From Tetraselmis striata (taxonomy: Eukaryota; Chlorophyta; Chlorodendrophyceae; Chlorodendrales; Chlorodendraceae), in contig VCJN01002508.1 in the NCBI GenBank assembly GCA_006384855.1, positions 124,001-188,000 of the forward strand: 64,000 nucleotides of DNA, in the 5' to 3' direction. Below are positions 1 to 64,000 of the stretch, in pieces. Position 1 is the first letter of the stretch. Every line of letters begins with the position of its first letter. Below the pieces are notes generated by a model that worked only from the letters and a program-made list of their open reading frames with translations, was not told the DNA's origin and made no database searches. A program made the translations under genes and the position numbers.

Positions 1-436
1 GGGCTATTCCAGCACCGGCATGTGTGACTCCCTTTATACTTGTTGTGTTGCTTGGAGACAATTGTTGGTAACATAAGCACTCGCAAGCTCTTATAAGTGC
101 ACCGCTTCTCAGAGAACAACTCCGCTGGGGCGCGAGTGAGGTGAGTTGCATCCTGACAGCACCGACCCCAGGCAGCACTCAATTCCGATGCTGGATATAA
201 TTACAGATTTACTACGTGTCATGCCGACTATGCGGCTGGACTTATGAGTGTGACATTATATAATTGTTAGCTGCGGGGTTGCAAAACTCGCCTTGAAGGC
301 GAGGGTATGACCAGCAGGGTGCTGATACAAAGACAGCGCCCTGAATATGGCGAAAACTCAAGAGTACTCGGTGCAGCTGAGAGGCGGAGCTCGAAATATG
401 TCGGAGGCACAGGAGATCTGCCCTAGGAGGCTGAGC
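1..436. other. No gene seen at left edge
   Basis: I see no convincing coding exon, RNA gene or repeat in this stretch. It lies downstream of the last exon of the minus-strand HET-like gene and may hold its 3' UTR and the start of the neighbouring intergenic DNA. Confidence 0.4.
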
Positions 437-3400
437 TCACAGCCAGAGAACTTCCATCTTCTGCATCCTTGCTGCGTACATGATCTCCTTCTCGGCGGGT
501 GTGCAGGTACGCATGATCTTCAGATGTCCGATCTGTTGACCGTTGTTGCCGCCGAAGACCCTGCCCGGCAAGATGGCCACCTTGACGCGGCGCCCTGACA
601 AGAGGATTTCGCACAGCCACCACTGCTCGCCACTGCAGTCCGCCTCGCCGGTCTCGCTGTCGACGCATGGCAAAGTCGCAGCCTGGCCGCGACGCAGCTC
701 GGCGCGCCACATCTTCCACAGGCTGCCAGGGCCCGACTCCAGGAAGGAGGGCGCACCCATGAGGTAGCGCGTGATGCAGCCGCTGCCGCTGTTGACGACG
801 TCGTCCCACTCGCGGTTGTCGATCAGTGTGACGGGCGCCCCGGCGTATGGGTCATTTGTAAGGAGGGCCGCCACCTCCATCATAAACGTGCTCGCCACGT
901 CTACGTGCTCAAAGATCACAAGGAAAAATATCTGCCCCAGAGCCACCGCCTTGTCGCCTGCGCGCGCGGCCGCGCGCGTGTTGGCAAAGGCCTGTTGCCG
1001 AAATGGTGATGGGGATGGGGATGGGGATTGGTCAGTTTGGTGGTGGAGGGGGGGGGCTTCACTATGGGACTGAGGCTTATGTTGCTCCGACGCCCCATCC
1101 CACTTGTGGGTATGCAAGGTGCCCAGACTCTCCGCCGGGATGCTCAAAGGTAACGACCAATGAACAATAGAATTAGGCAATCCAGAAGCACTTAAGGCTA
1201 CAATCACACATTGCGCTACACACACACCGTATATAAACATGTTGTTTTCAACAGCATTAGTGAGATGCCCGCTTAATGATCTACTATCTATTAGAAGCAC
1301 ATTGTGACAACTGGTACAAATAAGCCTATTGACCCCCCCCCCCACACACACACACCCCCCCCCAAAAAAAACAAAAAACAAAACACTGTCAACCTCCTCC
1401 GGCTATTTCATGTCAACTTACGGGGTTTATTACCGGAAAGGCTTGGCGCCGCTCTGGTGTGGTGCTCCTCGCCGCTGCACGCTCGCCGCCCTCAAGCACC
1501 CAGCTGTATGACGCAAGGTCATCCGCCCCCTTGCTGAGACTGTCGTCCTCCAGGCCCGACAGCTGTCGCCGCTCGTTCGCTCCCCCCAGGCGGCTGTATG
1601 CGCCATCCAGGCGCACCCAGCCCGTGCACGGGTTGAGCACGCACTCCTGCAGCGTCCAGGTGCGCCGCGCGTAGCCGTCGGCGTCAGGCCGGCACCCGGT
1701 GGCTGTCTCCACCACCAGCACGAGGCGCACGCTGGCGTAGACGGCGGTCATGGTGGGGATGAGCCGCCGCGTGCATATCTCCTTCACCGCTGCTACCTCA
1801 GGGCTGTCTGAGCGCTCGGGCTGCGGCACACTGAGCGTGTCGAGCCACATGTAGTGGCACCTGCTGGCGCGTGCCGCAAGCGCGGCTCGCAGCAGCTGCA
1901 TGCGCGGCATCATGACGGAGCATGTGCGCGTCGAGCCATCCCGCTCGCGCACCTCCAGGGACCAGGGGCGGCCCGCCTTGTCCCAGCGGCAGCTCAGTGC
2001 CGCGGTGGAGATGAGGCGGTCTTCGGTCGCGACGTAGCCGAGGTCCACTGGCACACAGCGGCGCATGGCGCGGAGGATGCTGCTGGTGGAGAAGACGAGG
2101 CCGCTGCCAATGGTGCCATTCTCTGCTGCCTCCTTGAGCATCATAGTCTAGTGTATGAGAAGCGGAAAGGGAAAGGGGGGAGGGACCGGGACAAGAGGGT
2201 TTGGCCAGAGTAAGCTTGCCGGTTGAATTGCAATTACCACGGTTTTCTGTGCAGCAATGCGCCGTGGCAGGGGTATGACAAAAGCCATGCGGCGGGCGTT
2301 CACCTGGTCTGCCCGCGATAGGCGCCCGAAGATCATGGCCCAGTTGAGAATGAGCACAAAGATCAGCGCCACGCCATTCATCACGGCCGGCAGCGCCCAG
2401 CCGGTGCTGCGCAGTGCCACGGCGGGCCACTGGAGCGCGCCCGGCACAAGCATCCCCGTGATGAAGAGAAACTTGTCGCTCTGCGATGCCGCCCACCAGC
2501 GCCACTTGACGCGCAGATGGCTCAGCGCGGCCGCGACGTTTTCCACGAGAACGCGGGCGCCCATGGGCATGTGCCACAAGCCGCCCAGCACAGCGCGCAG
2601 CGGGTTTGACGACACCCGCACGGCGGCGCGCACTTTGTGCGCAATCGCACTCTGCGTGCGGATGAAGGACGACATCACGCCGCGGCTCAAGTTGCTCAGA
2701 AACTGTGTGCCCTCTATCTTCTCCAGGCCGATCTCCCCCTCGTCTGCGCGCCCCCCAAACGCCGCCTGCAGTGAACCCCCGTCAAGACAGTACTGTCGTT
2801 GAAAATCGGCGAGCTCCATATACAGTCACATTTATGTGGCGCAGGCGGTCCGCATCACCGTATGTCACACGGCGCAGGAAGGGGAGCGGGGAGGAAGCGA
2901 GGCGCACCTGCGCATTGCGATAAGTCGGCTCCGCACCCAGAGTGGCCGCCATGACGGCGCGCGCTTTGGGATTGCGCGGCGTTTCACTGGCAACGCAGCT
3001 CGCCTCAGTCCAGGCAATGGAGGCGCCGCGTGCAGGGGGCGCCTGCACCTTGGTGGTGGCGGCTTGGATCATGTGTTTCACGTCTTGAGCACTGGTAAAT
3101 GTCAACGCTTTGCCTCGAAAGGGCGCCCGCCGTCGCCCTGGAGCCAACGAGCTGGGCTGCGGGCTGCAGTTCGTTGCGCTATCGATGCCAGGGCTCCCCG
3201 TGAAATCCGACGTCTCACTGATGCGAGCAACGCGGGGATTGAAACCCTGAGTGGGTGCGCCTGGCAGCTGTGGCTCGGTGGGGCGCCCCTGGTCACCCTG
3301 TGAGCCTGGCAGCTGCAGCCTGGAAGGCGTCGGGAGCGGAGCTTTCCCCCAATGACCTGGCTCGCTGCGCGACTTGAGCATGCTGGCATCGCACGAAGTG

Positions 3401-5147
3401 CTAATGCGCGGACCGCGACGGCGTCGTGCGACCGGTGAGGATACCGGCCATCCCAGCTCTGATCCAGCTTCCTGGGGCGCATTGATGTTACCGCTCGTGC
3501 CACTCGGTGTTGCTTCGCTAAACATGACGCCGCGCCGGCGCCGGCTGGAAGGTTCCTGCGTGCTGCTGCTCGCGGGCTTATCAAAACTGCCCAGCAGCAA
3601 CGAGCGCTCTGCCTCATGTGGAGCGTCTTCCGCCCATGTACCCGCGATTGTGACGGTAACGCTAGCGATTGAGTCGTGACTGATGCCAGCCCTGCCGCCG
3701 TCACCGTGCCTATCAGCGCCGTGCGCCGCATCTTCCGACAATTGCAGCGCTCTCCGTGACTGCCCGGCTGTCACCAGACTGGGAATTGCAGCCCATGAAG
3801 GTGACTGACTCCTGCTGTGCTCACTCTCTTCGCCAGGCTGGTCACCATTCGTGAAAAGACCATCTGGCGGAGAAATGCCGCGGCCGCTTGTGATCGGACG
3901 CCATTTGGAGCCCTTATCCACCTTGCTCACCCCTTCCTCTTTCAGTTTCAGCATTGCCTCGCGCGACTTGCACATGTTGGTCCAGCGCGGTAGCAGCATG
4001 AAAAGGAACAGCGTGTACACGCCTGCCTGAGCAATGAGGGCATAGAGGCGGTACACGCGCCATTGAGCACCATGCTGCCCCAGCGCCTCGGTGACGAGGT
4101 CAACCAGCCAGAATCCTGCTGCGTTGAGCACCAGCAGCACAAAGCGGGCATTGAAATTGACGTGGAAGAAGGCCACGCCGGGGTAGCCCTTCTTCACGGC
4201 TGCCTCCTTGAAGATGCTGGTGGAAGAGACGGTGTCCAGGCTGAGCATGATGGGCAGGTTGACAATTAGCGGAAATAGCCACAACATGCTCTCGCACCGC
4301 AGTGGCACGTAGGCGCTGAGCGACGCGGACAGAAGCGGGAGCTGCCACAGCAGCGTGCCCCACATCAGCGCAGTAAAGAGCAAGATGCATGCAATGCAGA
4401 TCCAGGTACACGTGAAGACCTCCAGCATGCGCGAGTACACGAAGCCCTCCTGCACCACAAACGCCTGCATGTGGCAGTGGGATCGCAGTCAGGCAGCTGT
4501 CCCGCTAGCCTGGCACACACCTCGGTGCCGCAGTGTCCTTACACACTCGTGCCGGAGGCATACCTTGAAGCGCAAGCCTTGTTGCTCACGGTTGCGCCAC
4601 AGCCGCCAGCAGCCGTACCACCACGCCAGCCCCACTGCTGGAAGGAGCAGACGCCGCAGCAGCTGCAGTTGCTGGTCCGTTGATATCCCTGGGAACATGG
4701 CGCATGCCGATTCAAGCTCAGGTGAAGGTCAATTATGTTAAAACAAAAAAAAGCCTAGATACTGACTGCGCTAGGCGCCGCGGCCGCACCTAAGCACACC
4801 GCGAACGCCATGTTGCCACACGCTGTCATGAAAAGCTCGCGGCTGGCTGGCGACTGGTACAACATTCTGCTCTCGTGTGCGGTTCTGGCCAACGGTCCAA
4901 CCTGCACCCAGCCCAGGTTGTCATCTGTCTCGTCCTCCGCTGGGGCCGGTGTGCCAACGTCGAGCGAAGACAACTGCTCGAACGCCGAAGGCGGATTGGA
5001 GCTCCCCGCGACGGCAGCACCGTTGGCGTCGAGGAGTGGAGGTAGTTTGAAGACCCGGTTCGAAGGCCCTGGCAGGAGGGTGGGCGAGGCGGGTAGCAGG
5101 CTGACGGCCTCGCCACTGCCCCCCACCAGCCCCGGCGGGCTCGCCAT
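437..5147 (-). CDS. Multi-exon HET-like domain membrane protein
   Basis: Six or more exons read leftward. Exon 1 is about 5147-4790 (start codon 5145-5147). Exon 2 (4688-4564) joins it in frame, and exon 3 (4464 to about 2830) opens after a CATGCAG acceptor. Further exons lie at about 2810-2250, 2144-1420 and 992-437, with TGA after the residues VLWL. Exon 3 starts with several hydrophobic segments (about 4450-3960) followed by a long polar, Ser/Pro-rich stretch. The fourth exon adds more membrane segments. The fifth exon has the HET (heterokaryon incompatibility-like) signature: YMWLDTLSVPQ at 1853-1821 and RRTWTLQECV at 1664-1635. HET domains are known from fungal allorecognition and also occur in algal proteins of unknown role. 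The complete protein would be about 1300 residues and probably sits in a membrane. Function is unknown. The join between exons 3 and 4 is the least certain. Confidence 0.7.
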
Positions 5148-5449
5148 GTCACAAGTCTCACCGACCGGCGGTACACTTGGTACAGCAGCTGTAATTGCTC
5201 GCTCTGCCGCTACTGCTGTACTGATGTATTATTTAATATAATTTCATCGATCCGCCGAGCGCTGCTGTAAGCTTTTGCGACCACCACGAGCAGTAGCTGC
5301 TGGCGACTACATGTACAGTACAAGCTACAGGTAAGGATCTGCCATCATCTGCGCCGCTTCCCCGGTATGTAGTCGCTACATCCCCACTATACGGTACCGT
5401 ACTGCATCCGGTACCGGTACCAGCAGGAGTATGGAGATAGACTTATGGT
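5148..5449. other. Upstream region of the HET-like gene
   Basis: No coding exon seen. It should hold the 5' UTR and promoter of the leftward HET-like gene, but I cannot point to a defined promoter element. Short motifs such as GGTACCGGTACC repeat near 5390-5460. Confidence 0.3.
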
Positions 5450-5579
5450 ACCAGTGCCAGTACGATGCGGGATGCAGTACCTTATGCGGGATGCGGGCCG
5501 CTTTTAGGCGGCTTGCTGTGTTCATTTTCTAATTCTGGGGAACTGCCCTTTTTGTAATTCACACCAGTGCCAGTACACG
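5450..5579 (-). mobile_element. Mini-element copy 1 with 14-bp flanking repeat
   Basis: A short element without coding capacity, read on the minus strand. It starts GTGTGAATTACAAAAAGGGC, contains a stem-loop (GCCGCC, AAAA, GCGGC) and ends in GCATCCC-type repeats. ACCAGTGCCAGTAC occurs on the left (5450-5463) and again just outside the right end (about 5566-5579), which looks like a target-site duplication of variable length. The same sequence flanks DIRS-A at both ends. I do not recognise the family. The tail and the 12-14 bp flanking repeats would fit target-primed retrotransposition, but that is inference. Confidence 0.55.
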
Positions 5580-5725
5580 TGCACGCGTGGCCCGGACTGA
5601 ACCGCGTGGCGCATCACTCATCCATCCCGCCTTATGCGGGATGCGGGCCGCTTTTAGGTGGCTTGCTGGGTTGTTTTTCTAATTCTGGGGAACTGCCCTT
5701 TTTGTAATTCACAACCAGTGCCAGT
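5580..5725 (-). mobile_element. Mini-element copy 2
   Basis: A second copy of the 80-120 bp mini-element in the same orientation, about 90 percent like copy 1 across the stem-loop and the GTGAATTACAAAAAGGGCAG end. Its right flank repeats ACCAGTGCCAGTA once more, so the two copies may come from successive insertions at one target or from a tandem duplication. Confidence 0.5.
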
Positions 5726-6315
5726 ATATTGCACGGATTAGCAGATAGATGGCGGTAGATGGCGGCGGCGTCCAAGTCCAGGCGCGTCCAGCAGATAGCG
5801 ACACGCACAGTACAAACCCGTTGGGGACGCGTGCTGCGGCAGGCCTGTGCCCCGAGTCGGCATTTTAAAGGATTGCAGTGCACAAATTAGTAATCGTGCA
5901 CCGTAATATTTGGTTATTACTAATTACAAATTAGTAAGACATTAACCAAACCCCCCATTACACTATTTCCAACAGTCTACGACGACGGATAAAGACTCAG
6001 CAAGCCTGGAGTTGCGCTCGGATATATAGCGATCCGTATTTTGGCCTGCTGGGGATTTAGTAGTGGAAATCCGAACAGGGTGTGCGCATGGGTACAAGTA
6101 CGGGTATGGTAGGCCGTCTATTCGGATTACGAGGACCTGAACCCGTTATACCGGCAATCCTTTCGGGGGCGGGGGAAAAGGTACGGGAATGATAATGACG
6201 ATTTCTTGAATGTTGCGTCTAGCTCATGTAATCATAATGACGATACGACACATGGGGTTATCTTCCTTCGCCCGAGAGTACAAGTTACTGTGGTCCGAAG
6301 GTATCAGGTACGGGT
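5726..6315. other. Intergenic DNA, no gene seen
   Basis: No supportable coding exon. The region is locally AT-richer (about 5880-5960 and 6180-6260) and carries small scattered repeats. Confidence 0.3.
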
Positions 6316-6327
6316 ACCGGTCGTTCG
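6316..6327. repeat. Left 12-bp target-site duplication of the split mini-element
   Basis: ACCGGTCGTTCG occurs here and again at 18524-18535. The two copies bracket a mini-element that was later split by DIRS-A, so this repeat dates the mini-element insertion and not that of DIRS-A. Confidence 0.7.
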
Positions 6328-6371
6328 GGATGCGGGCCGCTTTTAGGCGGCTTGCTGTGTTGATTTTCTAA

Positions 6372-6662
6372 TTTCACAAGGATCGTCTGGTTTGCCGAAG
6401 AATGCCAGATCTGGTTACAGGTTGTGATATTCAGGAATTTGCAGGCATACAATCCCGCTGTGGTGCGCTCGATGGAGCGTGCCACAGCAAAGGAGAGTGA
6501 CCGGTCGGTCCGCCGTGAAGGCAGGTGGTGGCTCTGACCGGCCCCCGCAATCGTGCGCGCGCACACACGCGCTACGGGCGCCGCGCCAGGGCTATCTCGT
6601 ACAGGTAGAGAAACCACATAAACTAGTTTAGAACATTTCACAAGGATTGTCTGGTTTGCCGA
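6372..6662 (-). repeat. B1-A2-B2 terminal block of DIRS-A
   Basis: The A2 part (6457-6637) matches 18315-18495 with one mismatch (GTGCGCGCG against GTGCACGCG). TCACAAGGATNGTCTGGTTT begins both B1 (6638) and B2 (6372). Near-identity of A1 and A2 implies a recent insertion. Confidence 0.8.
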
Positions 6663-7510
6663 CTAGAAAAATGCCGGGCGCAGCAGGCCACGGGCGGGGG
6701 TCACGGGCGGGAATGTTGAAGGCGACGACAGGCCAGCGGGGTGCGCCCACAGGAAGGCGGTCGCCGGTACGGCCAGGAATGAAGAGGTCGTGGCGCGGCT
6801 TCCAAGAGCGCATGTCGGAGCACATCTCCGAGAGGAGCTGGTACCAAGCTTTGTCAGGACAGTAGGGAACAATGACGATGGCTGGGGCACCACTGGACTC
6901 AAGTTTGGAGACTAGATCGCCGATGAGGTTCCACGGAGGGTTACACCAGTTACGTTCGCAACGCCATGCAGCGTCGGAGAGGCGCAGGGCGTCGACGGCC
7001 TCGCACCGCGGGTCACGCCAGCGGGCGTTGTAGCGGGGCAGGAGGGCGTTTTCAGAAGTCGCGAAGCGGTCGATGGTGCAGGCGCCCCATTTAGCAGTGA
7101 GCGAGGCGAATCGACGAGGGTTGAACTGCCAGTCGTCGCAATCAACCTCGCGACTAAGGCGGTTAGCCCAGATATTCGCCGCAGAACGGATGTAGCGCAC
7201 GGAAAGGGTGATGCCGTGCATGTCCATGAGGTACCACGTTTTGCGTAGCTCAGCCATGAGGCGTGGAGAGCGAGAGGTGAGGTTAGTGAGGACGCCGAGA
7301 ACTGCTTGGTTATCCTCGTGCAAGCGGATGTGGCGGTTTTGGAGCATGGGGAGGAAGGACTCAATAGCCAAGCGGACGGCTTTGAGCTCTTTCAGGGTAA
7401 TGTGCGCATTGCGGTCATCGTCGTACCAAAAACCCCGAGCTTCATGGTGCTCGTTCAAAACGGCACCCCAGCCGTATGCGGCAGTCTCAGCCGGATAGAG
7501 ACTGCAGGGA
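6628..7510 (-). CDS. DIRS-A RNase H and methyltransferase-like domains (3' coding part)
   Basis: This is the C-terminal part of the DIRS-A polyprotein. Residues YGWGAVLNEHHEARGF open the RNase H domain. LKELKAVRLAIESFL and LHEDNQAVLGVL carry the conserved E and D positions, and the segment ending SAANIWANRLSRE closes the domain. It is followed by the DIRS methyltransferase-like module: DRFATSENALLPRYNARW, then WCNPPWNLIGDLV and a hydrophobic strand. The frame ends in EMF, running into the terminal repeat. The N-terminal side should join the RT (16582-18028) but is cut off by about 690 bp of noncoding DNA and by CACTA-1. No tyrosine recombinase follows, unlike complete DIRS elements. Confidence 0.8.
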
Positions 7511-8199
7511 CATACAAAGGTGGGTGTGCAGTGGTGGTGCAAAGGCTAGAGGCTACAGTGTTTTCAGAATACAATCATTTAACACAACGCTTACCACACG
7601 GCAGAATTATACAGTACATATACTCGTAGTCTCAGGTACACATTGTACTAGTACACACAGGTACTAACTCGTAGTATATCGTACTCGTATAATTGTCACA
7701 CTACATTCCGCCCCCCCCCTGCGAGAATTCAATTCTCGACATCAGCGGGATTCGAACTGGTGAACCTTACATCAGGATGCTGGCGCCTTGTAACAATTGA
7801 GGCGGTATCAATCCGGCTCCGAAGCACAACGCTTCACAACGCTTACCACACGGCAGCATTATACAGTACATATACTCGTAGTCTCAGGTACACATTGTAC
7901 TAGTACACACAGGTACTAACTCGTAGTATATCGTACTCGTATAATTGTCACACTACATTCCGCCCCCCCCTGCGAGATTCGAACTGGTGAACCTTACATC
8001 AGGATGCTGGCGCCTTGTAACAATTGAGGCGGTATCAATCCGGCTCCGAAGCACAACGCTTCACAACGCTTACCACACGGCAGCATTATACAGTACATAT
8101 ACTCGTAGTCTCAGGTACACATTGTACTAGTACACACAGGTACTAACTCGTAGTATATCGTACTCGTATAATTGTCACACGTACGACTAACTGTCGACG
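7511..8199. repeat. Tandem duplication of about 230-250 bp inside DIRS-A
   Basis: A block containing CGCTTACCACACGGCAG recurs at about 7589, 7840 and 8068, with GTACTAGTACACACAGGTAC and a poly-C tract in each unit. It lies between the RT and RNase H coding parts and is either an enlarged intron or an older insertion. TTCGAACTGGTGAACC reads like the T-arm of a tRNA in reverse, but I cannot fold a complete tRNA. Confidence 0.55.
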
Positions 8200-8927
8200 C
8201 ACTGTGAGATTCAGATGTGACATACAGGTGACGAAGCACTACTAGTAGCGACTATTATTTATCCGTGAAGGCTGCTGCTGGTGGCGGCACGTCCATCCAG
8301 TTACGTGCGAGTACATCCGGCGTTATTGCCGGCGGGCGATAAATCCTTTTTGTCATCATTGAGGAAGTCGTACGAGCCCGGTAAAATGTTACATGGCACT
8401 GACGTACAAGGTACAAGGTTGTCCGTGTAGTACCGGGTAGTACGCGATATATTTATTGAGCCGGTACCGGGTATCATAGTACCCGGTACCCGGTACCCGG
8501 GCACGATGGACAGTGGTCCTGTGGATAACTACGACTATTAGTACATGGGAGCGTAAATCTCAGCCGTACTTTTTGGCCAAAGTGGGGAATTTTGTGTACA
8601 TTATAGCTAGTACTGTTGAACGGGCCTGCCAGCCGTCCGATCAAAGGTCATCAGATGGGCGGTTTGGCTGCCATGTTTTGCCAAAGAGTGCTCACGTTAC
8701 ATAAATATTCGCGAGGGGGAGGGCGGGGGCAGGCAGCGGTTTGCCGAAGAATGATTGAATTACAATATTCGCGACAGCTGCCATCGGGGAATGTGGCCCG
8801 GCGGGGGGGGGGGGGGGGGGGTGCGGGGGCGGGGGGACCACGCCCGCCCCGCCCCCCCCCGCCCCCCCTCGCCGCCAGCCGCTCCCGCCTGGGGGGGGGG
8901 GGGGGGGGGGGGGTAAGGGGGCGGGGG

Positions 8928-9514
8928 CTACTGCTTGTTCTTGTTCTTGCGTGCCCGCGGGACCCTCCGCTTCGACGATCTCGCTGCCTCCGCCTCCGCC
9001 TCCGCCTCCGCCTCCGCCTGCGCCTCCGACTCCGCCTCCGACTCCGCGACCGTCAGTTTCTTACCTCGGCGTTTCTTCACTGGCCTCTTCCGCTTCTTGT
9101 CATCCGTCAGTGTCTTCACCACCCCGGGAGGCTGTGCCGTCGACGACGCCGCCATGAGCTTCCTTACCTTCGCGTCGGGACGCCCCCTGTGCCCAGACAC
9201 CCACAACAAGCCACAATCGTTTCGCCTTTAAGCGGCTGAGGATGCGGCCTCCTCGGCCACCACGAGTTGCGCCGCTGGCACTGTGGAAGCCTTGGCGTTG
9301 AGGTGGGCCTTAACGGCGCTCCCGGACGAACCTGCGCGCGGCACAAGTTAGCCACGAGTGGGTGCGTGCTAATGTGGATGATGGAGTGTTTTGTTGCGCG
9401 CCCACCTTGTCACGCGTTTCCTCATGTCTTTCTCGTCCTCCTCGATGCCGGCGGCGCGGACACGCGAGACAACAAGGCTCGCCGCCCACTTTTGCCCGGG
9501 GGGGCGAGGTCGGC
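8928..9514 (-). CDS. CACTA-1 basic/acidic protein, 2 exons (partial)
   Basis: The first exon begins with MADLAP near 9514. The last exon (about 9330-8928 after splicing) reads KKRKRPVKKRRGKK, then alternating Glu/Ala codons (GAGGCG repeats), and ends RVPRARKNKNKQ and a stop. The lysine-rich clusters look like nuclear localisation signals, and the E/A run is a coding microsatellite whose length differs from the CACTA-2 copy. No enzymatic domain is visible. It may be the DNA-binding accessory protein that CACTA elements often encode (inference). The frame differs between the two copies in the first exon, so the exact splice is uncertain. Confidence 0.4.
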
Positions 9515-9959
9515 CATGGCGCTGTGAGCGGTGAAGGGGGGGGGGGGCGCGCGCTGGGGGGGGGGGGGGGGGGGGGGGGCGGCCGAGGTGGAGAAACTAA
9601 CACCCAGTCGACGACCGCCTTCCGCAGCAGTCAACGACACATCGGAGGCGAGGAGCAGCGCGCCACTACTATTTATATGCACGTATTGTCAAGAGCTAGT
9701 CGGTGCGGCATTGTGTCGGTGTAATTTCGCAATGTTTATTGTTGAAGTAGCACGGCGTAATGGATACGGCGAGTGAATCCGGGATAATGTGTGCGACGAA
9801 TGTGCGCGCGCAGCGGTGTGCGGCGGTGTGCGGCGGTGTGCGGCGGTGTGCACCGATGTTAATTTAGTGTGAATATTATATCGGCCGTAGACGATCAGGT
9901 CTGGCAGCACCGCCCGTGCTTGTAAATAAGCGACAATGGATCTAGTCTCCCGCTAGTCT

Positions 9960-11150
9960 GTCCACCGCCAGTGCACTCCGCAAGCCTCGCCTCCATCCGC
10001 GTCGGAACCGGTAGTAAGTGTTGTGTGCGCACATCGTGACAACATTACACGGTGGCAATTGCAATTATTAGCGGTGGATAATGTGAAGGCGTTTTCGAAA
10101 TCGACAAAGAATGAGGCGGTGCTGGCGGAGTGCATTGGCGGTGCATAGAATAGCGTGGTGCTGGGGTTTTGGCTGCATCGGACGCCGTATTCCCACCCAT
10201 CCGGCACGGAATGTCCGGTTTTTACACATTTGTGTGTTAATAAAGTGTGAATATTACGCGTCTTTTACGCCGGGTGGATGGGCATCCGGCGTCCGATGCA
10301 CCCCAATTATTTGCAGCACGCTACTCTACGCACCCCCAACGCACTCCGCAAGCCTCGCCTCCATCCGCGTCGGAACCGGTAGTAAGTGTTGTTGTGTGCG
10401 CACATCGTGACAACATATTACACGGTGGCAATTGCAATTAGCGGTGGATAATGTGAAGGCGTTTTCGAAATCGACAGAGAATGAGGCGGTGCTGGCGGAG
10501 TGCATTGGCGGTGCATAGAATAGCGTGGTGCTGGGGTTTTGGCTGCATCGGACACCGTATTCCCACCCATCCGGCACGGAATGTCCGGTTTTCACACATT
10601 TGTGTGTTAATAAAGTGTGAATATTACGCGTCTTTTACGCCGGGTGGATGGGCATCCGGCGTCCGATGCACCCCAATTATTTGCAGCACGCTACTCTACG
10701 CACCCCCAACGCACTCCGCAAGCCTCGCCTCCATCCGCGTCGGAACCGGTAGTAAGTGTTGTTGTGTGCGCACATCGTGACAACATTACACGGTGGCAAT
10801 TGCAATTAGCGGTGGATAATGTGAAGGCGTTTTCGAAATCGACAGAGAATGAGGCGGTGCTGGCGGAGTGCATTGGCGGTGCATGGAATAGCGTGGTGCT
10901 GGGGTTTTGGCTGCATCGGACGCCGTATTCCCACCCATCCGGCACGGTATGTCCGGTTTTCACACATTTGCGTGTGAATATATATAGTGTGAATATTACG
11001 TACGCGTCTTTTACGCTGGGTGGATGGGTATCCGGCGTCCGATGCACCCCGAATCTCACCAACACGCTACTCTACGCACCCCCAACGCACTCCGCCAGCC
11101 CCGCCTCTTTCCGCGCAGGTCCTACGTTCCATTGTATGTATATACATACG
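9960..11150. repeat. 370-bp tandem repeats in CACTA-1 (about 3 units)
   Basis: Units share GCACTCCGCAAGCCTCGCCT at about 9976, 10347 and 10717, with a diverged last unit up to about 11150. Each contains GGCAATTGCAATTA and TTCGAAATCGACA. The open frames across the array on both strands are side effects of the repeat. CACTA-2 carries the same family with more units. Confidence 0.8.
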
Positions 11151-11848
11151 TACATGTACTGCTCCGAAACCAGCCCAAACTTAATGAGTGCACAAGTGTA
11201 AATGCGGGGGGGGGGGGGGGGGGGGGTGGGGGGGGGGGTGTGTGGCGGCGGGGCATCCACTCACACATACCCCGGCGATGCATGACAGATATTACATGCC
11301 GTGGCGGGTCGGCGGGCCGACCCGGCGGGCCGACCCGGCGGGGGGGGGGGGGGGGGGGGGGGGCGTCTATTCAACTACACGTGCGACAGTGTCGTTTCGT
11401 GGAGCAGTATATGTGCCCGGCCTCATTTATACCGCCCCCTACCTGCGCTGCATGGTCCACCCCTACGAATTACTTAGCACAAACCGCCATTACTTAATAG
11501 GAACCTAGCACAGCCAGGCTTATATGCCCGCTTTGCCGATCAACTTCTACGCACTTTCCGTCCCTTAACCGCCGGACATGGGGGTTAAGCCGCCAGCCTC
11601 GGCAGTTGCTTAGCCAGACTTGGCATCCCGTACCGTGTCCATGGCTTCGCAGCTCTGCCGCCGGCACACGCCGAGTCCGGCGCTTGCTGCCGCGGGGTTG
11701 CGCACGCATGCACGCACGGTAATACGCCGCCGACGCCGCCACGCTTATTTCCACCACCTTCGCCAGCCGCAGCTTCGCACGCCTTTCCGCCGACATACGA
11801 AACGCACGAATCCCCCCCCCCCCCCCCCCCCCCCCCCGTCCCCGCGTC

Positions 11849-12740
11849 ATGTATATTATATTCGAGGCGACTATGCGGGGCGCAGCACACGCCGCGGCTT
11901 GGGTCGGCGGAGCGGCAGGCGGCGGGAGCCCTAATGGCCGGGCAGTATTCACACCCACACAGGCACCGCCGCTCACCTCCGACGCGGATGAACCGCCTCC
12001 CAAAGGAAACATGCCGGTTGGTGGTAATCCCAGCAGGCGTGGGGTGCCGGCGCCGGTACTGGTGCGACGGAGCTGTCGCGTCAGGAACCGCACCGCATGT
12101 GGAGCAACACATGGCGGTGCCGGCCCCACCTATGTCTAGGGCCACCTCCTCACAACACCCCGCCACGACGGCGTCGGCCACCGCCGACGGCGCCGTTGCG
12201 GGGGGGGACGCCCTGCCAGGCGACGATGATGCGCCTGGTGCGCCGCGTCAGGAGGCGGAGGAGGCCGTGGTCGAGGCGACTGATCGGGCTGAGGGGGTTG
12301 TCGAGGCGAGCGAGGCTGCGCTCGCGCCACCCGCCCCGCAGCCACCTGCGGGACATGCCGACTTGCTCGTCGCCATGTTGACCGGAGCACTACGAGCAGT
12401 GGCGGGAGGCGGCCACATGCACTATCATGTGCGTGTCCTGGCCGGACGCCCGTCATGCGTGGACTGCGGCCAACGGACGGACTGGGAGTGTTGCTGCGAC
12501 GGCACCCCGGCTTTGTGCGGCCCCAAGTACCCATGCATGGCGACCCATCAGCGGGCAGTCCTCTGCCCGACCACGGCCACGGTGAGGGCGGAGTTCCGCC
12601 ATGTCAGGGACGCGTTCCACGACGCGACTCGCGCCGCCGTGTGTGAGGCTTCCGAGAAGGCACGCGCGGCTGGTAGGGTGCGCAGGGTGAGGCGGCGGAC
12701 GGCCCAGGAGCTGAAGGAGAGCGAGACATGCCGTCAGTGA
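11849..12740 (+). CDS. CACTA-1 Cys-rich ORF (plus strand)
   Basis: The longest frame (11934-12740) ends KESETCRQ and a stop. Its first part is Pro/Arg-rich and low in confidence. The C-terminal half is Ala/Glu-rich, then has a cysteine/histidine cluster: CVDCGQRTDWECCCD, LCGPKYPCMATH (about 12456-12550). The spacing resembles the C-terminal cysteine-rich zinc-binding domain of piggyBac-type transposases, but the CACTG ends and 3-bp duplication exclude a piggyBac element. No DDE core is visible in this frame. The matching ORF in CACTA-2 is well conserved, which supports real coding at least in the 3' half. Confidence 0.45.
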
Positions 12741-12917
12741 GGTCGGGCGCAATGTCATTGGGTGGGGCACACGGACGTGTAACACTTGCACTTTGCGCGT
12801 ACTGCTGGGTTACATCCAAGCGGTGTCACACTATGCAACCGGAAAGGCTGCGTTGCTACTGCAAACGATGCTACGCCTCACTCGGTAGCAACCGCTGCCC
12901 CGCCTATCCCACAGCCG

Positions 12918-12951
<34 letters not shown>

Positions 12952-13110
12952 CGCGCGGGATCCCCGCCATCAGCAGCTTGCACTTGCACTTTGCGCGTAC
13001 TGCTGGGTTACATCCAGGCGGCGTCACACCGGAAAGGCTGCGTTGCTACTGCAAACGATGCTACGCCTCACTCGGTAGCAACCGCTGCCCCGCCCATCCC
13101 ACTCGGGATG
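12740..13110. repeat. Local duplication with poly-C tract in CACTA-1
   Basis: The segment from CACTTTGCGCGTACTGCTGG to CGGTAGCAACCGCTGCCCCG occurs twice (about 12788-12902 and 12985-13093), separated by a C tract at about 12918-12950. CACTA-2 has it once, so the duplication or deletion came after the copies split. Confidence 0.7.
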
Positions 13111-13699
13111 CTGAGAGCAGCTAAAGGGCACCGGGGGCGGGGCAAGAGGGAGCAGGGCCAATGATTGTGGAAGAGCGGGGACCCGCTTGCATGCCATCGT
13201 ATTATATCTTGCACAATATCTGTTGCTGCACTCATATCTCACATCACTAGCTTAGCTATAGTGATTCCCCCCCCCCCCCCCCCCCCCCGCACCGCGGACG
13301 CACAAGCCTGGGTATACGCATCAACTGCCCGCCGGGATGAGAAACTGGTATTGGTAGTGTGTCTGTGGGGTGGAGGGGGGGCAAAAGAGCTGCCAATTGC
13401 TGCCAAGCTGGTGCGTTACATTGGGGCAGGCGCTGGGCAGACAATTGGGGCTCGCTTCAGAGCATTGTCTAGTGCCTATGCGGCTGCGCCGCCTCCGCCG
13501 CATGCAGACTCTCCGAGCTCACCAGCACCGCCACCTCAGTCATGCGGCCCTGCATCCCGCAGCCCGCCGCCGCCAGCCAGATCAGAGGTATCCAGAAGCC
13601 AGTGCTGGGGTTGTTGCGGCATGACCGCATAGTTTTCAGCGCCTGCCGTCCACAACTTGTAATGCATCCCTTTCCGCCGATTCCGCTGTATGCGCTGTC

Positions 13700-14490
13700 T
13701 TGGCGCCGCGCTGCCCCGGCCGCCGCGCGTTGGCGCCGCGCTGCCCCGGCCGCCGCGCCTTGGCGCCGCGCTGCCCCGGCCGCCGCGCGTTGGCGCCGCG
13801 CTGCCCCGGCCGCCGCGCCTTGGCGCCGCGCTGCCCCGGCCGCCGCGCCTTGGCGCCGCGCTGCCCCGGCCGCCGCGCCTTGGCGCCGCGCTGCCCCGGC
13901 CGCCGCGCCTTGGCGCCGCGCTCCCCCGGCCGCCGCGCCTTGGCGCCGCGCTGCCCCGGCCGCCGCGCCTTGGCGCCGCGCTGCCCCGGCCGCCGCGCCT
14001 TGGCGCCGCGCTGCCCCGGCCGCCGCGCCTTGGCGCCGCGCTGCCCCGGCCGCCGCGCCTTGGCGCCGCGCTCCCCCGGCCGCCGCGCCTTGGCGCCGCG
14101 CTGCCCCGGCCGCCGCGCCTTGGCGCCGCGCTGCCCCGGCCGCCGCGCCTTGGCGCCGCGCTGCCCCGGCCGCCGCGCCTTGGCGCCGCGCTGCCCCGGC
14201 CGCCGCGCCTTGGCGCCGCGCTGCCCCGGCCGCCGCGCCTTGGCGCCGCGCTGCCCCGGCCGCCGCGCCTTGGCGCCGCGCTGCCCCGGCCGCCGCGCCT
14301 TGGCGCCGCGCTGCCCCGGCCGCCGCGCCTTGGCGCCGCGCTGCCCCGGCCGCCGCGCCTTGGCGCCGCGCTGCCCCGGCCGCCGCGCCTTGGCGCCGCG
14401 CTGCCCCGGCCGCCGCGCCTTGGCGCCGCGCTGCCCCGGCCGCCGCGCCTTGGCGCCGCGCTGCCCCGGCCGCCGCGCCTTGGCGCCGCG
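13700..14490. repeat. 30-bp GC-rich minisatellite, about 26 units (CACTA-1)
   Basis: The unit begins TTGGCGCCGCGCTGCCCCGG and ends CCGCCGCGCC. Because the period is divisible by three, all frames on both strands stay open and give long artefactual proteins. CACTA-2 has about 10 units at the same place. A degenerate single unit sits near 54070. Confidence 0.9.
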
Positions 14491-15974
14491 CTGGGTATCG
14501 AGTCCTCCCCTCCCTAGTGAGCGCGTCCACCTGCGCCTTGCGCTCGGGGCCGTCCTCCTCCGTCACCACATTCTGCAACCCCCACCGCGTGACGAACCAC
14601 GCAGCTCCTTGCAGGCGCTTGTACATGTGCCCAAGCACCGCCAGTCGTGACACCTGGGGACGCGAAGCTCCTTCTCGGTCATGATCGCCTTCACCCGGGC
14701 CTCCTCGAGGAGCGGACCGGCGTTAAGAATGGAAAACGTTTCCATGTGGTGCAAGCAGTCCTCCATGACCCAGCCGGGCTGCACCGTCACCTTGCCTGAC
14801 CCTGCAGTCATGGAGGGGAATGCCGTCACGCCCACGCCCACGCCCACGCCCGGGGGGGGGGGGGGGGGGGAGGGGTTTACCTTTCGATTCTTGGACACTG
14901 CAAACGAAGGGCGCAACCCGCGTTCAAAGTTGCTGGGTATCGGGACTAAAGCCTGGCGCCGGTCTTCCTGCTTCATAGCTCGGAATCCAATGTGGCCCTG
15001 CACGGTGACAAATTTCCTCCAGAAGTCCCTTCCCAAGCCAAAAAAAAACAGGTGGAACGGCGCGAGGGGGAAGAGGTTGACCATGCTGACATAGCCCCGG
15101 ACCACATGCACATGGCACACGCCATGGCAGCCAGTGTTCTGCTTGGCCTCCGCCAGCCGGGTTGTGTTGACCGCACGCCGGGCAAGGTGCGTGATTCACT
15201 GGACAAGTCATCGCCTTCATGGACGGTTACCAAGCGAGCCTCCCCGTCCGCATCCACAGGGGGGTGCTCCTGGGCAGCCGTCATAGCCTCCACAACCTGC
15301 CACGCCGACCGGGCGGGTGCGTGTGATTCCATACAACCGCAGTTGAGTGGTGCCACCAGCACGCAGGCCGGGCCCACTCACCTCTGAACGCAGAAGGCCC
15401 ACAATGCCCCCGTCCTCGAAAACAGCGCGCCACTGGGTCGCCCCGCCGTAGTCCTCCAACACCCACTCGGTAACGACGCCGGTTATCACGCCGTAGTGCC
15501 ATACTCCCCGGAACTTCTTGGCGATGACCTTCATGTAGAAGTCGCCGGAATCGCCTTTCCATATCACGCCCTCATCGCGGGTTCCACGCCCGCCGGCGGC
15601 CACGCAGGCGCGTCGATGTCCATACCGTCTTCGCCAACGGGGTCCTCCCCCACGCCCATCACATCGTCCACCTTCGAGCCGCCGTCGTCCGAGACCGGCG
15701 CCGGCGGGCCGTTTCCGACGGCTGCAGCTACTCCTGCTGCCGCCCCTGTTGTTGTTGCTGCTGCTGCTGCCGCCCCTGCTGCTGCTGCTTGTGATAAGGC
15801 GGCCTTGCGGCGCAACTTAGCCGCACGCTTCAACGAGTGGCTACAATTCGGGAATTTTAGGAAGTGCCGCTCTCGCGCCATCTTCTCACAAGTGCCCGTC
15901 ACGTTGCCCCGGCAGTGCTTGCATGAGTACACGCCATCCTTCGACACACTCGCTATCCATCCCTTTGCCGGCAT
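14491..15974 (-). CDS. CACTA-1 putative transposase gene with BED-like and Tudor-like segments
   Basis: Minus-strand exons. The first (15974-15390) starts MPAKGWIASVSKD and has a BED-finger-like pattern: CKHC, then H and C in ERHFLKFPNCSHSLK. An Ala-rich linker follows, then FYMKVIAKKFRGVWHYGVIT through a VFEDG and LLRSEV end, which resembles a Tudor/agenet-like beta-barrel. The donor GTGAGT lies at about 15386. A later exon (about 15200-14890) reads VNLFPLAPFHLFFFGLGRDF, similar in style to the Tnp2-type core region. Next come VTVQPGWVMEDCLHHMETFS and WFVTRWGLQNVVTEEDG before the minisatellite. Domain names are by eye. Poly-G tracts fall in introns. The gene is conserved in CACTA-2, with indels that shift frames, so one or both copies may be defective. 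Confidence 0.5.
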
Positions 15975-16560
15975 GCCTGCTGCCGCGCGCGAGGGGCGGG
16001 GGGGGGGGGGGGGGGGGTTGAGAGTTGGGGTGGATGTAACCCACCACCGGCAGGCAACACAGATGCGAGTGCGCGGCTGTCCGCGCTTGATTCAACGGTG
16101 AGCGGCGGTGACCGTGAGGCGACCCCATACTTCATGCGCGTGCTGGGGCGTTACACAATCATCAGCAGTTAGGGCGGCTGCATTAAAACGCGCACCTACG
16201 AACACCACCTACCGCCTACCACCTACCGTACCACCTACATCCGCCCACACCTCCGCCCGTCGTGCCGCACATCGCGGCACACCGCGGGGTCAGCGGTCAG
16301 CGATGTGCGGTCAGCGATGTGCGGCGATGTGCAATGAGTGCGTACATCCGCCTGTACTTAGCCCGGGTGCTCCGCGTCGGAGGGCGACACGCGAGCCCGC
16401 GTGCGCATATCAATTTGATGAAATTATGGAAACGAGAAATTCATATAGTACTTTACAGGTCGCGCGCGATAGTCGTCGCTACTGGGTATGAAATCCACGT
16501 CCCTCGTCCGTCCCGTATCGTCCCCGTATGTCGTCGTTCGTCACCAGTAGGGCACATTTA
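15975..16560. other. Subterminal region of CACTA-1
   Basis: Contains a poly-G tract (about 15998-16017), repeats of CACCTACCG (about 16195-16240) and GCGATGTGCGG (about 16300-16330). No gene seen apart from a possible 5' UTR of the minus-strand gene. Short subterminal repeats are usual in CACTA elements. Confidence 0.4.
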
Positions 16561-16581
16561 CGTCACATCTGAATCTCACAG

Positions 16582-18028
16582 TGACGTGTAGGTATCCGGT
16601 TTCGACGGTGCGGTTAATGGGACGGCCGTTGTGTTGGGTGGGCACACCCACCCACCATTGCAGATCGCGTTCGAGCTGGCGGGTAAGCTTGACGCGGCCG
16701 GACCAAGAGTCGCGCGTCTTGAGCACATCATGCAGCTCACGAAGGTAGAAACGGGCAGGGGCAATGGCCAAGTAGAGAAACTGGCATTTGCCCACGAGAG
16801 CGGCCAACTCGCGAGCTGGCAAGCACCGACGATCGCGTTTTGCTCGTTGGATTAGGCGTTTGGCCACGCGAGCAATGCTGGCGAGTTTCTCAGCGGGCGC
16901 ACGAAGAGTAGGTGACCCCGATGTGTCAATTTCTAACCCCAGGTTCACGAGCTTCTGGGTGGGCTCCCACACGCCCTTGTTGGGGTTGCGAAGCAGACCA
17001 AAGCCCGAGAGGTGGCGTTCGATGCGGTCACGTTGCCAAATGGCCTCAGCCTGAGTCCGAGCTAGAAACAGGAAATCGTCCATGTAGGGCAACATGCGCA
17101 GGCCAAATCGTCGCCGGGGAATAGGTGTGCCGTCTGCTTCAGCCGGGTTACGACGCAATGCCCTAGTGAGGACGTTGGTGAATTGGCAGAAGTAATAGGG
17201 GGACAGAGACCAGCCCATGGGAAGGCCAGCCAGTCGGTACAGAGTGCCGCGGTAATCGACAGTGAAAAAATCCCTGTCCTCGGGGGCGATTCCAACCGCG
17301 TAAAACCCGACCTGCAGGTCCATCTGCAACATGTAGTCCCCAGGGCGCGCCAGGTTGCGTAAATGCGAAACCGTCTCAAACGAAAGATCGCGCGTCTCAC
17401 AATAGCGGTTCAGGGGGCGAAGGTCAATGATGAGCCTCCATTTGTTTGTTCCAGGCTTAGGAACCAGGAACAACCGGGACGCCCATTTTGCGCAGTAGCC
17501 TCGCTCCCAGGCCCCAACGGCCAGGAAGCGAGCCAATTCACCGTCCATACACTCCAGTTGAGCAGGAGTAGCATCCCCCATTGACACCCCCTGATGAAAA
17601 GAAGGTGGGGCAAGCCCGTCCAAGAAAGGAACGCGTACACCTCGGGATATCCAGTTGAGAACACTGCGATTTGCGCCAGCGGCTTGCCAGTTGCCGAGAT
17701 TACGACGGACGCGATGTCTCATAAAGGGGGAGTCAGGAGTACAAGAATTGGCGCGATGGATGTCGCGAGGGGGGCGAGCAGAGCGCCCTGTCGCTCTGCT
17801 GGCCCTCTCCGCGTCGGCGTCAGGATCCACGGTGCGCGGCACAGTAGGAGTGCCGCGGCGTGGGAGTAGCCATGTGCCACTGGGCGCTGGCTTGGCCACT
17901 GGCAGTGTACTGTCACTTTGTACTCGAATCTGTACTAGACGGCGGGCGTGCGTCGGCATACGCCCCAATCGGAGCGCATCGCGACACCTACGCCGAGTAG
18001 GGGCCAGTACGGATCGAGCCATGCCCAC
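16582..18028 (-). CDS. DIRS-A reverse transcriptase
   Basis: One open frame with the DIRS-type RT. It opens with a basic, Pro/Arg-rich leader of about 130 residues, then FLDGLAPPSFHQGVSMGDAT and ELARFLAVGAWERGYCAKW. The RT core includes RLFLVPKPGTNKWRLIIDLR, MLQMDLQVGFYAVGI, RLAGLPMGWSLSPYYFCQF and the catalytic LPYMDDFLFLA (YMDD at 17086-17075). Connection residues follow, up to NRTVETGYLHV, where CACTA-1 interrupts the gene. In related elements this point leads straight into the RNase H domain, which here continues at 7510. No stop or frameshift is seen in the RT itself, so it was intact until the insertion. Confidence 0.88.
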
Positions 18029-18169
18029 AAGGGAAGGGGCAGCCAGGGGTTACTGTTGGTCGACACTGGTCGAAGGTCTTGGACCTTGTTCCACTGAATG
18101 GGGAAGCGCTGCAGCTTCGTCCTCTCCTCGCGTTGGGCGAGTAATCAGCAGCTCGTTCGCGGGTATTAG

Positions 18170-18523
18170 TTAGCACGTCGCAAGCGGCGCGCGTACATTA
18201 ACCACACAAACCCTAACGGGTTTCTCCCAGGGGGGGCCCCGAAAGGCGTCGCTCACCGTACTTGGTACGATGGCGGAAGACCGGCACCCTGCGCGGCAAA
18301 ATTGCCGCGACTTTGCTGTGGTGCGCTCGATGGAGCGTGCCACAGCAAAGGAGAGTGACCGGTCGGTCCGCCGTGAAGGCAGGTGGTGGCTCTGACCGGC
18401 CCCCGCAATCGTGCACGCGCACACACGCGCTACGGGCGCCGCGCCAGGGCTATCTCGTACAGGTAGAGAAACCACATAAACTAGTTTAGAACATTCTGGG
18501 GAACTGCCCTTTTTGTAATTCAC
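18170..18523 (-). repeat. Right (5') terminal repeat A1 of DIRS-A and mini-element end
   Basis: 18315-18492 matches A2 at 6457-6634 with one mismatch. 18491-18523 is the start of the interrupted mini-element (GTGAATTACAAAAAGGGCAG on the minus strand). 18524-18535 is the right copy of the 12-bp flanking repeat. Confidence 0.8.
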
Positions 18524-18535
18524 ACCGGTCGTTCG

Positions 18536-19072
18536 TAGTCGATGATCAGCTCGTCGCGACGATGCGACGTTCGTAGTCGATGATCAGCGACGTCGCTAGC
18601 AGTACTGGCTACTACTGATGTGAATCACAAAAACGGCCGACTACCCGTATCGTAACCAAAAAGTATACTACCAAAAAGTACTGCCTGAAACCAAAAGTAC
18701 TTACTGCAACCAAAAAGTATACTGCCCGTACCGGCTCGGGTGTTTTAAAGCCTTACCAGTACAGGGTCTAAGAGGGTTCTGCTTTTAAAATGTAGGCTTT
18801 TTCTTTCCCCAGTACTTTCCGTGCATTCTCTTGACGGTCTTCCTGTAACCAAAAAAATAAGTACAGGGTCGAAGCCAATCGAAGACCACCTTCCAAGCCG
18901 CCGCATTGCCGCTGATCACCAGAACTGATCGCTACCGCTTAGCCAACTACACCGGCGACTCGCCTTGCTGTCTGCCCGTCTAGTTCCTACTGCGGGATTA
19001 CCTCGACTAGAAGTTCGGCAAAGTCGCACTCGCACCACCTTCCGCCGCGCCCGCAGCTCCGCAGAACAAGAA
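18536..19072. other. Intergenic DNA upstream of the PDZ gene
   Basis: No exon seen. Short direct repeats: TCGTAGTCGATGATCAGC twice at about 18533-18590, and ACCAAAAAGTA three times at 18655-18720. The 3' part should hold the promoter and 5' UTR of the PDZ gene. Confidence 0.35.
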
Positions 19073-19824
19073 ATGGCGACGCTGCAAGCCAGCTCCGCTT
19101 GTGTGACCGTGCGGCCGCGTGCCGCCAGGGGCCGGGCTCCGACTCGCGGCGCGGCGTCGATGAAAACCCCCTCCTTCCTCCGGCAACGGGGGGCGCGGGC
19201 GGCTGCTAGCAAGGTGCGCTGGCTTTAATGGAGATGTGACTGATTGCGTGAGCAGGGGCAGCGGCGGGGAGCGAGGCAGCGAGTGAGAGTGCAGGCTTCG
19301 GCGACTGCGCATGCACGGGTATCAGCAACTAACAAGTTGTCGCAAAAAACAAACAGTCACGTTGTGAACCCCCCTCCCCTTCTGGGCCTGTGTCCTGGAA
19401 TGCAGGCTCTTATCCCAGCAGCCTCCATCACTACCACCCAGATAGAGACGCTCAAAGATGGCAGGTAAGCAGGCAGCTTCAGCCATCGCAATTGTCTTCT
19501 CTGCTTGCAGTGCGGGGAGCCTGGTGTATGTTTCAGTGGCAGGCTGACCGTGTGTTGGGCTGTGCTGCAGTGCGGAGGAGGTGTTCACACTGGACCTGAG
19601 CGGCCCGAAGCCCATCACGCAGACAGTGGTGAGGCCCCCCGGCGCGGAGCTCATCGCGCTGGAAGTCATGAGGTGGGTCTTCCATCCCGTCTGCCCTCGG
19701 TCGTATGCGCATGTCCCCATCACACACTGTGCGCCATGTGTGACCTGAACACTGCCACGGTCTGCAGGGAGGGCGGCATGGGCATGGTGCTGGAGGAGGC
19801 AATGCAGCAGGCACCCCCCTCAGC

Positions 19825-19855
<31 letters not shown>

Positions 19856-20905
19856 AACCAACAAACCTACCCAATACCCAATCAGTACCCCTCCCCCTCT
19901 CTCCCATCAATGCTAGGATTTTACTATCACCTCCCTCTCCATCGAGACGGCTGACAGAAGCCGCCTGCCGGCCCGCAGACTGATGAAGCCGCAGCGGCGA
20001 GCAGCCGCGTCACGGTTGTGGAGTCCCGGATGTCCGGCCAGAAGCGCCGCGACAACTCGCGTGTGCCGGCGGCGCTGCCTGAGGGCCTCTGTACTGTGGT
20101 GGCCGAGGTGGCGCCCGGCTCGAACGCGGAGAAAGCGGGCGTCAAGGTCGGCGACAAGATCAGGCGAGCCCCAGCTGCACAGCCGAGTCTCAAGGCCCAA
20201 ACCTTTGTGTCTGTGTGTCTGTGTGTGCGTACATGTATGCGCGCACTCACCTGCTGATGCTGCCCAAACCACCTTGTGTGTCGCTCCATATGGTTATTAA
20301 ATGGAAGGTAAGGGATTCTGTCTAATAGATTGATTGATTGATTTCATGAACCGCCCATGATTCGACAGTATCCCTGTGTGCATGCCGTGACCATGCTTCG
20401 GGTTTGCTCTATGAACTATTGCTTTTGGCTCTCTTGCGAATCAAGAGAAACCTCGATTTATTTGGAAATCTAACGGAATACACAAGGGACATAGCAAAGA
20501 ATATACTCGCCAGTGTGCAAAAATCTTGTATTTCTGCGACCTGCGAACCCAATTAAACATCAGTGGCAAGTACTACTTTCTGTATGGCCCCCACCCTGCT
20601 CACCCCGGCTTTTTCTTGGCCCGGCTGTGCGCTGCGCTAATATTAATGGCTCTGCTATGCTCGCCTGCGCCCGCAGGTTCTTCAGTGCCGTGTTCACAGT
20701 GACAGACCCGGTGGACATCGTGTCCTTCTACGCCAACCCGCCCAAGAAGGAGAACCGCCGCGGCGTGTACATGGCCGATGGGCAGCCGTTTGACAAGACC
20801 ATGGCGGCGCTCATCTCCAACGGAGAGCCGCACGTGACGGCCAAGGAGGGCGCGTACGACGTGGCAGAGTCTGTGCTAATGGTGGTGGAGCGCCGAGTGG
20901 AGTGA
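19073..20905 (+). CDS. Plastid-targeted PDZ-domain protein, 6 exons
   Basis: Exons: 19073-19213, 19406-19464, 19571-19672, 19768-19810, 19979-20163, 20677-20905, ending in TGA. All joins keep the frame. The start MATLQASSACVTVRPRAARG, rich in Ala, Arg and Ser, is a typical chloroplast transit peptide. The mature part reads EEVFTLDLSGPKPITQTVVR, then a PDZ domain: GGMGMVLEEAMQQ, VVAEVAPGSNAEKAGVKVGD and KIRFFSAVFTV. The C-terminal FDKTMAALISNG resembles the tail region of plant thylakoid PDZ proteins. PDZ modules bind C-terminal peptides, so a scaffold or assembly role in the plastid is likely but not shown. The donors at 20164 (GCGAGC) and possibly 19811 are GC instead of GT. The gene converges on the CRM gene with about 160 bp between stop codons. 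Confidence 0.8.
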
Positions 20906-21065
20906 TGACTCTCCCCCCCCCCCCCCCCCCTCCCCCATTCCCACACCCTCCCCCGGGGTTGCCATTTTAAAAGCAATGGCCTCTACGAATGCTCGCCCCA
21001 TTGTGGAGTGGCTCAAATCATGCTAAGATTACAGCCTGGTAGAAAAGCCGCCTGGCCTGCCCGCC

Positions 21066-22832
21066 CTAGCTGCCAGCCTTCTTGGCGATGTTCTTGCAGA
21101 GGGAGGTGATCCAGGCCGACATGTTCTCAATCTTGGAGGCGGCATTGGGGGTCGCGCGGCGCGCAAACTCCCGCTGGGCCTCCTCATCCGGCAGCTCCGC
21201 GATGGCCCTGCAGGGCAGCGCCCCATAAGAAAGGGGAGGGGGTTGAGTGAGTGTGATTCAATGTGTGCAAGGGAAGGAGGAAGGGGTGAGAGATAGGGCG
21301 TGGCAACCGAAGTAAGTCCTTGGTTATCTTTGGGTAGCGCCTAGCCAAAGCACGGCACAGCCCGAACATGGAACCGAGGAGGCCGTTTATACGTTTCAGT
21401 GCGCCGGCGCCGGAGGGCACGTTTATATTTGCCTAGTATATGTTTATATCATTTGCACACAAATATGTGAATAGTTTCAAGGATCTAGACTTGCAAAGAT
21501 GGCCCAATCCGCCAAGATATATGGCCTGTAGTCAAGGAGTGTGGTGGGCTGTCTATGGGTATGTCGTCTATATCTGTATGCGGCAGAGGCGCGCACCACA
21601 TCGCCCGCTTGTCCAGCTTCCCCACCATCAGCTTGTTGGCTCTCTGCGCAGCCATGAGCCTGCATTAGCTGTAGGCTGCGAACGGAGAGACCCCCCCCTT
21701 CCCTTCCACATTCACCACATCTTACAATGTCCGAACGCAATAGAAATGAGTGGACAGGCACCCCGCGCAATGCCCCTCTCCCTGGGCAGCACGGCCCCCT
21801 TCCTGGGCTGCACGGCGCACCACTAGCTCTTTCAGCGCCTTCTCCGCAATCGGCCCCAGTTCCGGCTCGCCTGCCCTGCGCTGCACGCGCATGGTTTCGC
21901 GGTGGTCCGCACGCCCCTCCTTGCGCGCCACGTTGGCAGAGCCCCGGGCACGGATTTCCTCCATGCTCAGGTCGCCTGCGTTTAGCCACAGGCGGCTGCA
22001 GTGAGCGCGGGTAGCGCCCCCACCCCCACCCCTGGGGAACTGCAGCTGAGCAAGCACCTCCCTTTGCTACAGGGCAGCCATAATAGCTGCCTGTGAGTCA
22101 GCATCGAGTCAACATAGAGCATGGCAGTAATGCATGCAAGCTGGGGCTGCAGCCGTGCCTGTCCCCCCCCCCCCCCCCCCCCCCCTTTATTTCCTGCCTG
22201 TCATATAGCATTCACCTTGTGCAAAGAGAAAAGTGACGCCTTTGCGCTGCAGTAGCACCCCACCGCTGTTGGTAGCCAGCCACTGCAGCTGCTGCGCGTC
22301 CACAGCCTCCGGCGCCACGCCCGTGAACTTTGCCTTTACCAGCAGATGCGCCGCCAGTAGGTCGCGCAGCGAGTTGGCGTGCGAGTCCTCGGCGCCCTTG
22401 CGCCCAATGGTCAGCAGCGGCCGCGGGATCGAATCCCACAAGCTGCGCAGCTCCTCGGGGCTCAGCTCCTGCGAGCACACAGCAATGCATGTCAGCCTCG
22501 CGGTGTGCCCCCGTCGTCGGCGTCGATTAAATAGGCAGTCAGCACAGCTACAACTCCTGGAGCGGTAGCGGAGGTTCTCTTGGGGGGAGGGAGGGCACCA
22601 CACTGCACTTCAAGCACCCGGCACCAAAAGCAACTTCTGCATTGTCAGCTGGGGCCGCGCCTACCTCTGCAGCGCTCGCAGCGCAAGCGATTGGGCGCCT
22701 CGACACCAGTACGCGCGCGAGCCTGCTCGCGAGGCAAGTGGCGGCGCGCAGGGGCGGACGTCCGCATGCGAGCAGGCCCTGAGGCGACCTGCGACGGCGG
22801 CAAGGCGCTGTCCTGTTTAGGTGGCGTCTCAT
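21066..22832 (-). CDS. Plastid CRM-domain (YhbY-like) RNA-binding protein, 5 exons
   Basis: Minus-strand exons: 22832-22665, 22468-22217, about 21976-21802, about 21659-21594, and 21207-21066 (TAG). Exon 1 is an Arg/Ala-rich transit peptide (MRRHLNRTAPCRRRRSPQ). Exon 2 is the CRM domain: LSPEELRSLWDSIPRPLLTI, GRKGAEDSHANSLRDLLAAH, LLVKAKF and NSGGVLLQRKGVTFLFA. CRM domains bind RNA, and in plastids they act in group II intron splicing and ribosome assembly. The remaining exons form a basic, helical tail (EEIRARGSANVARKEGRADH; NKLMVGKLDKRAM; AWITSLCKNIAKKAGS). The total is about 260 residues with a single CRM domain, smaller than plant CRS1/CAF proteins and closer to the single-domain class. 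Donors of the third and fourth exons are approximate. Confidence 0.75.
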
Positions 22833-23342
22833 ACATCGGCAAGTCTCGAGTATCTGGAGTTGGGGCAGCAGCCGTCATACCTCGCGCGGACCCGGTGACG
22901 GTTCTGATCTGCTGTGTCGCGGCATACAAGTTGGGAACACGCTTGCGCCATCGCGCACGCGGTAGTTGACGGCGGCCTGCGCCGCTGTAGTGGCGCAGCG
23001 GCAGTCAGCCGCGCGTTGGATAACACTGTCACCACGGGCGTGGCATACGGGGAAAGCATATCGGCGCACCGGCGCTGCCCCTAAGCCTACGTACGAACGG
23101 GAGTTTGTGTCGGACAGTGTCGTCGGCGGTAAAGCTACTGGGTGTCGGAGACGAGGTGCTGCCGCGCAACGAGGTCGGCGGGGGGCGGCGTCGGGTGGGC
23201 TCGCACCGCTAAGTCGCAAAAAAATATATATAAGGTAATCCTTACAGTCCAACCGGAATTAACTACTGATATCTAATTAGACCGCCTGCGGCCTGCGCTG
23301 GCTTCTGAGACTGAGACCGCCTGCTGAGTTCCGCAGCCCGGA
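22833..23342. other. Intergenic DNA, no gene seen
   Basis: It lies upstream of the CRM gene and left of the SINE. No supportable exon. Confidence 0.3.
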
Positions 23343-23354
23343 TACCCTGTAGGT

Positions 23355-23603
23355 ACATCCCTTGTCCGCTCGGTAGAGCGGTCGTCTCGTGTGCGAGAGG
23401 TACCGGGTTCGATTCCTGGCCGATGTATTTCGGCAATATCGGCCCGGCGTGTCCCGGGTTTCCTCGGTTGATGCATTAGCCCTTCGGGGTTCGAATGAGG
23501 CAATGGTCTATGGGCTATGCCAGACCTACGACTGCAGTTGGCGCACGAGGTCAAGTGCTGGGGCGGCTTCGGCCGATGTCCCGGGGCGAACTTTACTTTA
23601 CTT
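23355..23603 (+). mobile_element. tRNA-derived SINE with 12-bp target-site duplication
   Basis: The 5' part reads like a tRNA: CCGCTCGGTAGAGCGG is the D arm with the A box, GGGTTCGATTCC the B box, and ACATC at the start pairs with GATGT at the end of the tRNA-like part. A tRNA-unrelated body follows, with a second TTCGAAT element and a tail of CTTTA repeats. TACCCTGTAGGT flanks it at 23343-23354 and 23604-23615. The intact duplication and box elements suggest a fairly recent copy. Green algal genomes are known to hold tRNA-derived SINEs, but whether this is one of the described families needs a database comparison. Confidence 0.85.
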
Positions 23604-23615
23604 TACCCTGTAGGT

Positions 23616-25575
23616 TTCTGCAGCATGCAGTTTCGCCGGCACAAAAGATTTCCTGGGACTTTATTTGGTCCCAGGTCGGGGAATGTGATGACGAGTTTAC
23701 GATAATCCTTAGTACGAGCAGATATATAACTCGAGTAATCAGCTAGCTCGTCTATCCCTATATCTAAATCTCATCTACACCCCTCCACATAAGTCCGGGT
23801 TTTGCATTTTCGATCGCAAAGCGCATGCATGGGCGAGGATCACGCCGGCTGCATGTGCATACATGCTAACTACAGTGGGAATAGTTCGGGCGAACGCCTA
23901 TTGTGCGCTTTATACCCACCCGCGCGACAACACGACCATTTGTGGGCGCCCTTTCAAAAACTCGAAATCATTGCATGGTGCGTTGGCGCCATAAAGTTGT
24001 GGGTTGCGCCAACCGTCCAAACCTATGGAAATAGCGCCACTCGTCGCACCAAACTCGGTGGATACGGGCCTTGGCATAAGTTGCACACACCGTGCGTGTA
24101 GGCCACTGAAAGCATGTCGCTATAGGCACGACGTGACACCCCAACGTCAAGTTGGCCACTGTGGGGAGCAGTTTTGGGGTGAAAATGCTGATGTTTCTGT
24201 GGCGAACGCACGTAGGAGAGGCGCTCGATGGCCCCCTTGGCGTAGGGCAATGCTCTACTATGGGGGCGCGGGGTGGAATGCCAGTTGCACCGTTTCGTGG
24301 GCGGGGTGGCGCGGTAGGTAGGGGCGTGGATTTTGATTAATATGAAATTCCTTGAAAAATGCTGTGGAAAATGGCATTTTGGCTAGTAGATGTGTGTATC
24401 GCTAGGAGGTGGCACATGCCAAGTGTTGGTGGTCCGTGGTCATCCACATACATAACGCTCTCGCGCAACTGAGCATGGGGCTTAGACACGCACTTGGCGC
24501 AAAGCCACGCGCCCGATATGGGTGGGCACATGAGGCAGTGAGGGGCAACTTGGATGATCATCTTTGGGGATTTTTTCCGGAGACCCAAAAAAACGATTTT
24601 GTGATTATGGAAGAGTGTTCCCGACGCAGAATTGAACGAGGAATCGCGTGATATTTTTAAAAAAAATTCTGAGCAAACCCTGAGGAGTTATAGCGTTTTG
24701 AAGCCAAGGGGGTGTTGCTGCGCGTGGCCGACACTGATGCCATGCCAGTATCGCAACGCGACATGCACTGGCCGCCGCCCACACGGCTGCACCCCAACCA
24801 AATGCACCCGAGCCCCTCGCCAATGTGTTTCCTCACGCGTTCATGGCCATCCCGCCGTTTGGTTGTCTATTCACGCGCGTCGGCGTGTGCGTGATACCGA
24901 CCCCTACGTTCAGGTACCCTAGACTTGTGAAGTCTTGAGACTGCCGAAAAGGGACCCCAAACTTATGTGCAGGGGTGTATCTGCCGGACTCACTGCAGGC
25001 TTCTTCAGGAGCATACAACTGCTAACGGTGTACCCGTACATGTAGTACAAGCAATCTCAGTCAGGAGATATTAGGGCGACACATAAGGCCATTACATCTT
25101 GATTTGTCGTTTTAGGTGCCCGCCCCCTTTTTCTGAGCACTTTTTTTATCTCCTGCTGCATCCACATGTACTACAAAGTACTGTCAAAAGCGCTGCAAAA
25201 GATGCAATTGGGCGGTTATATAATTGAATGGATGGTGATGTCATGCAAGCACACGTTGGGCGGCAAGCTATTGCCTTAGGGATAACATGCACAAAAGATG
25301 ACAATTATGAAGAAAAACCACGCTATTACAGTGTGGAAGTATAAACACTCTGCCCCCCGGCCAAAGCCTACCTATCGTATGCCGACATCGCAGTTTCGAG
25401 GGTGGCGAGATAAGCGAACACGATGGGCGACCTGCCCTTCGTCGTCCAGTTGCCGTTGCCGCGGAGCAGTAGCTTATGTAGTATATTTGCAGCTTTACCG
25501 GGATCCGGCTCGTTTGCGTGCTTGCCCATTTCAAACTTGCCGCCGAAGACTCGTTCTAGACAATCGTCGGGGGGG

Positions 25576-25611
<36 letters not shown>

Positions 25612-26960
25612 CTTTTGCATCTGCGCCCATACCCCGCCGTTCTTTTTGTGATTCTCGGGTGAGCTGCACGGGAAAAGCGCGAGGTGCGCATGCTGCACAT
25701 CAACACATACAAACAGTTTGGGGGGGGAAGCTAGGGCCCCCACACACGGAATGCTCGCCGGCACCAAGACAGCTCTAAAATGCTCCGAAACTAGTGCTGA
25801 AGCCGTCGCCGGAAAGCACCGCACGGCCACTGCGTCGCTGGGACATCACCCAGCGGGTATGTTATTGTCGGCATGCATGTGCAAAGGGCTGGCGGGGCAG
25901 CAGCTCGGCGGCAGCAAGCGGCGATGAGTGTTGCACGTTGAATTTGCTTCGAAATCAAGAATTCATAACACGGAATGATGGCACCGCCACCGCATCGCGC
26001 GGCACAGCCGCTCATGCGTTTGCTGGACGACTCTCAACATGGTTAGTATCAAGAATCAGCACTAGAACAACCGCACCAAGCCCGCAGCACCGCCAGGTGC
26101 TTTCTGCTGGGTCGCCAGGGCACTACTCAACGCTTGTTCTCTCAATTTTTCCCATCCCCTCCGCATGTTAGTGGCTTACCATAGGCAGTTGGGGTGGGGA
26201 AGAGGCATGGTGCATCGCGTTGTTGTTGGAAGTGCATGCCACATGTCACAATGAATTGCATAGTATGTCGCAGTAAATAAAGTACTTGAAAATCATTACA
26301 AACAAACCAGAGGGGGGCTCAAAATAGAGGGGGGTGTGACCTAAACCAGGTCATTTTGTCGGAATGGCCTTATGTATCGTATAAATGTCAAACTGTCAAC
26401 AAATAACCTCCGAGCATGTCGCCGTCAGGCCGAACTCCGTCGCTTTTCTCCACGACGGCTTGAATCGACGCATGTTGTCGATAGATGCTGACGCATACCG
26501 ACAGGACGCCACCAATGAGTTTAAGGGGCATGGTGGGGGTGGCTGCGGTGAGAGTGGGTGTTGTGATGCCCAATGGTGGCCCGCGGCTAGGGTTCTGCGG
26601 CGGGTGATGTCGAATGGGGCCTCTAAAACCGACGTGGCGTCGCCAAGGATAGCGCCCACGAAAACATGGGGCCGGGTGCGGTTGTACGCGTCGCGACGGC
26701 TTCTCCAGTACAGTACTAAGTACTGTTTGGGATTCAGCATCTTGTTTTGCCAATATCCAGTCTTACCCCCCCCCCCCCTTTTTCTGAGGGAGAAAGAGGC
26801 AGCTAAAACAACAAATCTAATTGTGATGGCCAAGTAAGATTATGGCTAAGGCGGCCAGTAAGAATTGTAAGTATGTTTTAGGTACCCCCCCCCCCCCTTT
26901 GGTCGGAGCCCCCCCCCCCCCCTCCATAAAATTTGTAACTGGTTGATGTACTGTACAAAG
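23616..26960. other. Long intergenic stretch without a recognised gene
   Basis: I found no exon series or conserved motif here. It includes a G tract of about 50 bases (25562-25612, interrupted by one C near its start), poly-C tracts at about 26766, 26885 and 26910, and AT-rich patches (24340-24660, 25080-25260). The 3' end of DIRS-B must lie somewhere left of 26970 but I cannot place it. Confidence 0.4.
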
Positions 26961-26969
26961 TACTATCAG

Positions 26970-27623
26970 CATCAATGTCCAAGGGAAAAGTGTTGCAATT
27001 GTCCAAATATTGTGTAGGGGGCAGCAGCTGCCACACACGTAGGTATAGTACCCGATCCACTTAGCGCGTGTCCCTCGTTGTGGTTGATGGCCCATCCATC
27101 TAGCCACCGGCATGCATCCGCCGGCAAACTCTGACAGGCGGCATCAAAGTACCGCAAGAGCTGTGCGATGCCCGGATGCACTAAGGTTGGCAGCTGGCAC
27201 AGTAATCTTGCGTTCGCATCGGCGCCACGCTGGCCCTTCCGCTGACGCTATAGTGTAGGAGGATTCCGCCGTCCGGTGCGGTTACGAGGTCGCCTATATG
27301 GCACTCAACTCCCGCGCCACCCCAGCATGAACACAAACAGAGCACAACCGTTGCCAGGCTGGCGCGGAACAACTCCACGCGCCACTGTACCGGGAATGAC
27401 CTTGGCCCATGTCTGGCTCAGCTCGGACTGTAAAGTTTTCTCCAGGGTAAGAGCATTGAGCACAACCATGTCTTGCGGGCAAGAGGACCCGGGTCAACTT
27501 CAGGAGCAGCGACACTTGCGACTCGGCCATACCCTTGCGAACCCTGTCAACAAGCTCGCCCGGCGCCATCGGCTCCCGGCCGTGGTCGTTGAAGAACGCG
27601 TGGACCGCTGAGAAGTAGGGTTG
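26970..27623 (-). pseudogene. DIRS-B tyrosine recombinase, main part (decayed)
   Basis: The minus strand reads VQPYFSAVHAFFNDHGREPM then PGELVDRVRKGMAESQ (about 27620-27500), matching the core-binding region of DIRS-type tyrosine recombinases. Several frame changes follow. Near the end are WLDGWAINHNEG and TIPTCVAAAAPYTIFGQLQH (about 27120-26990), which resemble the C-terminal GGW and FFGWL regions of these enzymes. Frameshifts and missing catalytic residues make it a relic. The N-terminal part of the same gene lies at 47317-47470, across the inserted large element. Confidence 0.6.
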
Positions 27624-27978
27624 AACAGTAATGCAACCTATTTTGCACCGAGGCACGCGGTGCATTGTGGTTAGGTCTGAATCAGGGTTTGGGGGCAGCA
27701 GCGGGATTGAAAGCTAATATGAATGACAGTTGGTTCATTTTGTGCTAAGTCGGGGAAACCAATTCCGTCCAAACAAGGACAAATCAAAAGAGTGAAGGAA
27801 ACGGGATGGTTACAAGAAGTTTGCGCCACCGGGGGCTGAAACTCTGTCCAAACTGGGACAAAAAAAGTGCGGGGGCCGTGATGTCTACAAGTAGTTTGTG
27901 CCGTCCGGGGCTGAAACTGTGTCAAAGCCGGGACAAAACATATGAGCGGCTAATTTTGCGGAATTGTACTACATATCA
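27624..27978. repeat. Left end of the large element with GGGACAAAA motifs
   Basis: The terminal inverted repeat is followed by GGGACAAAA at 27855-27863 and 27930-27938, plus a related GGACAAAT near 27778. The motif is the core of the 24-bp minisatellite units (GGGACGAAA on the same strand). The stretch holds no coding exon and lies between the end and the stop of the leftward gene. Confidence 0.6.
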
Positions 27979-30782
27979 TCATCTTCGATCACATAATCCC
28001 CTCGGCGCTCTGCCGCCTCTTGCCTCCTGACGCTCTGCGAACTCCTCTGCCACGGTCATTGGATGGGGTAGACCCGGCCACTTCTCGAAGTCATTTGGAC
28101 GCAATCTTTGAGTCCTGTCCCATGGCTTCTCTTTGAACCATGAGGTCATCCTGGACTTCATCCCATCGATTTGCGTCTTCTGGTTGTCAATGAGGATCGT
28201 CTTCAAGTTCCTGTGTGTGAACGAGTAGCTATGATCCATATGGTCCCACCACACGGAAAAGGCCGCAGCGACCTGGAAAAGGCGTGGCAAACCGCACAAG
28301 GCGTTAATTTTTTTATGTTGATCCCATTAAGACACTCACCCGGGTTGCACCCCTCACGCACCGCGGTTGTCCCGGTTCCGGCTGTGACGTCGACGATTGT
28401 TGTCCCGTCTGTTGCCGCCATCTTAAGGTGCTTGGCGAAGAGAGCGATAGGCTTTTGGTACTTGTTCACCGTCTGTCTGTTCTCGTCCTTCAATTTCGCA
28501 CTGTCTTTGAAGTGACCCAACATGATGGATGTAGAGAACCTGGAAAGGCACAACCGGCTTAGCGAGTAAATAAATACAAGCCGGCTATTTTCCACGGATC
28601 AAATCTCACCTTCGGGGATCATCGAAACGGATGTTGTCAGCTACGATGCTTGGCGGGGGCTTCCTGACGTAGAGGTAGTACTCAGCGTCGTGACGCAGAG
28701 AGCTGCCCATCTTCATCCCGCAATCCTTGGCCCAAGTCAGGACGTGATAGATGAGGTCCTCAGCTTGTTTTTGTACGGCTGTGATTGCAGATCCAAGTTG
28801 CTGGTCCGAGAGGTGAATGAAGAAATGGCACCCATCGAGAGCAGTGTGGACGTCAGAAGATCCAGTCAGGATATTCAACTGCCTGCGCGGGGTATAATCG
28901 GGAATGAGAGAAATGAAAGCACAGTCATCTACGCACCGGGGTTGTGGGGGTGTCTTGCCTGGCGAAAGCAAACACGTCGTTGAAGTCGTCCGTACCCCAC
29001 GCAGCATCCTTTGAGTCCCATGTGTGCGAACAAGCTCCGAAAAGCGCGTCGGCAATGAAGACTGTTGCCTTTCTGGCGCGAACTGCCGACATGGCGTCCG
29101 CGACGGCTTGTTTTGTCGCGGGAGCGTTGAAGTTCCCCTCCACAATGCAAGTCTTGCAAAGCTCCGTGTTCAACCAGACCTTGTCATCCTTGTCGACCTC
29201 ATGGCCCTTGGGCATCACCGGAAGTTTCTCGGCCTATGTATATTAGAAAATCGATTCGGGTTAATAGCTCACAATGAAAATTCAGAAGAGCATTTGTGGT
29301 TGCACAAGATCTTAGTTACCTTCATCGATATCCACAGCTCATTAAAAACATTCGGAGCGGAAACCGCGATAAGCTCCGGCGCACATGCCAGAAGAGCAAA
29401 CTCTGTGAAGAAGGAGATGACCAAGTCCGGCATATGATCCTTGATGCGATACGCCTCACTCATGATGGTGGTGTTGTTGGCTGCGATATGCTCTCGAACT
29501 GGTAGTGGTGTGAGACAATCGGCGGATTTCATGTCCCCCCATCTGGCAGGAGGGGTCAGCAAGACCATCAACGGACCGGAGCGATGAGCACCTTTGAACA
29601 AATCCTGGAACTTTCTGGGGAAGCCTGTTGGGCCGAGGTCATCAACCTTGGCCCGGAACTTGGTGATGGCGTCAAGGCGAGCGGCCGCTTGCTGGTCCGA
29701 CACTTTGTGTTGCACATCCCATTCGATGATGTGGTCCGAGAGATATTTCCCCCAATTCCTGGCCGGTTCGTCCGGCGTCAGCAGTTGGATTGCCTCCCTT
29801 CCCTTGGCCGTGTCAATGGCATTCATGAGCTTGATGCTTGCTCGACGCAAGAGATCGCGAAACCTCCAGGTCTCAATCATCGCGAGCCACTCCGCGTTGG
29901 TGTGCGTAACGGCCATGGGGCCATTGTCGCCGGCATGCTTTATGTCATCCACCGGCTCGTAGAGGCTCGGGGTCACACTGTGCTCGCCTTGGATGAGCAG
30001 TCCAACCACCAGGTACATCTGGCCCACATGGAGATCCGTGCTGTCGCTCTGCTTGGCAAGAGACGGCTCGTCTAGCAAGGGCGCATGGGGTCCAAAGCCA
30101 ACATCCTGGGTCGAAAACCAAACTTCAGTACGGAGAAAGGAATGATAGTATTCCATGTGATTAAGACATTGGGGTCGGTCGCAACTTACCTCCATGAGGG
30201 CGACTCGGAAGTGAGCTCTGTCTTTGCCGAAGCCGTACTTCTTGTTATCGAGGATTGCATTGATAGGCTTCCGAATTGCTTCGTAAACCTTCATCACTTC
30301 CTTCTGGGTGAGTTGCCTGCCGCAATTGAGACGCTTGACTCTATCCAGTTCTTGCTGGTAGTACACAAATAGGTCAATGAGTTTGGTTCTGGCTTCGTCC
30401 CATCCTCGAACCCCGAGGTCCACATGCCGGTTGGCTTCAGAAATCTGCTCAAGGGGCTCAAAAACACTGCGCAAATCAATTGTCAGAATCTAGCAGCATT
30501 AACACGATAAATTTTCATTATGTACGCAGCTTACCGTTGTGGGCGCGAGCAGAGGTCAATCAAATTTGAGAACTCGCTTCTCTTCTCATCTTTGATGCCG
30601 ATCTTCTCAAGTTCAACTTGAAGAACTTCAGACTTCTTGAACTCCTTCACGACTCTGATTTGCGGAAGGGCCCTAAAGCCGGGGCGAGTTGCACCCTGAT
30701 CTGCATACCAGCTCTCGAAACATCTGCGAAGGTTCTGCAGAAACACTTGCACCGATTTCAAAATTCAGAACGATTATACCTC

Positions 30783-31100
30783 GATGACAAACCGTTTCGT
30801 CCCGCTGATGACAGAACGTTTCGTCCCACTTATGACAGGCCGTTTCGTCCCACTGATGACAAACCGTTTTGTCCCGCTGATGACAGGCCGTTTCGTCCCA
30901 CTGATGACATACCGTTTCGTCCCACTGATGACAGACCGTTTCGGCCCACTGATGACATACCGTTTCGTCCCACTGATGACAGATTGTTTTGTCCCGTTGA
31001 TGACAGACCGTTTCGTCCCACTGATGACATACCGTTTCGTCCCACTGATGACATACCGTTTCGTCCCACTGATGACAAACCGTTTCGTCCCACTGACATA
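30783..31100. repeat. 24-bp minisatellite array A (about 13 units) in intron of gene 1
   Basis: Units start ACCGTTTCGTCCCACTGATG and close with ACAG, ACAT or ACAA. The array lies in the intron between exons ending 31346 and beginning 30735. As the unit is 8 codons, open frames appear on both strands (FVPLMTDR, VISGTKRS) and are not genes. Confidence 0.85.
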
Positions 31101-32949
31101 TATTTTTAACCCGCTGACGACAGAACGACTTTTGGCACACTTTACGCCTATTTGTGCGCTCATACTCTCCAGAGGACACTACGTACACCGGAAAGGACAC
31201 TGAGAAATTCTCGGCGGACAGGGAAGGATTCCTCTGAATAACAAATGCAAGAAATGGATGTCAGTAAGTTGCATTGTGTATTGATTTAGATTTGTCTACA
31301 CATATTTGATCCGGATAGGTACAACATGTCGCGATAGGCTTTTACCTTGTAGCTTTGCGCCACCATATTGCAGTCTTGCAGCTTTGGGGATCGGAATTCA
31401 AATGCCGGCGGCGGAGCGACGAACTTATCGGATGGGAAGCTGAAAATGTGAGGCAGCCCCATATCCTTGTCGACGACGAGGTTGACTCTGTCAGCGTATA
31501 ACGTGTTGATGTCGCCACCGTGAGATGTCTTCACCTCTGGATCAGCAATCTCGACTCTGAGGTGGCCGTAAGAGATCAAGTCGACGGCACCGGTGTTGTA
31601 GAAGCCATTCAAGGCCGGCGGGACGGCCAACGTGTCGACGTATGGAAGCGCGTTCTTAAAATCCTTGTCAATGTTGGCCAAGTCATCGATGTCAATCTCA
31701 CCAGACGCGAAACATGTCAGCGCATGCGACAGCACATTGCGTTCGACCAAAGTCCATGCGTAGTAAGACTGGAACCGCGGCTGGAAGCAGAGTGACGGTT
31801 CGATCGCGTGGAGTAGCAACCTCTCAAAGCTGACATCGATCCTGAACTCCTTGTGCACTGTCAAGCGATAAGGTTCAAGAGAGATCTGCGGTAAAAAGCA
31901 TAAGAATATTAATACTTATTAATACACGACATTGACACGAATTCAGAGACATTATAAGCTTTACTCACCCCGTAGTTTCCGGCCGAGTGCAGCTCGACGT
32001 CCTTGATCTTTCCGATACACGCGAGAAGTGGCCCCTTTGGATCATCGAAAAAGTCCTTGCCAGTCAGCAGGCTCGCCTTGTGCAATTCAATGTACAAATA
32101 GATCTGTACCTCAGCACTTGTGTTCTTGAGCCAGTGGATGGTCCAGCTCCTTGAGGTAAAGTCGATGTAGGAGTCATGTTCTTAGGATCCGTCCCTCTCG
32201 TCAAAGAAGTCGTCGTAAGAGGCGACCGTCATCAGCTTTGTCTTCCTCTCGGGTCCAGGAGTGCCGGTGATGTCGAGAGCTTGCTTACGCCTCTCTGCCG
32301 CCCGTTGCCTCTGTTCTTCCTCTGTGCCGAAGACCTCTTCATCCGTGCACATACTGGGGAATTCAGGAACCCTTCTTCTCGGTACCTCGGCAAGAGATGT
32401 TCGAGAACCAAAGGCTCCAGAACCGGACGCTTGCCCGGTAGTCTGCGCTGGAGTCTCGAGCTCGGGCTCTGGCTCCAATTCAGGCTCCGGTCAAGCCGAG
32501 TGGGCTCGGGCTCCGGCTCGGGCTCCATCTGAGTGGGCGCAGTTTCAGGCTCATGCTGAGGCTCTGGCTCGGGCTCATTGGGCTCTGTTTCAGGCTCCGG
32601 CTCGGGCTCCGGCTCCGGCTCAGTGTGCTCTATTTCAGGCTCAGGCTCAGGCTCTGTTTCCGGTACTTGAGGCGGGCCTTTAGACAAAGAAGAGCCTTGA
32701 TTCGGGGAACCTGTAAAGAATGAGTAGAGAGTACTCAACACACCTGCAGTGGGCGTCACGATTAACTACTGAACGGTATCGCCATACACATCAAAGCCAA
32801 TCGTGAATTTCTTACCTGAGGATCCCGATCTACCAGCTGCTTCCGACGCGGTTGCCTGCGCCAATTGACCTGTTGGAACGTCAGATAACTCACTGACGAG
32901 AAATTAATCGAAGGGAGTGAGAAGGCAGGGATTGATACTTTTAGTCACC

Positions 32950-33302
32950 ATTACATGGAGTCACAATCGTCTCTGAAACCTTTTCTTTTCCCTTGGATTC
33001 CTTTGAAGCTTGAGTCGCTACTGGCTCATGTGCGCGTCCTTTCGAACCTGTCAACACACATGATTTCAAACAATGTCAATATGACACAGTGAACTCACAA
33101 AAATCATATGATTGGAGAGGCAATTACCTGGAGTCACAATCGTCTCTGAAACCTTTTCTTTTCCCTTGGATTCCTTTGAAGCTTGAGTCGCTACTGGCTC
33201 ATGTGCGCGTCCTTTCGAACCTGTCAACACACATGATTTCAAAAAATATCAATATATATGACACAGTGCACTCACAAAAATCATAGGATTGGAGAGGCGA
33301 GG
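32950..33302 (-). repeat. Tandem duplication of one exon plus intron in gene 1
   Basis: A block of about 176 bp occurs twice (about 32955-33123 and 33131-33302), differing by a few bases. Each contains an exon coding for SKGRAHEPVATQASKESKGK plus a following KVSETIV segment, and the adjacent intron. The downstream copy has lost the AG before its donor (CCATGTAAT instead of CCAGGTAAT). Confidence 0.7.
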
Positions 33303-33689
33303 ACCTGATTGATAGTAAGCTTGCATGAGCTTTTCATAATCGATTAGCCTTCGCGCTGTCTGCATTTGAGCATCTGAGAGGATTTGGCCGCTCTTGATTC
33401 GGTCCCTCAAAAGACCGGCGGCCGATCTTTCTCCTTGCGAGTGCGTGCCGTAAGCCGGCACTCTACCTCCTAAAAGGCTCGGTTTCCAGGGGTTACCTGA
33501 TGCCTCGGCGCCGGCTCTAGCTGCAGAAACTGAGGCTGCACGGCTCTTCTTAGCCGCCGGATGCTCGGGCACAGAAGATGACGCCTTGTGTTTCCTCCCG
33601 ACTAGCGCTCCGAGCGTATCGAATTCTTTTGCTTTCTCGGTAGGTTTTGATGTCCGCTTGGACCTCCGACTTATAAATATCATATTCTG

Positions 33690-34054
33690 TCATACCGTTT
33701 CGTCCCACTGATGACATACCGTTTCGTCCCACTGATGACAGACCGTTTCGTCCCACTGATGACAGACCGTTCCGTCCCGCTGATGACAAACCGTTTCGTC
33801 CCACTTATGACAGACCGTTTCGTCCCACTAATGACATACCGTTTCGTCCCACTGTTGACAGACCGTTTCGTCCCGTTGATGACAGACCGTTTCGTCCCAC
33901 TGATGACACACCGTTTCGTCCCACTTGATGACATACCGTTTCGTCCCACTGATGACAGACCGTTTCGTCCGACTGTTGACAGACCGTTTAGTCCCACTGA
34001 TGACATACCGTTTCGTCCCACTGATGACAAACCGTTTCGTCCCACTGATGACAA
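33690..34054. repeat. 24-bp minisatellite array B (about 15 units)
   Basis: Same unit as array A. It is continuous with array C (41981-42200) once CACTA-2 and one copy of its CAA duplication are removed, and the 24-bp register is then restored exactly. It lies upstream of the first large exon of gene 1, probably inside its first intron. Confidence 0.85.
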
Positions 34055-34732
34055 CACTGTGAGATTCAGATGTGACATACGGGTGACGAAGCACTACTAC
34101 TAGCGACTATTATTTATCCGTGAAGGCTGCTGCTGGTGGCGGCACGTCCATCCAGTTACGTGCGAGTACATCCGGCGTTATTGCCGGCGGGCGATAAATC
34201 CTTTTTGTAATTATTCTGCTAGTCGTACTAGCCCGGTGACGTGTTACATGGCACTAACGTATAAGGTACAAGGTTGTCCGTGTAGTACCGGGTAGTACGC
34301 GATATATTTATTAAGCCGGTACCGGGTATCTAGTACGAACCCGGGCGCGATGACGAATCGTCATGTGGATAACTACGACTTGTAGTACATGGGAGCGCGA
34401 ATCTCAGCCGTACTATTCGGCTAGGGGCATGCCCGCCGTCCGATGAAAGATCATCAGATGGGTGGTTTGGCTGCCATGTTTTGCCAAAGAGTGATCACGT
34501 TACATAAATATTCGCGAGGGGGAGGGCGGGGGCAGGCAGCGGTTTACCGAAGAATGTTTGAATTACAATATTCGCGACAGCTGCCGTCGGGGCATGTGGC
34601 GGGGGGCGGGGCGGGGGGGGGGGGGGGGGGGGGGGCGGGCGTGGTCCCCCCGCCGCCCCCCCCCCCCCCCCCCCCCCCGCCGCCCGCCGCTCCCGCCGGG
34701 GGAGTGAGGGGAGGGGGGTAAGGGGGCGGGGG

Positions 34733-35314
34733 CTACTGCTTGTTCTTGTTCTTGCGTGCCCGGGGGACCCTCCGCTTCGACGATCTCGTTGCCTCCGCCT
34801 CCGCCTCCGCCTCCGTTTGCTCCTCCGACTCCGCCTCCGACTCCGCGACCGTCAGTTTCTTACCTCGGCGCTTCTTCAATGGCCTCTTCCGCTTCTTGTC
34901 ATCCGTCAGTGTCTTCACCACCCCGGGAGGCTGTGCCGTCGACGACGCCGCCATGAGCTTCCTTACCTTGGCGTCGGGACGCCCCCTGTGCCCAGACGCC
35001 CACAACAAGCCACAATCGTTTTGCCTTTAAGCGGCTGAGGATGCGGCCTCCTCGGCCACCACGAGCTGCGCCGCTGGCACTGTGGAAGCCTTGGCGTTGA
35101 GGTGGGCCTTACGGCGCTCCCGGACGAACCTGCGCGCGGCACAAGTTAGCCACGAGTGGGTGCGTGCTAATGTGGAGGGTGGAGTGTTTTGTTGCGCGCC
35201 CACCTTGTCACGCGTTTCCTCATGTCTTTCTCGTCCTCCTCGATGCCGGCGGCGCGGACACGCGAGACAACGAGGCTCGCCGCCCACTTTTGCCCGGGGG
35301 GCGAGGTCTGCCAT
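34733..35314 (-). CDS. CACTA-2 basic/acidic protein, 2 exons (partial)
   Basis: Counterpart of 8928-9514. It starts MADLAPRAKVGGEPRCL near 35314. The last exon (about 35130-34733) has KKRKRPLKKRRGKK, a shorter Glu/Ala run, and ends RVPRARKNKNKQ. Conservation of both ends in the two copies supports a real gene. Its role is unknown. Confidence 0.42.
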
Positions 35315-35759
35315 GGCGCTGTGAGCGGTGAAGGGGGGGGGGGGGGGGGCGGCCGAGGTGGAGAAACTAACAGTCAGCCAGTCGACGACCGCCTTCCGCA
35401 GCAGTCAACGACACATCGGAGGCGAGGAGCAGCGCGCCACTACTATTTATATGCACGTATTGTCAAGAGCTAGTCGGTGCGGCATTGTGTCGGTGTAATT
35501 TCGCAATGTTTATTGTTGAAGTAGCACGGCGTAATGAATACGCGGTTTCACCGAGTGAATCCGGGATAATATGTGCGGTAGGGCGCGCGTATATGTGCGC
35601 GACGAATGTGCGCAGCGTTGTGCGGCGGTGTGCACCGATGTGAATATAGTGTGAATATTATATCGGCCGTAGACGATCGGGTCTGGCAGCACCGCCCGTG
35701 CTTGTAAATAAGCGACAATGGATCACGTCATGCTCCGGTTGTACTCCTACACTTCCTCC

Positions 35760-35895
35760 ACTTTGGCGGGTGGGGGGGGGGGGGGGGGGGGGGCGGGGGG
35801 GGGGGGGGGGGGGGTCCTGTCCTTATTATTTACTTGCATCGGTGGACGTGCTGGATAATAAGGACAGGACCCCCCCCCCCCCCCCCCCCCCCCCT
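35760..35895. repeat. Foldback with G-tract and C-tract arms in CACTA-2
   Basis: GGTCCTGTCCTTATTAT is perfectly inverted as ATAATAAGGACAGGACC about 35 bp later. The left arm is extended by about 45 G and the right by about 25 C. It is missing from CACTA-1, so it arose or inserted after the copies separated. It may be a tiny foldback element or a hairpin formed by template switching. Confidence 0.7.
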
Positions 35896-36149
35896 CGGGC
35901 ACATCGCGTGGTTTCGGAGCAGTTCATTCGCGCCTCCTCGTCTTGTTTGCAATCGTCGCCCTAATCCAATGAAGGGTGAGTAGCGGGACACTGTGCCCCC
36001 CCCCCCCCCCCCCGGTTTATATAAACAAATAAATATTTAGCCGTGCATGCGCCGCAATCGGTACCCAATGAGCGGGGTATGTGACAGTGGTTTCGAAGCA
36101 GTGCAAGCATTCCGTGCGTGTGCACAAGCACGTACGACTGGGAAAGAGG

Positions 36150-37880
36150 CGGGGGTTGCGGATGGAGTGCATTGGCGGTGCATAGAATAGCGTGTTCCTG
36201 GGGTTTTGGCTGCATCAGACGCCGTATTCCCATCCATCCGGCACAGAATGTCCGGTTTTCACTCATTTGTGTGTTAACATAGTGTGAATATTACGCGTCT
36301 TTTACGCCGGGTGGATGGGCATCCGGCGTCCGATGCACCCCAAGTATTTACAGCACGCTACTCTACGCACCGCCAATACACTCCGCAAGCCCCGTCTCCA
36401 TCCGCGTGGGAACCGGTAGTAAGTGTTGTTGTGTGCGCACATCGTGACAACATTACACGGTGGCAATTGCAATCAGCGGTGGATAATGTGAAGGCGTTTT
36501 CGAAATCGACAGAGAATGAGGCGGTGCTGGCGGAGTGCATTGGCGGTGCATAGAATAGCGTGTTGCTGGGGTTTTGGCTGCATCGGACGCCGTATTCCCA
36601 CCCATCCGGCACGGAATGTCCGGTTTTCACACATTTGTGTGTTAATATAGTGTGAATATTACGCGTCTTTTACGCCGGGTGGATGGGCATCCGGCGTCCG
36701 ATGCACCCCAAGTATTTACAGCACGCTACTCTACGCACCGCCAATACACTCCGCAAGCCCCGTCTCCATCCGCGTGGGAACCGGTAGTAAGTGTTGTTGT
36801 GTGCGCACATCGTGACAACATTACACGGTGGCAATTGCAATCAGCGGTGGATAATGTGAAGGCGTTTTCGAAATCGACAGAGAATGAGGCGGTGCTGGCG
36901 GAGTGCGTTGGCGGTGCATAGAATAGCGTGTTGCTGGGGTTTTGGCTGCATCGGACGCCGTATTCCCATCCATCCGGCACGGAATGTCCGGTTTTCACAC
37001 ATTTGTGTGTTAATATAGTGTGAATATTACGCGTCTTTTACGCCGGGTGGATGGGCATCCGGCGTCCGATGCACCCCAATTATTTGCAGCACGCTAGTCT
37101 GTGCACCGCCAGTGCACTCCGCAAGCCCCGCCTCCATCCGCGTGGGAACCGGTAGTAAGTGTTGTTGTGTGCGCACATCGTGACAACATTACACGGTGGC
37201 AATTTCAATTAGCGGTGGATTATGTGAAGGCGTTTTCGAAATCGACAGAGAATGAGGCGGGGCTGGCGGAGTGCATTGGCGGTGCATAGAATAGCGTGTT
37301 GCTGGGGTTTTGGCTGCATCGGACGCCGTATTCCCACCCATCCGGCACGGAATGTCCGGTTTTCACACATTTGCGTGTTAATATAGTGTGAATATTACGC
37401 GTCTTTTACGCCGAGTGGATGGGCATCCGGCGTCCGATGCACCCCAATTATTTGCAGCACGCTACTCTACGCACCCCCAATACACTCCGCAAGCCCCGCC
37501 TCCATCCGCGTGGGAACCGGTAGTAAGTGTTGTTGTGTGCGCACATCGTGACAACATTACACGGTGGCAATTGCAATTAGCGGTGGATTATGTGAAGGCG
37601 TTTTCGAAATCGACAGAGAATGAGGCGGTGCTGGCGGAGTGCATTGGCGGTGCATAGAATAGCGTGTTGCTGGGGTTTTGGCTGAATCGGACGCCGTATT
37701 CCCACCCATCCGGCACGGAATGTCCGGTTTTCACACATTTGCGTGTGAATATATACAGTGTGAATATTACATACGCGTCTTTTACGCTTGGTGGATGGGC
37801 ATCCGGCGTCCGATGCACCCCGAATCTCACCAACACGCTACTCTACGCACCCCCAACGCACTCCGCCAGCCCCGCCTCTT
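36150..37880. repeat. 368-bp tandem repeats in CACTA-2 (4-5 units)
   Basis: Units with CACTCCGCAAGCCCCG occur at about 36389, 36757, 37125 and 37487, with diverged units at each end. Adjacent units are nearly identical to each other, more than to CACTA-1 units, which suggests homogenisation within the array. Confidence 0.8.
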
Positions 37881-38365
37881 TCCGCGCAGGTCCTACGTTC
37901 CATTGTATGTATATACATACGTACATGTACTGCTCCGAAACCAGCCCAAACTTAATGAGTGCACAAGTGTAAATGGGGGGGGGGGGGGGGGGGGGATGTG
38001 GCGGCGGGGCATCCACTCACACATACCCCGGCGATGCATGACAGATATTACATGCCGTGGCGGGTCGGCGGGCCGACCCGGCGGGGGGTGGGGGGGGGGG
38101 GGGGGGGGGGGTCTATTCAACTACACGTGCGACAGTGTCGTTTCGGGGAGCAGTATATGTGCCCGGCCTCATTTATACCGCCCCCTACCTGCGCTGCATG
38201 GTCCACCCCTACGAATTACTTAGCACAAACCGTCATTACTTAATAGGAACCTAGCACAGCCATGCCTATATGCCCGCTTTGCCGATCAACTTCTACGCAC
38301 TTCCCGTCCCTCAGCCGCCGGACATGGGGGTTAAGCCGCCAGCCTCGGCAGTTGCTTAGCCAGAC

Positions 38366-39439
38366 TTGGCATCCCGTACCGTGTCCATGGCTTCTGCCGC
38401 CGGGGTTGCGCACGCATGCACGCACGGTAATACGCCGCCGACGCCGCCACGCTTACTTCCACCACCTTCGCCAGCCGCTGCTTCGCACGCCGTTCCGCCG
38501 ACATACGAAACGCACGAATCCCCCCCCCCCCCCCCCCCCCCCGTCCCCGCGTCATGTATAATATATTCGAGGCGACTATGCGGGGCGCAGCACACGCCGC
38601 GGCGTGGGTCGGCGGAGCGGCAGGCGGCGGGAGCCCTAATGGCCGGGCAGTATCCACACCCACACAGGCACCGCCGCTCACCTCCGACGCGGATGAACTG
38701 CCTCCCAAAGGAAACATGCCGGTTGGTGGTAAGCCCAGCAGGCGTGGGGTGCCGGCGCCGGTACCGGTGCGACGGAGCTGTCGCGTCAGGAACTGCACCG
38801 CATGTGGAGCAACACATGGCGGTGCCGGCCCCACCTATGTCTAGGGCCACCTCCTCACAACACCCCGCCACGACGGCGTCGGCCACCGCCGACGGCGCCG
38901 TTGCGGGGGGAGACGCCCTGCCAGGCGACGATGATGAGCCTGGTGCGCCGCGTCAGGAGGCGGAGGAGGCCGTGGTCGAGGCGACTGATCGGGCTGAGGG
39001 GGTTGTCGAGGCGAGCGAGGCTGCGCTCGCGCCACCCGCCCCGCAGCCACCTGCGCGACATGCCGACTTGCTCGTCGCCATGTTGACCGGAGCACTAGGA
39101 GCAGTGGCGGGAGGCGGCCACATGCACTATCATGTGCGTGTCCTGGCCGGACGCCCGTCATGCGTGGACTGCGGCCAACGGACGGACTGGGAGTGTTGCT
39201 GCGACGGCACTCCGGCTTTGTGCGGCCCCAAGTACCCATGCATGGCGACCCATCAGCGGGCAGTCCCCTGCCCGGCCATAGTGAGGGCGGAGTTCCGCCA
39301 TGTCAGGGACGCGTTCCACGACGCGACTCGCGCCGCCGTGTGTGAGGCTTCCGAGAAGGCACGCGCGGCTGGTAGGGTGCGCAAGGTGAGGCGGCGGACG
39401 GCCCAGGAGATGAAGGAGAGCGAGACATGCCGTCAGTGA
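38366..39439 (+). CDS. CACTA-2 Cys-rich ORF (plus strand)
   Basis: Here the frame is open for 357 codons, longer than in CACTA-1, because a poly-C tract (38521-38542) has a length that keeps it open. Only the second half is convincing: an Ala/Glu-rich stretch, then CVDCGQRTDWECCCD and LCGPKYPCMATH, then a basic Arg-rich end (AGRVRKVRRRTAQEM). The cluster could bind zinc, as in the cysteine-rich tail of piggyBac-type transposases. It lies between the tandem repeats and the minisatellite. Confidence 0.45.
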   Translation: MASRTVSMASAAGVAHACTHGNTPPTPPRLLPPPSPAAASHAVPPTYETHESPPPPPPPVPASCIIYSRRLCGAQHTPRRGSAERQAAGALMAGQYPHPHRHRRSPPTRMNCLPKETCRLVVSPAGVGCRRRYRCDGAVASGTAPHVEQHMAVPAPPMSRATSSQHPATTASATADGAVAGGDALPGDDDEPGAPRQEAEEAVVEATDRAEGVVEASEAALAPPAPQPPARHADLLVAMLTGALGAVAGGGHMHYHVRVLAGRPSCVDCGQRTDWECCCDGTPALCGPKYPCMATHQRAVPCPAIVRAEFRHVRDAFHDATRAAVCEASEKARAAGRVRKVRRRTAQEMKESETCRQ

Positions 39440-39611
39440 GGTTGGGCGCAATGTCATTGGGTGGGGCACACGGACGTGTAACACTTGCACTTTGCGCGTA
39501 CTGCTGGGTTACATCAAGGCGGTGTCACACTATGCAACCGGAAAGGCTGCGTTGCTACTGCAAACGATGCTACGCCTCACTCGGTAGCAACCGCTGCCCC
39601 GCCCATCCCAC

Positions 39612-39935
39612 TCGCGTTGGCGCCGCGCTGCCCCGGCCGCCGCGCCTTGGCGCCGCGCTGCCCCGGCCGCCGCGCCTTGGCGCCGCGCTGCCCCGGCCGC
39701 CGCGCCTTGGCGCCGCGCTGCCCCGGCCGCCGCGCCTTGGCGCCGCGCTGCCCCGGCCGCCGTGCCTTGGCGCCGCGCTGCCCCGGCCGCCGTGCCTTGG
39801 CGCCGCGCTGCCCCGGCCGCCGCGCCTTGGCGCCGCGCTGCCCCGGCCGCCGCGCCTTGGCGCCGCGCTGCCGCGGCCGCCGCGCTGCCGCGGCCGCCGC
39901 GCTGCCCCGGCCGCCGCGCCTTGGCGCCGCGCTGG
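39612..39935. repeat. 30-bp GC-rich minisatellite, about 10 units (CACTA-2)
   Basis: Same unit and place as 13700-14490, with a scrambled portion at about 39865-39910 where shorter units occur. Confidence 0.88.
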
Positions 39936-41306
39936 GTATCGAGTCCTCCCCTCCCTGGTGAACGCGTCCACCTGCGCCTTGCGCTCGGGGCCGTCCTCCT
40001 CCGTCACCACATTCTGCAACCCCCACCGCGTGACGAACCACGCAAGTCCTTGCAGGCGCCTGTACATGTGCCCAAGCACCGCCAGTCGCGACACCGAACG
40101 CACCACCGCTGGGGACGCGAGCTCCTTCTCGGTCATGATCGCCTTCACCCGGGCCTCCTCTAACAGCGGACCGGCGTTAAGAATGGAAAACGTTTCCATG
40201 TGGTGCAAGCAGTCCTTTATGACCCAGCCGGACTGCACCGTCACCTTGCCTGACCCTGCAGTCAAGGAGGGGAATGCCGTCATGCCCACGCCCACGCCCA
40301 CGCCCGGAAGGGGGGGGGGGGGGGGGTTTACCTTTCGACTTCTTGGACACCGCATACGAAGGGCGCAACCCGCGTCCAAAGTTGCGGGACTAAAGCCTGG
40401 CGCCGGTCTTCCTGCTTCATAGCTCGGAATCCAATGTGGCCCTGCACGGTGACAGATTTCCTCCGAAAGTCCCTTTCCCAAGCCAAAAAAAAACAGGTGG
40501 AACGGCGCGGGGGGGAAGAGGTTGACCATGCTGACATAGCCCAGGACCACATGCACATGGCACACGCCATGGCATCCAGTGTTCTGCTTGGCCTCCGCCA
40601 GCCGGGTTGTGTTGAACGCACGCCGGGCAAGGTGCGTGATTCACTGGACAAGTCATCGCCTTCATGGACGGTTACCAAGCGAGCATCCCCGTCCGCATCC
40701 ACAGGGGGGTGCTCATGGGCAGCCGCCATAGCCTCCACAACCTGCCACGCCGACCGGGCGGGTGCGTGTGATTCCATACAACCGCAGTTGAGTGGTTCCA
40801 CCAGCACGCAGGCCGGGCCCACTCACCTCTGAACGCAGAAGGTCCACAATGTCACCGCCCTCGAAAACAGCGCGCCACTGGGTCGCCCCGCCGTAATCCT
40901 CCAACACCCACTCGGTAACGACGCCGGTTATCACGCCGTAGTGCCATACTCCCCGGAACTTCTTGGCGATGACCTTCATGTACAAGTCACCGGGATCGCC
41001 TTTCCGTATCACGCTCTCATCGGCAGCTTCCACGTCCGCCGGCGGCCACGCAGGCGCGTCGATGTCCATACCGTCTTCGCCAACGGGGTCCTCCCCCACA
41101 CCCATTACATCGTCCTCCGAGACCGGCGCCGGCGGGCCGTTTCCGACGGCTGCAGCTACTCCTGCTGCCGCCCCTGCCGCCGCTGTTGCTGCTGCTGCCG
41201 CCCTGCTGCTGCTGCTTGTAATAAGGCGGCCTTGCAGTGCACGCTTCAACGAGTGGCTACAGTTCGGGTATTTCCGGAAGTGCCGCTCTCGCGCCGTTCC
41301 TTTCAC
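39936..41306 (-). CDS. CACTA-2 putative transposase gene (BED-like, Tudor-like)
   Basis: Counterpart of 14491-15974. The first exon retains the end of the BED-like motif (ERHFRKYPNCSHSLK) but the upstream start codon is altered, and an 18-bp segment is missing near 41115. The Tudor-like stretch FYMKVIAKKFRG reads LYMKVIAKKFRG here. Later exons (about 40640-40340 and 40300-39940) keep MVNLFPPAPFHLFFFGLGKG and WFVTRWGLQNVVTEEDG. A one-base change after FGLGKG shifts the frame relative to CACTA-1, so this copy may be inactive. Confidence 0.45.
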
Positions 41307-41980
41307 TACTGCCCGTCACGATGCCGTGGCAGTGCTTGCATGTGTACACGCCATTCTTCGACACACTCGATATCCATCCCTCTCCCGGCATGCCTGTTGC
41401 CGCGCGCGCGCGGGGGGGGGGGGGGGGGGGGGTTGAGAGTTGGGGTGGATGTAGCCCACCACCGGCAGGGAGCACAAATGCGAGTGCGCGGCTGTCCGCG
41501 CTTGGTTCAGCGGTGAGCGGCGGTGACCGTGAGGCGACCCCGTACTTCATGCGCGTGCTGGGGCGTTACACAATCATCAGCAGTTAGGGCGGCTGCATTA
41601 AAACGCGCACCTACGAACACCACCTACCGCCTACCACCTACCGTACCACCTACATCCGCACACACCTCCGCCCGTCGTGCAGCACATCGCCGCACACCGC
41701 GGGGTCAGCGATGTGCAGCGATGTGCAGCGAGTACGTGCAGCCGCCTGTACTTAGCCCGGGTACTCGGCGTCGGCGGGCGACACGCGAGCCCGCATGCGC
41801 ATATCAATTTGATGAAATTATCGAAACGAGAAATTCATATAGTACTTTAAAGGTCGCGCGCGATAGTCGTCGCTACTCGGTATGAAATCCACGTCCCTCG
41901 TCCGTCCCGTATCGTCCCCGTATGTCGTCGTTCGTCACCAGTAGGGCACACTTGCGTCACATCTGAATCTCACAGTGCAA

Positions 41981-42200
41981 ACCGTTTCGTCCCACTGTTG
42001 ACAGACCGTTTCGTCCCACTTATGACAAACCGTTTCGTCCCACTGATGGCAGACCGTTTCGTCCCACTGATGACAAACCGTTTCGTCCCGCTGATGACAA
42101 ACCGTTTCGTGCCGCTGATGACAAACCGTTTCGTCCCACTGATGACAAACCGTTTCGTCCCACTGATGACAAACCGTTTCGTCCCGCTGATGACAGAACT
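41981..42200. repeat. 24-bp minisatellite array C (about 9 units)
   Basis: Right half of the array split by CACTA-2. Unit as in array A. Confidence 0.85.
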
Positions 42201-42572
42201 ATTTCCAATATATTATGTACTGCGGTTTAATAATGTTATGTATTTAAGTACTGCGCTTCACACTAATATTAAACCACTCCTTACGGCGGAGTACAGGCAC
42301 AGGGTCCACCTCGTAGCTCTCCACCCCCATCCCCCTCCCACAAATAATTAGCATCCTTACTGAACTTGCCGCAGCTGCCTCGACGGGACGTAATACTACC
42401 GAGCATGACCCTGATGCCGCTCGTCTCGTTTGGGTTTCTATTCCCACTCGTCTGCCTACACCTCGAGCGGTCCTAGATTACACCGCTTCTACAGGGAACC
42501 CTAACCGAACTCGCTAGATCTGGCCGCATCACGCGTCGAGCAGGCAGGCAGCTACTGTACGCGCGCGCAACT

Positions 42573-42634
42573 AACCTGGGGTGGCGTCGTCCTTGTCTTC
42601 CTTGTCCTTGGCAGGCTCGTTCTTCTTCAGCGCC
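42573..42634 (-). CDS. Possible first exon of large-element gene 1
   Basis: MALKKNEPAKDKEDKDDATP is followed by a GTTAGT donor. It is lysine-rich like the next exon (33683-33305), which would make arrays B and C part of one intron. A second possible coding stretch lies at 42447-42244. Only a transcript could confirm either. Confidence 0.3.
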
Positions 42635-43030
42635 ATTCTGGCGGTAGGTAGGTTGACGCGGTAGATGAGCGGGTTTCTTGGTGGGAAGCGGTGAGGGGGA
42701 GGTGGAAATGACGTGGATTCTGTCTGCCGCCGCTCTGACCCCTGCTGGACCAACGGCGCGCGTGCGCGCACTATAGTGCACCTCGTCGTCGTCATCAGGT
42801 TCATATATTTTGCTCCGCGACGAATATACAGGGCTAACTACTGCGACTATATATTACTATTACTGGAAGATAAAATATTCCCTACTCGAGAGTCATAACG
42901 GTACGAGAGTACAGTGACGTGGCAATAATATTCCTTCATGGGATGATATATTCCTTGGATTGGATTCGGGTGTACTTACTAGTATAGAATTATTACCGAC
43001 ATACGAAAGAAACACGAAATAATTCGGTAT
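42635..43030. promoter_or_regulatory. Shared upstream region of the two divergent large-element genes
   Basis: About 400 bp between the proposed starts of the leftward and rightward genes. The part at 42800-43000 is AT-rich (TATATATTACTATTACTGG). It probably holds divergent promoters, but I cannot mark a specific element. Confidence 0.35.
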
Positions 43031-43992
43031 TTGAGTCATCAATTATTTTGTCGGTCAACGTTTCTCGGTCAACGGCCTGTCCGAGAACGGTCATCGGCCG
43101 TCAGTCTTCCTCACCACATATCACAGTCCTTCACCCCCCCCCCCCCCCAACTCGCCCCTCGCTGCAGCATGGCGGCGGTCGAAAGCATGGCCTCTTCTCC
43201 AGGATCCGGCGCGTCGGACACTACAGTTACATTACCGCCGTGTTCGTGCCGCAGCGGGTACTCGAGTGATTGCGACGCGCGTGCGAGTGATCGTAAGGAG
43301 CCTGAGAAAAGGAAGTACACGTGGGGCAAGGGCTCCAATGAGGTCGCCGAAAGCGGTACTGGCAAGGTCTCGTCTCAGATCAGCAAGCGCACCTCTCGCG
43401 ATTGTATCCGCCTCATGCTCGCCAAGGAGGCTAGCGAGCAGTCGCCGTGCTGTTCGCGGAAGTGCGTGCACAAGCTATACACACAGTGCGGAGAGGCCCT
43501 CGTTGATGCCGTGATGGACCGTGCGTTGACCGTATACTCTGGCAATTAGAACCGCTCCTTTGACCGGGTCGCTCAGCTTCTCTGGGGTGGCTACGAGTCG
43601 GCATCCGACAAGTTCGATTACATGTTCGATCACGGTGGCTACTTGCGATCTTTCGATCATCGAGGTCCCATCTACACGTGTGGGCGTGCGTGGGAGGTCT
43701 TGCATCAGGTCTCGAAACACAAACGTCTCGTGATCCAGCGGTCGGTGGTGGATAACGAACCCACGTACATCAGGCAGCGCAAGCAATACGAGAGAAGACA
43801 AACCGGACCGAGAGAGCATGTGCGCATGTTTCTCGAGCACTTCTTCTCAGATGACCTCGGTCACGTCGAGATCATGCCTTTTCACGACGGCAACAGCGAG
43901 ACCTTCAAGAAGCACCTACCTCCCTGGATGACCAAGATTTGCGTATACTACTACTACAAGTCGTGGGCCGAGGACGACAACGCCATTCTCCG

Positions 43993-44741
43993 TGGTGAGG
44001 CCCATTTTGTCCCAATGATGACAGACGGTTTTGTCCCGCTGATGACATACCGTTTTGTCCCACTAATGACAAACCGTGTCGTCCCACTGACGACATACCG
44101 TTTCGTCCCGCTGATGACAAACCGTTTCGTCCCACTAATGACAGACCGTTCCGTCCCACTGATGACAAACCGTTTCGTCCCACTGATGACAAACCGTTTC
44201 GCACCGCTGATGACATACCGTTTCGTCCCACTGATGACAAAGCATTTTGTCCCGGTCATTACAGACCGTTTTGTCCCGCTGATGACAAACCGTTTCGTCC
44301 CACTGATGACATACCGTTTTGTCCCGCTGATGACAGACCGTTTTGTCCCGCTGATGACAGACCGTTTTGTCCCGCTGATGACAAACCGTTTTGTCCCGCT
44401 TTCGCCAGAACGTTTAGTCCCACTGATGCCGGACCGATTTCGTCCCAGAACGTTGCGCACCGCTTGTGGCATACCGTTTCGTCCCACCGACCACAAAACC
44501 ATTTGTCCCACATAATTAGCCGATATCGTCCCACTGCGGAGATAACGTTTTGTCGCACTGGTGAGACGATTTTGTCCCACTACTGACATACCGTTTCGTC
44601 ACACTGACGACAGATTGTTTCGCCCTGCTGATTACATAATTATTCACCCACTATCGATATAATTATTTCGACCCACTTTAGACCGAACTTTTCTGTCTCG
44701 CATTATGAGACCGTATTTGTATACCGACCTATCATGCCCAT
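43993..44741. repeat. 24-bp minisatellite array D (about 26 units) in first intron of gene 2
   Basis: The intron opens GTGAGG and closes CTTTGTAG. Almost all of it is the 24-bp repeat, with TTTTGTCCC as well as TTTCGTCCC variants. Units degenerate progressively after about 44400. Confidence 0.85.
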
Positions 44742-46353
44742 GCCCCTTTGTAGATTTGGCTACCGAGAGCGAAGTGAAGCTCGCATCGTTCGACACTTTC
44801 CGCCGGACTTGGAAGGAAGACTTCCCGGATGTCGCCACGCTTAAGGTGAAGCGATTCAGCCACCGTCCCATATGCGCGGCGGGCAAAGCACTCAGAGGCC
44901 AAGCTCGCGAGATTTGCACAAAGGACATGACGCCAGAGGAACGTCAAATGCACCATCAACATCAGCAACTCGTGAGGCGTCAGGTCAGAGCTAAGCAGAA
45001 GGTACACCTCGAGAGAGTGCGCCAGGAACGAAGGGATCTGAACAACGCCGTCTTCCAGTCGCGCCTTGGCCATGGAAACTTCTTCTTCTTCGAAATTGAT
45101 AGCATGGACTCCGCGAAGACCATGCTGCCTCATTGGGTTCGCATCCCCAAGACTGTGAATCCCGACATGCTCCTCAAGTACCACCTCACCTGTGTGAAGT
45201 ACGACGGATACCGCCCGGACGACATCTACTACTACACCAACACCATCCCCCACGATTCGTCCACGACGTGCACTCTAATATGGATCACGATCATGAAGGT
45301 GAGCTCGTTAGCCTCCGGATAGGCTCGCCGTAATTGTCCGGTAGCCATGGACTGATGAAATCTTATCTGCGATGCAGGAAATTCAACACCGTGGTAGAAA
45401 GATTCCGTACATCAGAATCCAGATGGACAACACCGTCAGGGAGATCAAGAATAGGAACGTGGCGGCCCTCTGCAATTGGCTTGTGTCTATCGGCATCTGC
45501 GACGTCATTCATTTGGTTTTCTTGCATGTCGGGCACACTCACGAACGGGTTGACCAGATCTTCAGCCGCATCGGTCTTGCGCTATCTCGCAGCTCCACCT
45601 ACACAATCGAGGCCTTTCTTGACTTGGTGGCGAAAGCATTCTCGCCCACTCCGGAGATTGCTGGGCTCTCATTCTCCCTCGACTTCTTTGAGTGGTTAAG
45701 GCCCCATTTCCAAGACCACATTCAAGACATCGGTAAGCCGCACAAATTCGAGTTCACCCCTGACGACGCCGCCGCGTCTGGCGGCTCGTTGCGCACCGCC
45801 TTATGGTCTAACACACCGCTTTCTGAGCCCGTGCAGATCTTGAAGAGCGCGCCAACAGGGACGCCCGAGATTCGTGCGGGCCGGCCCCTTTTGTTCGCTC
45901 TCTGCGACAGAAAGAAGTCCGACGCGGTGAAGGTCCAGAGGTACTTGGATGATTTCAAGAAGGTCAGGTCGTACATCACGGACCTGGCGGTCCAGTGGCA
46001 CTTCTCCCCAGTCGAGCGCGAGAGCTGGAAGAATCTGCTGGACGACTTGGATGAGATGCAAACTGCTCCTTCGGCAGCTTTCGCCGGGTTTTGGCCGCAA
46101 CGGAAAGAGGAAGTTGACGACTTCTTGCGCGAGCACGGGCAGACCGCGCCTGCTCAGGCACGTCACACGATGGCTACCAACGCAGACCTCAACAATGCCG
46201 GAGCCGCTCGCGTTGAAGCCGAGGTTCGTGCTCAAGTGCTTCAAGATGACAGCGCCTTCCGGGGAGTTCACGCCGGCGCCAAGGAGAGGCTTCATGACAA
46301 CACATCGCCCAGCGATGCAAAGGGCTCGAACCTCGTTGTCATCGACGTCTCCG

Positions 46354-46487
46354 ATGTGAGTCCCATTGTTTGTCATTGTTGTCCTTTACGGGACAAAACA
46401 ATTTGGTTCATCTACCTTGCTTGTTATTTTGTCCCAATTGGGACAAAAATGGCGTGGCGTCTCGCTCGGGACTAACATAGCTCGCGG
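46354..46487 (+). repeat. Intron with TTTTGTCCC palindrome
   Basis: GGGACAAAA at 46390-46398 is followed by a 22-bp perfect palindrome at 46427-46448 made of TTTTGTCCC, AATT and GGGACAAAA. A looser copy lies at 47098-47119. These repeat the core of the 24-bp minisatellite near the right end of the element. Confidence 0.6.
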
Positions 46488-47316
46488 TCTTGGCCATCAT
46501 TCGGTGCATGAGGAAGACAAGTGTCCTAGAACTCTTGGTGATTGGGAGTCGAGATTTGTCATCGGGCTTGTGAAGTCGCGCGAGACTACCGAAGACACGT
46601 TGACCGTGGCCGTATACGAGCCCTTCCATGCCGATGCAAAGGGCAAACCCCTCATGCCCCTATGGTTGTACGCGCATACAAAAGGAGGGAAGAAGCCAGT
46701 TGACACAAGCTGGGAGAAGTGCCTGACGCTTCCTTGGAAGCTTGTTGAAGCCGTCCCCCTATTGTACGCGAAGGCCATCCACGACGCGTCGGGAAGTCGA
46801 GAGGTGTTCAACGAGGACGGCACCATGGTCAGAAAGAAGTGGTACGGTAGAAGCGTCCAAGTCGTGAAGACATATGCGAAAACTGGGTTGCAAATCAGCC
46901 AGCCACGAAACAACTTTGTCCACGTCATGTCAATCACCCCCGCGCAACGCAAACCCGGCGGAGTCGTCAAGTTTAACGCAGCCACGAAGAAGGACTTGCT
47001 TGAGTTGGGGATGCTCAACGAATGAACTATCAGCAACGTCTTGCGGCTAGCCAATGGATGTAATCATCATAATAAATATTGATTTCATGGCCTCATCTTG
47101 TCCCATTTTGGACAAAATGCTCCAAAACCAACATTGGATATGCGTCGCGGCTGGCCAGCACGCTGATGAATGCTGCACTGCACCCAAGGTCTACAAACCC
47201 AAGCTACATCACCAGTGAGTCTTAAGTACTGATAGTAGACCCGGGAACTAGGGTATAAACAAACCCTACGGTGCAAAATGAATTCCACGGTGCAAAATAG
47301 GTTAAATTACGGTTGT

Positions 47317-47470
47317 TGTAAGCTAATTGCCTTGATCGACTCCAGATTGCCCAGCCAGGTGATGTACCGGGCCATGACACCGGGGTCAGCGGCCGGCGCG
47401 GGTCGTTGTTCCTCCTCGCAGAAGCGAAAGTAATGCTTAATACAGCTAGCGTATGGCGCGGCAATGGTGG
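47317..47470 (-). pseudogene. DIRS-B tyrosine recombinase, N-terminal part
   Basis: The minus strand reads CIKHYFRFCEEEQRPAPAAD, PGVMARYITWLGNLESI and KAISLQQP, the SAM-like N-terminal domain of a tyrosine recombinase. It breaks off exactly at the end of the large element, and the same gene resumes at 27623 with VQPYFSAVHAFF. Confidence 0.6.
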
Positions 47471-49650
47471 GTGCCCACGGTGCTTACAACAGTTCCAAGG
47501 TTTGCGCGCCCTGTGTGTCCGAACCTAGCACGCGGGTCATGTAGCAAGGTCGCATAGAATCGCCCCACGGTGTCGTACACCCCACGACCTCAATCCGGTA
47601 CTTTATGGCGGTGGCGCGATCCGGCGCCGCTTGTACCACACACTAGGCGCGCGACCCGGAAAAAATGGACAGCGTGGCATTCAGTGCACCGCGGTGCGGG
47701 TACATCTAGCTCGGAAGGACACACGGAATAAGGTCACGGGCCAATGAGGCATATCGAGCATACCTCGCCCCGCTCGCCGCCATGGACGGAGCATGCGGGC
47801 GCGCAGCTCCGACGTGAGCTCTTCCACCGCCATCTCGGTGAGCGCTTGGTGCCATGCCTTGCACTCCCACCGCGGGGAGATTAGGGTAGCCGCCGCTACG
47901 CTCTGTTGCAACTTGAGCACGAGGTTGGATAGCAGGGGCCATGGGCTGCGTTGTAGCGCGGCAGCAATGCGTACATGGCCGACGCGAACCGAGCAATAAA
48001 GTGATGGCCGAAGCAATTGTCCAACTCCACGAAGAGTACATGCATGGTCGAGCTGCCAGTCGTCGCTGTCGAGCTGACTGCCGAATCGATCCGCCGCTCA
48101 CACGATGGCCGCCGGCCAGATGTAGCACACGCGCATGTGGGTGTTGTGCGTGTGTAGCGAGTACAACAACCGCCGTTGCTCGGCCATCATATCTCTGGCG
48201 AGCACGAGGTGAAGCCCGCAAGCACGTGACAGCCTCTATGGTTGTCCTCGTGCAAAAAGGACGTGCGCCCGGCCAGGTGCGATAGAAAGCTCTCAACGGA
48301 GAGGCGGACGGCCTTGAGCTCCTTCTTTGTGATGTGCCGGCGCTTGTCGTCCGAGCTCCCGAACCCCCTCGCCTCTAGCATGCCATTGAGCCCCTCCCCC
48401 CCCCCCCCCCCCCCCCCCCCGGTAGCCGGAGTTGTCTGTGTGAAGGTAGGCCGTCTCCACCGGCCGGTGGATCGGCTTGCCGTTGGACTGAGAAGGTACC
48501 GTTGTCCACCAATGCATGTCTCGGCGGAGATGCGGGGTAATCTGAACCCGGCCGCGACACATGTCGCCCACCATTGCGTGGAGCTCGCAGAGGAAGATCC
48601 GGGCGGAGGGGATAGCCATGTAAATATATTGTGCATGCTCCGCCAGTGAGTGCATGTCGCGCAAGGGAAGCCACCGCGCATTGCGAGTGGCCCGGCCGAT
48701 GAGTTGCGTGCATTTGACCTGCCGCGCCAAGCGCCAAAGCTTGTTGGCCGGCGCTTAGGAGTAACCTGTCGTTGTGTCACATAGATGTCCACCCCCATGT
48801 GCCTGCCGAACTGGTAGAGCCCCGAAAACCCCTTCGTTGGGCTCCGCTGCACCCCAGGACGAAGTCGAGGAGGCTGGAGAACTGCTGCCCATGCGCCCAC
48901 GCGGAGCACCTCCTCCCAAGAAGCGAACAAGAGGAAGTCGTCTACATAAGGTAAGATGCGCGGTTCTCGCCACAAGGTGCGCCAGAGGTAGCGCTTGCTC
49001 CTTGTGGGCTGCGTAGACGGTGAGGGGGGCTCCGGCTCGGACTTGCGGAGGTAGGTGACCAAAGTCTCGGTGAACTTGATCAAGTAGAAGGGGGAGAGGG
49101 ACCAACCCATCGGTAGACCGGCGAAGCGGTAGAGTTGTCCGTGCGTGTCCACGGTGAAGTATCGGTCTTGCTTCGCGATGCCTAGGGCGTAGAAGGGTAG
49201 AAGGAGAACCGTGTAGTCTCCCTTCTTGGTGAGGTGCCGTACTCGTAGAAGGGTCTTCATTTTGATGCGCTTGCGCACACAGTAGGAGATTAGCACCCGT
49301 AGGTCGATGATGCAGCGCCATTGGTCGACGCCGGGCTTGGGGACCAAGATGAGTCTTCATACTCACTTGCTGCAGGTGCCGTTTTCCCACGCACCGGCCG
49401 CCACGAAGCGGGCGAGCTCGCCCTCGAGGGAGGTAAACTGCGCCGGGGTAGTGTCTTGTAGGGAAGTACCGTTGCGGAAGCGAGGTGGGGGGCGGTTGTG
49501 CTTGAAGGAGATATGGACGCCCTACCGGATCCACCGTAGTACTTACTCGCTCGCGCCCGCGTCTTGCAAGCTCCACCGCACGCGATGTCGCATGTACTGT
49601 AGTCGGAGTCATGGGTGCAAGAGTTTGCGCGGCGGGGCACATCATTTTTC
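47471..49650 (-). pseudogene. DIRS-B reverse transcriptase, RNase H and methyltransferase-like relic
   Basis: The minus strand starts with DTTPAQFTSLEGELARFVAA near 49460. In-frame stops replace the residues found as AKWAS in DIRS-A (about 49365). The RT core includes LVPKPGVDQWRCIIDLR, RFAGLPMGWSLSPFYLIKF and LPYVDDFLLFA (YVDD at 48948-48937). Frame changes follow, then the RNase H part (HTDNSGYRG, a poly-G run at about 48398-48420, MLEARGF, KKELKAVRLSVESFL, LHEDN). A faint methyltransferase-like region lies at about 47990-47800. It differs much from DIRS-A, so it is an older or separate family. It is the element into which the large element inserted. Confidence 0.8.
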
Positions 49651-51150
49651 TTGCTCCGCCATGGGGATAGAAAGCCAGAACTCGACATCATCATCATGTA
49701 CCTATCATCATCATGTATAGACTCCGTGTACACGCGTCACAGCAACATCAACGGCACCCACAGACGGGAGGCGAAGTGCATGGCGAAGCTAAACTACCCG
49801 GAAACCTACGATAACAACAAAGGCACCCTCTTTACGTCCGACAAGATGTACAACGGCCGCTCACCGGAAGTCTGCCGCTACATGTCGATGAAACTCAACG
49901 AGGCGGGTCACACCATCGTCGGGGAGGGGCTTTCGGTGTCGTCTAATGGTGGCATGCTGGCAGCAAGCATGGCAGCGCATGAGATGAATACCGAACTTCA
50001 CGTGGGCGTTGTCATAACCAAGACGTTCGGGAAGCGGGGGAGCTTGCTCGGCAAGGTAGTCTCCTCCCTTCCGTTCCCCTCCCTGACATCCCGTTACACA
50101 TGCCACAGGCCCACCGCCACCCGGTGATAGCCACCCGTGTGTATCATCAAGCATCCAGATCATCAGTTGGAGATGGGATAACGAGGACGCAGACCAGGCG
50201 GATAGGGAGCCGGTGATGAAGCTTATTTACGACGACGGCGACCCGGGAGAGCTAGCCAAGTTGGGAACACAATTAACCGGTATACATTATGACGACAGAC
50301 GAGCTGAGCGGTTACACTCGCAGATTGCCTCTAGGCGCCATTGACGACCTACCGGCGGTGCGCCCCTTGCGCACCCACCGCCAGTGCTTTCGCGGGGTGC
50401 TTGCCCGAGTTGTTGCCCAATGTATTTTCGATGTTGGTAAGAATATCGCACTGGCAAGGTGCAGACGATAATGATTTGTTGAAGATGACTGGATACACGC
50501 GCGTTCGTTTAGATGCTTGCGCGCATGTGCACCTGACAGGAGCTAGTACGCGAACTTCTCGACGCCGACATTGACGCCGAAGGCATTGTCGCGGCGGTTG
50601 TGGAAGGTAATCCCTCTGACGACAACCGCACCGACAGCGACGGCGAAGGAGACGTTGGGCGAGGTTTGACTTCAGTACCGGGACCAGCATCGCTCGAGGG
50701 AAGTACGACGACGGGAAGAGGTGATCATGAATCGTGTCGACTCCCGCTTCCCCCTGTGTGGCACCTACTAGTCCGTTGCTAACACTTGTTCCTCGGCCCT
50801 CTTCGCAACATACGCCGTCTGTTGTACACCGGTGCCGACACCACCATGATGGAGGGCGCGCTCAATCTCTGCGAGCGGAAGCTGAAGCACAATAACATCA
50901 AGACGGCAGCGTTTGAGAGGCTGCCGAAGGTGCTGAAGAAACACATGCTACCGAAGGACGGGTTAGAGCTTAGTACCGAGACGTGGTACCATGTGGAGCA
51001 GTGCCTGAACGTCCCGGTCATCAAGAAGACAGTCTTATACCGTTCACAGTGGCTGCTGCCCGCGTGCAACGACCATCGGCACGGCGACTCCCTGGATTGT
51101 GACAGGAACTACGACGACCGCCGCCGTCGCTGCAATCTGACACGCTAGAC
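49651..51150 (+). other. Unassigned coding-like fragments
   Basis: Two stretches have protein-like composition without a recognised domain: 49740-50055 (KCMAKLNYPETYDNNKGTLF, then LGK before a GT) and 50786-51148 (ALNLCERKLKHNNIKTAAFE, RLPKVLKKHMLPKDGLELST). They could be exons of an unknown gene or remains of a mobile element. No join between them can be shown. Confidence 0.3.
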
Positions 51151-51689
51151 ACCCGAGTCACTTCGCCATCCGCGCCCCGCCACGCCTCAACCGTGCAAGT
51201 TTTTTCTACGGCTACTTCAACGTCTGTGATTGATGCGCCCCCCTTCCGTTTGCCCCCACTCGACAGCATTGTCAGCGCATAGCGTAATTGAGTTATTGGT
51301 GTTGTTGCACGAAACACGTTGCAAGTAGTGAAGCAATTCTTTTGGGATGAGGAATGGGCTCTGCGCCGAGACACATGCAGAGACCAATGTATCAAGGGGT
51401 TTGGAACTCTGAAGCTTGCAAGGCCACATCAGATGCTTTCACCAACGGGCAGTTTTCTCACAAAGACAGCGGGGTGTATGATTTTATGTGAGATGGGGTG
51501 GAGCTGCACTACAACAAAGCATATTCTTGCTGGATACATGACATTATGTTCGTACCCCCATTGTTGTTTTATTATCCGGCGAGATATATGAGTACAATTA
51601 TAGTTGGGTGGTTTTGACCTGTTGTAGTGCGGTGTGGCCTATTAGTGCAAGTGTCAAGACATGCCGTCATCAAATAGGGGGGAGAAGCG

Positions 51690-54600
51690 CAATTGAAGGT
51701 GTTGGTCATCGTCATGATAGGGATCTTTGCACCAAAGTACATTGGCATATATGTGGAGGAGACACTCAAGGCAATCGCCAAAACGCAGAGCGCGGAGGGC
51801 GCACTGACTGTTCAAGATGTGCATGAGGTGACTCACGGCGATGGCAAAAATTCCAGAGCGCGCCGTGACTTGCGGCATCAGGTGTGCACCCATTGTCAAC
51901 CTGAAGTGGGCATGCTGGCATGCGATTGGTTGCTGCTGGCATATAACATTGACATGCACAATGTGGGATGATGGACTGCGGATATACATTGGCGCCTTCT
52001 TTGCCGACATACCCGAATGCTTTAAGACTATGAAGCAGGGTGGAGTTACATCGTGGCACGGCTGCTCCTTTTGTTTGCTACGGAGTACATAGGGCAGGGA
52101 CAAGAAAAAATGTATGACTGTGAATGAGTTATGTGTCTGCATGCAGATAGCGTATTAGTACTCTAGATCATGCTGATCATACATGGGCGGCTTCGGGTGC
52201 ATGCAAGTACTATTTTGGAGTATGCCGTCCAGACGCCCCTTACACTGCGACGGCTAACCAGACAGCGTGCACATGGTGGTGATGAGCGCAACGCATGGAA
52301 AAACGGCTGTCGACAATGACTATGAACCCATCATTGCTTACTGCGGGGATGCCCACTTGCAGTTGTCCAACGCATATATGCGGTTCTTGGCAGTGCAGGC
52401 CGGCGCAGGGCGCATCGCTCGTGCAGACGATAGACGGCACTCCATGCATGTCTCCATTTGTGCGTTGGCTGCCGTATATAAGCTATGTTGACTTGTGGCC
52501 GCAGCCGAAAGCAGCTGCACTACTGCTAGTGGTAGTCAAGGACTTTTGGGAGTATGTCGGCACTCCATATAAAAGGTTAGTGATCTTTTACATCGATGCA
52601 GCTGCCTGCCCGCGGTTCCCGCTACAAGGGGCGTTGCTGATATGTGTGGGCCCTCACGGGATATGCGGCCCAGCATGAAGAAGATGGACATGCGGATGGC
52701 GCCGGTCGCCCGGATCAGTCACTTTGGCAGGCCAATCCGACCGATGCTGCCGTCGACCGGCACTAGCGGTGTGGTGTGTGCCAACTGGACAAGCGAGGAC
52801 TTCCGGCACCTGCTCGCGGAGACTGTGGCAGTGCTGGTCGTTGGGTGAGGGCCCCTCGCTGCTATTGTTAGGAGGAACACAACCCAGCTCCGCTGTAGAT
52901 GTGTGCTGTCTACAAAGCAGTGCGTGGCATGCGTGGCAAATCCTGCATGAATATATGTTTGGCAGCGCATAGCATCAACAGTTGGCAGTCATGTAGCATA
53001 TGTTGCAAGGAGAGGTCATTCACTATACCTGAGGGACTGCGAAGAGTGTGACGCTCATGCTACCAGTGAGTGCAAGCGTGTTAACGAGTACATAAAAAAA
53101 CAGCACATGAGGGCTTCAACTGCTTGCTGACCTATGCGTAGATGTGCAGCATGCATTGCGTGATGAGATGATGAAAGTGAAACTGCGCAATCTTGTCTGC
53201 CGAGTCAGAGCCCATGAGGCGGCCAAGGGCAGCACTGCCCGCGACTCAGAGCTCTAAATGGAGCGTACAATGCGCCCCCCCCCCTTGTCCTCATACGCAT
53301 TGTGTCTATATGATGCTGTCATGTGAATATATGCCCTATGTCAAATTGAAATTGATTTACAACATGCTGCCTTGCTGCTCTCCACCGCTCAAGCCGAGTT
53401 ACTTTAGGACTTGCTTTATCCAACCGCTGCTGGGCAACCCTAGGGATCTCGGATGTAGCTTCCATCCTTCCTTCTTTTCGCCTGCGCCTCTCCTCCTTCC
53501 ATGCTCCCTATGTCATATGCATATGCGGGACGTGAAGTGCCTGGCCAGAGGCAGTGGCACCACGGCACGGAGCGGGCATACGGGCGGCAGTTCTTACTAG
53601 AGGCGCGCATCAAGTTCATGCGTGCATGCCTAGATCCAAACTTCCCTAGCCTACCTCTGTGGCGGCCATGCTTTGTGGGAGGCCGCTGGCGCAGACGATG
53701 CGGTGAATATGTTTGAGGGCACGGGACCGCGCGTTGCAATGGCGTCGCCGTGCAGCCAGACACCTCAGCCGCCCCCGCCAACTTGGCGGCATGCGCAGAG
53801 GCGCTGGATAACAAATGTCAAGGAACTGGCACACTGGAGCCTGAGCCGGCCATGGAAGCACGCAAATGAACTGGGGCTCGACCCCCATGACATCAAGTGA
53901 ACCCCCCCCCCCCCCGGCCCCAGGCCCCGGCCGCCGCCCCTCTACCGCCCCCTAATTTGTCGAAATCGTAGCGCAAGTCATAGGTCAGAATCTTAACGCA
54001 GTATGTTCCGGGTATATAAGCAACTTCCGCCTACTACCATGTGAACCGCCTATTGCGTGCCCTGCTGCGCGTTGGCGCCCCGCTGCCCCGGCCGCGCTAG
54101 CGAAGGAAATGCGGTTTGTAAAATCGACGGACATGAGTAGATTCAACTCTTATCTGCGGTCGAAATGATTTGTTATGAATGTTGATTTTGATTAATGAGG
54201 TTGTTGCACCCCCCCCTCCCGGAGGTACAACATGTATCACCAACGCAAGGTAGGGGATGTGACATCTTTCTTAGCTACCTCTGTATCGGTACACCAGGAC
54301 ACAAGGACGGAAGCTCAACTTCTGGATAAAGCGCCCCCCCCTCCCCCTTCCCCCGACCCCAAACTGCCTACATAGTTTTGCCCATAGTGTTGCCATGGGG
54401 CTACACATGCAGGTTGTGCATGAGAAACCCGAGATACGGAGGCTTGTGGTGTTCAAGCACAACACATGGTGGGACGAGCAGTGGGTGCCACTGATGAGTA
54501 CGGCAAGCATGCCATACTGTGAGACATGCGTGCCGAGCTGGAGCAGCATGACAACCACGCGTATGTTGGGGAAGTGCAATACTTTTTGGAGGTGACCCAC

Positions 54601-54916
54601 ACCAGCCCTTCGGTGTCGGATCTCATCACCCGCGCTGTGTGCCGAATGCACGCAGCTGGGCGCATGGTGATAGCCTACCCCCCCCCCCCCCCCTCGGCAC
54701 TGGTGTGTGGTAGAGCAAAGCGCCCCTTTGGCCAAACATTCGCAAGGGCATGACGCCTTCCCTGTCGCGCTGAAGCACATCGAGGAGAAACGGTGCTGCT
54801 TGTATGCTGATCCGGACGTAGTGACAGACCAACACTTATCCCGGTTTGGCATGTCCTCACACGATGTGGGGCAGTATGTGTGGTGCACATATAACACAAT
54901 GACCCTGAACAACTAG
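51690..54916 (+). pseudogene. Possible decayed Tnp2-type transposase
   Basis: The clearest patch is at 51975-52080: IGAFFADIPECFKTMKQGGV then TSWHGCSFCL, which resembles the D-P-A, G-F-x-S-H and C-x-x-C segment of Tnp2-type (CACTA/Plavaka) transposases. Other protein-like patches on the same strand are RQFLLEARIKFMRACLDPNF (about 53590) and HAYVGEVQYFLEVTHTSPSV (about 54555), and a final segment ends at 54916. Frames change between patches, so any gene is broken. The assignment rests on weak similarity by eye. Confidence 0.3.
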
Positions 54917-56500
54917 CTAAATTTCCGTATTATAATAGCTGGTACATGTAATCGATCAAAGTTATGCTGCCCAGCAATTCCGCGCAGCGCCCTCACCGCC
55001 GCGGCCTTGCGCACCCAGCGCCCAAAACCTAGCCCCTTTGCGGTTTTGATCAGCGGCGGCTGTGAGGTCTCCATTATCTAAATCGACGGCGGTTTACAAC
55101 CGCCCTTGCTGGCAATCTCCTCGGTACGTGGGACTGCCAAGGGAGGTGACACAATTGGGACATTCATAGGGGTAAGGCTTGTCATACTGTTATAGCATGC
55201 TAAAACTACAGCACTTATGCGTGCTGCTACTCGCTACTTAATTGGCTAGTGGCAACTATGCTTCATATGTACCTTTAAGCACTTAAACTGGTGGCCCAAC
55301 TATGCCTCACCTGTCCGCAGTCTACTCTCCCAAGGCGGGGGTGGAACATCTCCTCAGTTGGTCTCACTACAAAATTTCGTGACTCGACCAGTATAGAACA
55401 AGATCATGGTTGTATGTATCTGCCCATTGCATGATGGGAGTCATTGCGAAGGCCGCTGGTCCGGTGGCCTCGTCCACGCCCCACGGCATGCCGGAGTACG
55501 GCAGGAAGTAGCGGGACAACATGGCCGTATCCGCGAGCGCCTTTGCCGTGAACAACTTGAACTGGTCAAGGAAGGCTTCCCGCAGCTTTGGGTTCCCTAG
55601 TGGGTCCTTCTCGATGCACACTTCCAGGGCGCGATACAGTTGAGCCCGCGCCGCGACGAGCCATGTCCCGTCGACTTCGCTAAACCGATCTCCATCAGAA
55701 ATCCGGGCATCCGCCGGCACGTTTTAGATGAAGAACTTCCAGCCCAAGAGAGCCTCTGCCCCAACGGTGAGGATGCCCGGCCATGTATGTTCCGGCTCGA
55801 GAGAGGCATATCCAGGTTGGTGTCGGTCATGCGGGTGGAACCCACCTCGGTTCGAGATTGATGCACCCACTCTCCACCAATTGCCGGTCGAGGTAACGCG
55901 TGAACATCGTAGGGACGCCGTCGTACGCTGCGGATAGCCGGTTGGCCATACTGGGCGAGGCGAGGAACTGTGGATGGTAGGTAACGCAGGGTGCATGCGG
56001 CGGGTGGGTGCTGGTTGAGGAGCTGGGTTTGGGTTCGGTAGTTGCGAGAAGCCGACATTGGTGCTGCCCCGTGTGCCAACCGGCCTCTACCTTGCGGCAG
56101 TGTAAGCCATCGACAGCCCCGACGTAGTCAGTCGCTTGTCACTGTTTTTGCTTGTGCAGACGCATACCGTCGGGTTGAAAACTTAGAATGGAAACCTTCC
56201 CCGTTAAGGGGTAGCTACGGACGGAGTACGACAATGGAGCACGTCTGTGTCAAGTGAGAACACATGTGTCCTCATTTTAACGCTACATACGGTCACCATA
56301 CGGCATATGGCTTAGGGCTTGACACAATTACGCGGATATTACGCTATGGATACGCAGCAATCCGGGTACTCGCACTAGTGCTACGACTGCGCTATATATA
56401 ATAGCGGAGCGCGAGTCGTCGAGGCCCGGCGCCGGACTTAAAGCAGCAGCTGCGGCCTACTTGACTCACACTCGCACACCCGCCAGGCAATACTGTACAT
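54917..56500. other. Mostly noncoding, one minus-strand ORF of 117 codons
   Basis: 55367-55720 (-) is an open frame (DGTWLVAARAQLYRALEVCI, FKLFTAKALADTAMLSRYFL) with ordinary protein composition but no recognised domain. The rest shows no exon. It may belong to a mobile element relic. Confidence 0.25.
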
Positions 56501-58183
56501 ACTCAACCCCCATCACCCTCCATCATGGCCAAGCACGCTAAGCTACATTCATCAACCCCCTCGGCAAAGCTGATGTGAGGCCTCAAGGCATCATCATGCC
56601 ACTCGACGGTGGTATGTGCAGGACGGGCCGCATCATTGAGGACGTGTTCCAAGCACCGTTCCACGACCAAGCGACCAAGTGCCATATTCGCGTTCACCCA
56701 GAGCAACCCCATGGGCAAGGACGCTTTCAGCTTTGCTTTCGCCGACATACCGGATAACTGCATTGAGCGGAAGCAGTAGTGCGACGCAACCGGGCAGGAG
56801 AACCTGCTTGATGCATGTTTTCAAGTCTGTCCGATGAGGGTGTCGTCTCGCTGTATTTTACCTCGTGCGTACCCGACGCGTTGCGTGCTTAGATCTTGAA
56901 CCGAGCACCCAAACCCCCCCGCCCCCACCCCCCCGGGATCAAACATGGGCACTGGCGTGAAGAACGCCTCCGTTGACGGTCCATGCGATACTCCCACGAG
57001 CCGGGGGTTGGAGTCCACCCTGAACGGTAAAGTGATTATTCGGCGGGTGGCTGACATATAACGGAGTAAAGGATTTGAATTTCAGAGGCGTTGACCGCCC
57101 GGTGCTGCGTTTTGATGTTGCTCTTGCCGCTGAGGACAAGGCGGTGCTGTCGGCTGTCTTTGACGAATGTTAGCCGCGCGACACTCAAGCGGGGATCCCT
57201 TACCCTTTGTAGAAGATGCCGAGGTTTCCCATATCCGGGCCCCCGCCCGTACACCGAGCGGATCTGCTACGCTACGTTCAACTACCGTGCCAGCTACACA
57301 GCTAAAAACCATTGCTAAGCCAAGGAGACCGTCATTGCCGAGTTCCAAGAGTATACCCCTCCCCCCTTCCTCCCAACCCCACTGCGACCATCCTTATTGT
57401 GGGTTGTGCTGGCAGTGCACCTTGTGCTATCCAGGAACCAGAGGAATGTGAGGAACTACCTCGCTCGGTACTACTTCCATGATGAGGGAAAGGACGCCCA
57501 AGGTAGGAAGAAGGGACCATTGATGCCGAGCGAGGACCGACGCGCGAAGACCCTCGACCTTGCAGAGGTATGGCAGCATAGCGAGCTCGGAAGGTACTAC
57601 CCTGCCGGCAAGCGCCCCCCTTCTAACGTGATGTTCAAGAGCGAGGAGGAGGTCTGCGAGGTGACACGGCACTTGGAAGCCGCGTTTGCTTTTGCACTTG
57701 TTCGATTACACAACCACCGCTGCGACAAGCAATCATCAACACGCATACCGACTTTCGCAGTTGTTGTGTCAGACCCCCGCCCAATATTTGGCGGTTGCGG
57801 CGCTGCCGCTGGCGGGCACCGCTGCGTCGCTAGAGCTCAACGCCACGTTGGGCATGTTGAAGCACCAACAGAAGAATAAGGCGCCGGGCATCATCGTCAA
57901 GCACAACACCAACGCGGTTAAGAACACGGCCGCCACGCAAGCCTTCCCCGGCGACAACGTCGACGAGGGAAGTAACCCGGAGCCTCCGCCGGCCAAGAAG
58001 GCCAAGCAGCCCGCCGAGCCGGCGGCTGGAGTGCCGGCGCCCGGGGCCGGGGCGGTGCTTGGGCCAACCAGCCCGGGCGGTGGGCCCGTTCGGATCGCGG
58101 GCCGGCCGATGGCAGTAGCCGCCGCCGCCACCCGCGATCAGCAAGCCCTCCGCCATGGCGATCCCGGCCGAAACCGGATGTAA
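56501..58183 (+). other. Unassigned coding-like fragments, frameshifted
   Basis: Patches of plausible protein run rightward: about 56524-56820 (MAKHAKLHSSTPSAKLM; FADIPDNCIERKQ), 57430-57760 (NYLARYYFHDEGKDAQGRKK; DLAEVWQHSELGRYYPAGKR) and 57774-58183 in another frame (ELNATLGMLKHQQKNKAPGI; PPPAKKAKQPAEP). The last has a basic patch like a nuclear localisation signal and ends at TAA. Stops and frame changes separate them. They may be one damaged gene or a mobile-element gag-like relic. I do not recognise a family. Confidence 0.3.
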
Positions 58184-60090
58184 ATAACTAAATAACTTTT
58201 ACCCGCCCACTGCCACGCCTCTCGCTCACTTGCACCGCCGCGCGCGCTATCACGGATTAGGTCAGTAGAAGCGCTATTGTCGGGCGCTTCCAGATCGAGA
58301 TGCCAAAATAGTGTTCTCCTAGCTCATCAACATGGCTCATGCAGACAACGTTCTTGGCGGGGTCGCAGCCGCGCGTGCGGCACGTGATGGTGCTCCTGCG
58401 CCTGCGTCGCGTCGCTCGTCGGCATGTGTTGCTATGACCCGGGTCATTGGCTGCAAGCGTCCTCGCCGCGCATGATAGCCTACCCCGGGGCGGGGGTTCC
58501 TTTAGTTCCTGGCAGCTAAGTGACTTCGTGGTTCCCTTGGCTCCTTCTTGTTTCTTGGCTCCCTGTCCTCCTGCTCGACCTTGGTTTCAGGCTTATGTCT
58601 CTCTTTTGCTGGCAACCTTTCATAGTTGCTGTTAGTTCTCTTTGTAGTAAGTGCACTTTTGTGAAAGCCCTGATGTAATAATATAATGCCAAAATAGTGT
58701 GATGCCAAAATAGTCCACCGCGGATACAGCGTCGCAATGACGTGTCATATGCGCCTGATGGAGGATGGATTTATTTATTACGAGTATGTCACGGAATGAC
58801 TACCGATGAGTGTCATTAAACTAGTATACTAGACTACATGGTAATTAAAGGGTACTACATGCTAATTACGAGATGGGCCGGGGGGCTAGTGACTTTCCCG
58901 GGGGGCTAGTGACTTACCAAGGGGCCGGTAAGCGGCTTTCTGACGCTTACCGGCATTTGAAGCTTGGGGATCGAGGCTGGACCGAAGCTAGAACGAAATC
59001 TAAGAGCTGACCGCTTTTTATGACTCGGAGCTTAAAAGTCGAAGCGGATTCCATACATGCGGTATAAGTCGGAATAAGTCGGAACAACAAGGAACGAAAT
59101 GAGCAAAGGTTCCCACCGGCCGTATTTACGGCGCCACATAAGGTTATATGGTATCAATGGCCAACAACTATCCTGACCACAACACACAGGAAATGTGATG
59201 ACCAGAGAACGGTAGAATTCAGTGACCCAAGTGGTGGTAACATACAACTGGTTCGACACAGTTTTGTTGCGGGTGTAGTAATGTCAAGTTGCCAATATAT
59301 AAAAGTCAACTGGTCGGCGCGCATGCACAAGAAGGCGCACGAGACCAGCGATCGGTAGGTTTATGAAGCACCAAATGTAGCGGGAAGGGTGATGATGTGA
59401 GCTACATGGTTCAACAAGGTTGGAAAGGGCTACCATGGCGGATGAGTCGTGGAACGTTGTGGAAGGTGAAAGACAGGTTGTAAGGACGGTGCAGTGATGC
59501 GAGGGAGACGACATATACGACTATACGTGAGGACGGTGGCTGGCAGGTGAATGGCGAAGCGTCACCCGCTTTCACTCGAGTGACCCGCTTTAAGTCTTTC
59601 ACTCGAGTGATCATTTTACTGGGGTCATTAATTAAAGCAGGTAACTGACATGTTGCTGGTAAAAGGGAGTTGCTGGTACTGGGGTTTGCAGGGTTTGGTC
59701 GTGTCTCATCACAGTTCATTTTTTGTAACAAATAAGGACTTACTCGCTAGAGGCCTGTAAAGTGTTTTTTGAAGTGAACTTGTCGCTACTACACAAGAGG
59801 CCTTTTGTTACAGTAGGCCTTTTGTCATTCACACCGGCAGTCGTCACTGGTGTGAATTACAAAAAAGGCAGTCGTCACTGGTACCTACGGGTACACCGGC
59901 CAGGGTATCCCGGCAGCCGCGCGCGTGCCAGACGTTTCCCTCGAACCCGACATTTCCTCAGTCGTCTACCAGCTCACAACATAGAGCACCTTGACAGGGC
60001 CAGCGAGCAGGACACGGGACGCTGCCTTGCGTGGACGGAAGACTTGGGCTGTGGCTTTGGCTGGGCAGAGGCTGGGGCGCTCGGATCTCC
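58184..60090. other. Intergenic DNA upstream of the UBAC1-like gene
   Basis: No exon seen. It includes tandem GGGGGGCTAGTGACTT repeats (58877-58916), repeats of TTTCACTCGAGTGA (59568-59612), and a partial mini-element end (GTGTGAATTACAAAAAAGGC at about 59850) with an inverted partner GTCATTCACACCGG at 59823. The last 100 bp should include the 5' UTR of the next gene. Confidence 0.4.
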
Positions 60091-63000
60091 ATGAAGGTTC
60101 GGGTGCGCTCCCTGAGCGGCAGCCGCGAGTTGGACGACGCGGCCGGGCTGAGCGCCGCGTCCACGGTGGGCGAGCTGCTGGGCGCGCTAGAGGTCGGCGG
60201 CGGACCCAAGCTGCGGCTGCTGCACCACGGGCGGGCGCTGGAGGTGGAGCAGGCGCTTGGGGCGGCGGGAGTGGCGGACGGCGACACCGTGGTGGTGCTG
60301 GAGCGGCGCGAGCCGGCCGCGCCCGAGGCGCCAGACCCCACGCGCCCACCAGACATGGAGGCGCTGAACCGCGCGACGCACGCCGAGGCGGTGGCGCGCG
60401 GGACACTTGCGCCGGGGAACCCGCCGCCGGTGGGCCCTCCGCGCGGCGCGCGGCGTCTCCGGCCAGGCGCCAGCGTCCCCGACAGCGTGCGGAACATGGA
60501 GAGCCACCTGCAGAGCCTGCTGGACGCAGTGGAGGGCCTCCATGGCGCCGTCGCCGCGCCAAGCTTGATGTCCAACCAGAGCCTCAGCTCGCAGCGCGGC
60601 AGCAGCGGCAGCGGTTAGTCCCCCCACCCCCTTCCTCCTTCCATTTCTCTCCTCCGCCACCCCTGCCGCCGCTGTGGCCCGGAGCACTGTCACACCCAGC
60701 AGAGCCTCCTTCCCGCCCTCCCCCTCTTTTGTCTGTCTTTCGCCACCGGGACAGGACTGGCATTAGCAGAACCCTTGCAGGTATTCCCACTTCTCCTACC
60801 CTCATACATAAATCCGGATGCCTGACCTGATATGATATGCGTGTGGCAGCAGGCGCGGCGGCGGCGGAGGAGGAGGAGGACGGCGAGGAGAATGTGCAGC
60901 TGCCGGAGCCTGATCGGGCGCACATGGCGCAGCTGGTGGAGATGGGCTTTGCGGAGGAGGTCGGGCTGCCCAGCCTTTCCGCTGTCCATGACCCCCTCCC
61001 CCCCCCCCTTCCCCGCCCGCCCGTGTCCTCCACCCCCAGGCCGCTTAGCAGTACCGGCACTGGCATGCACCGGGCTCGCAGGCGGTGAAGAAGGCGCTAC
61101 TGCTGACAAACAACCGGCTGGAGTTGGCGATGGATTGGCTGTTGGAGCACGGGAGCGACCCGGACGCCACGCAGCCGCTGAGCGAGGCGGAGCTCCGGGA
61201 GCTGGGCCGCCGGCACCGTCGCCGGCAGCGAGTGAACCTCGCCGCCTTCCGCCCCGCGGCAGCCGCGCCCTCACAGGGTCCCGCCTCCACCACCGCCTTC
61301 GACGCCCCGCCGCCCGCGGCGCTGGTGGAAACTCTGGTGGAGATGGGGTTTGAGAGCGGCGCGGCGCGCGGGGCTCTCGCAGCGTTCCGCAACAATGTGG
61401 AGATGGCCTGCCACTGGCTGCTCACTGCGGGCTCTCGCCCTGGGGCGGTACCGCCGGCGCCGCCCACGCAGCGGCAGCCGAGGCAAGGCCCCCTCCGCGC
61501 TCAGCCCCTCCCATCCACTAACAAGTCACACCAAATGAGGTTATTCAAGGGTCATGCATCTGCGGCGTCTCGTTGCACCCCCTGGGGTTTGTCCACCACC
61601 ACCACCAGAAGTATACCGTCCCTGGTTGACTTCCTCATTACCATTAGAATGTGTATAGACGTATTACCAACTTCATCCGATGCCTATAATTCAGCTTGCA
61701 AATTGCCAGAAATAATTGAGTAGGAATGTTTTCAAAACTTTCATTTTCATCACCGCAGTACTGAAGCCATCGTGGATGATTGTTAGTATCCGATGGGCAA
61801 ATACCGCACACTGCTAGGCAGCCGCCTGCCAGCGTCTCGTGAAATGCAGGCCTCACTAGCAGGAAAGTAATCAACGATAATCGTTAACAGTGGTTTTCCA
61901 CCTGCGTCTATGGTTTTGTTTTTGCGCTGTCAACGACGGTGGGGCGGGCTGCGCTGGTGTCAGTGTGCTGTGGCGGCGCGGTGCGCTGCCCTGATACCAC
62001 CCCCCCCCCCCCCCCCCTGCGGGGCTTCCTGTCTGCTGGCTCACAGTGGCGGCCCCGCTCCGGATGACTCGCCGCGCGGGGTGGTCCATCCCGGAGCCAG
62101 TACCGGCGCAGCGGAGGTGCCCCCGCGCCCCCGCAGCCCCTCGCAGCTGGAAACGCCCTACGGCAACCCTGGCTCTGAGACGCGCAGCGACACGCTGTCC
62201 AGCTCGTTGGATGACCACGATGGCCTGCCGGCGGAGCCACTGGACGAGCAGCTTAGCAACATGCAGGTGCCCCCCCTTTCCTTCCTTCCTTCCCTTCGCC
62301 TCTGCCCCACCGGATGTTCTCCCAGTCACTGCCCTCCATGGGCGGCCAGCAGAAAGTAAATACGAATGCACCATATTTTGAACGTTCAGCGGAGCGTACC
62401 ATACCAGCCCACTCACCCACACTCGAAATTGCAGATCTCGTCCGTGCTAAATTTGCACCGCAACTGCCACTGTGCCGCAGTCCTTTCTGGAGTCTCTCGG
62501 CGTGGATGCGCTGATGCTGGGGGAGCTGCTACAGAACCCCGTCATCCGGAGTGCGCTGCAGCGTGACCGCGTGATGCAGGTGGGTCAGGCCCACGGATGC
62601 CCGGGTGCGCCACGAGTGAATGCGCACTTCGCAGACAGAACCACCGGAGGGGTGACATTCGCAGGCAATAGCTGGCCGCGTACTGTAGAGATGAATTTAG
62701 TCATCCGGGCGCGCCCCACAAATGAGCTAGACTGCAACATTGCACGGACAATGCCTTGGTGTGCTCATGATGTGAAGAGGCGGCCTGCGATTGTTTACAT
62801 TGTGTTCCTCTCGCTGCGGGTGGGCAGGGGGATTCGAAAGAGATAGTTATGCGCAAACCCGAAGTGGGTTTGCGGCAGTGCAGTGATGAACACCCTGCTT
62901 TGGTATAGCAACCCTGACATCAACGCAAAGCCCTCAATGCTGGGTCAATGCGATTTCGCAATCGTGCCTCTGTGTGAGCGTGTTGGGCTGTGCTGGGTGA

Positions 63001-63180
63001 TCGCTGACCGGGCTGGCGCCCCCTGCGCTGTCATGCGCGCAGGCGTTTCAGGACATGATACAGGACCCGAGTAGCGCGCACCGCTACCTCGCGGACCCTG
63101 AGGTGGGGCCCGCGCTGCTGCAGGTCCACCGCCTCCTGGGGAACGACGGCAGCGGTACCGCGACAAATCGCGGCGAATAA
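60091..63180 (+). CDS. UBAC1/KPC2-like protein: UBL, two UBA domains, STI1-like region
   Basis: Exons: 60091-60610, about 60850-60960, 61082-61482, about 62047-62264, 62479-62578, 63042-63180 (TAA). The start MKVRVRSLSGSRELDD begins a ubiquitin-like fold with VGELLGAL and DTVVVLER. The first UBA is split by an intron: MAQLVEMGFAEE then VKKALLLTNNRLELAMDWLL. The second is LVETLVEMGFESGAARGAL then VEMACHWLL. The last exons form an STI1-like segment (LLQNPVIRSALQRDRVMQ, DMIQDPSSAHRYLADPEVGP). UBL plus two UBA domains plus a C-terminal STI1 repeat is the plan of UBAC1 (KPC2), a ubiquitin-binding partner of an E3 ligase. Proteasome shuttles of the ubiquilin class usually have one UBA at the end. 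The intron after 61482 uses a GC donor (GCAAGG), and the frame supports it. It is probably a cytosolic ubiquitin receptor. Confidence 0.78.
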
Positions 63181-64000
63181 ACCGCTGCCGCCGACCGCCT
63201 GCATAGACAGGATAGGCCCCTGCACTGCTTGGCCCAGCAGTAACCAGACATGCATCCAGCCTCACTCGTGGGAGCCACAGTGAGGCGCCATGCCTCCAGC
63301 CACGCCTCCCTTGTATGAGCAGACGCGCACCTGTTCCTCCACTGCGTGGAGGCGCTGCCATCTTAGTGTAGCCAGCAAAACGGAACCGCTCGCGGGGCGA
63401 CCCATCAGTTGTCGGTGTCAGTCCGGACGAAGCTGCGACCATCGCCATGAATTTGCATTGCTCCACAGCAACATCGGCACCTGATAATGCGTCGGCTACA
63501 TCAACCATCCGGCTGTATGTTGACAATGGTTTGCTCACAGTTGCTCGGAGCAGGAAGTAGTTCAAGAGCCGACTTTTCACATTCCATCTCATCACATTTC
63601 ATGACGGAGAAATGGTGGCAAGTCCGCAAAGCACCCGCCATTGTGAATATTGTCTTATACTCTGACTTCAGAGTGCGCGCCAGTGTGAGCCTCATTGAGG
63701 GCGGGCCAACCTTCAGCTTGTCTTTTTTCCGTATGTTCAAGGGAGGTGCGGAAGCATATGTAGAAAAGTACAGCTCTTAAACATGATTGCATCGGCGACA
63801 ATCGCCAGCGTGATATGCACTCGTAAAACATTTGAAGCATTTGTATGATTTGCCTGGTTGATAATGTTGTAGGTCCGCCAGAGAGGGGGGGGAGGGGGGG
63901 GGGAGGGGCATGTGAACAAGGCCTCCATTCACTTGCCCCCCCCCCCCCCCCCCCCCCCCCCTTTTTAGATAGATGTATCGTCCCATAAGGTGACCGACGC
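63181..64000. other. Downstream region with G/C tracts at the right edge
   Basis: No exon supported. Interrupted G tracts (about 63885-63911) face a C tract (63936-63962) across about 25 bp, which could fold as a G:C hairpin. Confidence 0.35.

Follow-up and report, generated by a model that had tools for sequence, protein, structure and literature searches.

The interval 27624-47314 of the window, that is, of the whole 64,000-nucleotide stretch of DNA from the green alga Tetraselmis striata analyzed in this study, is best explained as one degenerate copy of a multicopy family of DNA transposons of the cut-and-paste type, F1, about 12 kb long (probability of this explanation as a whole, about 0.8). 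The sequence-only reading had suggested here a mobile element that combines a DUF7869 gene and a methyltransferase-like one, to be established by finding several copies with both genes, common ends, and short target duplications. The suggestion is strongly supported: such copies were found, and a second family, F2, shows the pair again.

Ends and Target Sites of the F1 Family

The boundaries of the window copy are as follows.

27620..27623, no strand: left copy of the target-site duplication GTTG, identical to GTTG at 47315-47318
27624..27650, plus strand: left terminal inverted repeat, methyltransferase side, AACAGTAATGCAACCTATTTTGCACCG, of an end type that recurs in other copies
47269..47280, minus strand: second CATTTTGCACCG copy, just within the right end (comparison of ends)
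47288..47314, minus strand: right terminal inverted repeat, DUF7869 side, AACCGTAATTTAACCTATTTTGCACCG, with one mismatch to the common form AACAGTAATTT (comparison of ends)
47315..47318, no strand: right copy of the target-site duplication GTTG, pairing with the left one

The matching inverted ends seen earlier as a 16-bp repeat are real; the full repeat is 27 bp long, AACAGTAAT(GC/TT)AACCTATTTTGCACCG, as follows from comparison of the window ends with 30 other ends, and the right boundary lies at 47314, not 47310. The left and right repeats of the window copy differ at three of the 27 positions. The end sequence has 648 matches in the genome with at most one mismatch, far beyond chance, as compared to three for the reversed control. 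An exact 4-bp duplication flanks seven of the eight independent F1 sites (GTTG, GGTA, CCTG, AGCT, TCAA, TAAC, and ACGC), the remaining one, C436, having no 4-bp duplication. Inverted ends on many F1 and F2 copies and a short duplication of fixed length, both expected of a TIR DNA transposon, were observed.

Removal of the element together with one GTTG makes the interrupted open frame at the target continuous again, and the flanks joined in this way match, without a break, all 38 other target copies scored (40 of 204 candidates were scored, two of the 40 being the window's own halves). The target is itself a repeat, with 395 candidates in the genome, and an open reading frame near it is weakly similar to reverse transcriptase. 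Hence, of the split host gene proposed for this locus, the split open frame stands and the host gene is rejected. An unrelated host locus, in which fortuitous inverted repeats happen to surround two neighboring host genes, is vanishingly unlikely, being refuted by the hundreds of ends and exon copies, the target duplications, and the empty sites.

Linkage of the Two Genes

Two divergent multi-exon genes had been recognized inside the element, and both are present.

27982..32181, minus strand: methyltransferase-like gene, assembled part, with splice sites placed by hand
28341..28539, minus strand: its exon with KPIALFAKH and the SAM-binding motif I VDVTAGTGTT (sequence reading)
28937..29233, minus strand: its exon with the motif-IV position, FIADALFGACSHTWD, and DALF in place of the CcrM/RsrI DPPY (sequence reading)
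43169..47025, plus strand: DUF7869 gene, candidate transposase, with exons 43169-43993, 44753-45298, 45378-46355, and approximately 46483-47025

The same divergent pair was found in all nine F1 copies delimited by inverted ends, that is, the window copy and eight others chosen by their ends alone (plus/minus pairs 4-28 kb apart, from the 100 places listed out of 648); in one of them, C493, both genes are partial. At the level of exons, 150 were scored for each gene: 82 of those of DUF7869 lie within 30 kb of a divergent methyltransferase exon and four within this distance of a wrongly oriented one, whereas label shuffling gives a mean of 8.6 and a maximum of 17; the two exon lists behind this count are the best 150 of 548 and the best 150 of 342 candidates. 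Among gene models, 16 of 48 methyltransferase models are numbered at most two away from a DUF7869 model, compared to 0.27 at random. The latter count drew on 51 DUF7869 models, with P0044 placed among them, and on 48 of the 49 methyltransferase hits; neither the F2 models nor the fusion model P0094 entered it.

According to the sequence-only reading, many eukaryotes have DUF7869 proteins in multiple copies. Protein searches, two of which scored only the approximately 8,000 candidates sharing most words, found no close relatives outside T. striata; they yielded four distant DUF7869 proteins from other sources (P0114-P0117, the last with E 0.03), which come with no genomic context. No relative was found in the viral contigs scanned with patterns from P0060 and P0008.

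The Second Family, F2

F2 carries both genes, arranged as in F1, at 38% identity to F1 for DUF7869 and 30% for the methyltransferase (over 198 aa, E 3e-21). F2 end pairs were defined as opposite ends on one contig, regardless of the genes between them; five of the ten have 4-bp duplications (TATT, CTTG, CATC, TAAC, and AGTG), while in four others the flanks do not match and in one the end was not recognized. In this family, 15 of 36 methyltransferase hits are linked, in divergent orientation, to an F2 DUF7869 exon, with a mean of 1.5 and a maximum of five after shuffling. The exons entering this count were 68 (E <= 2.8e-42) of 150 rows scored for F2, which are in turn the best 150 of 599 candidates, and the methyltransferase hits were 36 of 104 PF01555 rows, the five strongest matches and 63 F1-like exons or fragments having been dropped by eye. 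Since F2 shares both the gene pair and its arrangement, the pairing is old; the two divergent genes have been inherited together in both of these related families and kept through deep divergence.

The Candidate Transposase

Among Pfam families, only PF25273, DUF7869 (E = 1e-38), strongly matches the plus-strand gene of the window copy. The protein has conserved aspartates in an RNase-H-like order (D385 or D388, D468, and D510 in P0060 numbering) and is very probably the transposase. The start of its last exon is approximate, as consensus splice sites at this junction would put the frame out. Selection on both genes was estimated in seven of the nine copies (without C613 and C493), using 11 of their 21 pairs; for DUF7869, dN/dS is 0.19-0.31 in six copies compared with the divergent copy C30 and 0.31-0.44 in five closer pairs.

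The structure prediction (mean pLDDT 35, from a 21-row alignment nearly all of one species) is of too low quality to establish a DDE fold. A Foldseek search with this low-confidence model gave no matches at E <= 0.001; Mos1 ranked first without significance (E 0.057), and the further matches include many Argonautes, RNase-H-like as is Mos1, but unrelated chains too, so that the pattern is only suggestive of an RNase-H-like fold. Searches of PDB sequences with P0060 and P0008 gave nothing useful.

The Methyltransferase-Like Gene

The second gene is a homologue of the CcrM/RsrI-type (beta-class) methyltransferases and thus related to DNA-methylating enzymes of bacteria: motif IV comes first, followed by the KP motif and then by motif I, which has a glycine-rich SAM loop, as in beta-class DNA amino-methyltransferases. 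The window copy scores 24.2 bits (E = 3.8e-5) with PF01555, N6_N4_Mtase, which is under the curated cut-off of 26.7; some F1 copies reach the cut-off, the domain is precomputed on P0001, P0004, and P0008, and the F2 protein scores 38.1 bits. An NCBIfam search gave only weak CcrM matches. The structure prediction (mean pLDDT 30, 18 rows nearly all of one species, one exon partly missing) is too poor to prove the fold. The coding sequence extends upstream past an in-frame TAA at 32182-32184, with an open frame to 32490, and further exons are probably located upstream, to approximately 33.69 kb.

Motif IV reads DALF in seven of the nine F1 copies, DTLF in C436, DALL in C493, and DSNY in the single F2 copy for which it was read. 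Both prolines are missing in the two families, and neither [DNS]PP[YFW] nor DPPY occurs in any F1 or F2 copy whose motif was read. To our knowledge, the second proline of DPPY is nearly universal in beta-class methyltransferases. Thus, the proposal that the element carries its own DNA-modification-like protein holds as regards the methyltransferase homologue, whereas methylation by the F1 or F2 protein is doubtful because the catalytic motif is altered.

The dN/dS ratio of the methyltransferase domain is 0.29-0.49 in six copies compared with C30; for the entire gene it is 0.37-0.69 in these comparisons and 0.40-1.25 in the five closer pairs. These ratios indicate moderate purifying selection on the gene, weak over its whole length and clearer in the domain. 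If the gene were a passenger, cargo with no role for the element, selection weaker than on DUF7869, the single pair at 1.25, and the stops found in methyltransferase exons of some copies would all be expected; yet it is present in each of the nine delimited F1 copies, its domain stays below 0.5 against C30, and it is retained in F1 and F2 in a common divergent position, which makes mere cargo quite improbable.

That the protein is a functional N6-adenine or N4-cytosine methyltransferase despite its variant motif IV is a serious possibility, although we place it at clearly less than even odds. Such an enzyme would mark the element, for instance at its 24-bp arrays or ends, and thereby keep it transcribed in the host or let the transposase tell new DNA from old. 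Both families retain motif I for SAM binding, the KP motif, and, in motif IV, the aspartate and the aromatic residue, although their sequences have otherwise diverged to 30% identity, and purifying selection acts on the domain in the comparison with C30; in many eukaryotes, 6mA accompanies permissive chromatin (PMC12695648; no statement on Tetraselmis was found in its passages). Against this reading stands the loss of the second proline in both families.

Decay of the Window Copy and Repeat Arrays

The window copy is degenerate, with stop codons and a nested insertion; the insertion accounts for its extra length over the copies of approximately 12 kb. In addition to the TAA mentioned above, an in-frame TAG is located at 43547-43549 within the DUF7869 gene. 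A variant genetic code was rejected for both: at the DUF7869 position four of five other readable copies are open and one is also stopped, and T. striata models covering the methyltransferase position read Q. Decay is the simpler explanation of the two stops, the codes having been tested unsystematically.

27854..27863, minus strand: subterminal TTTTGTCCC motif, approximately 240 bp from the left end (motif scan of copies)
30794..31091, no strand: 24-bp repeat array, intron of the methyltransferase-like gene (this and the other arrays by repeat search)
33697..34043, no strand: 24-bp repeat array, 5' side of the methyltransferase-like gene, adjoining the nested element
34055..41977, no strand: nested CACTA-like element, 7,923 bp, with TIR CACTGTGAGATTCAGATGTGAC and a CAA duplication of 3 bp, not belonging to F1 (ends and duplication)
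41984..42185, no strand: intergenic 24-bp repeat array, on the right side of the nested element
44028..44485, no strand: 24-bp repeat array, intron 1 of the DUF7869 gene

The nested element, bounded by CACTG ends, did not figure in the earlier account of the interval. One 24-bp repeat forms all four arrays, in introns of both genes, where it had already been seen, and also between them. The motif TTTYGTCCC, located in these arrays and toward both element ends, occurs 54 times in the element and not once in the 35.9 kb of the window outside elements. The subterminal motif TTTTGTCCC was found in all seven F1 copies scanned (the nine without C613 and C264), with a second site at approximately 315-332 bp in five of them. 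TTTYGTCCC is absent from the two F2 end pieces.

Comparison with Known Systems

Among the closest described systems is the Sola superfamily of DNA transposons (Sola1/2/3), Sola2 above all, which shares the 4-bp target duplication with F1 and F2. Passages of PMC10741241 describe a DDD transposase, 4-bp duplications, variable inverted ends, and some elements above 15 kb for the Sola superfamily, and those of PMC3627910 an 888-aa transposase and 4-bp duplications for Sola2. However, Sola2 in amoebae has AT-rich AWWT targets (PMC3627910, in part), while those of F1 and F2 are mostly not AT-rich, and these passages of the two papers do not mention a CcrM-like gene, which F1 and F2 carry. Two other groups were rejected: CACTA/EnSpm requires CACTR ends and a 2-3-bp duplication, whereas F1 and F2 ends start with AACA and the duplications are 4 bp; for KDZ (Kyakuja/Dileera/Zisupton), the Zisupton duplication is 8 bp and the only strong Pfam match here is PF25273.

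Several transposable elements carry a DNA-modification enzyme and may be compared to F1. According to passages of PMC12730594, fungal TET/JBP-carrying DNA transposons (KDZ, Plavaka, IS3EU, hAT7, PHISTA, and others) have one beside the transposase, but belong to other transposase groups, make duplications of 2, 3, 6, 7, or 8 bp, and encode a dioxygenase, not a methyltransferase-like protein. DNA methyltransferases were acquired by transposable elements in Symbiodinium and charophytes (PMC5890265, in part); these are retrotransposons with C5-cytosine enzymes shown to methylate, whereas F1 is a DNA transposon with a relative of beta-class amino-methyltransferases. Mariner-2_PGv and Mariner-1_OLpv likewise combine a cut-and-paste transposase and a methyltransferase in one element, but with a Mariner transposase, a restriction-like endonuclease, integration in viruses, and other methyltransferase classes (PMC3627910, in the same passages).

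CcrM and RsrI share the motif order with the F1 and F2 proteins. The alignment of F2 with CcrM (6pbd) and with RsrI (1eg2) covers the KP motif and motif I; at motif IV it is weak. They differ in having DPPY where F2 has DSNY and F1 DALF; in addition, F1 has a long extra N-terminal part, and F1 and F2 reside in a eukaryotic transposon. In the literature library searched, no paper names DUF7869 proteins, and no description was found of a transposon pairing DUF7869 with a methyltransferase-like gene. Transposons with other DNA-modification enzymes are already known, and the pair of DUF7869 with an amino-methyltransferase homologue is an addition to them.

Discussion

We suggest that the DUF7869 protein, as a putative DDE/D transposase, would cut at the AACA... 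ends and join them to targets with a 4-bp stagger. The putative methyltransferase-fold protein of CcrM/RsrI type would travel with it as an accessory factor, which probably binds S-adenosylmethionine and the element's own DNA, the TTTYGTCCC sites in the arrays and toward the ends being candidate binding sites, and would help expression or transposition against host silencing. We think that it is a DNA-binding accessory or anti-silencing factor. Binding without efficient methylation appears somewhat more likely than active N6-adenine or N4-cytosine methylation, since the catalytic DPPY became D-x-x-(F/Y).

A broader scenario can be offered as speculation, and we consider it unlikely as a whole: DUF7869 would represent a lineage of eukaryotic transposases, and its elements in T. 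striata would have depended, since before the F1/F2 split, on a partner that derives from a methyltransferase and has a changed catalytic motif. This partner would read or write a base modification on the elements' own arrays and ends and so act as an inbuilt epigenetic switch of their expression or transposition.

The ends and duplications of F1 give the DUF7869 proteins a testable mechanism. With this element, the range of DNA-modification proteins borne by transposons is widened by homologues of amino-methyltransferases. The altered DPPY raises the question of whether a methyltransferase fold can serve without catalysis. The carried gene may help the element to escape or mark host control and, as base modification can be read in T. 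striata DNA, self-marking by a transposon is directly testable in this organism.

Ends, copies and target sites of the F1 family

The 16-bp inverted match noticed at the ends of the element in the sequence-only reading is real. In the genome (224,097,584 bases, 2,903 contigs; the window is C2021:124001-188000), this 16-mer is found with at most one mismatch at 331 + 317 places, 648 in all, and its reversed form, used as a control, at 2 + 1. Thirty further ends taken from other places fall into two main types, some mismatched: AACAGTAATGCAACCTATTTTGCACCG on the side of the methyltransferase-like gene (PF01555, minus strand), and AACAGTAATTTAACCTATTTTGCACCG, followed by a second CATTTTGCACCG, on the side of the DUF7869 gene (PF25273, plus strand). 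Their agreement reaches AACAGTAAT, with unique sequence beyond, and therefore the window copy of this transposon family, F1, spans 27624-47314.

Mobile elements delimited in the window
27624-47314, F1 element, 19,691 bp, GTTG at either side
34055-41977, nested CACTA-like element, 7,923 bp, ends CACTGTGAGATTCAGATGTGAC, duplication CAA

Eight further F1 copies, named here by contig, were delimited as inverted end pairs 4-28 kb apart from 100 listed of the 648 end places. All nine elements contain both genes, divergent and always placed alike with respect to the two types of end, both being partial in the 4.4-kb copy C493. An exact 4-bp duplication is present at seven of eight independent sites (GTTG in the window, GGTA, CCTG, AGCT, TCAA, TAAC, and ACGC; chance expectation about 1 in 256 per site), with TCAA of C483 and C613 counted as one shared site; none was found at the element ends of C436. 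The several copies with both genes, common ends and short target duplications, by which the mobile element was to be recognized, thus exist. C483 and C613 share their flanks, and the DUF7869 gene of both is broken at nearly one point, with interruptions of ~8.7 and ~10.2 kb; they are allelic or duplicated contigs.

The window copy is longer than C24 and C30 (12.0 and 12.5 kb, both genes present in outline) because the separate 7,923-bp CACTA-like element was inserted in the 24-bp array between the two genes. A sibling of this CACTA-like element at 8200-16583 has the same 22-bp ends and a 3-bp duplication ACG, the longest aligned pieces being 89-95% identical; two ORFs tested in each of these copies had no Pfam match at E≤0.01. 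Within the nested element, a ~368-bp unit with mutually inverted parts of 91-93 bp is present in five tandem copies (36152-37886). Long poly-G and poly-C runs of the window are located at 34579-38115, 41391-41439, and 48389-48431.

Removal of the element and one GTTG regains an open frame across the junction. When 600 bases of the joined flanks were used as a query, 40 of 204 candidates were scored. Two of these were the two halves from the window itself, and each of the remaining 38 crossed the junction without a break at 71-78% identity. Thus an open frame is indeed split by the element, as had been noticed, but a single host gene is ruled out, since the target is repetitive (the left flank, used as a query, gave 395 candidates). 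The repeated target comprises 26900-27623 and 47315-49347; its joined open frame, which has no Pfam match, is reminiscent of the N-terminal part of a tyrosine recombinase. An ORF beside it weakly resembles reverse transcriptase (PF00078 with E 1.4e-4, short of the profile cut-off), and the target is perhaps a DIRS-like retroelement.

In the window copy, the DUF7869 frame is interrupted by TAG at 43547 and the methyltransferase frame by TAA at 32182, both positions being open in most other copies or models read. Further, EIK and LHVGHTH stand in place of ENK and LPVGHTH, changes at two positions that most other copies conserve, and with consensus splice sites the last DUF7869 exon does not join in frame. 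Judged by its sequence, the F1 element of the window is a relic; in many copies of the family the DUF7869 core exon is open.

Both genes have 24-bp units (about GACAGACCGTTTCGTCCCACTGAT) in their introns, and more of these units lie in the interval that separates the genes. Their core TTTYGTCCC is found 54 times in the window element, and is absent from the nested element and from 35.9 kb of the window outside elements; for TTTYGTCCCA the whole window has 38 occurrences, with 0.19 expected. Near the left end, the core lies at ~240 bp in all seven copies scanned and at ~315-332 bp in five, and near the right end at 841-891 bp in six of seven. They are candidates for binding by either protein; none is present in the two end pieces of the related family F2.

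Linkage of the two genes

The PF25273 profile search yielded 548 candidates, of which the best 150 were scored, all above the cut-off and many within a 376-aa open frame; for the methyltransferase exon with motif IV, the best 150 of 342 were scored. A divergent methyltransferase exon lies no farther than 30 kb from at least 82 of these 150 DUF7869 exons, a lower bound because both lists hold the best 150 only; 79 of the 82 pairs are 6-15 kb apart (median 9.2 kb). A wrongly oriented exon is near four of the 150, and with shuffled contig labels the mean is 8.6 linked exons (maximum 17). Assuming that gene-model numbers track contig order, 16 of the 48 models of the methyltransferase carry a number at most two away from that of one of 51 DUF7869 models (0.27 for random numbers). 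Among ~8,000 candidates sharing most words with each query, all protein relatives (49/49 for the methyltransferase-like and 50/50 for the DUF7869 query) are gene models of the chlorodendrophyte green alga Tetraselmis striata (EukProt; jgi/Tetstr1, TSEL_), and the genome is probably of this species or a very close one. The observation as a whole is confirmed.

The related family F2

A third protein search revealed a second DUF7869 family in the same alga (13 models, 37-38% identical), as well as four distant DUF7869 proteins from other sources, and the PF01555 search of the genome revealed a second multicopy methyltransferase group. Of 36 F2 methyltransferase matches, 15 are divergently linked within 30 kb to one of 68 F2 DUF7869 exons, one is linked in another orientation, and 20 are unlinked (mean 1.5, maximum 5 under shuffling). 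The five strongest PF01555 matches (61-117 bits; C1010:99804-100724, C1597:15473, C1597:22582, C803:199293, and C2009:26599) were excluded from this count.

When the two end pieces of F2 were used as queries, nearly all scored matches ended at query positions 1158-1173 (AACATTGATTCAAAATAAATGTTA) on the methyltransferase side and 109-118 (AACATTCGTTCATT(A/T)AA) on the DUF7869 side. Among ten fetched pairs of ends, five have an exact 4-bp duplication (TATT, CTTG, CATC, TAAC, and AGTG), four have none (C1697, C541, C2351, and C401), and the second end is unrecognized in C761. The C541 flanks share GCACTCCAC shifted by one base, left out of the count. A further DUF7869-type element end (C401:136097-137219), 76% identical to the F2 end and inverted, lies 75 bp from an F2 copy. 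The top score at 100% identity is shared by 21 of the best 150 of 599 F2 exons, a sign of recent spread.

The methyltransferase domains of F1 and F2 share 30% identity across 198 aa (E 3e-21). The families have in common the gene pair, its orientation, the AACA... ends, and the 4-bp duplication, and therefore the association is older than their split.

The two proteins

In an alignment of 21 DUF7869 proteins, the invariant or nearly invariant positions (numbered as in P0060) include D388, D468-N469, N474-K475-N476, H504-T505-H506, and D510-Q511; D385 is also there in the rows read that cover it. A poor structure model (pLDDT 35) has the core order strand-strand-helix-strand-helix-strand-helix, in which D385 closes the first strand and D468 a later one, and its top Foldseek match is Mos1 (E 0.057, not significant). 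These features are consistent with a DDD transposase but are not proof of one. The dN/dS is 0.19-0.31 for C30 versus six other copies and 0.31-0.44 in five closer pairs.

The F1 exon assembly of the METHYLTRANSFERASE-like protein has the beta-class order: motif IV position, KPIAL, VDVTAGTGTT. The single-exon F2 copy matches CcrM (phmmer whole-sequence E 8.9e-5) and RsrI (9e-4); the alignment of its LLIADSNYGL with LIFADPPYNL is a weak secondary stretch, yet it sets the motif IV position, where F1 has FIADALFG. DALFG is present in seven of nine F1 copies (DTLFG and DALLC in the others) and in 36 of the 40 protein matches, out of 49, where a pattern found this region. [DNS]PP[YFW] occurs in none of the 49; the search pattern for this motif also admitted A, and its sole match is DPPA in another exon (P0003). 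The segment HFFIHLSDQ is missing from all 98 proteins checked; that it is coding is supported by its F2 counterpart FIWFLTDQ within an open exon and by a dN/dS of 0.22-0.39 (only 32 codons). Versus C30, dN/dS is 0.29-0.49 for the methyltransferase domain and 0.37-0.69 for the whole gene (0.40-1.25 in five closer pairs), so selection seems to maintain the fold, with less constraint than on the candidate transposase.

In both families motif IV has lost both prolines and retained the acidic and aromatic residues. In this enzyme class such a loss renders normal activity doubtful, though still possible. The element was rightly recognized as mobile and as carrying this gene pair; that the methyltransferase-like protein is an active DNA-modifying enzyme is, on its motif IV, doubtful.

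Relation to known systems

By duplication length and DDD type, the nearest superfamily is Sola, likened by description and not by sequence. TET/JBP genes aboard fungal DNA transposons (PMC12730594), DNMTs in retrotransposons (PMC5890265), and methyltransferases in virus-borne Mariners (PMC3627910) have been described. The pair of DUF7869 and CcrM-like genes was not found in the literature within the one library searched.
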